Shown here: positions 1 through 64,000 of the stretch, piece by piece
Position numbering within the stretch: the first letter of the stretch is position 1
Layout of the letters: each line of letters opens with the position of its first letter
From: Sthenelais limicola
Lineage: Eukaryota; Annelida; Polychaeta; Phyllodocida; Sigalionidae
Direction: 5' to 3'
Assembly: GCA_942159475.1 (NCBI GenBank)
Contig: OW804096.1
Span: 103,514,194 to 103,578,193, forward strand
Length of the DNA stretch: 64,000 nt
Notes under the pieces: generated by a model
Told to the model about the DNA's origin: nothing
Database searches by the model: none
The model's input: the letters and a program-made list of their open reading frames with translations, nothing else
Position numbers and translations under genes: made by a program

Positions 1-1141
1 ACATTTTTATATGCACGTTATCATTCTTTGATAATTTCCAAGTAATTAATCTAATGAGAACAGCATCGATGAGTGATGATTCTTATTAAGAAGCCACTGT
101 CAAAGCTTTAACTGGTTAATAGCTACCGGAAATTCATTCATTATAGGACATCGCTTAATTTAAATTAAACAGTACCGATCTGATAGGTTAGAATTGAATC
201 TTTTGATTTCCACCCATTTAATATTATTTTAATTATGAGTAACAGCTTCCATGGGGGTTCACATATTGGCTAGTGACTTGTATATAATATATATATGCGA
301 CCGTGTGCTGTAAGCGACCGTGGGGGGGGGGGGGGGGGGGGGGGCGGGGGGTTCAATTGGATTTGTTTTTATAAAGCCTAGCCAGTAGTAAAGTCGAATA
401 TCCATGAAGTCGAATATCCATGTTTTAATCTGTAGAAAATTTGGATTTTGGGCTTTCCGGAAAGGTTTCACTGTTTCACTGGACGAAAAAACCGCTTTAC
501 ACTCAACGTATATAGCAGATCATTATAGCAGCTTGTAACACACAATAGAGAAGCACATGGATAGTAGCTGCTATTCGATATACATACTATCCGCTACTGG
601 ATAGCCACTCCTTCCCTAATCATTATCAAAACAACTGTCCATAAAACAATTACACACCTGCGGGTAGAAATGACGACGACCAAGCTGACTCTGAATGCTA
701 TGTAAATAATGTGGTAGGGGGAGAATGGTCGCTATATATATTGGGTGGGCCAGTTATGCACTTGTCAATTGTACCCCCCCCCCCCCCACATGATGAAATC
801 CCCGACCCCCCAGGGCAAGAAATGTCTGTAAATCCCCGACCCCCCTGGGGCACATTGTTTCAGAAGACATTTTCTTTTAGACAAACTGTTATTGCAAAAA
901 TATAAGGGCCATTCTAAGAAAAGTTTTCCAAATGGTGTTTTGGTTGACATAGCTCTGTAGAGCTAGAGAAAATATATTTTTCAATTTTCATTAATCAGAT
1001 GTGAAATCTAAACATCATGACATACAGTTTTGTACATCTCGAAGGGTTGGCTCAATGTTTTCAATACTTGTATAATTTTATTGAATCATGTGTACTAGCC
1101 TGTTGATAGACCATTGTAATTATAAATGCCACATGTTGGAG

Positions 1142-1365
1142 GGGCGCAGTGGGCTTCCTTTCAGAAGAGGGCCTAGATACACTCTATTGATGAAAAAGAA
1201 AAAAAAGAATTCCACAAAAATTCAATTTGTTTAGTGGGGGTGGGGGTGGGACAGGGCAGAGGGTGGGGAGCAGTAGGCTTCTTATCATCAAAAGATAGCC
1301 TAGAAAGACTCCATTGATGAAAAAACAAATTTCTGAATTTGTTTTAGGCGGGGGGGGGGGGCAGG
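1142..1365. repeat. Imperfect direct repeat, about 120 bp spacing
   Basis: A segment from a gcagtgggctt motif through a tattgatgaaaaa motif and into a G-rich tract recurs about 123 bp downstream in diverged form. Both copies end in a run of G. The family is unknown. Confidence 0.5.
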
Positions 1366-1741
1366 CATATGTGTATGTATGTATCAATTTTATTTCCAAA
1401 TAACAGTTACATTGACTTGGAAAAAGGGGAGAAGCTACAACTTAGCCCTCTCTTTAGCTCCTTCTGTGAAATATTCATTTCTCAGGTCTTCCAGGTATCC
1501 CTGAGTATGATAGACCATCTTCAATAGTTTGCGTATCATTGTAATAAGATTTCAGATATTAAACGCCATGAAACGTACATTACTGATTTATACATACAAT
1601 CTAGAAGAAGTTATTCTAGAGTTTTAAGAAATCTGGAGAAAGATTTACAAATAGAACCAGAATTCAACATTAAATGTTAAATGATCGGACATCAGAAACA
1701 GCCTCGAACTAAGTAGGCATGTTTCCTATCAATTTACATTT

Positions 1742-1833
1742 ACATTAGATACCCAACAACAATACAGTTGCGGTTACATTTTTTCATACATTAGATACCC
1801 AACAACAATACAGTTGCGGTTACATTTTTGCAT
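1742..1833. repeat. Two-copy tandem duplication, 46-bp period
   Basis: The motif acattagatacccaacaac and the following sequence occur at 1742 and again at 1788, nearly identical. This looks like a recent local tandem duplication. Confidence 0.85.
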
Positions 1834-2085
1834 TTGCCCAGTGTTCCTTAATAAGGGTAATAGGAGTCTTGGCATTTCATACACTAGGTACAAAGTTAAT
1901 GTATATGGGTTTACAGACCATAATTTTGTATTTGAGATTATATAGTATTACGTCCACTCAATCTCATAATGAGTTTAAACTTATTACTATTTTACATTGA
2001 TCCTTTTCAATATCAATTTTCCATCCAGTATTCGGCTGATACTGAACAGCTCCACCATTCCACTATTAAATCCCCTGTTTATATG

Positions 2086-2512
2086 TTACTCCTTGTCATC
2101 ATTCTGTCCTTCCTTCATTCTTTCTAAAAAGAGTTTAAACTCTTCTTTAGAAGTACAACTTTTCCCTTCCTTGGGTAAGTTATTCCACAAATGTGGCATT
2201 ACATAGTAAAAAGATTTTTTTATTCTTTCTGTGTGAGGTAAAGGTATTAACATTTTTGTCCCCTGATTATGGGACCTGAGGTTTAAGTTTCTATCATCAA
2301 TAAGTAAGTGCTTTTCTACTAAGTCATAAGCTATTTCAAGAATATGATGGTTTCTTCTTTCGAATAATAATTGTAAATCATTAGCTTGCTGTAATTCTTT
2401 CACATTTACTCTTCTATTAAGACCAAACGCTACCCTAACAAAGGAGTTTTGTATGACCTGAAGTTTATCTAAGAGGATCTTTGCTGCTCCTATGTAGATA
2501 AAGTCACCATTA
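2086..2512 (-). pseudogene. LINE reverse transcriptase C-terminal remnant
   Basis: Read on the minus strand, 2512 to 2086 gives the conserved tail of a CR1/Jockey-type non-LTR reverse transcriptase. A segment like LDKLQVIQNSFVRVAF is followed by RRNHHILEIAYDLVEKHL and ends in a RIKKSFYYVMPHLWNNLPKE block, the usual place for the 'W..LP' motif near the end of these proteins. Only about 140 residues remain. The catalytic palm and endonuclease are absent, so the copy is 5'-truncated, as is usual for LINEs. The truncation point is near 2515. The clade cannot be fixed from this much sequence. Confidence 0.75.
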
Positions 2513-2585
2513 GATTAATATATCTACAGGAGATTTGTGACATAAACCCCCCTCCATTGCCCCCCCCCCCACATGAGCCCTCTTC

Positions 2586-2634
2586 ACCCCTAACCCTGGA
2601 GACCCATACCCTAACCCCTACCCTAACCCTACCT
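2586..2634. repeat. Short CCCTAA-like tract
   Basis: Degenerate CCCTAA units run through this stretch, resembling the metazoan telomere unit TTAGGG read on the other strand. It is too short and interrupted to be a telomere. It could be a small interstitial telomeric-type repeat or chance C-rich sequence. Confidence 0.45.
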
Positions 2635-2901
2635 CCAACACTAAAGGATCTGGATGTAAGTATAGTTCAGACATGACAGCCAGGAAAAGTGGGGTACCCC
2701 ATGTGTAGAAGAGTCCCCCATCATGTTCAGCATGTTGAGTTGAGGCCTGACACTATTGAAACACTATATAGGGGGTGCTAAATCCCTGTCAGGTTCAAAG
2801 GTGACACTCTTTGTGTCTATAATGGAGGAGGTTTGTTACTTTAGATCTTAGCCTAGAGAAGCCCATGCACACTGAAAACCACCAAAACTCTTTTAGGAAA
2901 C

Positions 2902-3094
2902 AAGGTATAGAGTGGGCACTGGCGGACATTCCCCCACCCATCCAGTTGATATTGCTGTTTCAACTAAGGTATAGAGTGGGCACTGGCAGACATTCCCCTA
3001 CCCATCCAGTTGATATTGCTGTTTCAACTAAGGTATAGAGTGGGCACTGGCGGACATTCCCCCACCCCTTTAGTTGATATTGCTGTAAACTAAG
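2902..3094. repeat. 64-bp minisatellite, three copies
   Basis: Units beginning aaggtatagagtgggcac start at 2902, 2966 and 3030, an exact 64-bp period. The third copy decays after about 60 bp. There is no spacer variation that would suggest a CRISPR. Confidence 0.9.
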
Positions 3095-3179
3095 GGAAAT
3101 CTCCGCCTGTGTGGGGGAATGTTTTCTCAGACATTTCCCTACCATTCCCCTACCTACCCGGGGGTGGGGGTGGGGGTGG

Positions 3180-5000
3180 TTGCAATTGACAAGTGCATTA
3201 TTTCACCATTTCGGATCACGAGAAGCAATTGTTTAACACCCAAGTAATGTGTATTACCTTGTTAAGTGTTCTTTCTAATGAAACATTAATTCCTGAAGGA
3301 TTAAAATCAACCATTTAGTCACAAGTTCATTCCACCTTCATGAACATCCCAACACACATATGATCCATGATCGAGTCTCTGACAACACAAGTCTGGCTCA
3401 ATGCTGCCCTCGTATCGAAAGTGACAGATGCATGATCAATTCATTGGCCTATAACATAAAGGAAAGGCGAACTTCGATGACTTCGATCAGGAGAACTATA
3501 GTTAGCTATAGTTGTCACCCTGACTCCGATACGCATGTCTTTGGAATATGAAAATTGTATCAGACCGGGAATTCCTGGATCTGTTGATGGTAGAGTGTGG
3601 GTGATGAAGTATCTGTTACATCTGAACAACAAACGAATGTTTCCCTCATGGTCTATTGCAAAAATGGCCACTTTGCAGCAAAAATTGCTAGCTAGCACTG
3701 ATATTTACTGACTGCATCGAACTGATCTAAATGGAAGACATGGTCAATACTCCCGAAACGGTTCCAAATGGGTAATGGTGAAAAGGTCATTGAAATGAAA
3801 ATAAATGCTAGAATAGGTTCCTCAGACTCATGCTGCTTCTCTAAGCCCTGGTTCTGCGCATCATTGATATAGAAGTTTTTGAAATATGAAAACATATAAC
3901 GTCACCATCCGTGGGGGACACTATTCAATTTTTTTATATGATTCCCAGAACTAATGCAAGCCCTTTTGAATGATATATGGGAAACAAACCAACATCCATA
4001 GTCTCGGAAGTAGATCATCATGAAATGGCGCCAAATGAGAAAATGTCATTTTTTACTAGTTTTCTTCAAATAGATCTTTCCCATGTGGTCATATGATAGG
4101 ATGTAACGAGGTTGGTTTCTGACTTACTGTACACGTTGCCAACAAGTTTTTTTCGGCCAGGGATTTCACGAGAAGCCGCAGATTTCAGAGCTCCCATTAA
4201 ATATAATGTTATAATTTCTATTTTTTCTGCTGAACAGTCTGTTTATACCTAAATTATCCATAATACAAATGTTCCACTGTCAGTCATAGAAACCAGGAGG
4301 GGCATACAGATTTTATGCATATCAACTCTGTGAAGTTATTTTTAATAGAAGTAATAAAATTCCTTAAAAAAAATTTAGCATACAAGACCAATTTTTCTCA
4401 TTACAGTTTGGTCAATAATAATTGAATTGCTATTAAAAATTAGAAAGAACGTTATTATACATGAGAATTTAGGGGAGCTCATTTCAATGGGCGGGAAGGA
4501 CCCAACATCAGGTCAGAGTTTGTTGAAATATAGTTTTCCTGAATCAACAGAGCCAGTGTGATATAATTCTTGTTCAACTTTGCTTTGTTCAAGCCCCACA
4601 AGTTGGAAAATAGCTAACTTAAAAAAACTTAAACAATTGCAAGAGCCTGTTTTCAACCCTACTATTATGTACCTTTCCTTTGCATTAATAAAATTTCTTA
4701 TATCATAGTCAGATATGTTTTGAAATTTTCACATACTTCTATGATGTATATTTAATGATTGTTGTACCTCTTTCTGATTCTAGTTAGTGATTTGTAGCAA
4801 TATACTTGAATGTCTTGAAACGATTAATCAAAGAAAATGAACTGACACTATTATGATCCATCAGTGTTTTACACAAGATAATGGCATCTTTGAACTAATT
4901 TCGTGACTTGAAAAATGATTCATGTTGTTGTACACTTCATACATGAATATGGGAAAAAGGTCCAAGATACCAAAATATGTCCCCCCCACACACACACACA
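3180..5000. other. No gene recognised
   Basis: Six-frame inspection gives only short frames without family motifs. I see no clear repeat structure apart from a G-rich tract near 3160-3178 and a short CA tract near 4990. Confidence 0.5.
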
Positions 5001-5017
5001 CTTGGAAATTGCCAGCG

Positions 5018-5189
5018 ACGCCCCTGTCAGGACATGGACGTCCTTGACAAAGGAAAATGGGCCCAAAAGGGAAACTTACTGGGCAGAGCCTGGATGGTCA
5101 TGAGAGACAAGATTGCTGGAAAAGCTACAGAAGGAAAGAGAGAGAAAGCCGCAGTGGAGCAGATGGAGGTTGCACCAGGTGCATCATAA
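5018..5189 (+). pseudogene. LINE copy A ORF1 C-terminus (end of a NADAR domain)
   Basis: The frame reads DMDVLDKGKWAQKGNLLGRA and then WMVMRDKI. It matches, position by position, the end of ORF1 in the full-length relative at 52.3-58.9 kb (DMLVVEKWPAEGNRLGKAW). That stretch corresponds to the final helix of NADAR/YbiA domains, where a 'G.N.LG..L..vR' pattern is typical. The upstream part of ORF1 is missing, so this copy begins inside ORF1 and is 5'-truncated. Only about 55 residues remain, so no activity is expected. Confidence 0.65.
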
Positions 5190-5520
5190 TTATGTAAATA
5201 AGCAGAAACGTGTGTCAATCTTGTTAGATCACTATAAAACGTAATAATGGAGGTAAACAATGCCAATTTCTACTCGCTATATGTCAAATGTGTTACTACT
5301 CTTGAGAAAAGAAAAGGATTTAGGTTTGTACAAAAGTATAAGAAAACTACAACTGTAATTTTGTCAGTATACAGTGTTTTCAACAATGTTAAAACAAGGT
5401 GGATTCAATGGCAAAACCAAGACCTCTGTATACATAGAAAAGATAATAGAAGAGGACATCCTGACTCGTGTCTTAAAAACCTTGATGTTAATTGTAAATG
5501 CAGGAACGGAAACAATGTAA

Positions 5521-6392
5521 ACAATTCTACTCTTTAAATGTGAACGGGGCTGCTGATACTGTTAAGAGAAAAGCACTCTTCAGGTTTCTTGGTAAAAAGG
5601 AAGAGGAATTTTTGCTCTGCAGGAAACCTATAGTATGACAGAAGGTATTAAGGTTTGGAAAAATCATTGGCAAGGCTTCTCCCATTTTGTACATGGCAAA
5701 TGCAATGCCAGAGGGGTTGCCATTTTAATCTCTAAAGATCTCAAAGTGAAAAAAAAGGTAAAGGTGGCGATGACCTAGGCAGATTAGCCTTTGTAGATTT
5801 AATGATTGAACAAAGAAAACTCTCTGTATTTTCTCTGTATTTTCCTACTAAGGATAAATATAAAGAACAGGTAGTTATGTGTAACTCCTTAAAAAATATT
5901 TTAGAGGCCAAAAGTGATCGTTCTGCTGTCCTAATGGAAGATTTCAATTTAAATATTCTAAGCGGAGACGAGTTTTTTAACCTAAGTGAAAGCCAACTAA
6001 TTAAATCTAGTGGGTTAAAAAGTATGATTCAGATAATGAATGACTTTGAGTTGTGTGATATATTAAAAGAAATGACCGCGGAAGGTAGTAACATGATGAC
6101 TTGGAGCAGAGGCTCTCAATGCTCAAGATTGGATTATTGTATAATTGATGCAGCGCTAAGAAATGAGGTAATGAAGGTGGATAATGAACTATGTGAATTC
6201 TCCGATCATAATCTTATTTGCTTCTTGTTAAAATCCTATGAAGAAGCGAGGGGTCCAGGGACATGGAAATTTAATAAGCACCTTTTAAATGATAAAGAAT
6301 ATATCAAAACGATGAGAAGTAAAATTATAGAAGCACATAAGATGGAGGGTCTAGGCAGTGCCAGATCAAAATGTGATTATATCAAATATGTA
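5521..6392 (+). pseudogene. LINE copy A ORF2: APE-type endonuclease
   Basis: The start of ORF2 is broken by frameshifts. The readable pieces include NHWQGFSHFVHGKCNARGVA, matching the 'H.....RGGvaIL' block of LINE endonucleases. From 5802 a continuous frame carries SAVLMEDFN (the GDFN position, here EDFN), RLDYCIIDAAL, and FSDHNLICFLL (the catalytic SDH). It then enters the linker GPGTWKFNKHLLND typical of the L1/Tx1 group. The G-to-E change next to the catalytic Asp and the frameshifts argue that it is dead. A weak second version of the ORF2 start appears near 5247-5350, possibly an internal duplication. The frame stops exactly where the TAGAA repeat begins. Confidence 0.8.
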
Positions 6393-6415
6393 GAATAGAA
6401 TAGAATAGAATAGAA
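6391..6415 (-). repeat. (TTCTA)5 tail of the minus-strand LINE
   Basis: Five perfect TAGAA units on the plus strand are the 3'-terminal microsatellite of the CR1-like element read on the minus strand. CR1/L2-type LINEs usually end in short tandem repeats instead of poly(A). It marks the 3' end and the insertion point in LINE copy A. Confidence 0.75.
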
Positions 6416-6702
6416 AAACATTTTTATTTTCGTTGTCAAACGCTATAGAAAGAATATCTCCGGCCATATGGGAGGTGTTCTAATCCTTTCTCTTCGCTTA
6501 AATTAACATTTGATTTATGTAGGGAGACATCCTCGCCTTGGTCGTTGACTCAGGTTGAGTTCCTACAGTTTTTGTGAAAAATGTTTTATAAGAAAACAAT
6601 TTGTTTGATATGGTTCAATATGGTTGTCGAAGTAATGAGTCTTTTGTATCCTGACAATGGCAAATGACAAATTAGATGATCAGATGATTACATCACTCAG
6701 GC

Positions 6703-9700
6703 TTAGATAACATAGGTAAAGAAGGCATCATTCCAGATAAAGTTTGATTTCGCTAAGGCTTTAAAGGCTTTCTTGTCTATCAATCGGTGGGCTTCAGTAG
6801 GTAGCTTATTCCATGAGTATGGTATTCTATTTATTATCGAATGTTTGATTTGGTCTGTTTTTGGGGTTGGATGTTTCAGGGTTTTTCTACCCAACTCAAA
6901 ATTTCTAGTATTAATGTTGCGTAAGTCCATATTCTCAGGATTTTGCGCCATACGGAAGCCTGCGATTAAGAGATGGAGTCTACATCTGTAGCTCAATGGT
7001 GGAAGGTTTTTCTCTATATGGAGATCCTTTACACTAGCCCTGGAGGGCAGACGATATATTATTTTTAGAATTTTATTTTGGAGGATTTGGAGCCGATGGA
7101 GATTTGTGGATTTATTTGATTCGTGTAAAATGTCGGCCTGGTCCAAGATGGGAAGAACCATCACCTTGTAGATCATTAATAGGGTATGCTTTGGAATTTT
7201 ATCTTTTAATTTGGAAAACTGCCAACATTTATAGCTTAGAGTTTTTGTCAATTTGGTGATTAAATCAGTGAATTTCAAGCTATTGTCGATATCTATGCCT
7301 AGATATTTATATGTCGTTACTTCTTCAAGGCTCGTTCCCTCCAGGGTTAAAGAGTGTTCAGGAAGATCGAATGTTCGTTGGGATGTCCATCTCGACCTGA
7401 GGGAGGGGCTTCGGAAAATAGTTTGGACTTTTGTTTTGGATAAATTCAATGATATTTTGTTGTGACGACACCACTGGTTTAGAGAGTTCAGGTCCATCTG
7501 TAGTTTCATTGAAACTTCCTTGGAGTCAGAACCTGAGGTATAAACAATGGTGTCGTCAGCAAACATTTGTATTGAGGAGTGTTTAATAAATTTAGGTAGA
7601 TCATTGATGTATAGGTTGAATAGTAGGGGGTCCCAAGGTAGTTCCTTGGGGGACCCCACATGTAACGTTTTGGAATTTGGAATATGTTTTATTGACTTGT
7701 ACCCGTTGAGTACGATTCGATAAATAATCTTCAAACCATAATAATTCTTTTCCCTCGATACCAAATATTGATAATTTCTCGATTAGATTTATGTGGTTAA
7801 CCGTATCAAAAGCCTTCCTCAGGTCGAGATAGGCTACCCTTACCAGATTGCCTTCGTTCAATGAGTTATATACTCTTGAGAGATAACAGATAAGGGCATC
7901 CTGGGTCGAGCTTCCCCTCCGAAAACCGAACTGATAATTATATAACAAATTGTAGTCCTCCAAATAGGCAGACAGTTGATTATGCAATACCTTTTCTAAT
8001 ACCTTAGCTGGCAATTGTATTGAGGATATAGGCCTGTAGTTTCCCGGGTCAGTGACAATTCCAGCCTTGAAAAGCGGAGTCACTTTGGACTGTTTCCATA
8101 TCATTGGTATACTGGAACTTTCATATGTTAGGTTTATCAAATATTTGAATTTTGGTAGTAAGGCGATTAATGCTACTTTTAAAAGCCAAGCAGGCATATG
8201 ATCAATGCCAGACGACTTGCTCAAAGGAATGTTTTTTATTATTTTTCTAAGTTCAATATCATTTATTGGAGTATATTTGAACTTAGGGATATCTCTTTCC
8301 TCTATCGTTTCTAGATTGATTTTTCTTTGTTGTGATATAAAGTTTGACATTGGAAGAGGTATGCTTTTGGCAAGGTTTGAGCCTATATTTGTGAAATATT
8401 CATTAAAATGATCAGGTATTTGGGCAGCTGGTATATCAGTGCCCATTTCGTCTGATAGTGATATATGTAAATCCTTTTTGGCTTTTTTGTTATTTAGTAA
8501 GGGTGATATAATATTCCAAAATTTCTTTGGGTTCTGGGTATTGCTTTCTATCTGTTCACGTATATAATTGTTTTTTAGGTTTCTCGCCATGTGGTTTACT
8601 TTTGAGCAGAGTTTTTTTGCTTTATCCATTAAGGACGGATCGTTCGATTTTTTAGCTCTCTTAAATAATTTGTCACGCTCCCTCATCTGGGAAAATAAAT
8701 CACCATTTATCAAGGGTTTCCTGGTTTTAACATTGGTCATAGTGTTCAAGAGGCAGACTTCGTCTGTTACCTTTGAAATATGATCAATAAGTAAGTTCCA
8801 ATATTGATTGGAGTCCAGCTGATTCGTTAATTCTGACCAATTGTGCTCACGGAGCTTACTGGAGTAATATTCCTCACTATAAGTAGCATAAGATCTACAA
8901 GTAAATGTGGTCCTTCTGTATTGCTCTTGTTGTGCTGGCAATTGTATTGAGGATATAGGCCTGTAGTTTCCCGGGTCAGTGACAATTCCAGCCTTGAAAA
9001 GCGGAGTCACTTTGGACTGTTTCCATATCATTGGTATACTGGAACTTTCATATGTTAGGTTTATCAAATATTTGAATTTTGGTAGTAAGGCGATTAATGC
9101 TACTTTTAAAAGCCAAGCAGGCATATGATCAATGCCAGACGGCTTGCTCAAAGGAATGTTTTTCATTATTTTTCTAAGTTCAATATCATTTATTGGAGTA
9201 TATTTGAACTTAGGGATATCTCTTTCCTCTATCGTTTCTAGATTGATTTTTCTTTGTTGTGATATAAAGTTTGACATTGGAAGAGGTATGCTTTTGGCAA
9301 GGTTTGAGCCTATATTTGTGAAATATTCATTAAAATGATCAGGTATTTGGGCAGCTGGTATATCAGTGCCCATTTCGTCTGATAGTGATATATGTAAATC
9401 CTTTTTGGCTTTTTTGTTATTTAGTAAGGGTGATATAATATTCCAAAATTTCTTTGGGTTCTGGGTATTGCTTTCTATCTGTTCACGTATATAATTGTTT
9501 TTTAGGTTTCTCGCCATGTGGTTTACTTTTGAGCAGAGTTTTTTTGCTTTATCCATTAAGGACGGATCGTTCGATTTTTTAGCTCTCTTAAATAATTTGT
9601 CACGCTCCCTCATCTGGGAAAATAAATCACCATTTATCAAGGGTTTCCTGGTTTTAACATTGGTCATAGTGTTCAAGAGGCAGACTTCGTCTGTTACCTT

Positions 9701-12700
9701 TGAAATATGATCAATAAGTAAGTTCCAATATTGATTGGAGTCCAGCTGATTCGTTAATTCTGACCAATTGTGCTCACGGAGCTTACTGGAGTAATATTCC
9801 TCACTATAAGTAGCATAAGATCTACAAGTAAATGTGGTCCTTCTGTATTGCTCTTGTTGTGCTGGCAATTGTATTGAGGATATAGGCCTGTAGTTTCCCG
9901 GGTCAGTGACAATTCCAGCCTTGAAAAGCGGAGTCACTTTGGACTGTTTCCATATCATTGGTATACTGGAACTTTCATATGTTAGGTTTATCAAATATTT
10001 GAATTTTGGTAGTAAGGCGATTAATGCTACTTTTAAAAGCCAAGCAGGCATATGATCAATGCCAGACGGCTTGCTCAAAGGAATGTTTTTTATTATTTTT
10101 CTAAGTTCAATATCATTTATTGGAGTATATTTGAACTTAGGGATATCTCTTTCCTCTATCGTTTCTAGATTGATTTTTCTTTGTTGTGATATAAAGTTTG
10201 ACATTGGAAGAGGTATGCTTTTGGCAAGGTTTGAGCCTATATTTGTGAAATATTCATTAAAATGATCAGGTATTTGGGCAGCTGGTATATCAGTGCCCAT
10301 TTCGTCTGATAGTGATATATGTAAATCCTTTTTGGCTTTTTTGTTATTTAGTAAGGGTGATATAATATTCCAAAATTTCTTTGGGTTCTGGGTATTGCTT
10401 TCTATCTGTTCACGTATATAATTGTTTTTTAGGTTTCTCGCCATGTGGTTTACTTTTGAGCAGAGTTTTTTTGCTTTATCCATTAAGGACGGATCGTTCG
10501 ATTTTTTAGCTCTCTTAAATAATTTGTCACGCTCCCTCATCTGGGAAAATAAATCACCATTTATCAAGGGTTTCCTGGTTTTAACATTGGTCATAGTGTT
10601 CAAGAGGCAGACTTCGTCTGTTACCTTTGAAATATGATCAATAAGTAAGTTCCAATATTGATTGGAGTCCAGCTGATTCGTTAATTCTGACCAATTGTGC
10701 TCACGGAGCTTACTGGAGTAATATTCCTCACTATAAGTAGCATAAGATCTACAAGTAAATGTGGTCCTTCTGTATTGCTCTTGTTGTGCTGGCAATTGTA
10801 TTGAGGATATAGGCCTGTAGTTTCCCGGGTCAGTGACAATTCCAGCCTTGAAAAGCGGAGTCACTTTGGACTGTTTCCATATCATTGGTATACTGGAACT
10901 TTCATATGTTAGGTTTATCAAATATTTGAATTTTGGTAGTAAGGCGATTAATGCTACTTTTAAAAGCCAAGCAGGCATATGATCAATGCCAGACGGCTTG
11001 CTCAAAGGAATGTTTTTCATTATTTTTCTAAGTTCAATATCATTTATTGGAGTATATTTGAACTTAGGGATATCTCTTTCCTCTATCGTTTCTAGATTGA
11101 TTTTTCTTTGTTGTGATATAAAGTTTGACATTGGAAGAGGTATGCTTTTGGCAAGGTTTGAGCCTATATTTGTGAAATATTCATTAAAATGATCAGGTAT
11201 TTGGGCAGCTGGTATATCAGTGCCCATTTCGTCTGATAGTGATATATGTAAATCCTTTTTGGCTTTTTTGTTATTTAGTAAGGGTGATATAATATTCCAA
11301 AATTTCTTTGGGTTCTGGGTATTGCTTTCTATCTGTTCACGTATATAATTGTTTTTTAGGTTTCTCGCCATGTGGTTTACTTTTGAGCAGAGTTTTTTTG
11401 CTTTATCCATTAAGGACGGATCGTTCGATTTTTTAGCTCTCTTAAATAATTTGTCACGCTCCCTCATCTGGGAAAATAAATCACCATTTATCAAGGGTTT
11501 CCTGGTTTTAACATTGGTCATAGTGTTCAAGAGGCAGACTTCGTCTGTTACCTTTGAAATATGATCAATAAGTAAGTTCCAATATTGATTGGAGTCCAGC
11601 TGATTCGTTAATTCTGACCAATTGTGCTCACGGAGCTTACTGGAGTAATATTCCTCACTATAAGTAGCATAAGATCTACAAGTAAATGTGGTCCTTCTGT
11701 ATTGCTCTTGTTGTGCTGGCAATTGTATTGAGGATATAGGCCTGTAGTTTCCCGGGTCAGTGACAATTCCAGCCTTGAAAAGCGGAGTCACTTTGGACTG
11801 TTTCCATATCATTGGTATACTGGAACTTTCATATGTTAGGTTTATCAAATATTTGAATTTTGGTAGTAAGGCGATTAATGCTACTTTTAAAAGCCAAGCA
11901 GGCATATGATCAATGCCAGACGGCTTGCTCAAAGGAATGTTTTTTATTATTTTTCTAAGTTCAATATCATTTATTGGAGTATATTTGAACTTAGGGATAT
12001 CTCTTTCCTCTATCGTTTCTAGATTGATTTTTCTTTGTTGTGATATAAAGTTTGACATTGGAAGAGGTATGCTTTTGGCAAGGTTTGAGCCTATATTTGT
12101 GAAATATTCATTAAAATGATCAGGTATTTGGGCAGCTGGTATATCAGTGCCCATTTCGTCTGATAGTGATATATGTAAATCCTTTTTGGCTTTTTTGTTA
12201 TTTAGTAAGGGTGATATAATATTCCAAAATTTCTTTGGGTTCTGGGTATTGCTTTCTATCTGTTCACGTATATAATTGTTTTTTAGGTTTCTCGCCATGT
12301 GGTTTACTTTTGAGCAGAGTTTTTTTGCTTTATCCATTAAGGACGGATCGTTCGATTTTTTAGCTCTCTTAAATAATTTGTCACGCTCCCTCATCTGGGA
12401 AAATAAATCACCATTTATCAAGGGTTTCCTGGTTTTAACATTGGTCATAGTGTTCAAGGGGCAGACTTTGTCTGTTACCTTTGAAATATGATCAATAAGT
12501 AAGTTCCAATATTGATTGGAGTCCAGCTGATTCGTTAATTCTGACCAATTGTGCTCACGGAGCTTACTGGAGTAATATTCCTCACTATAAGTAGCATAAG
12601 ATCTACAAGTAAATGTGGTCCTTCTGTATTGCTCTTGTTCTTTTTTCAACACAACATAAGTTGGTAGGTGATCACTTATATTTAAATTTGAAACACCTGA

Positions 12701-13561
12701 TGTTTTAACAATTTTTGAATTCGTATAGATCAGATCACATGTTGTTTCAGAGGACATGGTTATTCTTGTTGGAGAGGTTATGAGTTGTTTCATTGAAACA
12801 TTATGTTCAATCGATAGTAATTGGGTCTTACTCCGTGATGGTTTCTGATAATTAACATTAAAGTCTCCTACAAGGATTTTGTCTGAGTTTGAGGGTAAAT
12901 TTCCTACTATTTCTTGTATTGAGTGTCTAGCTTCGTTTAAATCTCCGTCCGGCGGGCGGTAGGAGTTGAAGACTACTACATCCTTGTAGGGGTTCAATTT
13001 TATTGTGAGCGATTGGATTTCAATATTTAAGTTACTGACATGGAAATTGTCACTGCCCGGTATAACCTCATATTTATCTAGTACATAAGTTGCCAGGCCT
13101 CCTCCTGTTTTCTTGGTTGTTTGCCTATCGTGTCTAAAAATATTATAGCCTTCAAGATGTATTAAATCATCATAGATATTGGCATTTAGCCATGTTTCAT
13201 TTATACCAATAACATCAAAGTGATATTTTTTACAAATCGCTTCTAATTCAGGTACTTTATTTAATAAGCTTCTGACGTTAAGACTTAATACTTTGAATCC
13301 CTTGGCTTTGGCAAGACAATCGTCGTTACCATTGTCAGGATGAGATTCTGCTACATTTTGAATTCTTAAGTTTCTTTTACGTCGCGCAGTCTTTGCTTGG
13401 GTCAGACATGGAGACCCTATCCAGGACAATTTGGATAATAATAGACTTATGAAGACTAATATATAAGTAATAATAACCCACAGGGTGAAGTATCCATCGT
13501 GGGTATTCAGGATACCAATAAACAACAATTCATGGGCACCAGAGACGTACCAAGGTAACAA
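6703..13561 (-). pseudogene. CR1-like ORF2 polyprotein (endonuclease + RT), internally amplified
   Basis: This is the replication protein of a CR1-like LINE: an APE endonuclease nicks target DNA and the RT copies the RNA there. In the 13561 frame, residues about 25-50 are strongly hydrophobic (LWVIITYILVFISLLL). The endonuclease follows, with LNVRSLLNK, INETWL, KTGGGLATYV, LVGDFNVNY, CDLIYTN and NISDHLPT, so all catalytic positions are present. A 309-residue block is then repeated five times (see 8007-12639), each copy ending in the RT fingers motif VTPLFKAG...NYRPISS. Next come AYLDLRKAFDTVNH (motif A) and CGVPQGTTLGP (motif B). An extra C in the run near 7626-7630 shifts the frame. The other frame continues through LLFNLYINDLP, MFADDTIVY (motif C) and TYKYLGIDID to the WNKLP block and a stop at 6703. 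The frameshift separates motif C from motif A, so this copy should be inactive. Confidence 0.9.
8007..12639 (-). repeat. Five tandem, in-frame copies of a 927-bp ORF2 segment
   Basis: Units begin at 8007, 8934, 9861, 10788 and 11715, an exact 927-bp (309-codon) spacing. Each encodes the endonuclease-RT linker and RT fingers. Copies differ by only a few bases. A C/T difference (tttttcatt against ttttttatt near 8235, 9162, 10089, 11016 and 11943) alternates copy by copy, giving I, M, I, M, I in protein order. The junction joins LPA to QQEQYRR with about 2 bp of filler. The first unit in protein order is slightly different (DKVCPLNT against DEVCLLNT). A LINE needs only one such segment. Either real tandem amplification or an assembly collapse/expansion error could explain it. 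Confidence 0.95.
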
Positions 13562-13720
13562 AATTCAAAATGGCAAATGAACAAGTGTAAAGTCGACCTA
13601 TATATCAATATGCAACATATCATGAACCTGTAATAATACAAAATTCAAGATGGCAGATATACAAGTGTAAAGTCGACCTTTATATCAATGTGCAACATAT
13701 CATGAACCTCCAATAATACA
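13561..13720. repeat. 80-bp tandem duplication between esterase frame and ORF2
   Basis: The sequence aaattcaaaatggcaaatg and what follows is repeated at 13641 with about ten differences. It includes the agtgtaaagtcgacct motif in both copies. It lies in the short spacer just upstream of the ORF2 start on the minus strand. Confidence 0.85.
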
Positions 13721-14395
13721 ATCAAGGGTTTTGTATATGGACCATATTAGCTGGCGTGCGACTTTGGCTATACACTTGGCCCAGTTGTCGAGTCCATCGG
13801 TCCCTAGGCGACAGCGATCCTCCGCTAACTTGTAATACTTGTTTTGGTGATGGTGACGAGTATTATGATGGATGTAGTCGTGGGTTAGCACCGTAGGGAC
13901 ATGATTTGTGGCGTTTCTGCTGATAATCTCCTGATTAACCACTCCGATCGTCTGGTTTAGGTGGTCTTGTGCTGGATCGGTATACTCAGGGGCAGCGAGT
14001 ATTATACCACCCCAGATCCATGCCTACCAGGGTGGCAAAGACTACTGGAGCAGTATACGGGTAGAGGATGTAGCGGGTATGATCTTCGACCGAGATCATG
14101 TCTTCTAGGTAGGTAAGGGCCGAGGTTGTGAGCCGGTTAAATCTTGGGTATACTTGTTTGGTTGTCTTATCCTTAATCGCAATATGGTACATAACCCAGA
14201 TGTGTAGATCACTAGGCGTGGTTTGAGTCTGAATATTGTGTCAGCCGCTAGTTGGGCCGACACGGTCAGGGAGGCTCCTGAGTATGCTAGCACTTTGGTG
14301 TTTACGTATGTATTATACGGTAGATAGTCACTGAAGTATGGGGTGAGACCTCTCACTCTAGAGTCACCTACTATTAGTATCAGTCTTGGTGCCAT
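13700..14395 (-). pseudogene. SGNH/GDSL esterase-like frame of the CR1-like LINE
   Basis: The frame opens with MAPRLILIVGDSRVRGL, where GDS is block I of SGNH hydrolases. It continues with AYSGASLTVSAQL (block II region) and KPRLVIYTSG (block III strand). One frameshift near 14190 moves to YHIAIKDKTTKQVYPRFNRL, and a second near 13990 leads to the end. The end contains RLGTDGLDNWAKCIAKVARQ, in the place of the block V DxxH motif, with D where the catalytic His is expected. Esterase domains of this type are known between the nucleic-acid-binding region and ORF2 of CR1-like LINEs; their role is not settled. It sits 32 bp after the ORF1 read-through end. Two frameshifts and the apparent loss of His suggest it is inactive. 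Confidence 0.75.
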
Positions 14396-14426
14396 GTTGT
14401 TGCTGGTATTCTGAAAGCATATACAG

Positions 14427-16089
14427 TTATATTAGTTCAATTTTTAGCTCACCTAGTATCTCGCCAAACACATTCTTTCCACGCTTGAAAGTTTCGGGGT
14501 TAAAAGCTAGGTCACCTAGTCGATGGCCGGTCCCCCACTTTCTGTCGAGCGTCATCTCTTAAAACTTGGTGAAAGTGGACTCTCGAAACTTCTCAAGCAA
14601 TGTAGGATTTTGCAGAAACTTTTCACGAACAATATCCTTTAGTAGGTTTCTCTCACCCTGTTCCCATGTGTCCGATATTTCAATGCTAGCCGCTTTGCTC
14701 TTTATATCGTAAGGGTTTTCCAGGTCTAAGATTTCTAGGCCTAGTTTCGCATTTTTGTCGGACATTATCAATTCAGATTTCATGTGTCTGTTCGGCAGAA
14801 GAATATTCTATCTCATTGAAATAGAATTTTGCTGGGTGAAAGTTCGATAAATAGACCAGTTCTCCTTGGAAGCCAAGCCCGTTTGTTTGCGGATAGATTT
14901 TTTGTTTCGTATCCTCGGGCCTGGCTCCTACTGGTAGAAGATGCAGGTCATCCACGTTGTATTGTGTACCTTCGAAAAGGAGGTGTGTCATACGCACGTG
15001 GGGCTTGTTGTTTTCATCTAGCTTCGTGAGCAGTTTTCCACATTTCCTGATCAAACTGCTTTGTCTCTGTATTTGATCTGGCACGTCTTTGTTTATCCAC
15101 AGACCTCGATTACCGCTCTGAGCTTTAATTTGAGCTGCAGATTTGATAATTTTGTCTTTAATTTTGAGTGTGGAAAGAGTGGTATGTACCGATCGTGTCT
15201 TATTTTGTTTATATTTACCCTGCCGATAGATCACTTGTATACTGTCTGAGTCAAACTCAGGGACTGAGGGGGAGATTAGCCTAGTTAGCTTATCGACCAG
15301 GTCTTCTTCTGTACTTTCGGGAATTCCCTCAAAGACTAGGTTTGATTTCCTAATATTTAATTCCATTAAGTCGATTCGCGAATTAGCTTGTTTCAGTTTA
15401 GTAACTAGTTTTGATTGTGAGAGCTCTGATTTTTCAAGTTGCGATTTGAGTGTATCACATTTTTGGTTTAGGGCTTGAGCATCAGGTTGTAGTATGTCAT
15501 TAGCTGCTCGGGTTGCAGCCAATTGTGTGTTATTGGCCAATATGCCGTCAATTTCACCAAGTTTTTGATTTACTTCATCTTTTACTGCGACAATTTCGGA
15601 GATGGAGGGCTCTACTTTGGCAGATATGAGTGCTGTTAGCTTGTCGTCAGATAATTTCGAGTCAAGTTCTTGGATTTTTGAGTTAATGGCGGTTTCAGCT
15701 TGGTTCAAAGAGTTAAGGGCTGGTTTTACTTTCTTATTGACCAAAATTACAATTTCTTTGTCAGATATTTTATTTTCAACCGCTTGTACCCTGGCGTTCA
15801 TTTTTTTCAGCTTGTCGTCATACTCTAATTTATGGGCTTCCAGACTAGCTGCAAAGGAATTTATGTCAGTTGAGATTTTAGAGGTCGATTGTTCATTTTG
15901 ATCAATCAATTTCTGAGATAAGGTTTCCATTGAGGTATTATTGTGCTTTTTTAGGTCCTCAACTAACTGGAGCATGAAAACTTGCATCTGGTCAGTACTT
16001 GTAATGTTAGATTCATCAATTGACGGTTTGATCGGGTCATTTTCATTTTTTCCAATTTGGGCCTGAGCCTGGTTAAGCCGGGAATCCAC
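14427..16089 (-). pseudogene. LINE ORF1: coiled coil, RRM-like core, C-terminal NADAR domain
   Basis: The 16089 frame has about 180 residues of heptad-rich helix (repeated K.QELDSKLSDDKLTALISA-type segments). An RRM-like core follows (RKSNLVFEGIPESTEEDLVD ... IQVIYRQGKYKQNKTRSVH), then an L1-type C-terminal domain (RGLWINKDVPDQIQRQSSLI ... VDDLHLLPVG). From about residue 405 it becomes a NADAR/YbiA domain, starting LSNFHPAKFYFNEIEYSSAE. A one-base frameshift at about 14783 continues it as MKSELIMSDKNAKLGLEILD, then DTWEQGERNLLKDIVREKF and LQNPTLLEKF. After a TAA at about 14559 the same frame runs on through DRKWGTGHRL and GKNVFGEILGEL to 14427. The Glu, the 'D..WG.G' and the 'KF.QNP.L' signatures are all visible. 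The listed start at 16089 is a GTG beside an inserted element; the real N-terminus is at 16900. Confidence 0.85.
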
Positions 16090-16726
16090 ACGGCGACTTC
16101 AGGGCCAAGTCGCCCATATTTTCCACCCAAGTCGCCCAAGTTTTCAGTCTCTCTCTGTCGCCCGTTGTGTCGCTCATGTTGGCTGCTGTGTGGATTCCCA
16201 AACTGAGAACGTCTTCTGGCGACATCACTAATTACCTCGGCGACTTGGACAGGCGACACAACATGAGCGACTAGATTAAACATTTTCATTCCAGTCGCTC
16301 AAATGGTGAGCGACACGGGGGTCATAAACGTGAAGTCGCCCGTCGGGAGGTCGCTCAAGTGGGTCTGAGATGGTACACAATGTGTGTGGATTCGGGTCAG
16401 TGTAACACCTTTGAGCGACTTGGCCTGTTTCAGCCAATCACAAGCCAGGAAAGCTGTGATGTCGCTCTACCTCCATGTAGCTGTACTTGTTAGAGCGACT
16501 TATTTAAGCTCTGAAAGTTGGGCGACTTTACAATGTAGCCACATATAAATCACTAGTGGATTCCCATTCAGACAGGCGACTTTCATGATGTCGCCCATCC
16601 TGAATCCTACCATAATGCGCCAAGTCGCCACACTTTAATGCATGTCGCTCAATTAAAAAGATATTAAATGATTTCTAGAATTGTGTAAAGTCGCTCACCA
16701 TTTTTAGGCGTCAATGGATTTAGGCC
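16080..16726. mobile_element. Small element dense in GTCGC/GCGAC motifs, inserted in LINE ORF1
   Basis: About 640 bp separate the two parts of ORF1. I count about 22 GTCGC or GCGAC cores, mostly as AAGTCGCC, GTCGCTCA or their complements, in both orientations. The ends share an AATCCA core (gggaatccacac at the left, tcaatggattt at the right). The flanks ttaagccgg and ttaagacgg could be a 9-bp target duplication with one change, or a TTAA site. Dense subterminal repeats of this kind are usual for transposase-binding regions of DNA transposons. No coding capacity is seen. The superfamily is not assigned. Confidence 0.65.
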
Positions 16727-16900
16727 TTAAGACGGATTATTGTTTGGTTCGCTTTCATTTAGTTTAGTTGGGCTTTGTATAGCTATACCATCGGAGTCGA
16801 CTGTTGTGGGTTCAATATCAGGTTGTGACATGGCGGGTGAGTCAAGTTGGGTTTCAGAATGACTGTCAATTATGCTAGTTGATTTAGAACGTAACGCCAT
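16727..16900 (-). pseudogene. N-terminal piece of the CR1-like LINE ORF1
   Basis: From an ATG at 16900 the minus strand reads MALRSKSTSIIDSHSETQLD and on to a TAA at 16727, 57 residues that are polar and serine/threonine-rich, like disordered ORF1 N-termini. The frame ends where the GTCGC-rich element begins. ORF1 resumes beyond that element with LNQAQAQIGKNENDP. The two parts are out of phase by one base, so an indel accompanied or followed the insertion. Confidence 0.6.
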
Positions 16901-17288
16901 TTTTGCAGACTTAGGAATAAAGTTTTTCTTTGAGGTAGAAGTATTACCTATAAATCAAGCGAAAACAAATATCAGTTTTAAGGTTGTTATTTCGAAACCT
17001 CACAATGTAAGCATGAATGGGGCACAAGGCAGAAGCTTCTGTGGGGATAATGAATAAACATGAATACAAATGTAAGTGGTAGAGCATCAGACAGTGACAA
17101 CAAATGTCTAGAATTTCATTAACCAATCTGTGAAGAGAATAACATTTAAGATTGAATGTCTAGTTCATGCACAGTCTCTCTGTATTATTTAAGTGGCATT
17201 AATCTCTCAGTCCTGGATGTGAGGGGAGAGAAGAAGAGCTTGCGCCCAGAACCCAATTTTGTAGTATTATTGTGTAGTAGAGTGGAGA
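16901..17288. other. No gene recognised; likely LINE 5' UTR and junction
   Basis: The stretch lies between the first ATG of the CR1-like ORF1 and the tyrosine-recombinase remnant. It should include the LINE 5' UTR, but I cannot place the exact 5' end. Confidence 0.35.
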
Positions 17289-18206
17289 CTATGGGAGCAC
17301 GTCCAGCGCATGGGCCACTTTGGACTCGATGTGCTGGCGGTGAGGGAGGGGAGAAGACAGGTACTTGAGCACAGCAAGTGACTGCCAGTCACCCGCCATC
17401 CTGATATCCTGCAGGTTGACGCCCTGGAGGTGCATAAAAGTTGCGGCCCCACGGCGGAGGCTGTGAAGACCGACATCCTTTTTAACGCCCGCGGCTGATG
17501 CCCATTTCTTGAGAAGGCGAAGTGCAGCAGAGTAGAGAACAGGAGAGCCCCCTTTGGTCGATATTAGCGGGGCTGACGGGGAAGCAGGGTGCTGAGACAC
17601 TAGGGAACGAAGCGCATGGACCAGGCAGAGGGCAGATGAGCAGCGTTTCACAGGCATGACGAAGGGTCTGGCCCCGTGTTGATCAGTCTTAGAAGAGCCA
17701 ATAGACACCAGAACCCAATCGCCGTCAAAGGTGATGTCCCCCCTGGATAGTAGATGGCTGCTGCCCTCTGATTGGAAGACATGGGATTTGCGCAGGAGGG
17801 TGCGATAACACAGTAACACGCCCACCCATACAGCAAACTCCAAGTCTTTGTCCAAGTCCACATGTTGAAACATCTCTTTCAAGTCGTGAGGAAGCAGAGG
17901 GTCCTTGGGGGACTCTACAGTAGAAGTAGCACGTTTAATGCCTCGCATGAGCAGAGACAGTTGAAAGTCCTCGCGTAGGTCAGGACCTCCGTAAAACTTT
18001 GACAGGTGATTGAGGGCAGAGAGGTTGTTATTAATTGTCGAGTAGGCAAGGCGCTTCACTGTTGCCATATGAGCCAAATATCTGGACACTAGCAAAGGCC
18101 CAACTGGAAGAGGATCCACTGAAGCTTCCGAACCTTGGCGTCTAGGTTGCCTGTAGGGAAGATATTGCAGATGGTACAAGACACACGTTTTTAGCAAAGC
18201 AGGCAT
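17289..18206 (-). pseudogene. Tyrosine recombinase of a truncated Ngaro/DIRS-type retrotransposon
   Basis: A 305-residue open frame matches the recombinase of YR retrotransposons, which integrates circular cDNA. The N-terminal core-binding half (HMATVKRLAYSTINNNLSAL) precedes the catalytic half: the first Arg in CYRTLLRKSH, the beta-hairpin Lys in IGSSKTDQHG, the H-x-x-R box LHSLRRGAATF, then AGDWQSLAVLKYL with the tryptophan and nucleophilic Tyr in place. It resembles the intact recombinase at 27.2-28.1 kb but is clearly a different, diverged family member. The frame is open, but the element lacks its 5' part and recognisable split repeats, so it is annotated as a remnant. Confidence 0.85.
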
Positions 18207-18230
18207 GAAAGATATATTTTAGAATGTCGA

Positions 18231-18866
18231 CTAGGTGAGGGCATAAGGTAGCATGTGGACACAGGCACGGGTGTTACACACGACCAGAATGGCACTATCA
18301 TTAAAATCCCTTGATGGCAGTGCCCGATGGAGCACGGAGGCAAAGGAGCATAGTTCATGTGAAGAAGGGCTAGCAAAGCAGCAAGGGGGCAGATTTATGG
18401 CACACGGGTTGATGTCCAGTTGGAAGCCGATGAACTCTGAATCAGACAAGGCATATGTACTGCCAACTGTGACACTGCCAAGAGAGGCAGCATATGAGGA
18501 CGAAGATATCCATGCTATGTAGTCCCAGTCAGTCGTTGAGGCAGAGAGCATGCATGACACCCCGTTGAAGTAGTTCATGTTCACGTACCACCAGTGAAGA
18601 TCAGAGATCATTGCAGATGAAAGGCGCCTTTTTTCAGTAGATGACATGGATTTTAGAAGATCAAACACAGCATTAATGTATATACGGCCACCCGCAATGA
18701 CCTTACCGCAATGTGATAAGATGCCCACAAGGCGCTGAAGTTGGGTCTTTGTAGCCCTTTTGCGGCCAGAGAAGAATAGTAACTCGGAGTGAAGTCTGAC
18801 CATTTTTGGTGTACAAGGAGGCTCCTTGTGCTTTTTGAAACACACCGGACAGTTTATGGTAGACAT
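18231..18866 (-). pseudogene. RT thumb/RNase H remnant of the truncated YR retrotransposon
   Basis: Just upstream of the recombinase on the same strand, this frame starts in the RT thumb (LLFFSGRKRATKTQLQRLVG, then ILSHCGKVIAGGRIYINAVF) and runs into a diverged RNase H region. It matches the thumb of the intact element (KKQLERFCGYISHCSAVFKG). At the RNase H positions where the intact element has SDSSSRG and IDNTQV, this one has SSSSYAA and VCNTRA, so two acidic residues appear lost. The palm with the catalytic DD is absent, marking a 5' truncation near 18880. Confidence 0.75.
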
Positions 18867-18889
18867 CTCGGATGCAGAGGAAGAATCTT

Positions 18890-19701
18890 TCTCGATTTAA
18901 AATTTTTTTGCGACTCCCTCGTCTTCTGAGATGGCTGGGAAGATGGCGACTGCCGTCTTGTCACTGAGACGCAGCCGGCTCCCAGGCGAAAGTTCTAAGT
19001 CGTCCTGGCGACCGCCCTATGACGTCCCGTCCCGTCCCGTCAGTGCACCTTCCTATGATTTATACCTATATTCCCATGGAATATACTCCATATTTTGATT
19101 TTGGTTAAAACGTACCAGGTCTGTTTGGAGTCTACGCCTCGCCAGTGGCAGCCTAGCTACCGGTGTCTGTGTGGTGGGCGATAATAAAGTGCTATGGTTC
19201 GACATAGGGAAGTTCACAGTCAATACACAGTAATTTCCAAATTAGTCCAATTTGCAGTATGGGTTGTATCAACCTTTCAAATAAACAGATATACTACCAT
19301 GTCTCTTATGTATTGTTACCTGGCTTGCTCTTTAAGGCATGTAGGTATGCGCAGGATACCACAAAGACCATTGAATGAAACTCACCAGGTTAGTTTTCAG
19401 TCTGCTTCTCGCCAGTGGCAGTCCTGCTACCGGTGGTTGTGCTTGTAGTGTTGTGGTGGGCGATAATAGAGTAGTTTGGCCCGACCTGGGGAGATTTCAC
19501 ATGACACAAGTAATACACAAGTAATTCACAGTAGTTTCCGACTTAGTCCAGTTTTATGGTGTCCTATGTGGATTCTCTGTGGTATTATATACGTCCTCCG
19601 TTTTTAGAGTTCAGTACGTTGTGTAAAGTGTCCTGGAATAGTGGGAACGTCCGAGACTAGCCCAAGCAGTTCGTGCGCGTTGACACCATTTTAGGGTTGT
19701 A
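18890..19701. repeat. Unassigned stretch with two diverged direct repeats
   Basis: Segments at about 19107-19255 and 19382-19560 share ctcgccagtggcag, gctaccggtg, tggtgggcgataata and aatttcc/agtttcc-type blocks in the same order, spaced about 270-280 bp apart. Tandem (CCCGT) units occur at about 19026-19042. This could be 5' UTR or terminal sequence of one of the flanking retroelements. No gene is seen. Confidence 0.6.
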
Positions 19702-21192
19702 ATAAGAAGAGAGTCAATATGTTACACGAAACGGAAATGTAGAGATAAAAGGAAAGTAGAAGCTGAATGTAGAGACCAAATGAAAACCCTATACCTGAAA
19801 GGTGTTCTTAATATGGAAGAAAGTCACGAGTTAGAGAGCATACAGAGTGATTTAAGGTTCATATAAAAGCTCAAGGTGCCATTGCCCGTAGCAGAGCGCA
19901 ATGGCTAACTGAGGGCGAGAAACCCATGGCATACTTCCTCAATTTGGAGAAAAGAAATTACAAAAAAAAGTCATATGACAGTTAGAAGTCAATGGTATAA
20001 ACATCAGTAAGCCGGAAAAAAATCTGTAAACTAAGAAAGAATTCTACCAAAACCTCTACAGCAAAAAATCTATAACTGTAGTGGAAAATAATGAATTTTT
20101 AACGCAATTGAGCTGTTTAGCCTTTGACTCTCTAGATCTATAACTTTATGTTGAACAGAGAAATTAGTAGTGACGAAATCAAGAAAACCCTAGACTCCTG
20201 TCCCAGCAACAAAGCCCCGGGCCCCGATAGACTCCCTGCAGAATTCTTTAAATGTTTTGGGGGCACATTAGGCCCAATCTTTTATGAAGTTATCACTGAA
20301 TGTATTATGTGGGACGGTCTGCCTAATGAAATGTATGGAGGAATCGTGTGACTAATCCCCCCAAAAGACTGTAATCTAAAGCGTATTGGCAGCTGAAGGC
20401 CTATCATTCTGTTGAATACTGACTATAAAATCATATCTAAAATGCTGAGTATAAAACTGAAAAACTGTATCGGCAAGGTAGTTAATGAGGATCAATACAG
20501 GTTTATCAAAGGACGATATGTAATGACCCTCGGTTTCGTTGGGGAGGAGAAATAACAACAGAACTCATCATTCTATTATTACTCTGTTTTAATGAGACTA
20601 TGAGAGTAGACTAGGTAGTTTTACAGAGGCATATAAAGTAGTGTGTAGATACAAACGTTGTTCAGGTAATACAGGTAAGGAAGAAGGAATGGTAAAACAG
20701 TGCTATGTAAATCGTGGTTCCACCTTGTGGGTAATACAGGGAATTACACATACATAGTAAGGCAAGGTAATGTAAGTAGTATATGAGATATGCATGGCAC
20801 TACAGATATATAGGATGGGGGTTCAGGAGATAAGAAGAGATAACTCAATATCTAGAAAAAAATAAGCTGAAAGGTTTATTTATGCCACTTGATTTTAAAA
20901 AAGCCTATGACTCTGTGTTGTGGGATTTTCTTTACCAATGTTTAGAAGTTGTGAATGTAGGCGATAGCTTTCTGAGCTGGATCAATCAATCCATGGATCA
21001 ATCCATGGCGGATTGAAGATCTTGCATAACTAACAATGGTTTCTTATCAGATTGGTTTGAAGTAAGAAGAGGTGTAAAGCAGGGTGATCCCATTTCATCA
21101 CTTCTGTTTATTATTGTGGTAGAAAGACTAGCAGAAAAGATTCAATGTGACCCTGAATGCCAGGGAATTATTTTTGGAGGTGTGGATGATAG
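19702..21192 (+). pseudogene. LINE copy A ORF2: linker and reverse transcriptase, truncated
   Basis: The frame resumes with IRRESICYTKRKCRDKRKVE, then ARSRAQWLTEGEKPMAYFLN, a block nearly identical to ARSRAKWLAEGEKPTK of the full-length relative. From 20148 it gives SNKAPGPDRLPAEFFK (RT fingers), then KRIGS-RPIILLNTDYKIIS and NEDQYRFIKGRYV. After an insertion at about 20525-20831 it resumes with YLEKNKLKGLFMPLDFKKAY (motif A), RRGVKQGDPISSLLFIIVVE (motif B), and breaks at about 21192 before the FADD motif. Several stops and frameshifts make it inactive. The following 130 bp of open frame are unrelated. Confidence 0.8.
20525..20831. mobile_element. About 310-bp unidentified insertion in LINE copy A RT
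   Basis: The RT reads FIKGRYV, breaks, and resumes with EEITQYLEK after about 310 bp, while the relative at 56.2 kb is contiguous there. The insert is non-coding. I find no clear inverted ends, poly(A) or target duplication. Confidence 0.5.
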
Positions 21193-21654
21193 AATAATAC
21201 ACCAAAGGCGCTCGTACTGGGAACCTTATATGACGAGTAAAATATCGCATTATGTGTGTGCATTGGGTTATGGCTTGTCAGCTGTTTGTCTAGGTTGTAT
21301 CATATTATACCTGTACCAGGAATAAAACATCATTCTTCAAAACTCTAATACTTTAATTGTTACCATTTGTTTTACACCACTTGTAACGGTACAACTGCAT
21401 CTTTTGATGAAAATATTGTTATTGCACCCCACTTATTCCGCCTTTCAAGAGGAATGCACATATAATAAATTGTGATACTGATATCACAAGTAAAAATGTT
21501 ATGTCAGATTGTATAGTTTAGAAGGAAAAAATGTATAGTTAGTTAAGACAAAATTAGGGCGTGATATTGAAGTAGATATCGCAAAAAAATGTAAGGAATT
21601 ATATAGAATACCGTAGTCACATGTGCTCCTCCACAGTATTCCTCATGGGGACAG

Positions 21655-21762
21655 GGCGCTGTGCAAGCTGGTCTCTATCTAATTTAAGGGCGTCACAGAT
21701 CGACCTGTTATTGCTCCTGTTATCTCGTGGGGCTGAGAAGACGGTACCATTTGGGTAACTGG
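21655..21762 (-). rRNA. 18S rRNA fragment A (degraded, antisense to plus strand)
   Basis: The plus strand reads taagggcgtcacagatcg, acctgttattgctc and tctcgtggggctga. This is the complement of the conserved 18S segment running from 'TTAGATG' back through the 'AACAGGTCTGTGATGCCC' block. Upstream, gcgctgtgcaagctgg also fits. Many substitutions and small indels show it is a pseudogene fragment. It is colinear with fragments B and C. Confidence 0.7.
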
Positions 21763-21770
21763 CAGACTAC

Positions 21771-22285
21771 ATTATGGACTTGGAGGGAAGAGTCTTATGG
21801 CATGAGATAGAGAACGAGAGATAGCGAGTTCTCTATCACATGTCCATAAGGCTATTTCCTCCAAACCACAACCTTACAAGTCCTTTAGGGGTCGACCACA
21901 GACTCTATCCGCTGGTAGGATTGTCCGTTAGAAGGGCAATTTAGGGACAAAACCGGACCGGAGACCCCTAAAGCAGGATAGAGACTTGTTCGTTATCGGA
22001 ATTGACCAGACCAATCCCACCAACTAAGAACATAACAGTCATGCCCCACCACCCACTCAACCTGTCAAAGCTATATTATGGACTTATTGTGGTTTTGAGG
22101 GAAGAGTCTTATGGCATGTGATAGAGGACGAGCAATAGCGAGTTCTCTATCACATGTCCATAAGGCTATTCCCTCCAAACCACAACCTTCCAAGTCCTTT
22201 AGGGGTCGACCACAGACTCTATCCACTGTTAGGATTGTCCGTTACAAGGGCAATTTAGGGACAAAACCGGAGCAGAGACCCCTAA
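21771..22285. repeat. Two direct copies of a ~205-bp hairpin-bearing repeat
   Basis: Copies at 21771-21972 and 22075-22285 begin attatggactt and end gagacccctaaa. Each contains a long hairpin; in the second copy (22087-22185) the arms ttgtggttttgaggg...tatggcatgtgatag and their complement enclose a short loop. A second pair, cctttaggggtc and gacccctaaa, brackets the right half. The two copies flank 18S fragment B. They look like a non-autonomous foldback-type element inserted twice or duplicated. Confidence 0.75.
21980..22068 (-). rRNA. 18S rRNA fragment B (degraded)
   Basis: The plus strand contains acttgttcgttatcggaatt followed by gaccagaccaatcc and caccaactaagaac. This is the complement of the highly conserved 18S block around 'GGTTAATTCCGATAACGAACGAGACT'. 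It then reaches caccacccactcaacctgtc and is cut by the second hairpin repeat. It is the next segment of the same molecule after fragment A. Confidence 0.85.
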
Positions 22286-22479
22286 ATTATATATATATGA
22301 CCCATTCTCACGAAAGTAGTGCAGCCTGTCACAAAAGGGTCAAAATTACATTTTGCTTGATCAATCTGAGATTTGGTAGGTTTGAAGGTACTATATAGGT
22401 GGTAATATATCTCAGTTTGCCATTAAATTCGATCAATAGTTTTTGTACAGGGGCTTATCAAAGATTGGTGTAGAAAAGT

Positions 22480-23860
22480 TGTTGAAAAAACGTCGCACAC
22501 CCCTATATATCTTAGTAATGATCATTTCTCATATCTATTTGTATATCATCTATTATTTTTATCACTATACTCTAACTAAATGTTTTCTTAATGTAATAGC
22601 CCAAAAAAGTTGTTTTTTTCCTGCATAAATACTTTTCAAATCGGGCACAACAAAAAAGTCAGAAACTGGATTCCCATATCAATCAGATGAAACATCCTAT
22701 CATTGACTGTATTTTTATTTATTATTCTCAAATCAATCTTTTTTTCTGTTATAATATGATCAAATATTATCTTTTACCCCTGAGTATGGTAAGTTAGCCA
22801 GATTTTTGGTAAATTATCCATGTTTTAAGACTTCAAATTTGGGCGACGTTTTTTCTGAGTGTAAAAACTTCGCCCAATCTATCTCTAATTTAGTCAATTA
22901 TATAAAGTCTGATTGTTATTTTCTATGTTTTTAATACATGATTGGCACCATTTTAGACCATTTTAGCATTATATTTTGAAAATTTGTCATTCATGTCATT
23001 ATCCACTCAAGGATGGGAACGTTTTCATGCAGTAGAGGCCTATATGATGTGTCTCGGGAAAATGAGTCACAAGTTACAAAAGTGCTGTTATTCAAAGTGA
23101 TTAAATCATCAGATTTCTTTGTTGGAATATTCTCATTTTTGGAGTGCCTTGCGCTAATGATCATAGCAATATCAGTACCAAATTTCAGGACAGTGTTTTA
23201 AATATATCTTTGATGTATCCTTGCATTCTTGTCAAAGAATAGTTACAAGAATTATGTTGTATCCTGTGATGTCCATACCTCTTCCATGCAATGTATCATA
23301 ATCACTCATCCACATGAAATATATTTATCAATCTTTTTTATTTTGTTAGAGGAAGCTACCTAAGGGCCTGTTCCTTAAAACTGAGCAGGATATGAAAATC
23401 AAAATCAAATTATTTCTTGAATACAAGGATTCTAATAGGGGCGACGTTTTTACACTGCCAAGTCATATATTGAGTGAAAACTGTAAAAACGTCGCCCTAT
23501 CTAAAGTCTAAATAACTCACTTTTTGGAATTTTAACAGTTTCTGGAGATCATTTCCCACAAAGTCTAAGATGATATAATGGTAAATAAGTGGAAAATGAT
23601 TTAATTTGGTCAATATTTACCTCATATTTTTATGTAAAAACGTCCCCATAATGTGGAAAAAACGTCGCCAGGGGCGACGTTTTTTCCACCAATTATTAGG
23701 ATCAGCCCCAAGGCCTAAGGCCTAAGGTCTGAGAATCTTCCAATGGTGATATACATGTGTCTGCCAACCTATGCTTATGAAATCATACTTCTTAAACAAA
23801 ATTGATTTAATCATTTCAGAAAGCACAGCTATTTTGTCTGGCGACGTTTTTACAGCTAAA
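22480..23860. repeat. Dispersed GGCGACGTTTTT subterminal motifs
   Basis: The core GGCGACGTTTTT or its complement AAAAACGTCGCC appears near 22487, 22841, 23440, 23485, 23660, 23673 and 23840, with a degenerate copy near 23636. Two copies near 23655-23690 form a near-perfect palindrome (ggaaaaaacgtcgcc / ggcgacgttttttcc). Such arrays often bind transposase. No gene is seen in 22300-24075. Confidence 0.75.
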
Positions 23861-24075
23861 TTTAGCCATTTTTACATTAATTGACTTAGGACCATAAATT
23901 ATGCAGCTATATTCAACCTTAATACATCATTTTATTCGGTTTTTATGCCCCATTCTATGGCACAAATCTTATTTATGCATATTGATTCAACTATATTTTA
24001 TCTCAACATAACTATGAGTTTGGTAGTGATTAATGGGGTTTTTTCCTTGATTTGATAGTATATAATTGAAAAAAT

Positions 24076-24270
24076 ATATCCACAGTCGAGACCTCGGCGC
24101 CTATATTTGGCGGGAGCAGACACGTGGCCACTAAGCCACGCCCCCTTCTTCCATTGTCCAATCAGATCGTCGCGCCCAACTACTATGACGTATGTCAACA
24201 AGCGCACGTTCTATGAACACTTCTCAACGGTTCGCAGCATTGCGCGGACGTGTATAGACTCAAAAATTTT
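24076..24270 (+). repeat. Ngaro split repeat A1 (5' terminal repeat, likely promoter)
   Basis: The 195-bp repeat matches A2 at 28251-28444. It contains cacgtggccac, ccacgccccct (GC-box-like) and ttgtccaatcag (CCAAT-box-like) within 80 bp. It ends 34 bp before the gag ATG, so it probably holds promoter elements. Promoter function is inferred. Confidence 0.8.
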
Positions 24271-24304
24271 GGTTTTGAGGTGAATCTTTGGACATTGTGT
24301 CAAA

Positions 24305-25126
24305 ATGAATCCGAAGGGAAGTAAAGCGTGTGTGAAGTGCAATACCATCCACAAGCCTCCGGTTGGTGATGAGTGCAAGAAGACGGAATCGACAGCTGAG
24401 ACCGAGGATGTCAATAGTCGTATTGAAGGCTTGGAAGCCATGGTACGCGGTCTTGCGTCAACGATGGAGAAGGGTTTTGCCAATCTTCAACCTCCTGTGG
24501 TTCCTGTAGCTTCTACTTCACAAGAGAGCAACGATACTGTGACATTTAATCCTAGAAGCTCAAGTGTGGAAAGTTCTATCTACGCGGTGGGCGGTTCTGC
24601 TAGAGCGACCCGTGGCAGATCGAGGTCTCGCTCCCGACCACGCCCCTTTGATCAGCGGAAAGAGCTTGATAAAGGTGAATCAATTGAGTCCATAGAAAAA
24701 TTGCTGCTGTTGAGTTTGAAATTGATTGCAAAACTGGTAGACGATGAAAGGCCTCTAGATGAAATTAGTGGGGTGGTTAACCATTGCGTTACGGTTTGTG
24801 AAAAGTCTGGATCCCAAGTTTACGCACTGAAAGCTAGTGTAGCGTATGACCAAGCTGTCAGATCGCGTGCGAACAAGGCGGGGCTTGCAGCTTTCGCAGA
24901 TGTTAGGCAAGAAGAGATCTTACGGTGCTATTCATACGAGAACTCCCGTAAGGCAACTGCCAGCAAGTCTACTAGTGCTAAACCTAAGAAGGACAAGATT
25001 TGCTACAAGTTCAATAACCCGGGTGGATGTGGGAAATCGGCATCGTCATGTGAATTTCCCCATAAGTGCTCGGCTTGTGGGTCCTCCGATCACGGTGCGA
25101 AGTCATGTACCGTTAAATCTAAATAG
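24305..25126 (+). CDS. Ngaro Gag-like protein with CCCH and CCHC zinc motifs
   Basis: A 273-residue frame starts at the first ATG after A1. Near the N-terminus there is a C-x2-C pair (ACVKCNTIH). A middle basic region has RGRSRSRSRPRP. The C-terminus has CYKFNNPGGCGKSASSCEFP followed by H, a CCCH-type finger, and then CSACGSSDHGAKSC, an exact C-x2-C-x4-H-x4-C knuckle. These are RNA-binding features expected of the structural protein that packages element RNA. The RT frame begins 24 bp after its stop, suggesting read-through, reinitiation or an unrecognised fusion mechanism. No disruptions are seen. Confidence 0.85.
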   Translation: MNPKGSKACVKCNTIHKPPVGDECKKTESTAETEDVNSRIEGLEAMVRGLASTMEKGFANLQPPVVPVASTSQESNDTVTFNPRSSSVESSIYAVGGSARATRGRSRSRSRPRPFDQRKELDKGESIESIEKLLLLSLKLIAKLVDDERPLDEISGVVNHCVTVCEKSGSQVYALKASVAYDQAVRSRANKAGLAAFADVRQEEILRCYSYENSRKATASKSTSAKPKKDKICYKFNNPGGCGKSASSCEFPHKCSACGSSDHGAKSCTVKSK

Positions 25127-25150
25127 GATGAGGCTAGTGAGAGAGAAAAT

Positions 25151-27307
25151 GTGTCTAAGGTGGGTCAATGTGTAAAAAATGTTTTTACGGTGCCTGTCAT
25201 CGATTGTGTTAGTATTGTCGATGTTAATTATGACCCAGTTACCCAGATTCTAAATGAACCGGATGTTGATTTCTGTGGCCATGGTGACCCGGAAGTGGCC
25301 GCCTCAGGAGGAACTGTCATGGCGGCCAATGTGGATGTTCCGCGTTCGAACAAGACTTTGACAAATGATTTCTTCCCTCTCTCACTCTCATCGGGCCTCC
25401 GAACTGGTTTGAACCAAGATAAAGGTATTTATGATGATATCCGTGATATTATTGCGGACTTTGGTGACAATGGTACTGACGTGGACAATGATATTGTGCT
25501 TTTTCAATCTCCGGCTTCTCCTAAAGGTCGTGTAGTGAAGGTTTTCGCCTCGTGTGCTCGTGGTGAATGTAATTGTAAACATACGTTGGGCGGTATTTGT
25601 ACCCAACTTAAACCGTGCAGATTTGCATATCTTCTCTTTGGCCTTGAAATTGCTGCTGTTAATAATTATCTAGATGTCTATCATGGTATTGTTGACGGTT
25701 TTGATGTAGTGGACCAAGAGGTCGAACCATATGTATGTGAAAATTACAAATCCATTCTCGAACCAGCTGTAAAAAGTAAGATGGATGATATTGTATTGAA
25801 AGAGCTTAACGAGGGTTTTATTTCTCGTAGCGATACCTTACCAACTTGTATCCACTCATTAGGGGCTGTCCCTAAATCTGATGGGGGCATCAGGCCCATT
25901 ACTGATTGTAGTAGACCTATCGGTAGTTCTGTAAATGACCATTGTTCATCGTTGGTTCGTGAATTCTCTTATAATTCTATTGACGATGCTGTTAATCTCG
26001 TTAACCCAGACAGTTTTATGGCTGTCGTTGATATCAAGTCAGCCTACAGAGCTGTACCCATAAACCCTGACCACCGCCGTTTTTGTGGTTTCAGATGGGA
26101 AATCGACGGTAAAGAACATATGTATGTCGATAATAGGCTGTGTTTTGGTCTTCGGACTGGGCCTTGCATTTTTAATCATATTTCTGATTTTTTTGCAGTA
26201 TGTATTCGTGAATATTTTCACTGTGATATTGTTAATTTCCTTGATGATTTCTTTGTATGCAATGATGCTTATGATGTGTGTAGGAACAACCAAAGTGCTG
26301 TCCTCGCCTGCCTTCGCTTCATGGGGTTCCATGTGGCATGGAAAAAGGTGTCTGCTCCCTCAAAGAACTGTGTGTACCTTGGATTCAACCTCGATTCATC
26401 GAAAATGATCATTTCCCTTCCCCCTGGTAAAGTGGAGAAGTTGGCGAATCTTATTGATGAGGTGAAACGCTTGAAATGCATATCTAAGAAACAACTGGAA
26501 CGTTTCTGTGGTTACATTTCTCATTGCTCTGCGGTGTTTAAAGGTGGCAGGACCTTTTGCAGACGGTTCTTCGACCTATACAAAATCTTGTTGGCTAAGA
26601 AGATCAACAAGATTAATCTCTCAGAGGATGCTATGATGGACTTAAAATGGTGGGATTCCTTTTCAAGAGTGTTTAACGGTGTGGGTGTTCTCAAGCACCA
26701 AGAATACCACTTACCGATGGTGTCAGATTCATCTTCGAGAGGGTTTGCAGCCTTTCTTGGTAAAGACTGGTTTGCTGGTACTTGGAAAGATTATGTTATA
26801 CCAGCTAAAATGCTTCTTGATGGTCATATTTGTCCCACCCCGACTGAGGAAGAGCTAGCCAGTAATATTAACATTCAGGAATTATATCCAATTGTAGCTG
26901 GTGTAAGGCGTTGGGCCAATGACTTGAAGGATAAGGCTCTGGTGTGCTTCATAGATAACACTCAAGTAATCGCCATGTTGAAAAATGGGACCAGCTCGAG
27001 CAAACAGTGCATGCAATGGTTATATGAGCTTTATTGGATGTGTTTCATATTTAATATCGCCTTAATTCCTAAATATATTAACACTCATAATAATGTGGTG
27101 GCGGATGCTCTCTCTCGTCTACCTTACCTTGGGCTAGACGACCTTGTGCCTGATGTCTTGAATGCGGCGAGTTTGTGTTGTATTAACTCTTCTGACTTTA
27201 TATGCTGCAGGCTTGGGTATATGGATGAGAAGAGTGGACCTATTGAAGAACCTCTCTCTGGCACCGTCAACCAAAAAACAAAGGGAGAGACAGTGGAACA
27301 TGTTTAA
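25151..27307 (+). CDS. Ngaro reverse transcriptase-RNase H
   Basis: This 718-residue frame copies element RNA into DNA and removes the RNA. The RT domain includes HSLGAVPKSDGGIRPITDCS, MAVVDIKSAYRAVPI (motif A, about residue 290), LCFGLRTGPCIFN (motif B), and IVNFLDDFFVC with the catalytic DD (about residue 365). The thumb is KKQLERFCGYISHCSAVFKG. RNase H has VSDSSSRGFAAFLG (about 523), INIQELYPI, FIDNTQVIAML (about 602), and VVADALSRL (about 649), so the D-E-D-D set looks complete. The roughly 200 residues before the RT are cysteine-bearing and unassigned; I do not see a protease motif. The 3' end overlaps the recombinase frame by 146 bp. The start is the first ATG; a more upstream fused start is possible. 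Confidence 0.9.
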   Translation: MSKVGQCVKNVFTVPVIDCVSIVDVNYDPVTQILNEPDVDFCGHGDPEVAASGGTVMAANVDVPRSNKTLTNDFFPLSLSSGLRTGLNQDKGIYDDIRDIIADFGDNGTDVDNDIVLFQSPASPKGRVVKVFASCARGECNCKHTLGGICTQLKPCRFAYLLFGLEIAAVNNYLDVYHGIVDGFDVVDQEVEPYVCENYKSILEPAVKSKMDDIVLKELNEGFISRSDTLPTCIHSLGAVPKSDGGIRPITDCSRPIGSSVNDHCSSLVREFSYNSIDDAVNLVNPDSFMAVVDIKSAYRAVPINPDHRRFCGFRWEIDGKEHMYVDNRLCFGLRTGPCIFNHISDFFAVCIREYFHCDIVNFLDDFFVCNDAYDVCRNNQSAVLACLRFMGFHVAWKKVSAPSKNCVYLGFNLDSSKMIISLPPGKVEKLANLIDEVKRLKCISKKQLERFCGYISHCSAVFKGGRTFCRRFFDLYKILLAKKINKINLSEDAMMDLKWWDSFSRVFNGVGVLKHQEYHLPMVSDSSSRGFAAFLGKDWFAGTWKDYVIPAKMLLDGHICPTPTEEELASNINIQELYPIVAGVRRWANDLKDKALVCFIDNTQVIAMLKNGTSSSKQCMQWLYELYWMCFIFNIALIPKYINTHNNVVADALSRLPYLGLDDLVPDVLNAASLCCINSSDFICCRLGYMDEKSGPIEEPLSGTVNQKTKGETVEHV

Positions 27308-28145
27308 TTCCTTCCTTCGCAATAATGCTTCTACATTGCTCCCGATCAATGTCACCAAGTTAACAGCCTTTGCTGCTTACCTATCGTCATTTATGAAGTA
27401 TAACTCTATTTGCACCTACTTATCTGGTGTAATATCTTATGCGAAAAGTCAGGATCTGGACTGTCCCACCCTATCTCACCCGTGCATTAAATCCGTGTTG
27501 GGTGGCATTAAGAAGTTGCCTGGATCGTCTGCTGCACCTGCTTTACCCATGACTCTGGGAATTCTCTCTAAGATGTATCCTCACCTGGACACCAGTGTTA
27601 ATTTAAATTTACTGTGTTGGACAGCCTATCTGTTCATGTTCAGATCGCTTCTGAGAGTGAGTCATGTTGTGTGTTCCCCTCACACTATTCGTCGTTCGGA
27701 TGTGTCCTTCTCTAATGAAATTCTGACTGTGAGAATTGGATCATCTAAAACTTCAAATGAGCCCTACTTCATCTATTTGAAGCCTATTGTTGTGAAATCA
27801 TTATGTCCAGTGCATTGGATAGGGAAGCTGCTGAACCAACCTCTTCCCAGCTCCTCTCCTTTGTTCTCCTGTGCTGACATCCCAGTTTTCTCCTATGAGA
27901 AAATCTCGAATAACTTGTCTAATCTTCTACTGAAATCTGGAGTGGGTCCTGGATATTCGACCCATTCATTTCGTCGTGGAGGTGCATCCTTTCTATCTTC
28001 ACTGGGCATCTCTCTTCATGAAATCAAGCTAAAAGGACATTGGAGGTCTTCTGTCGTGGAATCTTATGTTATTCCTTCTCCCAAAGACCATATAAAATGT
28101 GAGAACTATGTCGTCAAGGCTATGGAAAAATTCTCTCTTCTCTAG
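27162..28145 (+). CDS. Ngaro tyrosine recombinase
   Basis: A 327-residue integrase of the phage-lambda/Crypton-like YR type inserts circular cDNA without target duplication. The N-terminal helical DNA-binding domain is followed by the catalytic domain: Arg in FRSLLRVSHVV (about 160), Lys in IGSSKTSNEP, THSFRRGGASF (H-x-x-R, about 267), KGHWRSS (about 292) and ESYV with the nucleophile Tyr (about 299). All five catalytic positions are present. The frame begins inside the end of the RT frame, so expression must use another frame or a downstream start; several Met residues lie just after the overlap. Length is normal for the family. Confidence 0.9.
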   Translation: MRRVCVVLTLLTLYAAGLGIWMRRVDLLKNLSLAPSTKKQRERQWNMFNSFLRNNASTLLPINVTKLTAFAAYLSSFMKYNSICTYLSGVISYAKSQDLDCPTLSHPCIKSVLGGIKKLPGSSAAPALPMTLGILSKMYPHLDTSVNLNLLCWTAYLFMFRSLLRVSHVVCSPHTIRRSDVSFSNEILTVRIGSSKTSNEPYFIYLKPIVVKSLCPVHWIGKLLNQPLPSSSPLFSCADIPVFSYEKISNNLSNLLLKSGVGPGYSTHSFRRGGASFLSSLGISLHEIKLKGHWRSSVVESYVIPSPKDHIKCENYVVKAMEKFSLL

Positions 28146-28153
28146 GTTTGGCT

Positions 28154-28566
28154 TTTGCTGAGTAATAAACCCTGCTTTGCTTGGTTTCCGGCCAACCTTG
28201 TGTCATCGTTCATACTTCAGCTAATTTATTCCAGTCATCGTACGACCAAATATCCACAGTCGAGACCTCGGCGCCTATATTTGGCGGGAGCAGACACGTG
28301 GCCACTAAGCCACGCCCCCTTCTTCCATTGTCCAATCAGATCGTCGCGCCCAACTACTATGACGTATGTCAACAAGCGCACGTTCTATGAACACTTCTCA
28401 ACGGTTCGCAGCATTGCGCGGACGTGTATAGACTCAAAAATTTTTTCTTTTGATTGTTGTACTTGTATTTGCTGAGTAATAAACCCTGCTTTGCTTGGTT
28501 TCCGGCCAACCTTGTGTCATCGTTCATACTTCAGCTAATTTATTCCAGTCATCGTACGACCAAATA
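28154..28566 (+). repeat. Ngaro 3' split repeats B1-A2-B2
   Basis: B1 begins tttgctgagtaataaacc at 28154 directly after the recombinase stop. A2 begins at 28251, and B2 starts at 28468, 314 bp after B1. A 23-bp linker rich in T separates A2 from B2. AATAAA is present in each B copy and may be the polyadenylation signal. The order is diagnostic for Ngaro-like elements. Confidence 0.9.
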
Positions 28567-28732
28567 TGTCACAGATACACAAAAGTATATATTTTAATTA
28601 TGCTTATGCCAAGTTGCATGTAGCTAATCGATTCCTATGTATTTAAGATCAATATCGACCAAAATATTGACCAATAAATGGAAATATTGGGGGATTGCAC
28701 TACTTTCGTGAGAATGGGCCATATATATATAT

Positions 28733-28940
28733 AGTGTCAGGGGCAGGTGAGTTTCCCCGTGCTGAGTCCAATTAAGCCGCAGGCCCCACTCCTGGTGGTG
28801 CCCTTACGTCAATTCCTAAGTTTCAGCTTTGCAACAATACTTCCCTTGGAACCCAAAGACTTTGCGTCTGCTAGGTCAGGGAAACACCTCCGGCGGATCT
28901 TTAGTCGGTATTGTTTATGGTGAGAACTAGGACACTATAG
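28733..28940 (-). rRNA. 18S rRNA fragment C (longest piece, degraded)
   Basis: The plus strand reads gtgagtttccccgtgctgag, then aattaagccgcaggcccc, actcctggtggtgccctt, gtcaattcctaagtttcagc, and ttcccttggaacccaaagac. These are the complement of the universally conserved 18S block around 'CCTGCGGCTTAATTTGACTC'. It continues to tcggtattgtttatggtgag. Small deletions (about 3 bp near 28814 and a larger loss near 28870-28890) and many substitutions mark it as a pseudogene fragment. It continues fragments A and B in colinear order. Confidence 0.93.
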
Positions 28941-29029
28941 TGGGTTGACTCACTTCTCTCTGTCTATCTTTTACTGAAAATGCTACCTCAGTCATGCATT
29001 ATTATATATTACTTACAATTAAAGTACCC

Positions 29030-29425
29030 GTCCTCCAGACGGTCACCCTCTTCCGACCCTGCTCTTCCTCTCACTGCCTCTCCTCCTTTTCTCCCCCTGC
29101 CTCTCCCCTGTCCCTACCCACCTTTTCATCTCATCGGCCCTATTCTCTCTTCCCCTCTTCTTGCTCGATCCTCATGTCCCTCACCCTATCCGATTTCTTC
29201 CACCCTGTCCCTCTGCTTCTTTCATTCTCTCCTTCCCTCTCCCTCCCTCCCTCTCCCCCTTCCTCCCTCTCCCTCCCCTCCCTCTTTCCTCTACCCCATC
29301 CTCTCCCTGCCATCTTTCTCTCCCCCTTCCCCTCTTCTCTCTATCTATCCTATTTTCCCTCTTCCTATCTGATTTCTCCCACCCTCTCCCTCTGCTTCTT
29401 TGTTCTCCCCCTCCCCCTATGATCT
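29030..29425 (+). repeat. Pyrimidine-rich (CT) low-complexity tract
   Basis: Nearly 400 bp are made of C and T runs such as ctccctctcccc, with few purines. Three overlapping long frames across it are Pro/Ser/Leu-rich artefacts. Such tracts can form triplex DNA. Confidence 0.85.
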
Positions 29426-30239
29426 CTCTCCCGTTGTTAGGGACTCTTGCAGAACGCTTTGCTAGGGAATTCCACATTGCCACAGAGGTGGAAGAGGCAT
29501 GAGTCAATCTCTTTTAATTCCTAACAGGGCATATCCCGGGCTAAAAATAGTTGTACAGAATATCTTCACAAACCACAAACGACGTCCTCCAGAGAGGGTG
29601 GACGGAACTCTACAGATCAGAAAAGCGGTTGGTAAAACAACAGATTCTGAGAACACGTGAGACAAAGAAACCCCTCTTCCCGTATATTATACGGATTATA
29701 TGTCACTTCAGAATTGAGCAATGTTGTAGGAATATGATGAATTTATCGGATCCATCCTCCAATACAAATATCTGGAAATGAACAGTCGAATGCAGAAATG
29801 ATCTGAACACACAATAAAAGATGCATCAAATATCAAATTACTGTTCACAATTGTGAATTATATCAAGAAAAATTGTACGTCTATTACTACGGATTCAATT
29901 GTCCTTATTGGTAAGAGCCTCATATAAAGGGTTCAAATTTCTATAGATAATCAGACTGCCTCTGGGTTTGAAGCCTTTTATGAACATTCGATATTATATT
30001 AACAATGATTGGATCAGGACAAGAGCTAATATGAAGATGTAATTGGAAATCTATATAAGGGAGTGGGGTGCATATCTGAGATATCTGAAAGGCATATAAT
30101 TATAATTAAGGGCCCTTCCCCTCCCCTACGCTACTGTCCAGCAATATGAATGCCCTAGAGTTGTACATTCTTATCTAACACTATATGCACAGATAAATTA
30201 AGATGATACGAAAATTTAAAATAAAATGTGGTAGTTTGG
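29426..30239 (+). other. No confident gene; possible decayed LINE RT piece near 29730-29880
   Basis: Around 29740-29880 a plus-strand frame reads like LQYKYLEMNSRMQKWSEHTI with one repaired base and then KDASNIKLLFTIVNYIKK. This resembles the 'fKYLGi.ld..l.w..Hi' region of non-LTR RTs. Stops and frameshifts are frequent, so this is a weak call. The rest is unassigned. Confidence 0.35.
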
Positions 30240-30503
30240 TGTCAGTGTACTTCTTCACCTCCAGAATGGCAAGAAAGCGTTATGAATAATCTTTCTGAAG
30301 AGCCACCTAATCTTTAGGACCTACAACACCAGCCACGAGTTGCTCGGACAATTAATGATGCTGACAAAGGAAAACGACGACAAATGCAATTGAGATGTAA
30401 AGAAAGTGATTTGGCACCAGCGTTAATTGGGGCCGTCTTTGGGAAAATGTTCACTGTGCTTAAGGAAGTTCTTAGCACAAAAGATAGACCTTTCATCCCT
30501 TAA
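30240..30503 (+). other. Possible degraded protein-coding exon, unknown family
   Basis: One frame gives SPPEWQESVMNNLSEEPPNL, a TAG, then DLQHQPRVARTINDADKGKR and KESDLAPALIGAVFGKMF up to a stop after RPFIP. Its composition is protein-like and unlike the transposon frames around it. I do not recognise the family. It may be a decayed exon, a retrocopy piece, or chance. Confidence 0.3.
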
Positions 30504-31640
30504 TGTAAGTTGTTCATATACATGATGGAAACACCCTTAGGAAGATCGGAAAGAAGATCACATTTAATTGGGCTGTTTAGACGCAGGAAGACGTGACTTC
30601 CCCTCGTCAATAGCTTTCTTACAGGGCTAATATAATTGATTCGGAAGTTTTGATGTGGGATTCGAGTTCGTTTGGACATTTGGGCCACATAAATTCATCA
30701 TTTAATGCAAGTATGGTTTTGCATGTCGCAAAGACATTTTTAATTTGTTTTTGGCTCACCAGTGTCATTATGTGGTATCATAACCGAGCTGACCCCTGTC
30801 CGGCTAATGTTTGCAAAAGATCGAATCTGGTCATTTTTCCATAGATACTTAATGCATCCCAGGAGAAAAAAACAGTGCGCACGATGATTGTTTAAACTAT
30901 GACACACAAGGCGATTGCTATGGCGATAAGGCTTTTGTTTGTAATGAACTTATGGCAGAACAGTGTGAATGTCCTGACTCTTCGTCCCACGTATGTACTC
31001 TTCATGAATATGCTGTGAATTGAATTGAATCAACGTTTTTGTTCAAATCTTTTCAATTGGATACTCTTTGTTATGCATTAGGAGTTTGTGTCGGTAGCCC
31101 AGGCTTGCCCTTATCGAATGGGCTCAGAGTTGAGAGTCACTTCAAACGGAAGAAAATCGCAAAATGTTATCAAAATCCTATTATGACGCCTATTCCAAGG
31201 CCGGGAAAGCCATTAACGCTAACACTAACATACCATTCTTATATATCCGATTTGAGAGGCTGTGAGCCTAGATTGCCAACCAATCTGATTTTTTACTAAG
31301 ATTACCGGTAAAATTCAAATTTATGACTCGATTTTTTTTCAATTTTCATGATTGAAAGCATGCATAATTTAAATCATGTATATATAATTTTTCGAAGTTC
31401 TATGAGGAGAGCCCAATATGAACTCCAGCGTAGTTTACGGAGAGCCCAACGGGAACTTCAGCATATATATTTTACCTATAGTTTATGGAAAAACATTTTC
31501 TGTCCTTATTCCAATTGCAGAAAATGATATATGGTAGAAGGGGAGGGTTCGCTGTATACGGGTTAGGGCCGTTTATTCTAATGATGAACTTGTCAAGTAG
31601 AGATTGAAATTGTTGTTCGAGTTGGTTTTATTAATCACAA
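30504..31640. other. No gene recognised
   Basis: Short frames only. A fragment near 31190-31240 (NPIMTPIPRPGKPLTL) faintly recalls the 'P.pKPGK' fingers motif of non-LTR RTs but has no continuing match. Confidence 0.4.
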
Positions 31641-31669
31641 GCTTTCGGGCGAATTGTGCCCTTCATCAG
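31641..31669 (-). ncRNA. Hammerhead-ribozyme-like core, Penelope-type terminal sequence
   Basis: On the minus strand this reads CTGATGAAGGGC, a 7-nt loop, then GCCCGAAAGC. This has the CUGAUGA, stem II (GGGC/GCCC) and GAAA parts of a hammerhead core in the right order. Hammerhead motifs are known in the terminal repeats of Penelope-like elements. I could not confirm stems I and III or the cleavage site, so a working ribozyme is not claimed. Confidence 0.45.
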
Positions 31670-31865
31670 GTGAGGTGATCAAAATCAGATCATCAGAAAA
31701 TGATATATGCAGAAGATATTCGGGATTGTTTTTAGTTCAGGGGAAGTAGGAGTGTTTGGTGAACCACATATACCGACAATAATTAGTAATATCGTTTAAT
31801 TTTGAAATCTTGAAATACTTGATATCCAGAAAAATGTGTTAAACCAAAAAGTGTGGGCCACGGGC

Positions 31866-32311
31866 TTGTACTAGAAATGCTTGGAAAAGAGCCCAGGTGC
31901 TACCAATTCTGAAAACGGGAATGTTATGTCATTTATGTTACAAATCTTAGGCCAATCTCATTTATCCATTATATATGGGAAATTATTGGAAAACATGTGT
32001 ACCAACAAATTATGGAAATACTAAGTGACAGGCATTTAATAACACCTGACAGGGAGGTTTGATGAAATATGCGTCTACTAATGAGACTGTTCAACTATTA
32101 CTGATTTAGTTATTGAATGATGTGATTAAAAGGGACTTTAGTTCACTGATATTCTTTGATTACTATATGGCTTTCAATTCTATAAGCCATAATAACCTGT
32201 CCAGCAGGTTATTATGGCTTATAGAATTGAAAGCCTACACCCTGACTAAATAGTTTCAAGGCTGGCCAAGGAACTACCTTTCAGACAGATCGCAGAGAAC
32301 ATCAGTCAATA
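31866..32311 (+). pseudogene. LINE copy X, reverse transcriptase part 1 (CR1/Jockey type)
   Basis: The frame begins WKRAQVLPILKTG, the RT fingers motif. With frameshifts it passes IYGKLLEKHVYQQIMEILSD (helix before motif A) and MKYASTNETVQLLL, then FFDYYMAFNSISHNNL (motif A), and ends with NYLSDRSQRTSVNN. The next 4 bases, ATTA, are the left target duplication of the Gypsy element. The same RT continues at 52114 and again at 58870. A fold-back palindrome at 32169-32235 disrupts the segment after motif A. Confidence 0.8.
32169..32235. repeat. Perfect 31-bp palindrome with 5-nt loop
   Basis: Arms 32169-32199 (ggctttcaattctataagcc and on) and 32205-32235 are exact complements around tccag. It lies just after RT motif A of LINE copy X, where the coding sequence folds back on itself. 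This suggests a template-switch inversion or an assembly artefact. Confidence 0.95.
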
Positions 32312-32315
32312 ATTA

Positions 32316-32943
32316 TGATAAAACAATGTTTATATTTTGATTAGAACATATCGCACATTTTAGACACACATTTTTAGAGTTATTTATTGAGCAGAATATA
32401 GGAAGCATTTTTGTGTATATGATTTACCCAGAGGCTTATAGCTTGGTCAGGCTAATCCTCTGTTCAAGCTTGTAGGGTTGCCTATCTGACTAGGGGTAGC
32501 AACCAAAGCTAATCCTTAGTAGAAGGAACATGATTTGAACATGTTTCTGTACGATTTTGCTGTACTTTGTTTGTTTGTATTTTATGATTTTATATACCAA
32601 ATGTATTGTAACCATGTTGTAGCCATGGGATCATGGGGACAGGGTCAGTTGGGTATATAAGCCAGGTATTGGGTGAAGGTAAGGCAGAACTGCTCTGGAC
32701 ACAACTACCTGCTGCTGCTAACCTCACCAATACCTGCTCTATACTCAGTTGACTTTGGACTCTGATTTCATGGTTATATTGAATTACCTGAAATACAGTA
32801 TTGGCTATTTGAGATGTGTTACCTTTTCTTTAGCAGTAAGGCTCGTCGTACCAGAGCATAGACATTATAGATAATATTCATTTGAATAAGTAACCTCATT
32901 CCTAAGTAATATTTGACTGATATTTAATATAGTCATAATTACA
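32316..32943 (+). repeat. 5' LTR
   Basis: Begins tgataaaacaatgtttat and ends taattaca. It contains tatataa at 32654-32660, about where a TATA box would be, and aggctcgtcgta downstream. It differs from the 3' LTR by several substitutions and indels, such as an extra acacacatttt-type insertion near 32361, so the insertion is not recent. Confidence 0.93.
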
Positions 32944-32965
32944 TTGTTGGAGAAGGCAGACACTA
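32944..32965 (+). other. Candidate primer-binding site
   Basis: Right after the 5' LTR comes ttgt and then TGGAGAAGGCAG. A PBS normally starts TGG, pairing with a tRNA 3' CCA. I cannot name the tRNA. Confidence 0.4.
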
Positions 32966-33022
32966 ATATGAATTAATATTCTGTTGGTGAAAACGATCCT
33001 TTATTAGAAGGTGGTACGTAGA

Positions 33023-34156
33023 ATGAGCACAAGAGTCACTAGGAAAAACATAACAGACGACATGACTCAGGAACAGTTCAAGGAGCTGATAGACTTGTTC
33101 ACAGCATTCAAGGATGATAGCAAGGGCGCAAATACTCAGGTAATGAAAAACATTCACATTTTTGGGACTAAATTGGACCAAGAATTATAGAAAGAGCCAT
33201 CCACTGTAAACAATATGACTACGGTCACGAAATATGCTAACTCTATATCACCAGAATCGTTTTGTGGTAGAAAGGGACAAGATCCCGAAGATTGGCTCAG
33301 AGTGTATGAAAAATATATGAAGATTCAAGAACCTGGTAATAATGACGCCATGAAAGATTCTTTATTACTGTATTTGGGTGGTGACGCTCACTCATGGTAC
33401 ATAGACCATGCTATTGACGACAAAACATGGCCAGACATTAAGAAATCTTTTCTAAAGTATTTTTCGGATATCACAGAAGAAAAGAAGTCACTTTTATTAT
33501 TCACTAAAATGGATGATGATGAATCCATCCAAAACTTTTGTAGACAGGCTTCAAAAGCCTATAGAATTTTGGATCTCACAGATCAGGAGAAATGTGTACG
33601 TTTTCAAGCTGGAGTAATACCAGATATTAGAAGTGAAATGATGAAAACTAATCCAGACACTTTTGAGAAAATGCTAGTAGCAGCTATTGATACAAAGGAC
33701 ACTTTGTCACTTAAAAACAGGCGTACCAACCAAAATTCCAGTGAGATTGATGTGTTGAAAACAATGGTGCGAGAATTGGCTGTTAAAGTCAGTCCTCAGG
33801 TGAACAGTATTTCGGCTAGTGAAAGTAAGATGCAAATTGAAATAGAAGCTATGAAAAGGGAACTCCAAGCTTTAAAAGGACCCGTGGTAAACCATATCTC
33901 ACATCAACCTAGTGTTGAGTCACAATTGGAACAATTACGACAGCAAGTAGGTCAGCAATATTCAGTGAAACAACCTGAGATTAGTGTGCAAAATAATCTC
34001 ATGATGCAGGAAATCGAAAAGCTAAAACAACAAATGTCTATCAATGCTACTAGTCTTGCCACACCAGTCAGTGTTAATCAAAATAATGCTGAGATTATTT
34101 GTTATACATGCGGCAGGAAGAATCATTATTCAAGGGATTGTGCTTTGAACCCATGA
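33023..34156 (+). pseudogene. Gypsy gag
   Basis: An ATG at 33023 opens a frame with a TAG at about 33188; downstream of it the frame is open for 313 residues. It has the retrotransposon Gag capsid pattern: PEDWLRVYEKYMKI, LLYLGGDAHSWYIDH, TWPDIKKSFLKYF, then MDDDESIQNFCRQASKAYRI. A long helical stretch (residues about 175-275 of the open part) contains several glutamine-rich coils. The end is CYTCGRKNHYSRDC, an exact C-x2-C-x4-H-x4-C knuckle for RNA binding. Beyond the stop at 34156, 34157-34260 reads as an RG- and NQ-rich tail (RGRGRGQGRGNHNGGYYQQN), so that stop also looks secondary. It would form the particle shell. The TAG is one clear inactivating change. Confidence 0.88.
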
Positions 34157-34429
34157 AGGGGTTGAGGCAGAGGAAGAGGACGAGGACAAGGGCGTGGTAA
34201 TCATAACGGCGGTTATTACCAGCAGAACAACAACAACCAAGGCCAGGCCCAAAACCAAGCTATTAATTCGGAAAACAAGGTCCTTCTTGCGATGACGGAG
34301 GTGTCGTAAGGAAAAAGGATTGCAGTTGTGATCAACCAGGATATTGTCATGATATTCCTTTCTTCAATGAGAGTAACCTAAGATCTACTAAGCTACAGAT
34401 TCTTCAAATTTGTGTCGACCAGCAGTTAC

Positions 34430-35247
34430 ACAAAAAGGCAGGTAGGTCCAGCAATTCACATATTTTAGACGGGAAAAACTGCATTAAATTGTGTATTGGC
34501 AGTGTATGTACCCCAGCACTGATAGATTCAGGAGCTGACCGATGTGTAATGAGTGAAAGGTATTACCAATAGATTCAGAATGAGGGTAAAATATTGTCTG
34601 TTCAACCATCGCATGTTTTTGCTACTTTTGCAGGAGGGGGTACAATGAATGTGATTTGTGATGTCAAAACGGTCATTTCAATAGATGGGGTTGATTACCC
34701 TACAACTTTTTGTGTCCTACCCTCTCTACAATATGATGTGATTATTGGGAGAGATTTCCTTAGAAACTATGGAATATCGATTCATTTTTCTAAAGAATCT
34801 ACCAGCATTTCTTCTGCTCTTAAAGTTAAACTAGCAGGGGAATTAACTATTCCTGGGGAAACTGAAGTGTTATATGTGGGAAAATTAGGGACTGGAGCTC
34901 CTATTCCTCACGGGACTTTTGTACGTTTTTCTGGGATTAATGGGACGGATAATCCTAGTTTATTAACAGCTCAGACTTGTGTTAAAGTACAGAATAATAA
35001 GATCCCTATTCGTTTGATGAACACAGGTAAGGCAGAAATCCGCTTACCTGAAGGCGTATTGGTCGGTTCAATTGTTTGTATGGGTAGCGACGAATGCATT
35101 ACCATTAATTCTGTCGCCATGACTCAGGCAGCACCAGTATCTTCAAACGAACAAACCCGTCCAGCTTTAACACCATCTAACAGCTTTATCCCACAGGTGG
35201 ATTATTCTAGGTCTAATATCACTGCCGAACAGAAAACAAGGTATTAT
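34430..35247 (+). pseudogene. Gypsy aspartic protease and start of pol
   Basis: The catalytic motif is ALIDSGADRCVMS near 34525-34560 (DSG). A TAG at about 34570 interrupts the frame. From 34594 the same frame gives the flap region FATFAGGGTMNVICDVKT and the hydrophobic-GRDFL element YDVIIGRDFLRNYG, typical of retropepsins. The protein would cut the Gag-Pol polyprotein. A linker of about 150 residues follows, ending where a TTAA-flanked element is inserted at 35248. A stop between active site and flap makes it inactive. Confidence 0.85.
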
Positions 35248-35815
35248 CCCATTCAGGGTGGGAGAATGCCTCAAGGCATTCATTGCAAGTTGGCCAGGGG
35301 GGCGGGTGAATGCCTCAAGGCATTCAATGCAAGTTGGCCTGGGGGGCGGGTGAATGCCTCAAGGCATTCATTTTTTATTTAAATTGAAAGGAGCATAACT
35401 TAATAAAAAATGAAAGGATTTTGCTGAAATTTAAAATATATGTATACAAATACATTAGAAATATTTTTATAGGTATGTTGTCATGGAGACAATAATGATG
35501 ACGTCATAACTAACATAATTATGTAAATGCTGGAAAGTGAATTTGGAGCAAGGTTGAAGCCATATTGCACCCAATTGGCACCCATTATTTTAATTATTGA
35601 AGACCAAATTCTAGAAATTATGGAAAATATGATGAATAACTGTTTAGATCTATTAAACGATGTACATATGATAATATTATCTGAAGAAAGTATTCTTAGA
35701 AATGTTTTTAAACCCTAATCCTCATGTTAGACACCCGTCCTGAAGCCCAAAAAGGGGGAAAAGGGCCCCCATCAGCCAGGCAAAATATGTGTAAACTGCC
35801 CCCGCCTTGAATGGG
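35248..35815. mobile_element. Non-autonomous TTAA-type element, copy 1
   Basis: The ends are CCCATTCAGGGTGGG (left) and its diverged complement (cgccttgaatggg). The flanks are TTAT and TTAA. The right 450 bp match the element at 38792-39187 closely (gtatgttgtcatggagacaa and cacccgtcctgaagccc in both). Near the left end, a 46-bp unit with the palindrome GAATGCCTCAAGGCATTC is present about three times. No coding capacity. TTAA targets are used by piggyBac- and Kolobok-type transposases. Confidence 0.8.
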
Positions 35816-37190
35816 TTAATGGAATTTTCTGATGCTTTTGTTGGGCCGGATGGTGGCCTGGGTTGCACGGATTGGGTGGGGCATGAAATCCACTTAAATC
35901 TAGGAGCTCAACCAGTTCAACATATGCCTTTTCGCATGTCGCCAATCATGCGAGAAAGACTAAGGGAAGCTGTCCAAGCACAAGTAGATTTAAATATCGT
36001 TGAACCAACTCAAGATGGTGCTTGGGGCTCGCCAGCTTTCTTGGTTAGCAAGAAAGGAACAGATAAATTCTGTGTTGTATGTGACTATCGAAATCTCAAT
36101 CTCGTCACAATTCCCCAATATCTTGCTATTCCTAGAATTGATGATACTTTAGATGCGGTGGGACAGATCTGCCCAAAATATATCTTTGTATATGATCTTC
36201 AGATGGCTTTCCATCAAATAAAAATCAGGGAAGAAGATAGAGATAAGACTGCATTCTTAACCCCATTTGGTAAGTTATAAGCGGATGAGCATGGGCCTGA
36301 AGAACGCAGCCAGGTCATGCCAAGCTATAGTAGATATGGTCCTGAGAGGGTTAAAATTTAATTCCAGTCTTGCGTATGTAGATGATATATAGACAAAATT
36401 GACTCCTGGTCGTGTGGGAGGTGGTTATCTCCCGCGGGCATACCAATTTCGTAAGGGTGCGTAGCACCCGACGCAATTGGGTAGCCCGCGGGAGATAACC
36501 ACCTCCCACACGACCAGAAGTCTACCTTGTATGTATTATACCTCTCCCAATGTTTTTGTGCAAAAAAATAGTGAAAATTCAATGGAATTTAGTGTCACAC
36601 AACAAGGTCTCCTCGCCACTCGTTTTGTTTATACTCTCACCTAGCTTCACTTCCAGACCACCTCACTCCTTTCCGGGTCTTTTTTTCTATTTAAATATGC
36701 AATAAATTTGAAATTTTACAGTTGTTTATCATTAAAATTATAATTATATCATTACATATGAAGTCTTTTTTCCGCGAAAATAATTATTATAATGCAGAAA
36801 ATAAGGATGTGAACATGGGCCTATTTTTTCAACAAAAATTCCGCCAGGAGGCAATATGATATATAAATACCGCCCAGAGGGTAATACAGTTTTCCAATGC
36901 TGTAGCCTATGGCTTATCATACCATCCCGTCAAGAGGTATAATAATATCACATTTTCCAGAACATTTGAGGAACATCTTGAGGATATGCGTTCCATGTTA
37001 GGTAACCTTGTGAAGGCTGGATTAAAGCTGAAAGCAGCTAAATGTGTAATCGTCGCACAAGAGGTACCTTTCCTGGGCCATATTCTTGGGGAAAATGGAA
37101 TACGTCCAAATCCTGAAAAGGTTAGAGTAATAAGCGAGATTAAATCACCAGATTCTCCCACAATGGTGAGGCGTTTTCTGGGAATGACTG
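35816..37190 (+). pseudogene. Gypsy reverse transcriptase
   Basis: RT starts after the TTAA element. Visible motifs are RERLREAVQAQVDLNIVEPT, WGSPAFLVSKKGTDKFCVVC (fingers), YIFVYDLQMAFHQIKI (motif A), FLTPFGKL then, after a frameshift and stop near 36280, RMSMGLKNAARSCQAIV (motif B) and SLAYVDDI (motif C). An insertion of about 560 bp (36389-36947) splits the protein directly after YVDDI. It resumes with TFSRTFEEHLEDMRSMLGNL, VPFLGHILGENGIRP and PTMVRRFLGMT (connection) and is cut at about 37190. Catalytic acidic residues are visible, but the copy is broken. Confidence 0.88.
36389..36947. mobile_element. Foldback-type insertion directly after the RT YVDD motif
   Basis: About 560 bp of unrelated sequence. 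It begins with a large hairpin at about 36410-36515, whose arms (ctggtcgtgtgggaggtggt ... and complement) enclose about 45 nt. Near the right end a unit like CCGCCxxxAGGxAATA recurs about three times (36839-36945). Non-coding, family unknown. Confidence 0.7.
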
Positions 37191-37570
37191 CAGCATTCCC
37201 ACGCGTGTGGCCGCGTATTGCCTTAACGCACTCCCACGCGTTTGGCCGCGTATTGCCTTAAAGCACTCCCGTGCGTAGGACGCATAGTGCGTAAAAGCAC
37301 TCCCACGCACAGGACGCGTAATGCGATAAAGCACTCCGTGGGAAAGGATGCGTATTGCCAAAAAGCATCATAGTAACAACGTTATTCAATGATGGCGACG
37401 TTATTTGCTGTCCTTAATTCAGATGACGTTATTAGAATGTGCGTTATCGTGGACGTGGTGGAGCGTCGTCCTGATGTGACGTGTATATTTCACACAGACG
37501 TCATCAATTGAATTTCTTTTCCCGCGCTTGGTCGTCAAGCATAATGCAACATTGGCAGCGCTGTCCTGAA
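37190..37570. repeat. 35-bp minisatellite and unassigned insertion replacing part of pol
   Basis: Five units of about 35 bp, GCACTCCCACGCGT...GCGTATTGCCTTAA, decay from left to right between 37190 and 37370. About 200 bp of CG-bearing sequence with several gacgtt/gacgtc motifs follow. The pol segment between the RT connection and RNase H (normally about 60-80 residues) is missing, so this is an insertion with deletion or a replacement. Confidence 0.75.
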
Positions 37571-38787
37571 TGGGTTAATAATGCTTTAAGACCCGTAGCA
37601 TATTGTGCAAAGCTATTTACACCTCCTCAAAGAAACTATAGTACCCTCGATAGGGAATTGGCTGCTATTATTTATGCTTGCACGGAGTGGAGAGTCTATT
37701 TAGAAGGGAGGCAATTCATTATTAAAACCGACCATGCTCCTCTTCAATTTATTTTAAATCCAAGAAGTAAACTTTCCTCCAGACAAATCCGATGGCAGCA
37801 GAGCTCAGAGGTTTTGATTTTAAGGTGGAACATCTGAAGGGTTCGCAGAACATAATTGTTGATGCTCTTTCACATTTGGATTTAAACTCTCCCGACCCTC
37901 CAAATAATCCAGATTTATTTGATACTTTTCCTCATTTATGTGGTATTGCTGTAGAGGAGCTATCTAGCCAACCTCCTGCTCATATGACTAGGAACCCAAA
38001 TCTATACGACGTCTACATAAGAAAAGCACAGGTGACTCCCACAAGGAGGTCACATTCAATGTCCCATTTTTATGAAACCCCCGATTTAGAATTTATTGCT
38101 ATACATGCTTTGAATTTGGATTCTGCTCGACCTAACATTGTTAAACGCAATAGGTATCACCACAATGTGAAGCCATTTGATATTGAATTTGAAGGTATGG
38201 GTATATCCAAGCATAGTGTAAGGCAAGCCCAACGAGAGGATAGTCTCTGTCAGAATATAATTAGTTTCCTTAGTGATCACATTCTTCCGGACGATGAGAA
38301 GGAAGCAAAGGTGATAATTATGAGGGAGCAATATATTTTACAAGAGGACATTCTATACCATCTAGATATTTCTATGGGACCAAAGACCAAAGTATTGGCT
38401 CAGCTGGTTGTGCCAAGGAAATTAAGGGAGATTACTGCAAATGCACCATGATGCAGTACAAAGTGGTCATCTTGGCTTTCAGAAAATGATTGGACAACTG
38501 AAAGAATGGTATTTCTGGCCTTTAATGAACAAGGATACTCATGAATATTGCAGATCATGTGAACTTTTGCCAGAACTAAAAAGATGACACATCCCATTCG
38601 ACCACCATTGACCATTAGGGACCCTAGCACTAGGCCATGGGAGGTTGTAAATCTAGATGCTCTAGAAAGGCTTCCAGAGACAAAATCAGGACACAAGCAC
38701 ATTTTGTTGTTTGTGATTATTATAGCCGTTTCATCCTATGTGTTCCTTTGCCAGATCTGACTGCAGAAACCTTTGGTAAAGTATTCT
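37571..38787 (+). pseudogene. Gypsy RNase H and integrase N-terminal half
   Basis: RNase H resumes with RPVAYCAKLFTPPQRNYSTL, DRELAAIIYACTEWRVYLEG, and FIIKTDHAPLQF, then in a shifted frame FDFKVEHLKGSQNIIVDALS. A linker of about 170 residues leads to the integrase zinc-binding domain: HHDAVQSGHLGFQKM then YFWPLMNKDTHEYCRSCELC, the HHCC pattern. The catalytic core starts WEVVNLDALERLPETKSGHK, where the first catalytic Asp is expected, and breaks at the TTAA element (38788). Frameshifts occur at about 37800, 38450 and 38580. Confidence 0.87.
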
Positions 38788-38791
38788 TTAA

Positions 38792-39187
38792 CTCATTAAG
38801 GACAGGGTGATGCCTCAAGGCAGCAATTTTTTATATAAATTGAAGGGGGCATAACTTAATAAAAAATAAACGGATTTTGATGAAATTTAAAATATATGTA
38901 TACAAACACACTAGAAATATCTTTATAGGTATGTTGTCATGGAGACAATAATGATGATATCATAACTAACGTAAATACGTAAATGCTGCAAAGTGAAAAA
39001 ATATGATCAATAACTATTTACACCTATTAAACGATGTACATATGACATATTATTTGAAGAAAATATTCTTACAGTGTTTTTATACCCTAAACCTCATGTT
39101 AAACACCCGTCCTGAAGCCCAAAAAGGGGGAAAAGTGCCCCCGTCAGCCAGGCAAATTATGTGTAAACTGCCCCCGTCCTCAATGAG
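38792..39187. mobile_element. Non-autonomous TTAA-type element, copy 2
   Basis: A perfect TTAA lies on both sides (38788-38791 and 39188-39191). Inverted ends start CTCATTAAGGACAGGG and CTCATTGAGGACGGGG. It is 396 bp long and closely related to copy 1 at 35248-35815. It sits inside the integrase core of the Gypsy element. Confidence 0.9.
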
Positions 39188-39191
39188 TTAA

Positions 39192-40425
39192 CAAGGTGTT
39201 ATGCAGGGTAGGGGGAATCCGCGGGATAGTCAGCGATAATGGGAAGGCTTTTTCCAGCCACCATTTTGCTGAAATATGTGCCAAATATCACATTTCTCAT
39301 TCCTTTACCAGCGTTGCCCATCCCCAGAGCTCAGGCTTGGTGGAACGCGCCAACCGATCCATACTAAGTGTAATAAGGAGGTATGTGAATGAGAACCAGA
39401 ATAACTGGGATGAATATCTTGATTCGGTATCATATGCATTAAATACAACCAATGCTTATGGGACTGGACAGACCCCTTATGGTTTGCTTAATGGCTGTGA
39501 GCCTTTATCACCATTTGAAGTAAATATCAACCTTGATTTACAAGCGGGTGCTTCAGTGGGTGAGGGATTTGCTAGCACATTGCAAAATCAGGAGGTGGTA
39601 CATAAAAAGGCTGCAGATCGCCTAAAGCATGTTCAGGAGAAAATGAAATCAAGGTATGACCAACGTGTGAATGATCCTAGACTCTCAGAAGGTGATATGA
39701 TTTGGCTGCATTGGGCTCGTATTAGGGAACCTCAGACCAAATTGAAATTAGCACATCAATTTCATGGTCCTTATTATATCGTGAGGTTTAATACTGATTC
39801 TACAGTGTTTTTATGGGAAGCCAAGTCAGGTAAATTCTTATCCAAACCTGTAAACATTATGAGGCTTAAGAAAGGATTATCTAGAGAATCGGTACGAAAG
39901 AACTAGGGGGAATATGAGCAAGAGCCCGAGGATCCTGAAGACCTCGATGAGGGGGATATACCTATGGACAGCCTGGTAGACCCTACAGAGGAAATTGTTG
40001 CTCAGATTGAACCAGAAAAGGGAACCGAAATCATAGATAATTCTACTATCCCCACCGTTTCCAATAATCCTGTGACTCCTTCGGAGGGTAATGAATCTGA
40101 GGAAGAATATTCCTGTGATGAACATTTGCCTGATGAGGAGGAGAAGGAGGAATTGATTCATGGTAACGACATATCTCCCAAAGTTGCTAAGTTTATAAAA
40201 ACTGGAGAAGAAACAGCCTTTCATCCCATTAAAGCTGTTTTGGATGTATGTCAACCAAGGGGACAGCCTTTGAAATATAGGGTAGAGTTCAAGGATGGAG
40301 ATAAGAGATGGGTCCCGCTGGAACATTTCAATGATGCTGCTAAACAGCAATTTATTACGAATGAGATAGAAGAGATGGAGGCTAAGGAAGTTCCTAGGAC
40401 TCGCTCTTGTTCCAGCTCTTCGTAA
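39192..40425 (+). pseudogene. Gypsy integrase core, GPY/F and chromo-like tail
   Basis: The core resumes with IRGIVSDNGKAFSSHHFAEI (second catalytic Asp), then HPQSSGLVERANRSILSVIR with the catalytic Glu. The C-terminus has SEGDMIWLHWARIREPQTKL and HQFHGPYYIVRF, the GPY/F module. After a TAG at 39904, and with a further frame change by 39964, an acidic linker leads to KYRVEFKDGDKRWVPLEHFN, which looks like a chromodomain-type module that could guide insertion to chromatin. The chromo-like label is tentative. Confidence 0.85.
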
Positions 40426-41153
40426 TAAATTTAAATTTAAGACCTATATCTAGGTCCCAGAAATGGTCATTTGTAATTAGTAATGTATTTCATCTTTTAG
40501 TACAGGGTTGGATTTGATCCTCCACTGGTGCTTATCTCGCGAAAACTTGTTATTGTTATTTTATTTTATCATTTCCTAAGCCTGGTGAAAGATGACTTAT
40601 ATAGTAGAAGGCTTTTAGATAAGCTAGATGTGTGTATAGACAAATGACATTCTGGCCCAATTTATGAGTATTTATTTCCCGATATCTGATTATTTCATTT
40701 ACCCAAACTTTACCCAGGCTGATAGGGTCACAGTACTTTTCCCTCATCAACCGAAAACCCCTGCTTTTACACCTATATTCGTCCCAACTAAGACATTTTT
40801 AGAGCAAAAGTAGCGGGCAGTCGCTTATTCTAAGCAGAGAATTTGGACGTTGGAAACAGTTAATTTATATTTCTTGCCGCCAAAGAATTTTGATGTAAAT
40901 CATTGGGAACAGAATAGACATGGATCTGCGGGTAAGATCGCTGTTACTTTGAGAAATTACTGATCGATCACAAGATATAATATTGTTTGAGATTATTGAA
41001 TTTATAGTGAAATCTTTATGTAAGAGCTTTCCTATAAGCTAGGCTATGGATATCACCCCCAGTAGGATTAGTGGACGCAAGGAAATTTTATTGTATGACT
41101 TTTATTTTGGTTTTACTCAGAGAGGCAATTATAGTGTATATATATATATATTA
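40426..41153. other. No gene recognised; spacer between pol and env
   Basis: About 730 bp of AT-rich sequence with a (TA)n run near 41137-41150. A T-rich tract ending in ag lies at about 41167-41190 beside the env start and could be a splice acceptor for an env message, as in other env-bearing Gypsy elements. This is inference. Confidence 0.4.
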
Positions 41154-41278
41154 TGTCTAACGAAGGGTTTTATTTTATTTTTATTTTTAGATCTTGTGTG
41201 TGTTTTCTGATGGGTTTGACCCAGGGTATGAGGCCTGAGGTCGTGGAAAGACATAATATTGGGGTTGTTTTGCAAAAA

Positions 41279-43475
41279 CCCAGGTAACAAAATGACATTT
41301 ATTCTATGTTGGAATGACGTCTTGGATCAAGCGGAATGACGTTTTTGTCATAACGTTGGGAAGACGTTTTATCGTCTGGACTCGATCCAACGTCAAACCA
41401 ACCTTATAAACCAACATTGGTTTTACGTTGGTTTATTGAACGTTGAAACAACGTTGGTTGTAACAACGTTGGTTTGACGTCTTTTTATTGTACGTTGAAA
41501 CAACGTTAGTATAGGTATTTATTACTGACGTTGAATGAACGGGAAAACAACGTCTTTTGAAAAAGCTTTGCAGAGGGTTATTTTTTTACTTCATATACAA
41601 TGAGTTTAATAGAACTGTAATAATATGATTGCAAGATCTTTGGTACAACTGGTCAGCTCCTACACTGCAGAGTTGTACTCAATGTTAGGGAAGCAAGCTT
41701 CCTCACAGAACACCGAAGCATTTTGCCCAAGAGCATTCAAGGAGAGACTGCCTATTATATGCAGTCCCTTTGCTTGAATTTTTCAGAGTTCCTCATCCAT
41801 TTCCATCACTTAAACTTACCTTTAATAGAATCCTCTCCTGCAGCTAATATAGGTATCCTTTCCAAGTTGGTGTTTAACAATCTTGGCTCCCCAGTGTATC
41901 CATAGTAATAATATTAGAATTATAAGGGTGCTTTCTTAACAACATTTTTCAACATCAAGCAGGTAAATTATACAGAAAAAGTATCAATTTCATTGCTTTC
42001 AATATTCTCAAGTTTATAAAGTGTACTATCTATAAGGTATAAATGCCTCATATAAGTATACTAGTAAGACTTTTCTTTTAATAGAAATTGTAAATAGCAT
42101 GTAGTAAACTGTGAGGGCATCTAGTGAAAGCCAAGTTCTATGGTACTGCCACCTAGTGTCAACAGTCGGATTGCCGATAACGCCGCCAATAATGCCAATA
42201 GAGGAAATTGGAGGCCAGCAGAGAAAAGAGGAGAAAAAACTGGTCTAGGTCAAAATCTCACAAAATTTCTATGGGCCACCAGAAAAAAGTCAACATTTTC
42301 AGAAATTGTGCCATAGAGATGTAGCTAAAAAGTGTAACTCTTCCTACCAACTTGGCAATCTCAAACAAATCTTTTGTTTTGAAAATGAAGGAATGCTCGG
42401 AATGGAATTTCCTTTGGAACCAGGATATAACAGGGCCCCCTGCATCTTACATTCGAATATCTAAGCCCTAGTTGCCCTGGAAATTCGTGTAATCGACCGT
42501 TCCGTTTTTGAAAATCTGAGCCCACATGTTCCTCTTGGCCCTATTGGAGGTTGCATCATGTTTTGGTCTCTGGTTTCCTTCCAGTTGCTTGAATCTTTTC
42601 AAACTAAAGACCCCCGGCATCTAGAGACATGCAGCTTGAAGAAAATGTAAAGTTTGTGTATGAATCATCCCAGGATCCATGTGCAGAAATTCGTTAAAAA
42701 GTCACAAACCCATATAATTGAAATAATTCCATATGGCTCATTTTCATGTGACACATCACATAAAAGTAATCTGATGTTTTAAGGGATAACATCTGTTTCA
42801 CATTATTTGGGAAATGCTTTTAAATTCTCTCTCTTGAACCTTGATGTCCACTATAGCAGTGCCATGTGCCCATGTGCCTATGTCAGCAACTGGCTTGTAC
42901 CAGTTTCCTGGTACAAGCCAGTTGCTGACATAAGCATAGCCAGTTGTATCTGACCCAAATCTCCAAGCATTATAGTAAATTTAACCAACGTTTTTTGTAC
43001 ATTCATTAAACGTCTATGGAAAAACGTTAATATGTCATATGTTAATCCAACGTTTGTAATAAAGAGGGTTTTTTTGTTCCGTTGTTTTGACGTTGTTTTG
43101 ACATGGTGAGAAAGACGATTATTTCCTGAACGTTGGATTAATGTATATGGATTTACGTTGATCCAACGTCGGTTATCCAAACGTTAATCCAACGTTGGCA
43201 AAAAATGGTTTTTTTTGCCAAGGTTATTTTGACGTTGTTTCACCCCAGTGAAATTGAGGTGTTTAGGAATACGTTGTTTTAACGTTTTTAAGACGTTAAC
43301 GGACAAACGTTATATTAGGTTCATTATTAGTGAGGTTGGAAAAACGTTTATGAAAACGGCGTAGTTGATAAAAATGTGGGAAAAACTTCTATATAACGCT
43401 GATTGCAAAACGTTGGTGAAAGTGATTGACATACAACGTTGGTAAACGTTGGCCGAACGTTTTTTGTTACCTGGG
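41279..43475. mobile_element. 2.2-kb element with CCCAGGTAACAAAA ends and many AACGTT motifs
   Basis: Perfect 14-bp terminal inverted repeats, CCCAGGTAACAAAA, lie at 41279 and 43462-43475. Both ends (about 41320-41560 and 42980-43470) are packed with AACGTT/ACGTTGG cores in both orientations, while the middle lacks them. No transposase frame is seen, so it is non-autonomous. No clear target duplication. Superfamily not assigned. Confidence 0.85.
42879..42932. repeat. Perfect 25-bp palindrome with 4-nt loop
   Basis: Arms 42879-42903 (tatgtcagcaactggcttgt...) and 42908-42932 are exact complements around tttc. It lies inside the AACGTT element and is the second near-loopless perfect hairpin in the window. 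Confidence 0.95.
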
Positions 43476-44204
43476 AAGAGCCTCAGTTTGCCATTCTCCC
43501 TGATGGTAAAGGGGTAATATCCTTGAAGATCGCATTGCCTCCCCGACTAGAGGGTTTTCCACCCATTCTGGACCCCTGTCAGAATCTACCTGTTGACAGT
43601 GAAGGGCATAGGATTCATAGTTTCTGCGACAAGATTTCTACCTTTTTATCTATGCAGAAAGGGGCTTGGTTCCGTTTATGGACAAGAGTCCAGGCCCAGG
43701 AGAGAGATTTTTGGAGTTTTCTGAATCATCCAGTAAAGATTAACAAAACGAGATCCTAGAGGAGTGCATCTTTGGCACAGCCACAGTTAAAGATGTTATC
43801 CGGCTGGCCAATAATATGAATATTATCAATAACAATGTGAAGGCTATTGTTGGAAATTCCAAATCTTTTAGGAACATGACCACTGTGGCACTCAGTCGTA
43901 CTTCAGCTATAATGAAAACTTTATATAGGAAAACTTTATACACGGCTGAGGATAACATGATTCAGACCAGACAAGCCTTGAAGAAACTGGCAGGTCATGT
44001 TATCGCTTTGTCACATGGTTGGCACAGAGGGCAAGTGTGGAACTCTTATTTTACCCTTTCTATTGCTCATATCGACTATCAAGTTGAACTTTTGAATGCT
44101 TATGCTATGGACATATCGGATTGGCTTGAAGCCATCGAGGATCTACACCAAGGCAAGATAAGTGTTCATCTGGTGTCCCCTCATCAATTGCATCGAGTAT
44201 TAAT

Positions 44205-45525
44205 TACAGTTTAAGAAAGAGAGAACGCCTGTGAGCCTAGCTCCGAAATTTTTCCTTCTTTTTCAGGGACCCGAGGATCGTCAGAGAATTCTTTTCTCAC
44301 ACAAGTTGCAGTAAATACTCAGGACACTGTATACACAAAAGAGGCAATTTAAAATCGAAAAGAGAATAATTTGTGGACATTTTAGTTTTCTTCCCGCCCT
44401 CCGGGAAGGAACAGTCAAAGGATTGTCAGATTATCGCTCAGCCAAGGCTACCAAGTGTGGATTACAAACGATCAATGAAACTGCAGTGAAGGACTTTCTT
44501 GCTTATAGAATATGTGAAGATATTGTGGAAATCATACATGTGCCTGATTCATAGCTAAAGGATTATTTGTAGAACTGCACTAATAACCCAACCACGCCAC
44601 GCTAGACTAACTGAGTAAGGCAGTGAGGAAACAGTGGTGCCATCTCGTGAATAAAAGAGACAGTGCTATGGAGAAGAAAGTGAAGTTCCTGGAACTGAAG
44701 CCCAATCGATTGGCCCTTGCCAAAACTATGATAGAGGAATCCATGGCCAACTATGAGAAACTATTCAAGTCCATCCAACAGTTGGAGGAAATGAAAGAAA
44801 ACAAACAGGTGGTGGAAACTATGGAATACGAACAGGTGGAAGAAATTATAAATAATGAACAGACAGATGAGGAGATTATGGAAAACACTGAAACCAGTGC
44901 TAAGAATATTTCGGAGATAGCAAATGACAAAGTACAGCAAGTCTCAGACACAGACAGGCCCAAGAAACTGCAACGACTGGCAGGAGTATAAGATGGAGAG
45001 ACATTCAGAAATGAATTCCAAATTAGGCTCATTAGGCTGGAAAAGAACATTCTCTCGCTGGGTATCCAGAAGAGGGGCAGTGAATCGTTAGGGATTGGTT
45101 GATCTTCTAAAGACATAACTCACACACATTTGAAGAAAGTGTAATGGATATGTGGAGACAAAAATACCAGTGTTTATAGTTCTGCTAGTAGGTGAAACAA
45201 GAGAATTAATACTTAAGTAAAAGATTAAAAGAGAGAGAGAAAAAAGAAGTTAGTCCATCATTAAATGATGAGTTAGATCCAATTGTGGGATGTATGCCTG
45301 TAAACCAGCTGAATAGATGGGTGTGACTGTGACTTTTATGATACCAAAATGAATGAAAAACTTGTGAACATAAGACTTGTACATTAGCATTGTATGGAAA
45401 AGTTTTTAAAAGGATATTACTGTGTGGTTACCTAGAGTTTCTTTTAACTACAATGATTTAGCAATGTATATGCCCAGATGGCAGGTGTTCTTGAATAAAG
45501 GTGGTTTTAAAAAAAAAAAAAAAAA
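44205..45525 (+). mobile_element. Probable retrocopy with AATAAA and 17-A tail, inserted in env
   Basis: The env frame stops near 44214 and resumes after an A17 run at 45509-45525, preceded by AATAAA at 45494-45499. This is the 3' signature of a reverse-transcribed, polyadenylated RNA. TAATTA near 44199 and 45526 could be a decayed target duplication. Inside, 44623-44991 encodes a 122-residue, highly charged, coiled-coil-like protein (KPNRLALAKTMIEESMANYE; then Glu-rich) that I do not recognise. It could be part of a retroelement gag or a host transcript. The left boundary is uncertain. Confidence 0.55.
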
Positions 45526-46004
45526 TAATTATGAAATAGAGTTGAATAAGCAAGGACGGAATTTGTGCCTTCGAGACCCTTCATATGTTTATTTGGATCA
45601 TCTACTTACTTTCAATTATACGGAAACTGAACTCTCTTTATTTGTTAAAGGAACACAGAAGTCAGTCCAGTAACGCCTCATATAAACTTAATCATTCATA
45701 TTTAATTATTCCCAGCAATCATTTATTCAAAATTGTTCATATTTCACTGTTAAATGAGTAAAAACTATCGAGATATAGACGTCCTGGTCGGCGCCATTGT
45801 GGCCCTGCTAGACATGTCACGCCCTCTGGACCACAGAAACATGAGTTCACTGTGTGATACATCACAGGAGCACCACACTAAGTGTGGAGCAGCACAGCAC
45901 CGACCCAGTCACACAGTCATGCACTCACTTGGCTTAGTTTACCGACCTTCAACCTTCACCCTAGGACTTTTATTTCTCCCTATATTTCGATTCTCTACAT
46001 ACAT

Positions 46005-46310
46005 TAATGATGGTTTTGTGTTCTGCATATGGATGCAACAACTGGGGTGATTGCAAGGAGAAGGTGGACAAAGTAGGGACAAGTAATAACAAACTAATTA
46101 GTAATGGCCCCAATGAACCGGCTAGTGGGATGGCTATGGGTTGTGTGGGGGAGGACTCTCATTGCCATGGCCCACAACCAGACAACTTTTGACTGAGAAA
46201 TTAAGTTTTCATAAATTCCCCAAATAAGGACTTCTCCAAGATCAATGGATCGGTAATTGGAATAGGGAAAGACGATGGGGTAGGTGCATAATATTCACTT
46301 AAACTTTACG
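46005..46310 (+). pseudogene. THAP zinc-finger exon remnant of the Kolobok-like transposase
   Basis: The frame starts MMVLCSAYGCNNWGD, the C-x4-C opening typical of THAP domains. After a stop near 46192 another frame reads LSFHKFPK and GLLQDQWIGNWNRERRWG, matching the SFHkFP motif and the Trp-containing helix of THAP. The spacing between the two is longer than normal, so an insertion or intron is likely. THAP binds the transposon ends in this superfamily. No DDE catalytic region was found. Confidence 0.65.
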
Positions 46311-46496
46311 TGAGTCATGTAAATATTCAAGTGACCCACATAAGTCCAATCAGGGTGCCAAATACTTAATTTAAAAGTTACATAGTTCAAATCGCGGTGC
46401 AGAATATTTAAATAGGCTTCATTATTATAATGAGAATGACTCTTAATTCTTATCATTATTTAAGGATATACCCGGCACAACTGTAGTTGTGCCAGG

Positions 46497-47465
46497 TCGC
46501 AAAATTAAATGAAAAATCAAAGCTAGAGAATGGATGTTGGCAGGCAAACGAGGCTCGCAAAATTAAATGAAAAATCAAAGCTAGAGAATGGATGTTGGCA
46601 GGCAAACGAGGACCTAGTTCTCACCAGATGTTTGATTACTTTTTGTCAAAATATCCGCTTTATTTCTTCACAATTACTCTGCTATTATTATATACTAATA
46701 GGATCTCTTTATCTCTAATAATTATGGCGTAACGGTGACATCCCAATTGATGTTCACTGCAATTCAACAGCATTTGTATTTATTCATATCTGTACTTTTA
46801 CCAAATTCAGGCAGGCCTAAACAATTATCAGAAAAGGGGAAATTGTATGAAAATATATTTTATTTTAAATATGGGATTTATTTCACATGTCATAACGCAA
46901 CATAAAACATTCCCAATATGATTACATGAATATTGTGTTTTTTCATAATAATGAACATGTGTGCATGTGTAGAAACCATTTTTCTTCAGCAGAAGTAATA
47001 TATTTTCTAAATCAGGTTGTGTATTGTATTCAAATTCCATAATTATTACATATTTTCTAGCCTGAATAAGCTATTTCATCACAATAACAGCAAAGATTTT
47101 GGCATAAGAGCTTTGAAATTGGGTTCCCACAGCCTCATTTTTGCCAGAGAATTGAAATAAATTGTTATAATTATGTGTGATGATCCCAAATGCAGGATGT
47201 AAACACCCTAGGCTGGAAAACCAAATGATGCCCGATTGGGAGAATTACCCATATGCTTCAAATACCTTCATTTTTGCCTATTTATTTTGCCTTATTTCGA
47301 CCATGCATATTAGAACCAAGATTGAGGAATTACCCAGTAATTTGGCCGGCAAAATTAAATGAAAAGTCAGAGGTAGAGAATTGATGTAGGCCGGAAAAAG
47401 GGGACCTGGTTGTAACCAGAAGTTTGACTACCTTTTTGACAAAATATCCGTTTTATTACTAAGTT
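46497..47465. repeat. Internal repeats of the Kolobok-like element
   Basis: A 58-bp unit starting tcgcaaaattaaatgaaaaa is duplicated in tandem at 46497 and 46555. A diverged, longer copy recurs at 47347-47465, including the following gacctggttgtaaccagaag and tttttgacaaaatatccg blocks seen at 46610-46660. No coding function assigned. Confidence 0.85.
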
Positions 47466-47940
47466 GGTGTGTGCCCCTTAAAATGGACGCAGTGCAGGGG
47501 TTTATTATACTGGACACAGCCCCCTAGTGGACGCAGATACAGGTTTTTAGACTGGACGCACAAAGTCTTGATAAAACAATATTATTTTGTGATTTTTGTG
47601 ACCCCCCCCCCCCCCATCACACACACACATCCCTCACCCTACATGAGCGAACATATTCCCTTGAATTATTATTTTGAGTACAACAAACTTTATTTAACAT
47701 TTATAAAATAAAATAAAGAAACATAATTGTAATGAAACCGGTTACTGTGCTAATACATTTGGTTTATAGCCTAGTATCTCCAATTGCTACTGCATAATTG
47801 TTTTCTGATTTATTAAAAAACAGTGAATTTATGAGTTTTCCAGTTCTATATCCAAAGATTCAGCATTGGAGAGCTCCTCAATCTCTGATGAATCCGACAT
47901 GATGTATATAAACAGAGCCAGTAACCTCAGTCCTGGGTTA

Positions 47941-48255
47941 TACATAGATTTCACATGACGTCACCCAGTAGGCTGCGGTTTCACAGTGACCGCCATTTTC
48001 AGGGTCATCGCTACGCTTGCCATCTATGGCGAGGGTATCAAAACAAAGTTGATAAACCTCACAAGACAGGATACTTGGCTAATACTACACTAAAGACAGG
48101 TTATCTAACCTATCAAGAAGATATTATTGAGGCAGATGAAAACTGGTAAAAGTTAAAACAGCCAGAAAACGGCATTTTCAAGTATCGCATCATACATAGG
48201 CGTCTAACTGGACCCCAAACATGGCCAGGGCCGTGACGTCAGTGAAATCTATGTA
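47941..48255. mobile_element. 315-bp inverted-repeat element nested in the Kolobok-like element
   Basis: Ends are tacatagatttcacatgacg at 47941 and the complement ending ...gtgaaatctatgta at 48255; the arms match over about 23 bp with one extra base. The interior is non-coding. A TGACGTCA-like (CRE) core lies in each arm. Confidence 0.75.
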
Positions 48256-49499
48256 TATAGGCATGTATGCTTAGTGCCATGTACGGTCCCGGTGCCACTG
48301 TGACGTCAGCAGTGAAACTGAACCCTTTTGACTGATAGAGGGCAGGGTATGTCCCAATGGCGCCGACCTAGACATCTATATCTCGATAGTTTTTATTCAT
48401 TTAAAAGTCAAATATGACCACTTTTGATGAAATGATTGCTAGGAATAATTAACTATGAATGGTACAGTTCATATGAGGCGTTACTGGACTGACTTCTGTG
48501 TTCCTTTAATGTACCAACCGCCTTGGAAGAATGTGTATTTGTTGTGTATAGACCAGTAACTACCCCTGTTCCTCTAGACATCCATCGCAGTAAGGGCTAT
48601 ACTATTGTGCAGGAATTACCCTATGCTCTATTTATTGGGAAGTCAGGAAATACATTTGTAGAATTTACATCCAAAGATTTCTCCTATTGCCATGAGGGAC
48701 ACTATTTTGAATGTAATACCATACCACCAAGGAAGGAAACGACCAACTGGTCTTGTCTGTGGGCAATCTATCAAGACAAGGATATCAGTGCTCATTGTAG
48801 TTTTATCTTCTCGGCAAAGGACGACTTTCCCTCGAGCATAGTGTCTTTATACCAATCAACAGTATTAATTTCTTCAACACAAGGGTTTTTTACATTGGAG
48901 TATTTGGGAAATAATACGAATATCAATATAACATGTACTTTCTGCTCTTTTGACATACCTTGCCAGGGAAAGATTAGGGTTTTTGCAGTGGCAGATTTGC
49001 ACTGTGGAGAAGAGAAATCCGAAGTCTTTGTACTAAATCATATTAATTTGCCCCTGGTTAAGGCATTTAATCTTTCTCTTCCATACCTCTCAGCAGACCC
49101 AAGCCATAACAACAATAGCTTTGAGCTAGAGTTGCCAGATCTCTCCATTGTGGAAAATGGAGGTATTTTTGAGGGGGATAGAGGATTTTGAAAAACCAGC
49201 ACATGGGGATAGTTCCAGTTTTTGAGGACCCAACTATGGTTTCAGTAAATACCTTTTGGGGATCGAAGGCTGGACTGCTCTTGATGACTATTGTGGCAGC
49301 AATACCTGGGATCTATGCTATTTTGAAAGCAAGGCGGCTAGCCATAACCGTAGCTATGCTACAACTAAAGCTTGCTAATGCCAGATCAATTGACTCCCGC
49401 CAGGTCATCAAGATACCCTTGCTGCCGATTGCCTCAATTTCACCACTTGTCGAGGAGCAGGATATGTTTTCTGCCTTTATTTCGATGATTAAATACCAA

Positions 49500-50615
49500 G
49501 ACCTTATCTCTCATATTTTGTGTGATCCTGATAGTAGCACTCAAGACCATCGTAAAGAACTGCTGCAGGGTCATTGCGAAGAGGACTGACCAATGTGGAT
49601 TATTCCTTTTTCCAAAGTCGAGTCAGAAGTTAATTTCACATGAGGGAGTTATTATCTATTATAAAGAACAAGGCAGAAAGGATAATGTATGTATTCCGCT
49701 ATTGGAGATGATCAACGAGTCCAATAGTTTGACAGTTATGGCCATCCCAAGAATCCTGGACATTAAAGTCAGCACCAGATGCCTTTCAGCAAAAATTACG
49801 TTAAAGGTTGCTGGAAGATTCACCTTTAAGCATGGCCAGAAATTGGTAGATAGAGACATTCCTACCAAAGTTGTCACTTCTCAATGGATGGGAAAGGTCC
49901 TGAGAAATATTATTGAGGCACATGATGAAATGAAAGATGCTGGGATTTTTATTATGAAAATAAATACAGGATTTGAAGAAATCGTGGACCCTCCAGCTAC
50001 AGATAGTACAACGCCAAAACTTCCAAACAGACCCATACATACAGAGAAACACACACCCATCTATAAGAAGCCTATCTTGAGTAAACCTGAAAAGTCACCT
50101 GTCGTATTACGAAAAGCAGAAACAGTTTGTTTCAACAATTCTGGCTTAGCAGCAAGCCAACCCATCTTTGAGGATAATCAGTCACAGAATTGTGCTCTGG
50201 TAAGCTACAAAGAAGAGATTAGAGTTTTTTTTATTTTTCTGAAATATAATTTGGGATGTTGAATGTATTTTTTATGGTTGAACAGACAATTCATATATTC
50301 CCATAACTGAACCACCTGTTGATGAAAACTAAATATGTATTTCTTTTTGAAAGAAACCGATGATATTTCAGTCGGATAGTAGGATAGAAGCTGAGGTTTT
50401 TACTTTATAAGTTGTAGGAATTTGTTTAAAATTTACGGGTACATACAATTTCGATGTGCAATCTTGATGTTCTTTTTCTTATCTAGACTGATGAAGAGAT
50501 CTGGACTGCCTTGACGAAACTAAACTCTAAATCCTCCAAGGTACTAGTCAATCCAAGTCCAAGAAAAGCAGTTTCGCTCCAGGAGACAAAAGCTATCTTC
50601 GCTAAATCGCCTTAG
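49500..50615 (+). pseudogene. Env cytoplasmic-tail-like frame with a probable intron
   Basis: The frame opens in a hydrophobic stretch (IFCVILIVALKTIVKNCC), then runs about 230 residues (LLEMINESNSLTVMAIPRIL; SQWMGKVLRNIIEAHDEMKD) with a proline/lysine-rich end. At 50200 it meets GTAAGC. A 287-bp AT-rich segment ending ttctttttcttatctag at 50486 follows. Reading then resumes in phase as TDEEIWTALTKLNSKSSKVL to a TAG at 50615. I infer a GT-AG intron. The long tail after the second hydrophobic segment is unusual for a viral-type envelope. It may be a separate accessory frame. Confidence 0.55.
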
Positions 50616-51469
50616 ATTGATTGAAAGTTTACCACATCAAAGACTTTTATATATTTATATATATACAAAATATATTTTATATATTATAAAGGACAAGTAG
50701 AAGCTGAATGCCAAGAAACGCCAGATAGTAGTATATTACAATTTATTATTTATAGTTTTTTTTAACTTTATGATTTGCTGGATGCGCCAGAATTTTGGGT
50801 TAGAATTGCCCAGGATGATTATTGTATATTTGACTTACTGAGCGGCACCGATGAAATGAAGGAACAAGATTATATTTATAATTGTGTATTTAAGCCTAAA
50901 GGCATTTAGTGGCAATTATTTCACTTTATCCAAGAACTTTTGGAACAAAACTTAGTTGCAAACCGAGTTTTGAAGGAACATTTTTGAGTGAATATTATAG
51001 TAACAACACAAGGATTCATGTATATCTGAAAACCTCTCACTCTACCAACCTATATTATTGTTCTCCCTGTGATACGTTTATCTTATGTTTTGACATTTGT
51101 CAAATGATGTTGATAATGCCTTATCAAATGTAGTTTATGTTGTGTGATGATTTAGTTTATTATTATCGAAGATAAATAAGGTCTAGAAGAGACAAATTTA
51201 CCATGCAAGTCAGTAAGAGGTCCATGGTTGACTTTTCCGTTGGTTCTTCACCAATTTATTGAGATAAGTAGCAAGATTATCATTGTTTTGAGTCGAATTT
51301 TAATTATATGTGATTGTTTCTTGTCTACAGTAGTGTCTAAAGTGTATGTGGGACTTTGATCCCCTGTCTAAAGATTATTTCTAGTTTGTATGTTAGTTTA
51401 TTCATGTATGATTTTGTTTCTCCGTCCATGATGACCCTTAATTTCCTTGAATAGTGGTAATTCAAGACT
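50616..51469. other. No gene recognised; Gypsy 3' untranslated region
   Basis: AT-rich, with a tatatatttatatatata tract near 50648. No frames of note. Confidence 0.5.
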
Positions 51470-51485
51470 AGTGGGCGGGGAAGAA
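51470..51485 (+). other. Polypurine tract
   Basis: agtgggcggggaagaa directly precedes the 3' LTR start TGATAAAAC. This is the expected site and composition of the plus-strand primer. Confidence 0.75.
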
Positions 51486-52109
51486 TGATAAAACAATGTT
51501 TATATTTTGATTAGAACATATCACACATTTTAGAGTTATTTATTGAGCAGAAAATAGGAAGCATTTTTGTGTATATGATTTACCCAGAGGCTTAGAGCTG
51601 GGTCAGGCTAATCCTCTGTTCAAGCTTGTAGGGTTGCCTATCTGACTAGGGGTAGCAACCAAAGCTAATCCTTAGTAGAAGGAACATGATTTGAACATGT
51701 TTCTGTACGATTTTGCTGTACTTTGTTTGTTTGTATTTTATGATTTTATATACCAAATGTATTGTAACCATGTTGTAGCCATGGGATCATGGGGACAGGG
51801 TCAGTTGGGTATAAAAGCCAGGTATTGGGTGAAGGTAAGGCAGAACTGCTCTGGACACAGAACTACCTGCTGCTGCTAACCTCACCAATACCTGCTCTAT
51901 ACTCAGTTGACTTTGGACTCTGATTTCATGGTTATATTGAATTACCTGAAATACAGTTTTCATATGATATTGGCTATTTGAGTTGTGTTACCTTTTCTTT
52001 AGCAGTAAGGCTCGTCGTACCAGAACATAGACATTATAGATTAATATTTGAATAAGTAACCTCATTCCTAAGTAATATTTGACTGATATTTAATATAGTA
52101 ATAATTACA
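51486..52109 (+). repeat. 3' LTR
   Basis: 624 bp, TG...CA, matching the 5' LTR. It has a better TATA motif (tataaaa at 51810-51816). LINE copy X resumes after ATTA at 52110-52113. Confidence 0.93.
51810..51816 (+). promoter_or_regulatory. LTR TATA box
   Basis: tataaaa lies about 325 bp into the 3' LTR; the 5' LTR has tatataa at the matching place (32654-32660). It is preceded by a gggacagggtcagtt block in both. Position and match suggest the core promoter of the element. Confidence 0.55.
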
Positions 52110-52113
52110 ATTA

Positions 52114-52278
52114 CTCCTCCAAGTACCTGTCAATTATCGTCCAGCAGGGCTTTGTTTTGGGGCCTCCACTATTCAATCTTTACATCTAGACATCTACCTT
52201 GCAACTACATGGGACAATGCTAATATTTGCTGATGATATTGTTTTGATAAGCCAGCATAAAAGTATAAATGAATTATT
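52114..52278 (+). pseudogene. LINE copy X, reverse transcriptase part 2
   Basis: Reading VQQGFVLGPPLFNLYI (motif B region) and MLIFADDIVLISQHKS (motif C, FADD), this continues part 1 across the Gypsy insertion. It ends with INELLTTTL in the target duplication of the L1/Tx1-like LINE at 52279-52293. Confidence 0.85.
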
Positions 52279-52777
52279 AACAACAACTTTAAAGAGGTTC
52301 CGGTTCCGGTTCTGAAACGCTGAGAAGCAAGAGCAAAGGCTTGTCCCTTTTTTTTCAGACGCAGATCTCCACACTAAGTGTATCATATCAGATTTTGGCA
52401 TGAACACTCATTAAGGTATATAGCATACCTGGTATCCATTGATTGACAAACTTGAACAACCTAAAGTTCGGAATAACTGTTGTACGAACCGACTCAAGGA
52501 GACCACGGGAGGCGGTGGGATTACATCGGGTAGTGAAAGACTTGTTCATCAGATTTAATTATTATTGCTAGATGCCCCTCGCATCTCCCATAGCTCACGC
52601 TCCTCAAAGACTATTTTGATCGTCTGCACACTAGGATACTTTGTAAAAGGACGTTTCCAAAGGGTTTCCCCCAAATAACAAACTCTGACTCTAGCGTGCA
52701 GGAAATTCTCCCAACCGACCTCAATCCCTTGCGCCTTGACCAGTGCGAGTGATGGACTGGTTGTTTACGACGTGATC

Positions 52778-53251
52778 TAGCCCCTAGGTAACCCAGGAAA
52801 TGTAACTAAACCCATCTTTCTAAAGGATTCTGTGAAAAAGGTTCGTCTGTATTGAGATTTTACTGTCTCCACCTGAATATCTCAAGCTCTTAATCTTGTA
52901 AACTCTTCTCTTTCGAGCGGCAAAACTCTCGGGAAAACTTACAGTTTGCGCATGCGCACATGAACTTTGCCGCAAGCTGACTCTTACCAATGACAGTGTA
53001 AATATGTTATGAAATAGCCCCTAGGAAGCACAGGAACTAGTATAAAGACTGTTGATGTAAAGGAATCTGTGCAAAAGGTTTGTTTGCACATCGATTTCAC
53101 CTGGTTTCACTCCTACGACCTGAACATTGATCTTGTTTATGTTCATGCATCGAACGGCAAACCCTTCTCGGAAGTCCAAAGTTTGCGCATGCGCACTCAA
53201 ACAGAGCAGCGTGCCGACACATAACGGTCGGTCTACCTCACTGAAAGAGAC
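52778..53251 (+). promoter_or_regulatory. Two 237-bp 5'-UTR monomers with NRF1-like palindromes
   Basis: tagcccctagg starts at 52778 and again at 53015; the palindrome tgcgcatgcgca lies at 52947 and at 53184, the same 237-bp offset. The sequence between is diverged but alignable (aaaggattctgtgaaaaagg and taaaggaatctgtgcaaaag). TGCGCATGCGCA is the known NRF1 binding consensus. Tandem 5'-UTR promoter monomers are known in some LINEs, so this is probably the internal promoter. Confidence 0.7.
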
Positions 53252-53636
53252 TGAAGTGTTGTTTATCACTGCATACACCCCTGCCATTCTTTCGAACTAA
53301 GCACCCTTATTGAAGTATAAACAACTCCTTGATAGGCCTTGTGCCCCCAAACTTTTTTACTTCATATATTGTGCTCCGCGGCCTAGGCCACCACATGTGT
53401 TGAGAACCAAGCACTGACAGCCATTGTGGAAAAAGCAAAATTTAGCAAAGCTGCAAAAGCACGGGCGTTGCAACAGGTAATCGCAACGGCAGCCAGTAAC
53501 ATACAAATAACCACTCCCTCAGAAGTAAACAATCTATCCCCTGGGACCCTCCGGTAACCCGCAGAAGTAAACAAACAAGTAATCCAGACACCCCCCCACA
53601 CTGGTCTACCCACGTGGTAAGCGCTAGCAACCTGCA

Positions 53637-55008
53637 ATGGCTAGTGATAGAAAGAGGACTAGAGCATCGGGAAGTGAAGGAGGAGATACGACTGAAGGAA
53701 TTGAAGAGTTAAAAGACCATGTGGCCGGAGTGGCCACCCAATGCACAAACCTGGCCCAGCAGTTGGCGGACGCAGTGGGTCCTGTCGCCACTCTCGCTGG
53801 CGCTAACAAAAAAGAAATAGATGTAATTCATGGTGATAATAAAAAGAGGGACATTGAGTCAGGGAAGCATAGAAAGAAAACCCTGGCAATAGAAAAGAAC
53901 CTCAAAAGATTGGACGAGACCACCGTCAAATGGAATGACCCAAGCTTTTGTGCCTTAGCACCAAGCAAAAGCGGAAGAAGAAATTAGACTCAAGAACCTT
54001 CTTCAGGAAAGGTCTCTAAACCTTATTATTGAGGGTATAAGCAAACTGGAAGATGAAGATGAGACCAAAGAACAAATATACTCCTCAAGATTGATAACAT
54101 GTTCCAAGGACCGTTGGGGATACACGGTATCCAGCTGAAAGTTTTCTTCAGAATGGGAAAAGGAATAAACCCCCCTGTCCTAGTACAGTTCACAAATAAG
54201 GATGACATGACAAGAGTGTGGAAGCAAAAACCCCAACTAAACAAACAAGTTGTACCAGAGGGAGAGAGCCCAATATGGATCAAGAGGGACCTGCCCGACG
54301 CACTACAGGCGAGAGTAAACCGGGCACGCCCCATTGCTAGAGCCGCCAGGGCCACCGGCAGGTACACAAAAGTCTTCAATGTAAATGGAGACATCATTCT
54401 GGACACCAAGAAATATACCCACGACAGGCTAGAGCTACTCCCCGCAGATTTGGCCCAATCCATGGTCTCAAGAAAAACTAACCAAGACACATTTGGTTTC
54501 TACAGCATCCTGAACCCCCTCTCGAATTTTTACCTGACAGAATTTGATATAGGGGGCAAACATTTCTTGTGCATGGAGCAGTACCTTGCATATAGAAAGT
54601 CCATCCTGGAAATCCACCCCGCGACATCCGCCAGAATCTTAACCCTTGAAGATCCCTATGAGTGCAAAAAAATGTTGGCAGAAATTAATGACCCCAAAGT
54701 GGGAGAAAAGGCTTGAAGAGATCCTTGAACAGGGACTTGCAGCTAAAATAAGATGTAACTCCATGGTCAAAGAGTATCTGTTAGGCACAGAACAGAAAAT
54801 GATTGGGGAAGCTGCACCCTTCGACACCAAGTGGGGCATTGGAATGGCCCTGAAACATGATGACATGCTTGTTGTTGAAAAATGGCCCGCAGAAGGAAAT
54901 AGGCTTGGGAAAGCCTGGATGAACCTGAGAGGAAAAATTCAGGCTGCTGAGCAACAAAAGAAAGATCAAGAGAAAGAGGAGCTTGAAAAAGATCATGAGA
55001 AATGCTAG
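53637..55008 (+). pseudogene. LINE copy B ORF1: RRM-like core and C-terminal NADAR domain
   Basis: Starts MASDRKRTRASGSEGGDTTE. A helical region (GVATQCTNLAQQLADAVGPV) follows, then frameshifts near 53975 and 54090. The RRM-like part is RSLNLIIEGISKLEDEDETK and VQFTNKDDMTRVWKQK, then the L1-type C-terminal domain SPIWIKRDLPDALQARVNRA and THDRLELLPADL. A NADAR domain runs from about 54505: GFYSILNPLSNFYLTEFDIG, FLCMEQYLAYRKSI (conserved Glu), and after a frameshift near 54705 KWEKRLEEILEQGLAAKIRC and AAPFDTKWGIGMAL (D..WG.G). It ends with GNRLGKAWMNLRGKIQAAE and a Lys/Glu tail. RRM-type ORF1 proteins bind element RNA; NADAR enzymes cleave N-glycosidic or ADP-ribosyl bonds. Three frameshifts make the copy inactive. 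Confidence 0.87.
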
Positions 55009-55046
55009 CAGTAGGTTATTAACTTTGCAGCGCACCAACAGTCGTT

Positions 55047-56191
55047 ATGGAGAATGACGATCTCTCTTTAATTTCTTTCATGTCTTTAAACATCAACAGC
55101 ATTAATAATATTGAGAGAAGAAAAGCCACCTTCGCGTACCTCAAGTCATTCAAGAACTCTATAGTGGCAATTCAAGAGACACATAGTACGCCAAGTACGG
55201 CTGCCATATGGGCAGCCCAATGGGAAGGTCCCATACATCTCGTGCATGGACAGTCCAACTCCAGAGGCGGCGCGATTTTATTCTCTAAGGACATCAATGT
55301 TAATATAGTGCAAAAAGGTGGTGACACAGAGGGCAGAATAGCCTTCATTGATTTCGCAATTGGTGGTGTTCAAATTTGTTTATTCTCTGTTTATTTGCCA
55401 AACATCCATGGATGCATATAAGCATCAGGCCGACGTTTGTAAAATATTGAATAATATGATATCCGAAAAAAATGAAAAAACATAGTCATAATGAGCTTGC
55501 ATGTAATGTCGGTATAAAAGATATGTTGAATATTGTTCAGGTATATGAATTATGTGATGTTGTCAATGAATTATCCAATGTAAAAAACAAGAAACTCAGG
55601 AAAGGTGGGACTGTGAACTGTCAGATCATGATTTGGTTTTGGTAAAACTAAGACTGGGAGAACCCAGTAGGGGCCCCGGGTTCTGGAAGTTCAACAGACT
55701 TTTGTTGGAGGATGAGAAATAGATTTCATTGACGAAAAGATCAAACAGGTTATCCTAAGTAACACAAGCCTGAGCGCCTGAGCGGAGTTTATTAATTAAG
55801 TTCACTATCAAAACTGAATCCATTACCTTTTCAAAAAAGAGGGCTTGGGAGAGAAAAAAAATTGAAAGGAAACTCAGACTTAGACTGAAAGAAATAGGTG
55901 CTGTTCTACCGTTAACTAAAGATGTATACCTAGAAAGGGAAAATATCTTAGATGAATTAAAAACAGAAAGCCTGTTAAGAGCCCAAGGTGCCCTCGCAAG
56001 GAGCAGAGCGAAATGGCTGGCTGAAGGCGAGAAGCCAACTAAGTAACTTGGAGAAGAGAAATTTTAAGAAGAAAATGATTGCTCAATTACTGGTAGATGG
56101 CAACATTGTCAGCTCCCAAAAAGAAATCCTAGAGATAGAAAAATTGTTTTATGAATCCCTGTATCATGAAGTTAGCTTGCCACGAGAGTAA
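55047..56191 (+). pseudogene. LINE copy B ORF2: endonuclease and linker, internally deleted
   Basis: The ATG at 55047 lies 38 bp after ORF1. MSLNINSINNIERRKATFAY, AIQETHSTPST (catalytic Glu), HGQSNSRGGAILFSK and RIAFIDFAIGGVQICLFSVY fit an APE endonuclease. After 55421 the frame breaks. The GDFN segment and the 'RLDY' block seen in copy A are missing, and reading resumes with CELSDHDLVLVKLRLGEPSR and the linker GPGFWKFNRLLLED. Then come KKRAWERKKIERKLRLRLKE and ARSRAKWLAEGEKPTK. The deletion removes part of the active site. Confidence 0.82.
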
Positions 56192-56197
56192 CAATGC

Positions 56198-58650
56198 TTG
56201 GCTGAGACTACTGACCCCTTGGGTCGTTGTTCTGAGACTGAGAGCATGCTTCTGGGAAGGGAAATTATAGGGGAAGAGATATGGGAGGTCACGAAGGGAC
56301 TTGGGGGCCACAAAGCCCCTGGTTGTGACAGCCTACCCATAGAGTTCTACAGAGCCTTGTGGAGCACCCTTAGTCCTGTATTTTTATCGATGTTACATGA
56401 CTGTTTCAAAAGCAACAGCCTCACTCCTGAAATGTACAGGGGCATCATCTCAGTTATTCCAAAAAAAGACTGCGATCTAAAATTGATTGGAAACTGGCGT
56501 CCCATTACTCTGTTGAAGACAGACAATAAAATTTTATCAAAAATCCTTACAGAAAGATTGAAAATATGTATTGGAAAATGTATTAATGATGACCAGGTTG
56601 GTTTTCTGCAGGGCCGATACATTGGTACTGCCAATAGACGAGTCGAAGACACAGTTCAATATTTACAAAATGAGGGGAAGAAGGGACTTATTGTCTCGCT
56701 GGATTTCCGTAAAGCCTATGACTCATGGAGTTTCCTACTAAAATGTTTAGAGGAAATAGGCGTAGGACAGGTTTTAATACATTGGATTAGAATTATGTTA
56801 CACGGTTCCAACTCCTGTGTCATAAACAACGGTTTCTCTTCTAATTGGTTTAGCATCAATCGTGGGGTAAAGCAAGGTGACCCGATCTCATCTTACCTGT
56901 TCATTATCGTTGTTGAAAAACTTGCTCAAGCTATCAGAAGCTCAAACGATTGTAAAGGGATTTTCATCGGTGCCACTGAAAACAAAGTAATCCAATTTGC
57001 GGATGATCTCACAGTCATCGCTGATAACGAAAATTCCCTGATAAGTATGATTAATATAATTGAAGATTTCAGTAAAGCATCGGGCCTCATGCTTAATATA
57101 GAGAAAACGAGAGGCTTTGATATCAGGAATATCCCACTATGTACTCAAACAGCCAAGGAGATTTGATGGGTCAACTGCATGAAAGTGTTGGGAATTTCGA
57201 TTGTCTACCCTTCTAACACAAGTACCCAAGAATTTTGATGATATTAGAGAAAAAGTTAAAAATTGCATTGCCCATTGGTCGAAGAGAGACATATCTCTCA
57301 AAGGTAGGGTTGTCGTAGCTAACGTCTTAATTCTGCCTCTGTTCATGTATGCCGCTGCCAATATCTGTACAGAAGACCGCATCATGGTAGAGTTTCAGAA
57401 ACTGATCGAAGATTTCTTATGGAGGAATAAAAAACATGAAGTGGCGAGAAAGTATATGTGTAAGAGTGCAGAGGAGGGCGGTCTTAACCTGCATGACGTT
57501 CGATCAAAGGTAGCGCCATTAAAAAATTGATGTGGATCAAGAGGCTTATCTTGGATAAAGGGTCCACATGGTCTGCTTTCTTTGAGGCAGCCGGTGGACA
57601 GGACATCCAAGCAGCCTTCAAGGCCAGGTCGGTTATGAGTTCAACAGGTTCAGATTTTTATGATGAAGTATTAAGGCTATGGTCAAGATTCTATGTAGCT
57701 AACGAACCTGAATCCAAAAAAGAAATACTGTGCGAAAAAATCTGGAACAATAGAGTTCTAAAATTGGAAAACAAAAACACTAACTGGGAGGTGTGGAAGA
57801 GGAAAGGTTTATGCTGCGTTGATGATCTAATTTCAAAATCAAAAGTATCAATGAGTTCAAAGCCGAGAACGATTTAAAAATCACTTTTGTGGAAAGATTT
57901 CTCATGAGAGACTCTATTCCCAGAAATTGGTGGGCCACGATAAAAAATGATACTGTCTTTGATTACAGACAGGAGCTAGTATGTAGGTTTAGAGGTAAGG
58001 CGGTGAATATTCTCGTCTCAACCACAAGTGAATTATACAACGTAATCAGAGGCGCTATATTGTACAGCGAAGATAGAAAAGTAAAATGGGTCTCAATGTT
58101 TCGGAACAAAGCTATTGACATCACTCAGGTTGACGCCAAAGTCTGGTACTGAATCCCATACACATGCACAAAGAACGTAAGGTTGCAGTCGTTTCAATTC
58201 CTGGTGGTTAACAGGCTAATAGTGTGTAATAAATATTTGAAAAACATCCATGTCAAGTTGTTCCCAGATTGCAACTATTGCAACAAATGTGACGACATAT
58301 TCGGTTTCTTCATAGACTGCAAAAAAGTTAATGAGTTTTGGCAAACGCTGGTAAAATGGGCTGGTATCAACAAGGCTTTTAATAGAGACCTAGTGGACGA
58401 TCTCAACGCTGCACATATTTTACTGGGAATCCCTTGCCAGGAACCCAGAAGCAGAAGGCTCAATTTCATTCTCATTAAGGCTAAGTTCTTTATTCATAAA
58501 AAAAGGTTGTTCTACAATAACGAAATTTGCTTCTTTGAGTTCCTCAGAGTGATCAAGTCAGCCCCTAGGGCTCTTAAGGATAGCGCCATCTACGGCCAGT
58601 CCCATGTAAATGAGTTTAAGTTGTGGAAGAGTTTTTATTCAAACTTGTAA
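56198..58650 (+). pseudogene. LINE copy B ORF2: reverse transcriptase and C-terminal region
   Basis: A 322-residue frame has GGHKAPGCDSLPIEFYRALW, IGNWRPITLLKTDNKILSKI, DDQVGFLQGRYIG, LIVSLDFRKAYDSWSFL (motif A), NRGVKQGDPISSYLFIIVVE (motif B) and VIQFADDLTVIADN (motif C), so the RT palm is complete. A stop near 57166 is followed by frames at 57201-57530, 57527-57877, 57889-58152 and 58183-58650. These give ISLKGRVVVANVLILPLFMY (thumb) and a Cys-rich end (CNYCNKCDDIFGFFIDCKKV) in the place of the CCHC motif. The protein end at 58650 is about 200 bp before the element end. Confidence 0.88.
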
Positions 58651-58869
58651 AGTCTTCTCTCCCTCTGTATTGTCAACGGTCACAATCACGGCCTGGTATA
58701 TACTGAATGAAGATGTATACTGATGTGTAGTTTAAATAGCCTAGTCCAAATTTTTTCTTTTCTTTTTGGAGCGTTGTAATCTGAAATTGTATACCGCTCT
58801 CAACTTGAAATCCTGTCTGCTTACTGAATAAACACCCGGTGTTGGGGGGAAAAAAACAACAACTTTAAA

Positions 58870-59062
58870 TTCAACAAAATTGCCATAAGAAGACAAAAAT
58901 AATAAATGTTGATCCAACTGAATCAAACAAAATAAATTTAGGTAAACCATGACGTTGTAATAAACAACAAACCGAGAGATGGGCATGGAAATTCAAATAC
59001 TTGGGAATAACGATTGACAATCAACTCAAATTACATGATATAGTAGGTAGACGCGGCAGTAT
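58870..59062 (+). pseudogene. LINE copy X, reverse transcriptase part 3
   Basis: After the right target duplication the old RT continues: NKIAIRRQK, MLIQLNQTK and then WKFKYLGITIDNQLKLHDIV, the standard 'fKYLGI.id..L...h' block after motif C. Stops and one frame change are present. It fades at about 59062. Confidence 0.78.
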
Positions 59063-59781
59063 TCACCTAAACCTGTACGACCGTTGAATGCCTGTAGTCG
59101 TGATCTGTGCTGTATTTATATGTGTCCAGATTCCCGCCAAATGTTGAAATCCTTTGTCCAGTGTAGGATCCAGGTCCTGGTCACTGGGTCTATTTCCATC
59201 TGCCCTGGGAGTGTTTGTCCCACCTCTATGGAGGTAAGGCTAGACTTGCATAGGTCTCAGTCCTATTCTGGATGAGAGTGGAGGGGAGGGGTGAAGTCGG
59301 GGGAGTAGGGCAGGTATGGGGGGATATATGGGGTGTAGGGGAGGGGGAGGGGGAGGGGGAGGGGAATATAATATTTTGTATTATATTAGAAAAAGGCTTT
59401 GGAGTCTTGTTTTGGAGGAGGGGAAAAATGTTTTTTCTCTCTCTCTCTTGTGGAAATAGATATATTCAAACGGTTTCAGCTAAGGTACTTTATTTATGTG
59501 TTAACTCTTTTCCCTTTTTCCACCATTTAGCTGGAGATATAGGGCGGTCATAAAAAATTGCTATGTTTTTTGTTTTTTTATATATAAGGATTTTCTTCCA
59601 GAGTCATATAAATAAATTATATGCTAGGGGAATTTGAAAAAAGAGTACAGGTCTTAGTGATAGTGAGAGTCAGCCCCCTTTGGTTAATTTATAGGTTTCA
59701 AATAATTTTCGCCTTAGTGGTTTTACCCATTTGGGGAGAACAAAATTTTTGACGTGGCTTTAGTTTGAGAGGGGTATGCTG
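59063..59781. other. No gene recognised; G-rich tract
   Basis: A (GGGGGA)n-like tract runs at about 59336-59365, and a T-rich patch near 59563-59590. The right part (59640-59781) probably includes the 3' UTR of the Penelope-like element, which is on the minus strand. Confidence 0.45.
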
Positions 59782-59783
59782 AC

Positions 59784-60566
59784 TCATCCGAATTCTGAAT
59801 CCTTCACATTCATTCCATGCGGTTGGTATGTTTGTAATCTATGTATCCAGTTGTGTTCTATTAGGGTTCTGAGTTCCTTTGCCCTTTTGCTTTCTGGATG
59901 TTTGTATATAAAGTCTATTATTTGTATTTTGAAGTCTTCTAGACCTGAGTGGTCGTGTTTGTTGAAGTGCTTCGCTACCACTGATTTCAGCCTGTTGTGT
60001 TTTATATCCACCATGTGTTCGTTCGCTCTTTTCCATAGGGTGCGTTTCGTTTGCCCTGTGTATAGGTCTTCGCATTTTTTGCATGAGATGCAGTATATCA
60101 GGTTTGAGCTGCTGCAGTTAACGTTTGTTTTTACGTCGGTTTTGCGTCGGTTCGCGTTTTTTATGGGGTTGCTTTTGTTTAGTTTTGGGCATACCTTGCA
60201 TTTCTTATGTTCGCATTTGTTTTTTGTTCCCTCTTTCTTTTCTGTGCTCTTCTCGGGATGGTAGTCCAGTTTTGCCCGGATTAGGTGTTCTCTGAGGTTT
60301 TTTGGTCTCTTGTATCCGCATACAAGTTTCTTTGTTTGTAGGCTTTGGGTTTGTTTTGATTTTCCTAATATGGGCCAGTACTTTCTGAGTATGGTCTGTG
60401 TTTTATTGTATGTTGGTCTGAACATACTGATGTGGAAGATATTATTGTTCTCTTTCTCCTCTTTTTGTTCCTTTCCTTCTTCTCTGTCTTTCATGGCTTT
60501 GTTCAGAGCTGTTTGTATGAGGTTTTCTGGGTATCCTCTTCGTTTAAAGTGTTTCTCTTTCTCCCA
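59784..60566 (-). pseudogene. Penelope-like GIY-YIG endonuclease region
   Basis: The frame starts KHFKRRGYPENLIQTALNKA, then SMFRPTYNKTQTILRKYWPI, NLREHLIRAKLDY, and a Cys cluster CEHKKCKVCPKL. The GIY-YIG domain is LIYCISCKKCEDLYTGQTKR then TLWKRANEHMVDIKHNRLKS, with the IY and YTG signatures and the conserved Arg, and VVAKHFNKHDHSG. In these elements the domain nicks DNA for target-primed reverse transcription. The portion is open and looks well conserved. Upstream in the same frame, to 60770, the residues come from inserted repeats and are not part of the protein. Confidence 0.88.
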
Positions 60567-60654
60567 GGTTGCGCGGATGCACTTAGGATGCGCAGCCCTT
60601 GCATGGCCATGGACTACATCCGGACTCAGGGAAAAGTGCAGCCAGTGTAAGCCA

Positions 60655-60772
60655 GCCTTGCACATCCGGCTGCACTTTGGCTGCACTTTGGCTTGGCTGC
60701 ACTTTGGTTGCACTTTGGTTGCACATTCAGCTGCACTTTGGTTGCGCAAGGGTTGCACATCTGGCTGCACAT
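60655..60772. repeat. Short tandem repeats (GCTGCACTTTGG / TTGCACxx)
   Basis: About eight imperfect units of TGCACTTTGG and TTGCAC follow one another near the left end of the 2.05-kb insertion. This may be a transposase-binding array. Confidence 0.8.
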
Positions 60773-61864
60773 TTTCGTGTGCCTAGGGCAGGTAGGGTAT
60801 TGTGGGTGGGGCTCAGATTACTTGGGATCAACTTAAATATTTGCTAATTTTTATTATGAAAATGTGTTAGTATAAGTTTACTGCTCTACCTTTCCCATGA
60901 AGTATTGTTCAGTCAGAGTAGCAAACTGAAAGCAACTTTAGATTGAACATCTACAGCCCAGATACCTTTTAAAGGTACAACAGCATAGGTTGCATCCATT
61001 TATTCATCATTTATCATAAGCACTGGCCCTGCATCTTTACAGACCTCTGTGTATGAATCATTTCGATGGTTGATGAGTTCAGTCACTCCCAGCTGACTAG
61101 GCACAGTCATATGTACAGTTATATAGGTGGTTTGATCAGGTCGATTCCCAACATCATACATATACATTATACATATAAACTGTAGAAGAATATCACTTAT
61201 GATATTCATAAGTATTTGTTGGACAATATCAATAGTGCATAAATGCCACATTAGTGTATTAGCGGTACTTGTTATTGTTAAAGAAATTATAAATGCAATG
61301 CAGTGACCTGTCACACCCCTAGTGAGAAACAAGTACCGCCACCTGATGAGAAGAAGTTGCACAATAGAAAGCCTATGACGAGAAGTACCATGTTTTGAGA
61401 AGGATATTTGAAGGATATTCTCAGATTATTGCAAAAATATGTAATATGTGATCCGTTTTTTTTATTTAAAGAAGGGGAGGTCAAGCCGATTCCAATGATG
61501 AATGTAAACATACTAGTGAGAACAAATTAATTTCAATATGTGCCATCAATGTGGACCTATTTGTCCCTACAAGTGGTCATGATTGCGGCGATCACGCGCC
61601 ATCGTTGATGACGCACTCAACATTAAGGCTATACAGGTATAGGTTGCATAGCCACATTCGCCTTAACCTAAGCTTCATTTTGATAATAAACACTTCACAT
61701 TTATACAAACCTGAAGGGAGGAGTTAGTACTTTAATTCAGCCAGTTTTAGTATAGGCCTAACGGCAGATTATTTTGGCTTAATATACAAACTATTTTAGA
61801 ACCTAGTTTTTAAAAGTTATGGTGTACATGTCATTATCCAGACACTGCTATTTCATTCATTAAT

Positions 61865-62435
61865 GCCTCTATATTAGAGGTATGTGTAATCTTGCAATGT
61901 ATAAATAGCGAAATGTACATGGCCTGGCTATTATAATTCCCAATTGAAGACACTATGGACGCCGCCGCTGTAGGCGGTTGTATAGGGGGTGGGAAGGTGT
62001 TAAGATATGTACAGGTTGCTGTAGGAGAGAGGGGAGGTGTTCAAGGTAAGAATAGCGGCCGTGCATGGGGGGCCGTACGGCCGGCTGCGCCAGCAACATA
62101 CAGTACGGCTGCACACTAGACCACTAGGCTTAAAGTTGCATTAAAGGAATACAGTCCTTAATACAAAATACAGGAATACAGTATTTAAAACAAAATAATT
62201 CCATCTACTATATTAGTATAAAGACGGTCATTATTCCTTTATTCTCACAACCATGTATATAGCCTAATGGCAGGTATGTGCATTCCTGTGAGCTATAAAT
62301 AGAGACATATATTGTAATAGACCAATGGGTTTTCCGTGGCTTATTCTATATTAGAGGTATTTGTGTTACTGCAAGTATAAATAGACAAATGTACATCGCC
62401 TGGCAATTTTAGATGCAATTGAAGGGAATACAGCC
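61865..62435. repeat. Diverged direct repeats, 480 bp apart
   Basis: tctatattagaggtat, gcaatgtataaatag/gcaagtataaatag, aaatgtacat and cgcctggc/ggcctggc occur in the same order at 61869-61955 and 62345-62435. Both lie inside the 2.05-kb insertion. The tataaata in each resembles a TATA box, but no gene follows. Confidence 0.75.
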
Positions 62436-62616
62436 CCCCTTGCGCGAAAATATGTAGTGCGGCTGTACAAAAGAGCTAGCACAGCCGCTGGGCGCACTAT
62501 ACCAGCGATAGGTGTTCAAGCTAAAGACTACCGTCCTCGTGCGACCCCCGTACAGCTGAGCAACGGACGGTAGTATTTTCGCATCTTTCCCGCAACCGAC
62601 GGCAGGTGCCGTGTTA

Positions 62617-63060
62617 CTTGGGCTCTTTGCTGTTTTGGACAAAGTCTTCTTTTCTTGTGCATATTTTGTTTATGCTTGTGAATTGACTATACGGTAGGCT
62701 CTTTTTGCACTGTGGTGGGTGGGCCAATGTATAGTGTAGATAGTTGTTCTTATCAGTGGGTTTGGTGTACAGTGTTGTGTACAGTTTGCCTCTATGGTCT
62801 GTTCTTACAGTTGTGTCCAGGAAGTTCACTTCTTCCGTGGAGTACTCTGAGGTGAATTTCATCGAATGGTGGAATTTGTTTATTTCTTCGATGAAATCTT
62901 TCAGTTTTGTTTCTCCATGGGTCAAGATGAAGAAGATGTCGTCCAGGTATCTTTTCCAAATGGTGGGTTTTAATGGTAGCATATTCTCTTCTAGGTTAGA
63001 GGTTTGCATATGATGGTGCTAGGGCCGTTCCAGTACACCATACCCATTCTCGGGCACTGT
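62617..63060 (-). pseudogene. Penelope-like reverse transcriptase fragment
   Basis: Near 63005-63045 the minus strand reads TGTALAPSYANL, the motif before the catalytic site. After a frame change comes PTIWKRYLDDIFFIL with the catalytic DD, then FIEEINKFHHSMKFTSEYST, VNFLDTTVR and LYTKPTDKNNYLHYTLAHPP. The segment SLPYSQFTSINKICTRKEDF follows. This order is characteristic of Penelope RTs. The N-terminal half of the RT is absent. Confidence 0.87.
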
Positions 63061-63109
63061 GTGCCTACCCTCTATTGCCTATTGGGGGCCATGGTGATGG
63101 GCAGTGTGT

Positions 63110-63380
63110 GACCCATCAGCCCATGCTCTCTACCTCCTCTCTCCCCCTCCTCCCTCTTTCCTCTCCCTCCCCTGCTTTCTCTCTCTCATCTGCTTTCTCT
63201 GCACTATATCAATCTTTTTATTCTTTTTTTTCAAATTTTTTTTTTTTTCAATTTTTTTTTCAAATTTTTATTTTTTTTCAAATTTCATTTTTTCAAATTT
63301 TTTTTTTCAATTTTTTTTTTAATTTCATTTTTTTAATTTTTTTCAAATTTTCATTTTTTTTCAAATTTTTATTTTTCAAA
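63110..63380. repeat. CT-rich then T-rich low-complexity tract
   Basis: 63125-63190 is ctccctc-rich; 63220-63380 is made of T runs broken by caaat/caatt, a (TTTTTTCAAATTT)-like array. Phe-rich frames across it are artefacts. Confidence 0.85.
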
Positions 63381-63381
63381 T

Positions 63382-63412
63382 ATATGGTCGAATCCTACGA
63401 AAGTGGTGCACT
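63382..63412 (+). other. Solo sequence resembling the 22.3/28.7-kb inverted-repeat end
   Basis: ggtcgaatcctacgaaagtg and gtgcac resemble the end GRCCCATTCTCACGAAAG...GTGCA of the 6.4-kb element. It may be one end of a relative whose other end lies outside the window. Confidence 0.4.
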
Positions 63413-63555
63413 TTTCGAAAAATTTGATAGCCCAGAATCGTTTTTATTTCTAATCTATTCTATAGTCTAAGTCCTCGACCTTCCATGTTCAAAATGATAT
63501 TCATTAAATCCTAATATTGGCAAAGATATGAGGATTTCACTGAAAAAAACTATAG

Positions 63556-63941
63556 TATGCGTAATGCTACGAAACGACCAGTGCTGTGGCTGTATAAAGC
63601 TTAAATTAGCCATTTAATATATTTTTCTATATTTTCTATTGTGTTTAATATTGAAAACAAATTATTTAATTATATATGTGGCATCGTAAGAAGCTTGTAT
63701 TGAAACATTTTCATAGAATTTTGTAATATATGAAAACAGATAAAATATCTGGAATCAATTCCGGTCTGACTTTATATGTTATCTTTGTGTTGTATTCTTT
63801 TGTATATGGATTCTATTCTTACGCTATAGTTTAATCATAAATGTCTGGAAATATGCTTTTATTTGGTACCTTGTTTTTTGAAACCAACCATGTAGATTTG
63901 ATAATAGCAATAAATGAAAAATCGTTTCGTAGCATTACGCA
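63556..63941. mobile_element. About 385-bp non-autonomous inverted-repeat element
   Basis: The ends ATGCGTAATGCTACGAAACG (63556) and its complement (cgtttcgtagcattacgcat, ending about 63941) match perfectly over about 21 bp. The interior is AT-rich and non-coding. No clear target duplication. Confidence 0.8.
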
Positions 63942-64000
63942 TGGGTTAATCATGTCTTTAGCATTCTATATTTAACAGTATAGAACATAAAATGATAAAA

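Follow-up and report, generated by a model that had tools for sequence, protein, structure and literature searches.

NADAR domains are known to take ADP-ribose off guanine (PMC11543638, PMC11125620), and reversible ADP-ribosylation of DNA has been described in bacterial toxin-antitoxin systems, in an account that calls the roles of eukaryotic NADARs unclear (PMC11125620). The presence of a NADAR in the ORF1 of a Tx1 LINE is already published: in several such elements of Crassostrea gigas, ORF1 appears to contain a NADAR of the YbiA family (PMC12477816, Genome Biol 2025). Human LINE-1 ORF1p trimerises and packages LINE RNA (PMC5940361). The type II ORF1 is stated for L1, CR1, L2 and R1, and CR1 and L2 LINEs have been suggested to exchange whole ORF1s across clades (PMC4120745). 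Among the matches listed by our literature search there was no other publication on NADAR, YbiA or DUF1768 in transposons or retrotransposons, and the search found none that joins LINE-1, retrotransposition and RNA ADP-ribosylation.

The window analysed here, a 64,000-nucleotide stretch of Sthenelais limicola DNA, contains a LINE insertion whose broken ORF1 ends in a NADAR (Table 1). An earlier note, made from the letters of the sequence, had recognised this domain at 54505-54960 by four motifs. All four are present on the plus strand, NPLSNFYLTEF and MEQYLAYRKS in frame 54099-54716 and PFDTKWGIGM and GNRLGKAW in frame 54646-55008, and the domain is confirmed as a member of the YbiA family of the NADAR superfamily. 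The second piece (residues 4-98 of frame 54646-55008) matches the Pfam model with E 9e-15 and 55.7 bits, above the curated cut-off of 35.1; the first (residues 140-194 of frame 54099-54716) scores E 0.0039 and 17.9 bits, below that cut-off. With an X bridging the frame break, the read-through region matches the NADAR of Phytophthora nicotianae (8bau) with E 3.9e-8 and E. coli YbiA with E 0.017. The profile search thus assigned the region to NADAR and not to another fold, a possibility that the note had raised. When all six frames of the window were scanned with a NADAR profile, one further NADAR came up, weaker and on the minus strand at about 14430-14807; all remaining rows of the scan had E of at least 0.75. 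In five relatives from the same genome (L043-L047) the Pfam NADAR score is 76.9-89.3 bits, and the NADAR part of a predicted structure, that of a homologue rather than of the window copy, matches the YbiA fold.

Table 1. Positions of the two NADAR-bearing LINEs and their parts within the window
Feature	Position	Strand	Remarks
L1/Tx1-type LINE insertion, 6,561 bp	52294..58854	+	between two copies of an exact 15-bp repeat
Target-site duplication, left copy, AACAACAACTTTAAA	52279..52293	.	exact 15-bp repeat
Target-site duplication, right copy	58855..58869	.	exact 15-bp repeat
ORF1: N-terminal region, RRM, CTD, NADAR	53637..55008	+	frame changes near 53930-53990, 54085 and 54690
RRM and L1-type CTD	54004..54465 (approximate)	+	alignment to P0123; frame change inside
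NADAR domain (PF08719)	54516..54939	+	first piece 54516-54680, second 54655-54939, frame change between
Glu, E43 of P. nicotianae NADAR (E88 of E. coli C7)	54576..54578	+	alignment; role from PMC11543638
Lys, K50 (K95 of E. coli C7)	54597..54599	+	alignment; role from PMC11543638
Glu, E125, YbiA-family Glu	54808..54810	+	alignment; role from PMC11543638
Asp, D130	54823..54825	+	alignment; role from PMC11543638
Trp, W133	54832..54834	+	alignment; role from PMC11543638
ORF2, broken	55047..58650	+	endonuclease from 55047, reverse transcriptase 56192-57166, weak zf-RVT in 58153-58650
ORF1 of second NADAR LINE	14430..16098	-	frame 14773-16098; NADAR runs on in other frames to about 14430; 8bau E 0.00062

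Pfam found no RRM in the ORF1 pieces of the window. The RRM and L1-type CTD that had been proposed ahead of the NADAR were borne out through the model of a homologue, P0123, which matches the coiled coil, RRM and CTD fold of human LINE-1 ORF1p, the arrangement of a type II ORF1; the matches to human ORF1p span residues 341-545 of the model, ahead of its NADAR. Taken with the alignments, this predicted structure indicates that ORF1 is a LINE-1-type ORF1p (coiled coil, RRM, CTD) with a C-terminal NADAR. To our knowledge, human ORF1p itself carries no NADAR. The three frame breaks in the window's ORF1 had gone unrecorded in the earlier note; relatives L043-L047 carry open ORF1 frames of 475-487 aa.

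The limits of 52.3-58.9 kb given before for the element were upheld by the exact repeat that flanks it: a 15-mer common to both flanks arose in none of 2000 base shuffles of the flanks. The insertion target was a relic of an older LINE reverse transcriptase, and the joined flanks read '...IFADDIVLISQHKS...'. In ORF2, Pfam detects Exo_endo_phos (E 3.8e-7), RVT_1 (E 3.4e-36) and, below the cut-off, zf-RVT (E 0.0065). Among solved structures the reverse transcriptase (RT) is closest to human LINE-1 ORF2p (E 4.7e-47; R2, E 4.6e-20), in agreement with the L1-type affiliation first suggested, and the 949-aa ORF2 frame of relative L044 matches human ORF2p over residues 8-888 with E 5.7e-90. With both RT and endonuclease nearest to LINE-1 ORF2p, the element falls in the L1/Tx1 clade; 'Tx1' is the earlier label, kept here although the comparisons include no named Tx1 reference sequence, and the Tx1-type rows join human L1 in the RT tree with support of 83/76 only. 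The window copy is dead, both of its ORFs being broken.

Elsewhere in the window, 33191-34156 (+) encodes a zinc knuckle (Pfam 2.7e-5) with a weaker Ty3 capsid-like match (4e-5), implying an LTR-type element, and 43744-44214 (+) and 48493-49191 (+) are frames with no clear Pfam match. A frame at 59784-60782 (-) has a weak GIY-YIG match (E 0.00027, just below the cut-off). GIY-YIG occurs in Penelope-like elements.

The same genome (1,130,627,326 bases in 161 contigs) contains many relatives with open NADAR-bearing frames. When it was searched with ORF1 piece 54063-54716, all 150 scored candidates matched, 146 of them reaching the NADAR part and 143 lacking an internal stop; as these 150 were scored out of 3,639 first-look candidates, the figures are not a total copy number. 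Eleven other copies, 85-86% identical, have open frames of 477-487 aa (ten) or 347 aa (one), and more distant families lie at 56-65% and 36-44% identity, with a few partial matches in between. Over 3.4 kb, L036 shares 99.4% identity with L035 and 99.1% with L037, two copies on other chromosomes, other compared copies being 91-96% identical; the window copy lies outside this near-identical set and is separated from L043 by a dS of about 1.2-1.3. Seen from the RT, an ORF1 match stands upstream on the same strand within 6 kb at 97 of 123 scored RT places, and 96 of those 97 matches reach the NADAR. In the family with the lowest RT identity (53%), the locus L120, read directly, has an open 538-aa frame with a NADAR (Pfam E 5.8e-19), which brings the ORF1 side to 98 of the 123 places, themselves scored out of 11,859 candidates.

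A protein search with the read-through Tx1-type ORF1 scored 7998 candidates, none of which passed; of the 7994 scored in a profile search with both ORF1 types, P0121-P0124 were recovered. None of the viral-contig scans that used the window RT, the window's ORF1 piece, P0123 or the L044 ORF1 turned up a relative; a scan with alignment A3 yielded four viral NADAR loci, L001-L004. The genome also holds near-identical solo NADAR frames of 162 aa, L048 (G000:C1:94855254; Pfam E 3.2e-31) and L049 (C1:89380390), which may be a multicopy gene or part of another element; a third locus with a frame of equal length lies at C1:66983187.

The second NADAR of the window belongs to a LINE of another clade, as had been claimed from the sequence. 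In an RT tree of 23 rows, this LINE and 15 genome loci form one 16-row clade (100/99), separate from human L1, from R2 and from the five Tx1-type rows, which group at 100/100. We call the clade CR-type, a working label, the anchors of the tree being human L1 and R2 with no CR1 reference. The CR-type loci number twenty (L013-L032) and were picked among the upper entries of a search that scored 150 of 5,561 candidates; L013, L014, L022, L026, L032 and L045 have no usable RT piece and are left out of the tree. The ORF2 of the window's second LINE (6703-13564, minus strand) is a frame of 1,987 aa in which the stretch before the RT is repeated several times in tandem. A guess that an esterase follows the NADAR in this LINE was not confirmed, Pfam finding nothing in the 101-residue piece concerned.

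The two LINEs do share one ORF1 architecture, again as first proposed: the CR-type and Tx1-type ORF1 profiles are collinear over 373 columns, from the coiled coil to the end of the NADAR (hhalign E 9.1e-50). Moreover, the distance from a conserved Leu of the CTD to the Ser-Asn of the NADAR is 31 residues in all 29 frames measured, 19 CR-type and 10 Tx1-type. An L1-type RT was seen beside five of these ten (L043-L047), and the others, the second frame of L014 and P0121-P0124, are classed by ORF1 similarity only. The count leaves out the CR-type frame of L014 (broken upstream), the second frame of L029 (no CTD), the near-copies L033-L042 and the window copies; by hand, the spacing is 31 in the window's Tx1-type copy, 31 in L120 and 33 in the window's second LINE. 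Within each clade the NADAR groups repeat the RT groups (CR-type: L016/L031; L015/L019/L021/L024; L017/L018/L020/L027/L029/L030; Tx1-type: L046/L047; L043 with the window copy), implying that, among the rows sampled, the domain travelled with the RT.

Two loci add unusual frames. Locus L014, which contains a CR-type NADAR LINE, also has a divergent Tx1-type NADAR ORF1 (L014:63-1064, minus strand) in which the K50 position is Gln. L029:8319-9701 (+) offers a third NADAR context, a proline-rich frame with no RRM-CTD, then the NADAR and a 'LIIGDSN' stretch; here His replaces E125, as described for phage NADARs.

Structure and mutants of the P. nicotianae NADAR show that E43, K50 and E125 are important for hydrolysis or the distal ribose and that D130 and W133 touch the ligand (PMC11543638). 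The window copy and L043-L045 have all five residues. Across 29 LINE rows, E43, K75, W89, E125 and W133 are invariant, so that the catalytic Glu residues, whose loss from the family had been named as a possibility, are present at both positions in 29 of 29. At the K50 position these rows have Lys (15), Arg (12), Gln (1) or Ser (1, the broken window copy of the second LINE); among the 10 Tx1-type rows, Gln occurs in one and Arg in two. None of the 29 has R79, which contacts the pyrophosphate in the P. nicotianae NADAR. R79 is present in all 15 reference rows (the author's selection from P0001-P0120), in 14 of 16 bacterial rows and in 17 of 42 viral rows (one viral contig being counted twice, as L001 and L069), and in 118 of a set of 120 proteins, the other two having a gap. 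The idea that loss of R79 marks LINE NADARs only was dropped, as 25 of the 42 viral rows also lack it. Another ligand contact, R93, is Arg or Lys in 18/18 cellular and viral rows, 2/10 Tx1-type rows and 12/18 CR-type rows, and half of the Tx1-type rows (5/10) have lost D130. In the LINE rows Y84 and D86 are not conserved, though they vary among cellular and viral rows too. The invariance of E43 and E125, set against the absence of R79 and the frequent change of R93, suggests a conserved hydrolysis centre with an altered grip on ADP-ribose. Together with the loss of D130, the changes at R79 and R93 mean that the ligand may be something other than ADP-ribose.

Eleven ORF1 pairs were compared for selection, and a finite NADAR dS was obtained in three, all CR-type. 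There dN/dS of the NADAR is 0.029 (L017-L029), 0.040 (L015-L019) and 0.046 (L027-L030), rough ratios because dS is high (1.1-1.6); the region after the NADAR gives 0.221, 0.297 and 0.294 in the same pairs. For ORF2 the values are 0.059 (L015-L019) and 0.065 (L027-L030), above the NADAR in both. Four Tx1-type pairs have saturated dS, which likewise makes their ratios rough; in these, NADAR dN (0.092-0.289) is about that of the preceding 105 residues (0.105-0.325). Between L043 and L044, dN is 0.23 for the NADAR against 0.356 for ORF2, and between L021 and L024 the NADAR is less conserved than the CTD (dN 0.424 against 0.338). The earlier note had read repeated use of the domain as suggesting a real advantage to the elements; conservation of the NADAR is seen in the three CR-type pairs (dN/dS 0.03-0.05).

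The same note called this NADAR independent and had the domain either gained twice or moved between LINEs. Independence is not supported, because the ORF1 types are collinear and share the 31-residue spacing, and we think a single origin of the CTD-NADAR unit likelier, from which descent or exchange of ORF1 brought it into both LINE clades. In the alternative, the NADAR was gained twice from different donors, and the equal junction came about because both were joined at the natural end of an L1-type CTD; we regard this as a reasonable possibility, of less than even likelihood. The NADAR trees lean towards it. In a tree of 85 rows (one viral contig entering twice, as L001 and L069, and 13 near-identical viral rows, CR_L013, CR_L014, CR_L025, CR_L028, win_CR1 and ref_P0012 being dropped), the Tx1-type rows share a 25-row set (100/93) with oomycete NADARs, one of the genome's own solo NADARs, eight viral rows, a row from a Cupriavidus plasmid and P0090, and the CR-type rows group with the unusual PR_L029b (15 rows, 96/90); the two sets unite as 40 rows (100/99), to the exclusion of the remaining 45, which are bacterial and viral. 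Tx1-type NADARs form one clade in both NADAR trees (98/94 and 100/95), a single clade of Tx1-type and CR-type NADARs is rejected in the 49-row set when PR_L029b is omitted (AU p 0.018), and the NADAR of an Ectocarpus Gypsy lineage is a separate acquisition according to its authors (PMC12477816). However, that single clade is not rejected once PR_L029b is included (p 0.112), nor in the larger set (p 0.379, or 0.409 with the solo NADAR), and the trees rest on 147-161 columns with long branches. A NADAR phylogeny, of the kind proposed as a check in the note, separates the two groups of NADARs, and AU p values from 0.018 to 0.41 do not decide between the readings. The equal CTD-NADAR junction favours one fusion, but the strength of this argument is limited, as it depends on where the CTD would end in a type II ORF1 that lacks the NADAR.

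As to function, we propose, with confidence that is about evenly balanced, that a LINE-1-type ORF1p with a NADAR, more likely fused once, is a hydrolase of ADP-ribose or an ADP-ribose-like group that serves repair on the LINE particle. The protein encoded by the open frames would trimerise on LINE RNA, as human ORF1p does, and the trimer would bring a YbiA-family active site onto the particle, beside LINE RNA and cDNA. There the NADAR would hydrolyse the N-glycosidic bond of ADP-ribose, or of a related ribosyl adduct, on guanine in target DNA or in the RNA or cDNA of the element, and so would undo marks made by a host or foreign ADP-ribosyltransferase that would block reverse transcription. 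We infer that its likeliest activity is to free LINE nucleic acid of ADP-ribose or a comparable adduct; given the loss of R79, the adduct may be other than ordinary ADP-ribose. The changed ligand contacts would also suit other N-glycosides, such as soluble ADP-ribose signals, damaged nucleotides or YbiA-like small molecules, whose cleavage would blunt a host signal or clean nucleotides: E. coli YbiA has been described as cleaving riboflavin intermediates, and viral NADARs have been proposed to prefer soluble ADP-ribose derivatives (PMC11543638, PMC9503650). Fusion to a protein of RNA-binding type points instead to a substrate bound in nucleic acid, and we consider these other substrates unlikely. 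Alternatively, the domain might be a non-catalytic module for binding or structure, perhaps a reader by which the LINE particle is anchored to ADP-ribosylated chromatin or to other ADP-ribosylated partners. This would fit the absence of R79 and the Gln and Arg at the K50 position of Tx1-type rows; yet every LINE row keeps both catalytic Glu positions, and in two CR-type pairs the NADAR has a lower dN/dS than ORF2, which makes such a module quite unlikely in our estimate.

The proposal that ORF1p and NADAR form a repair hydrolase can be carried further. One ORF1 cassette, a LINE-1-type ORF1p plus a NADAR with a changed pocket, either exchanged between two deep LINE clades or anciently common to them, might be an anti-restriction enzyme, one that frees LINE RNA or cDNA of ADP-ribose-type adducts; this extension is tentative, and we hold it to be doubtful. 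If it is true, ADP-ribosylation of nucleic acids would be an unrecognised defence against retrotransposons in the host lineage, and if a LINE depends on the active site solely in the presence of an ADP-ribosyltransferase, such ADP-ribosylation would be a pathway of transposon restriction. A self-replicating element that keeps a NADAR site in many copies provides a concrete, testable setting for a eukaryotic NADAR role.

Compared with known systems, the window copy resembles the P. nicotianae NADAR 8bau and E. coli YbiA in fold, as judged from the homologue model, and in E43, K50, E125, D130 and W133; those proteins are free-standing and keep R79, whereas the LINE rows lack it. The coiled coil, RRM and CTD fold is common to the P0123 model and human LINE-1 ORF1p, a type II ORF1. 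Movement of modules between LINE clades, there esterase or PHD, has been proposed for the reticulate ORF1s of CR1 and L2 (Metcalfe and Casane 2014, PMC4120745), in an article whose main text contains no occurrence of NADAR, and the Ectocarpus Gypsy lineage is, like the present LINEs, a retrotransposon carrying a NADAR (PMC12477816). The second clade, the collinear junction, the selection and the change of the pocket were not found in published accounts, among the matches listed. The C. gigas elements are likewise Tx1 LINEs with a YbiA-family NADAR in ORF1; to the account of them in PMC12477816, which gives a Repbase match and a guess at RNA processing, the present analysis adds a second clade, a common junction, selection, active-site changes and copy number.
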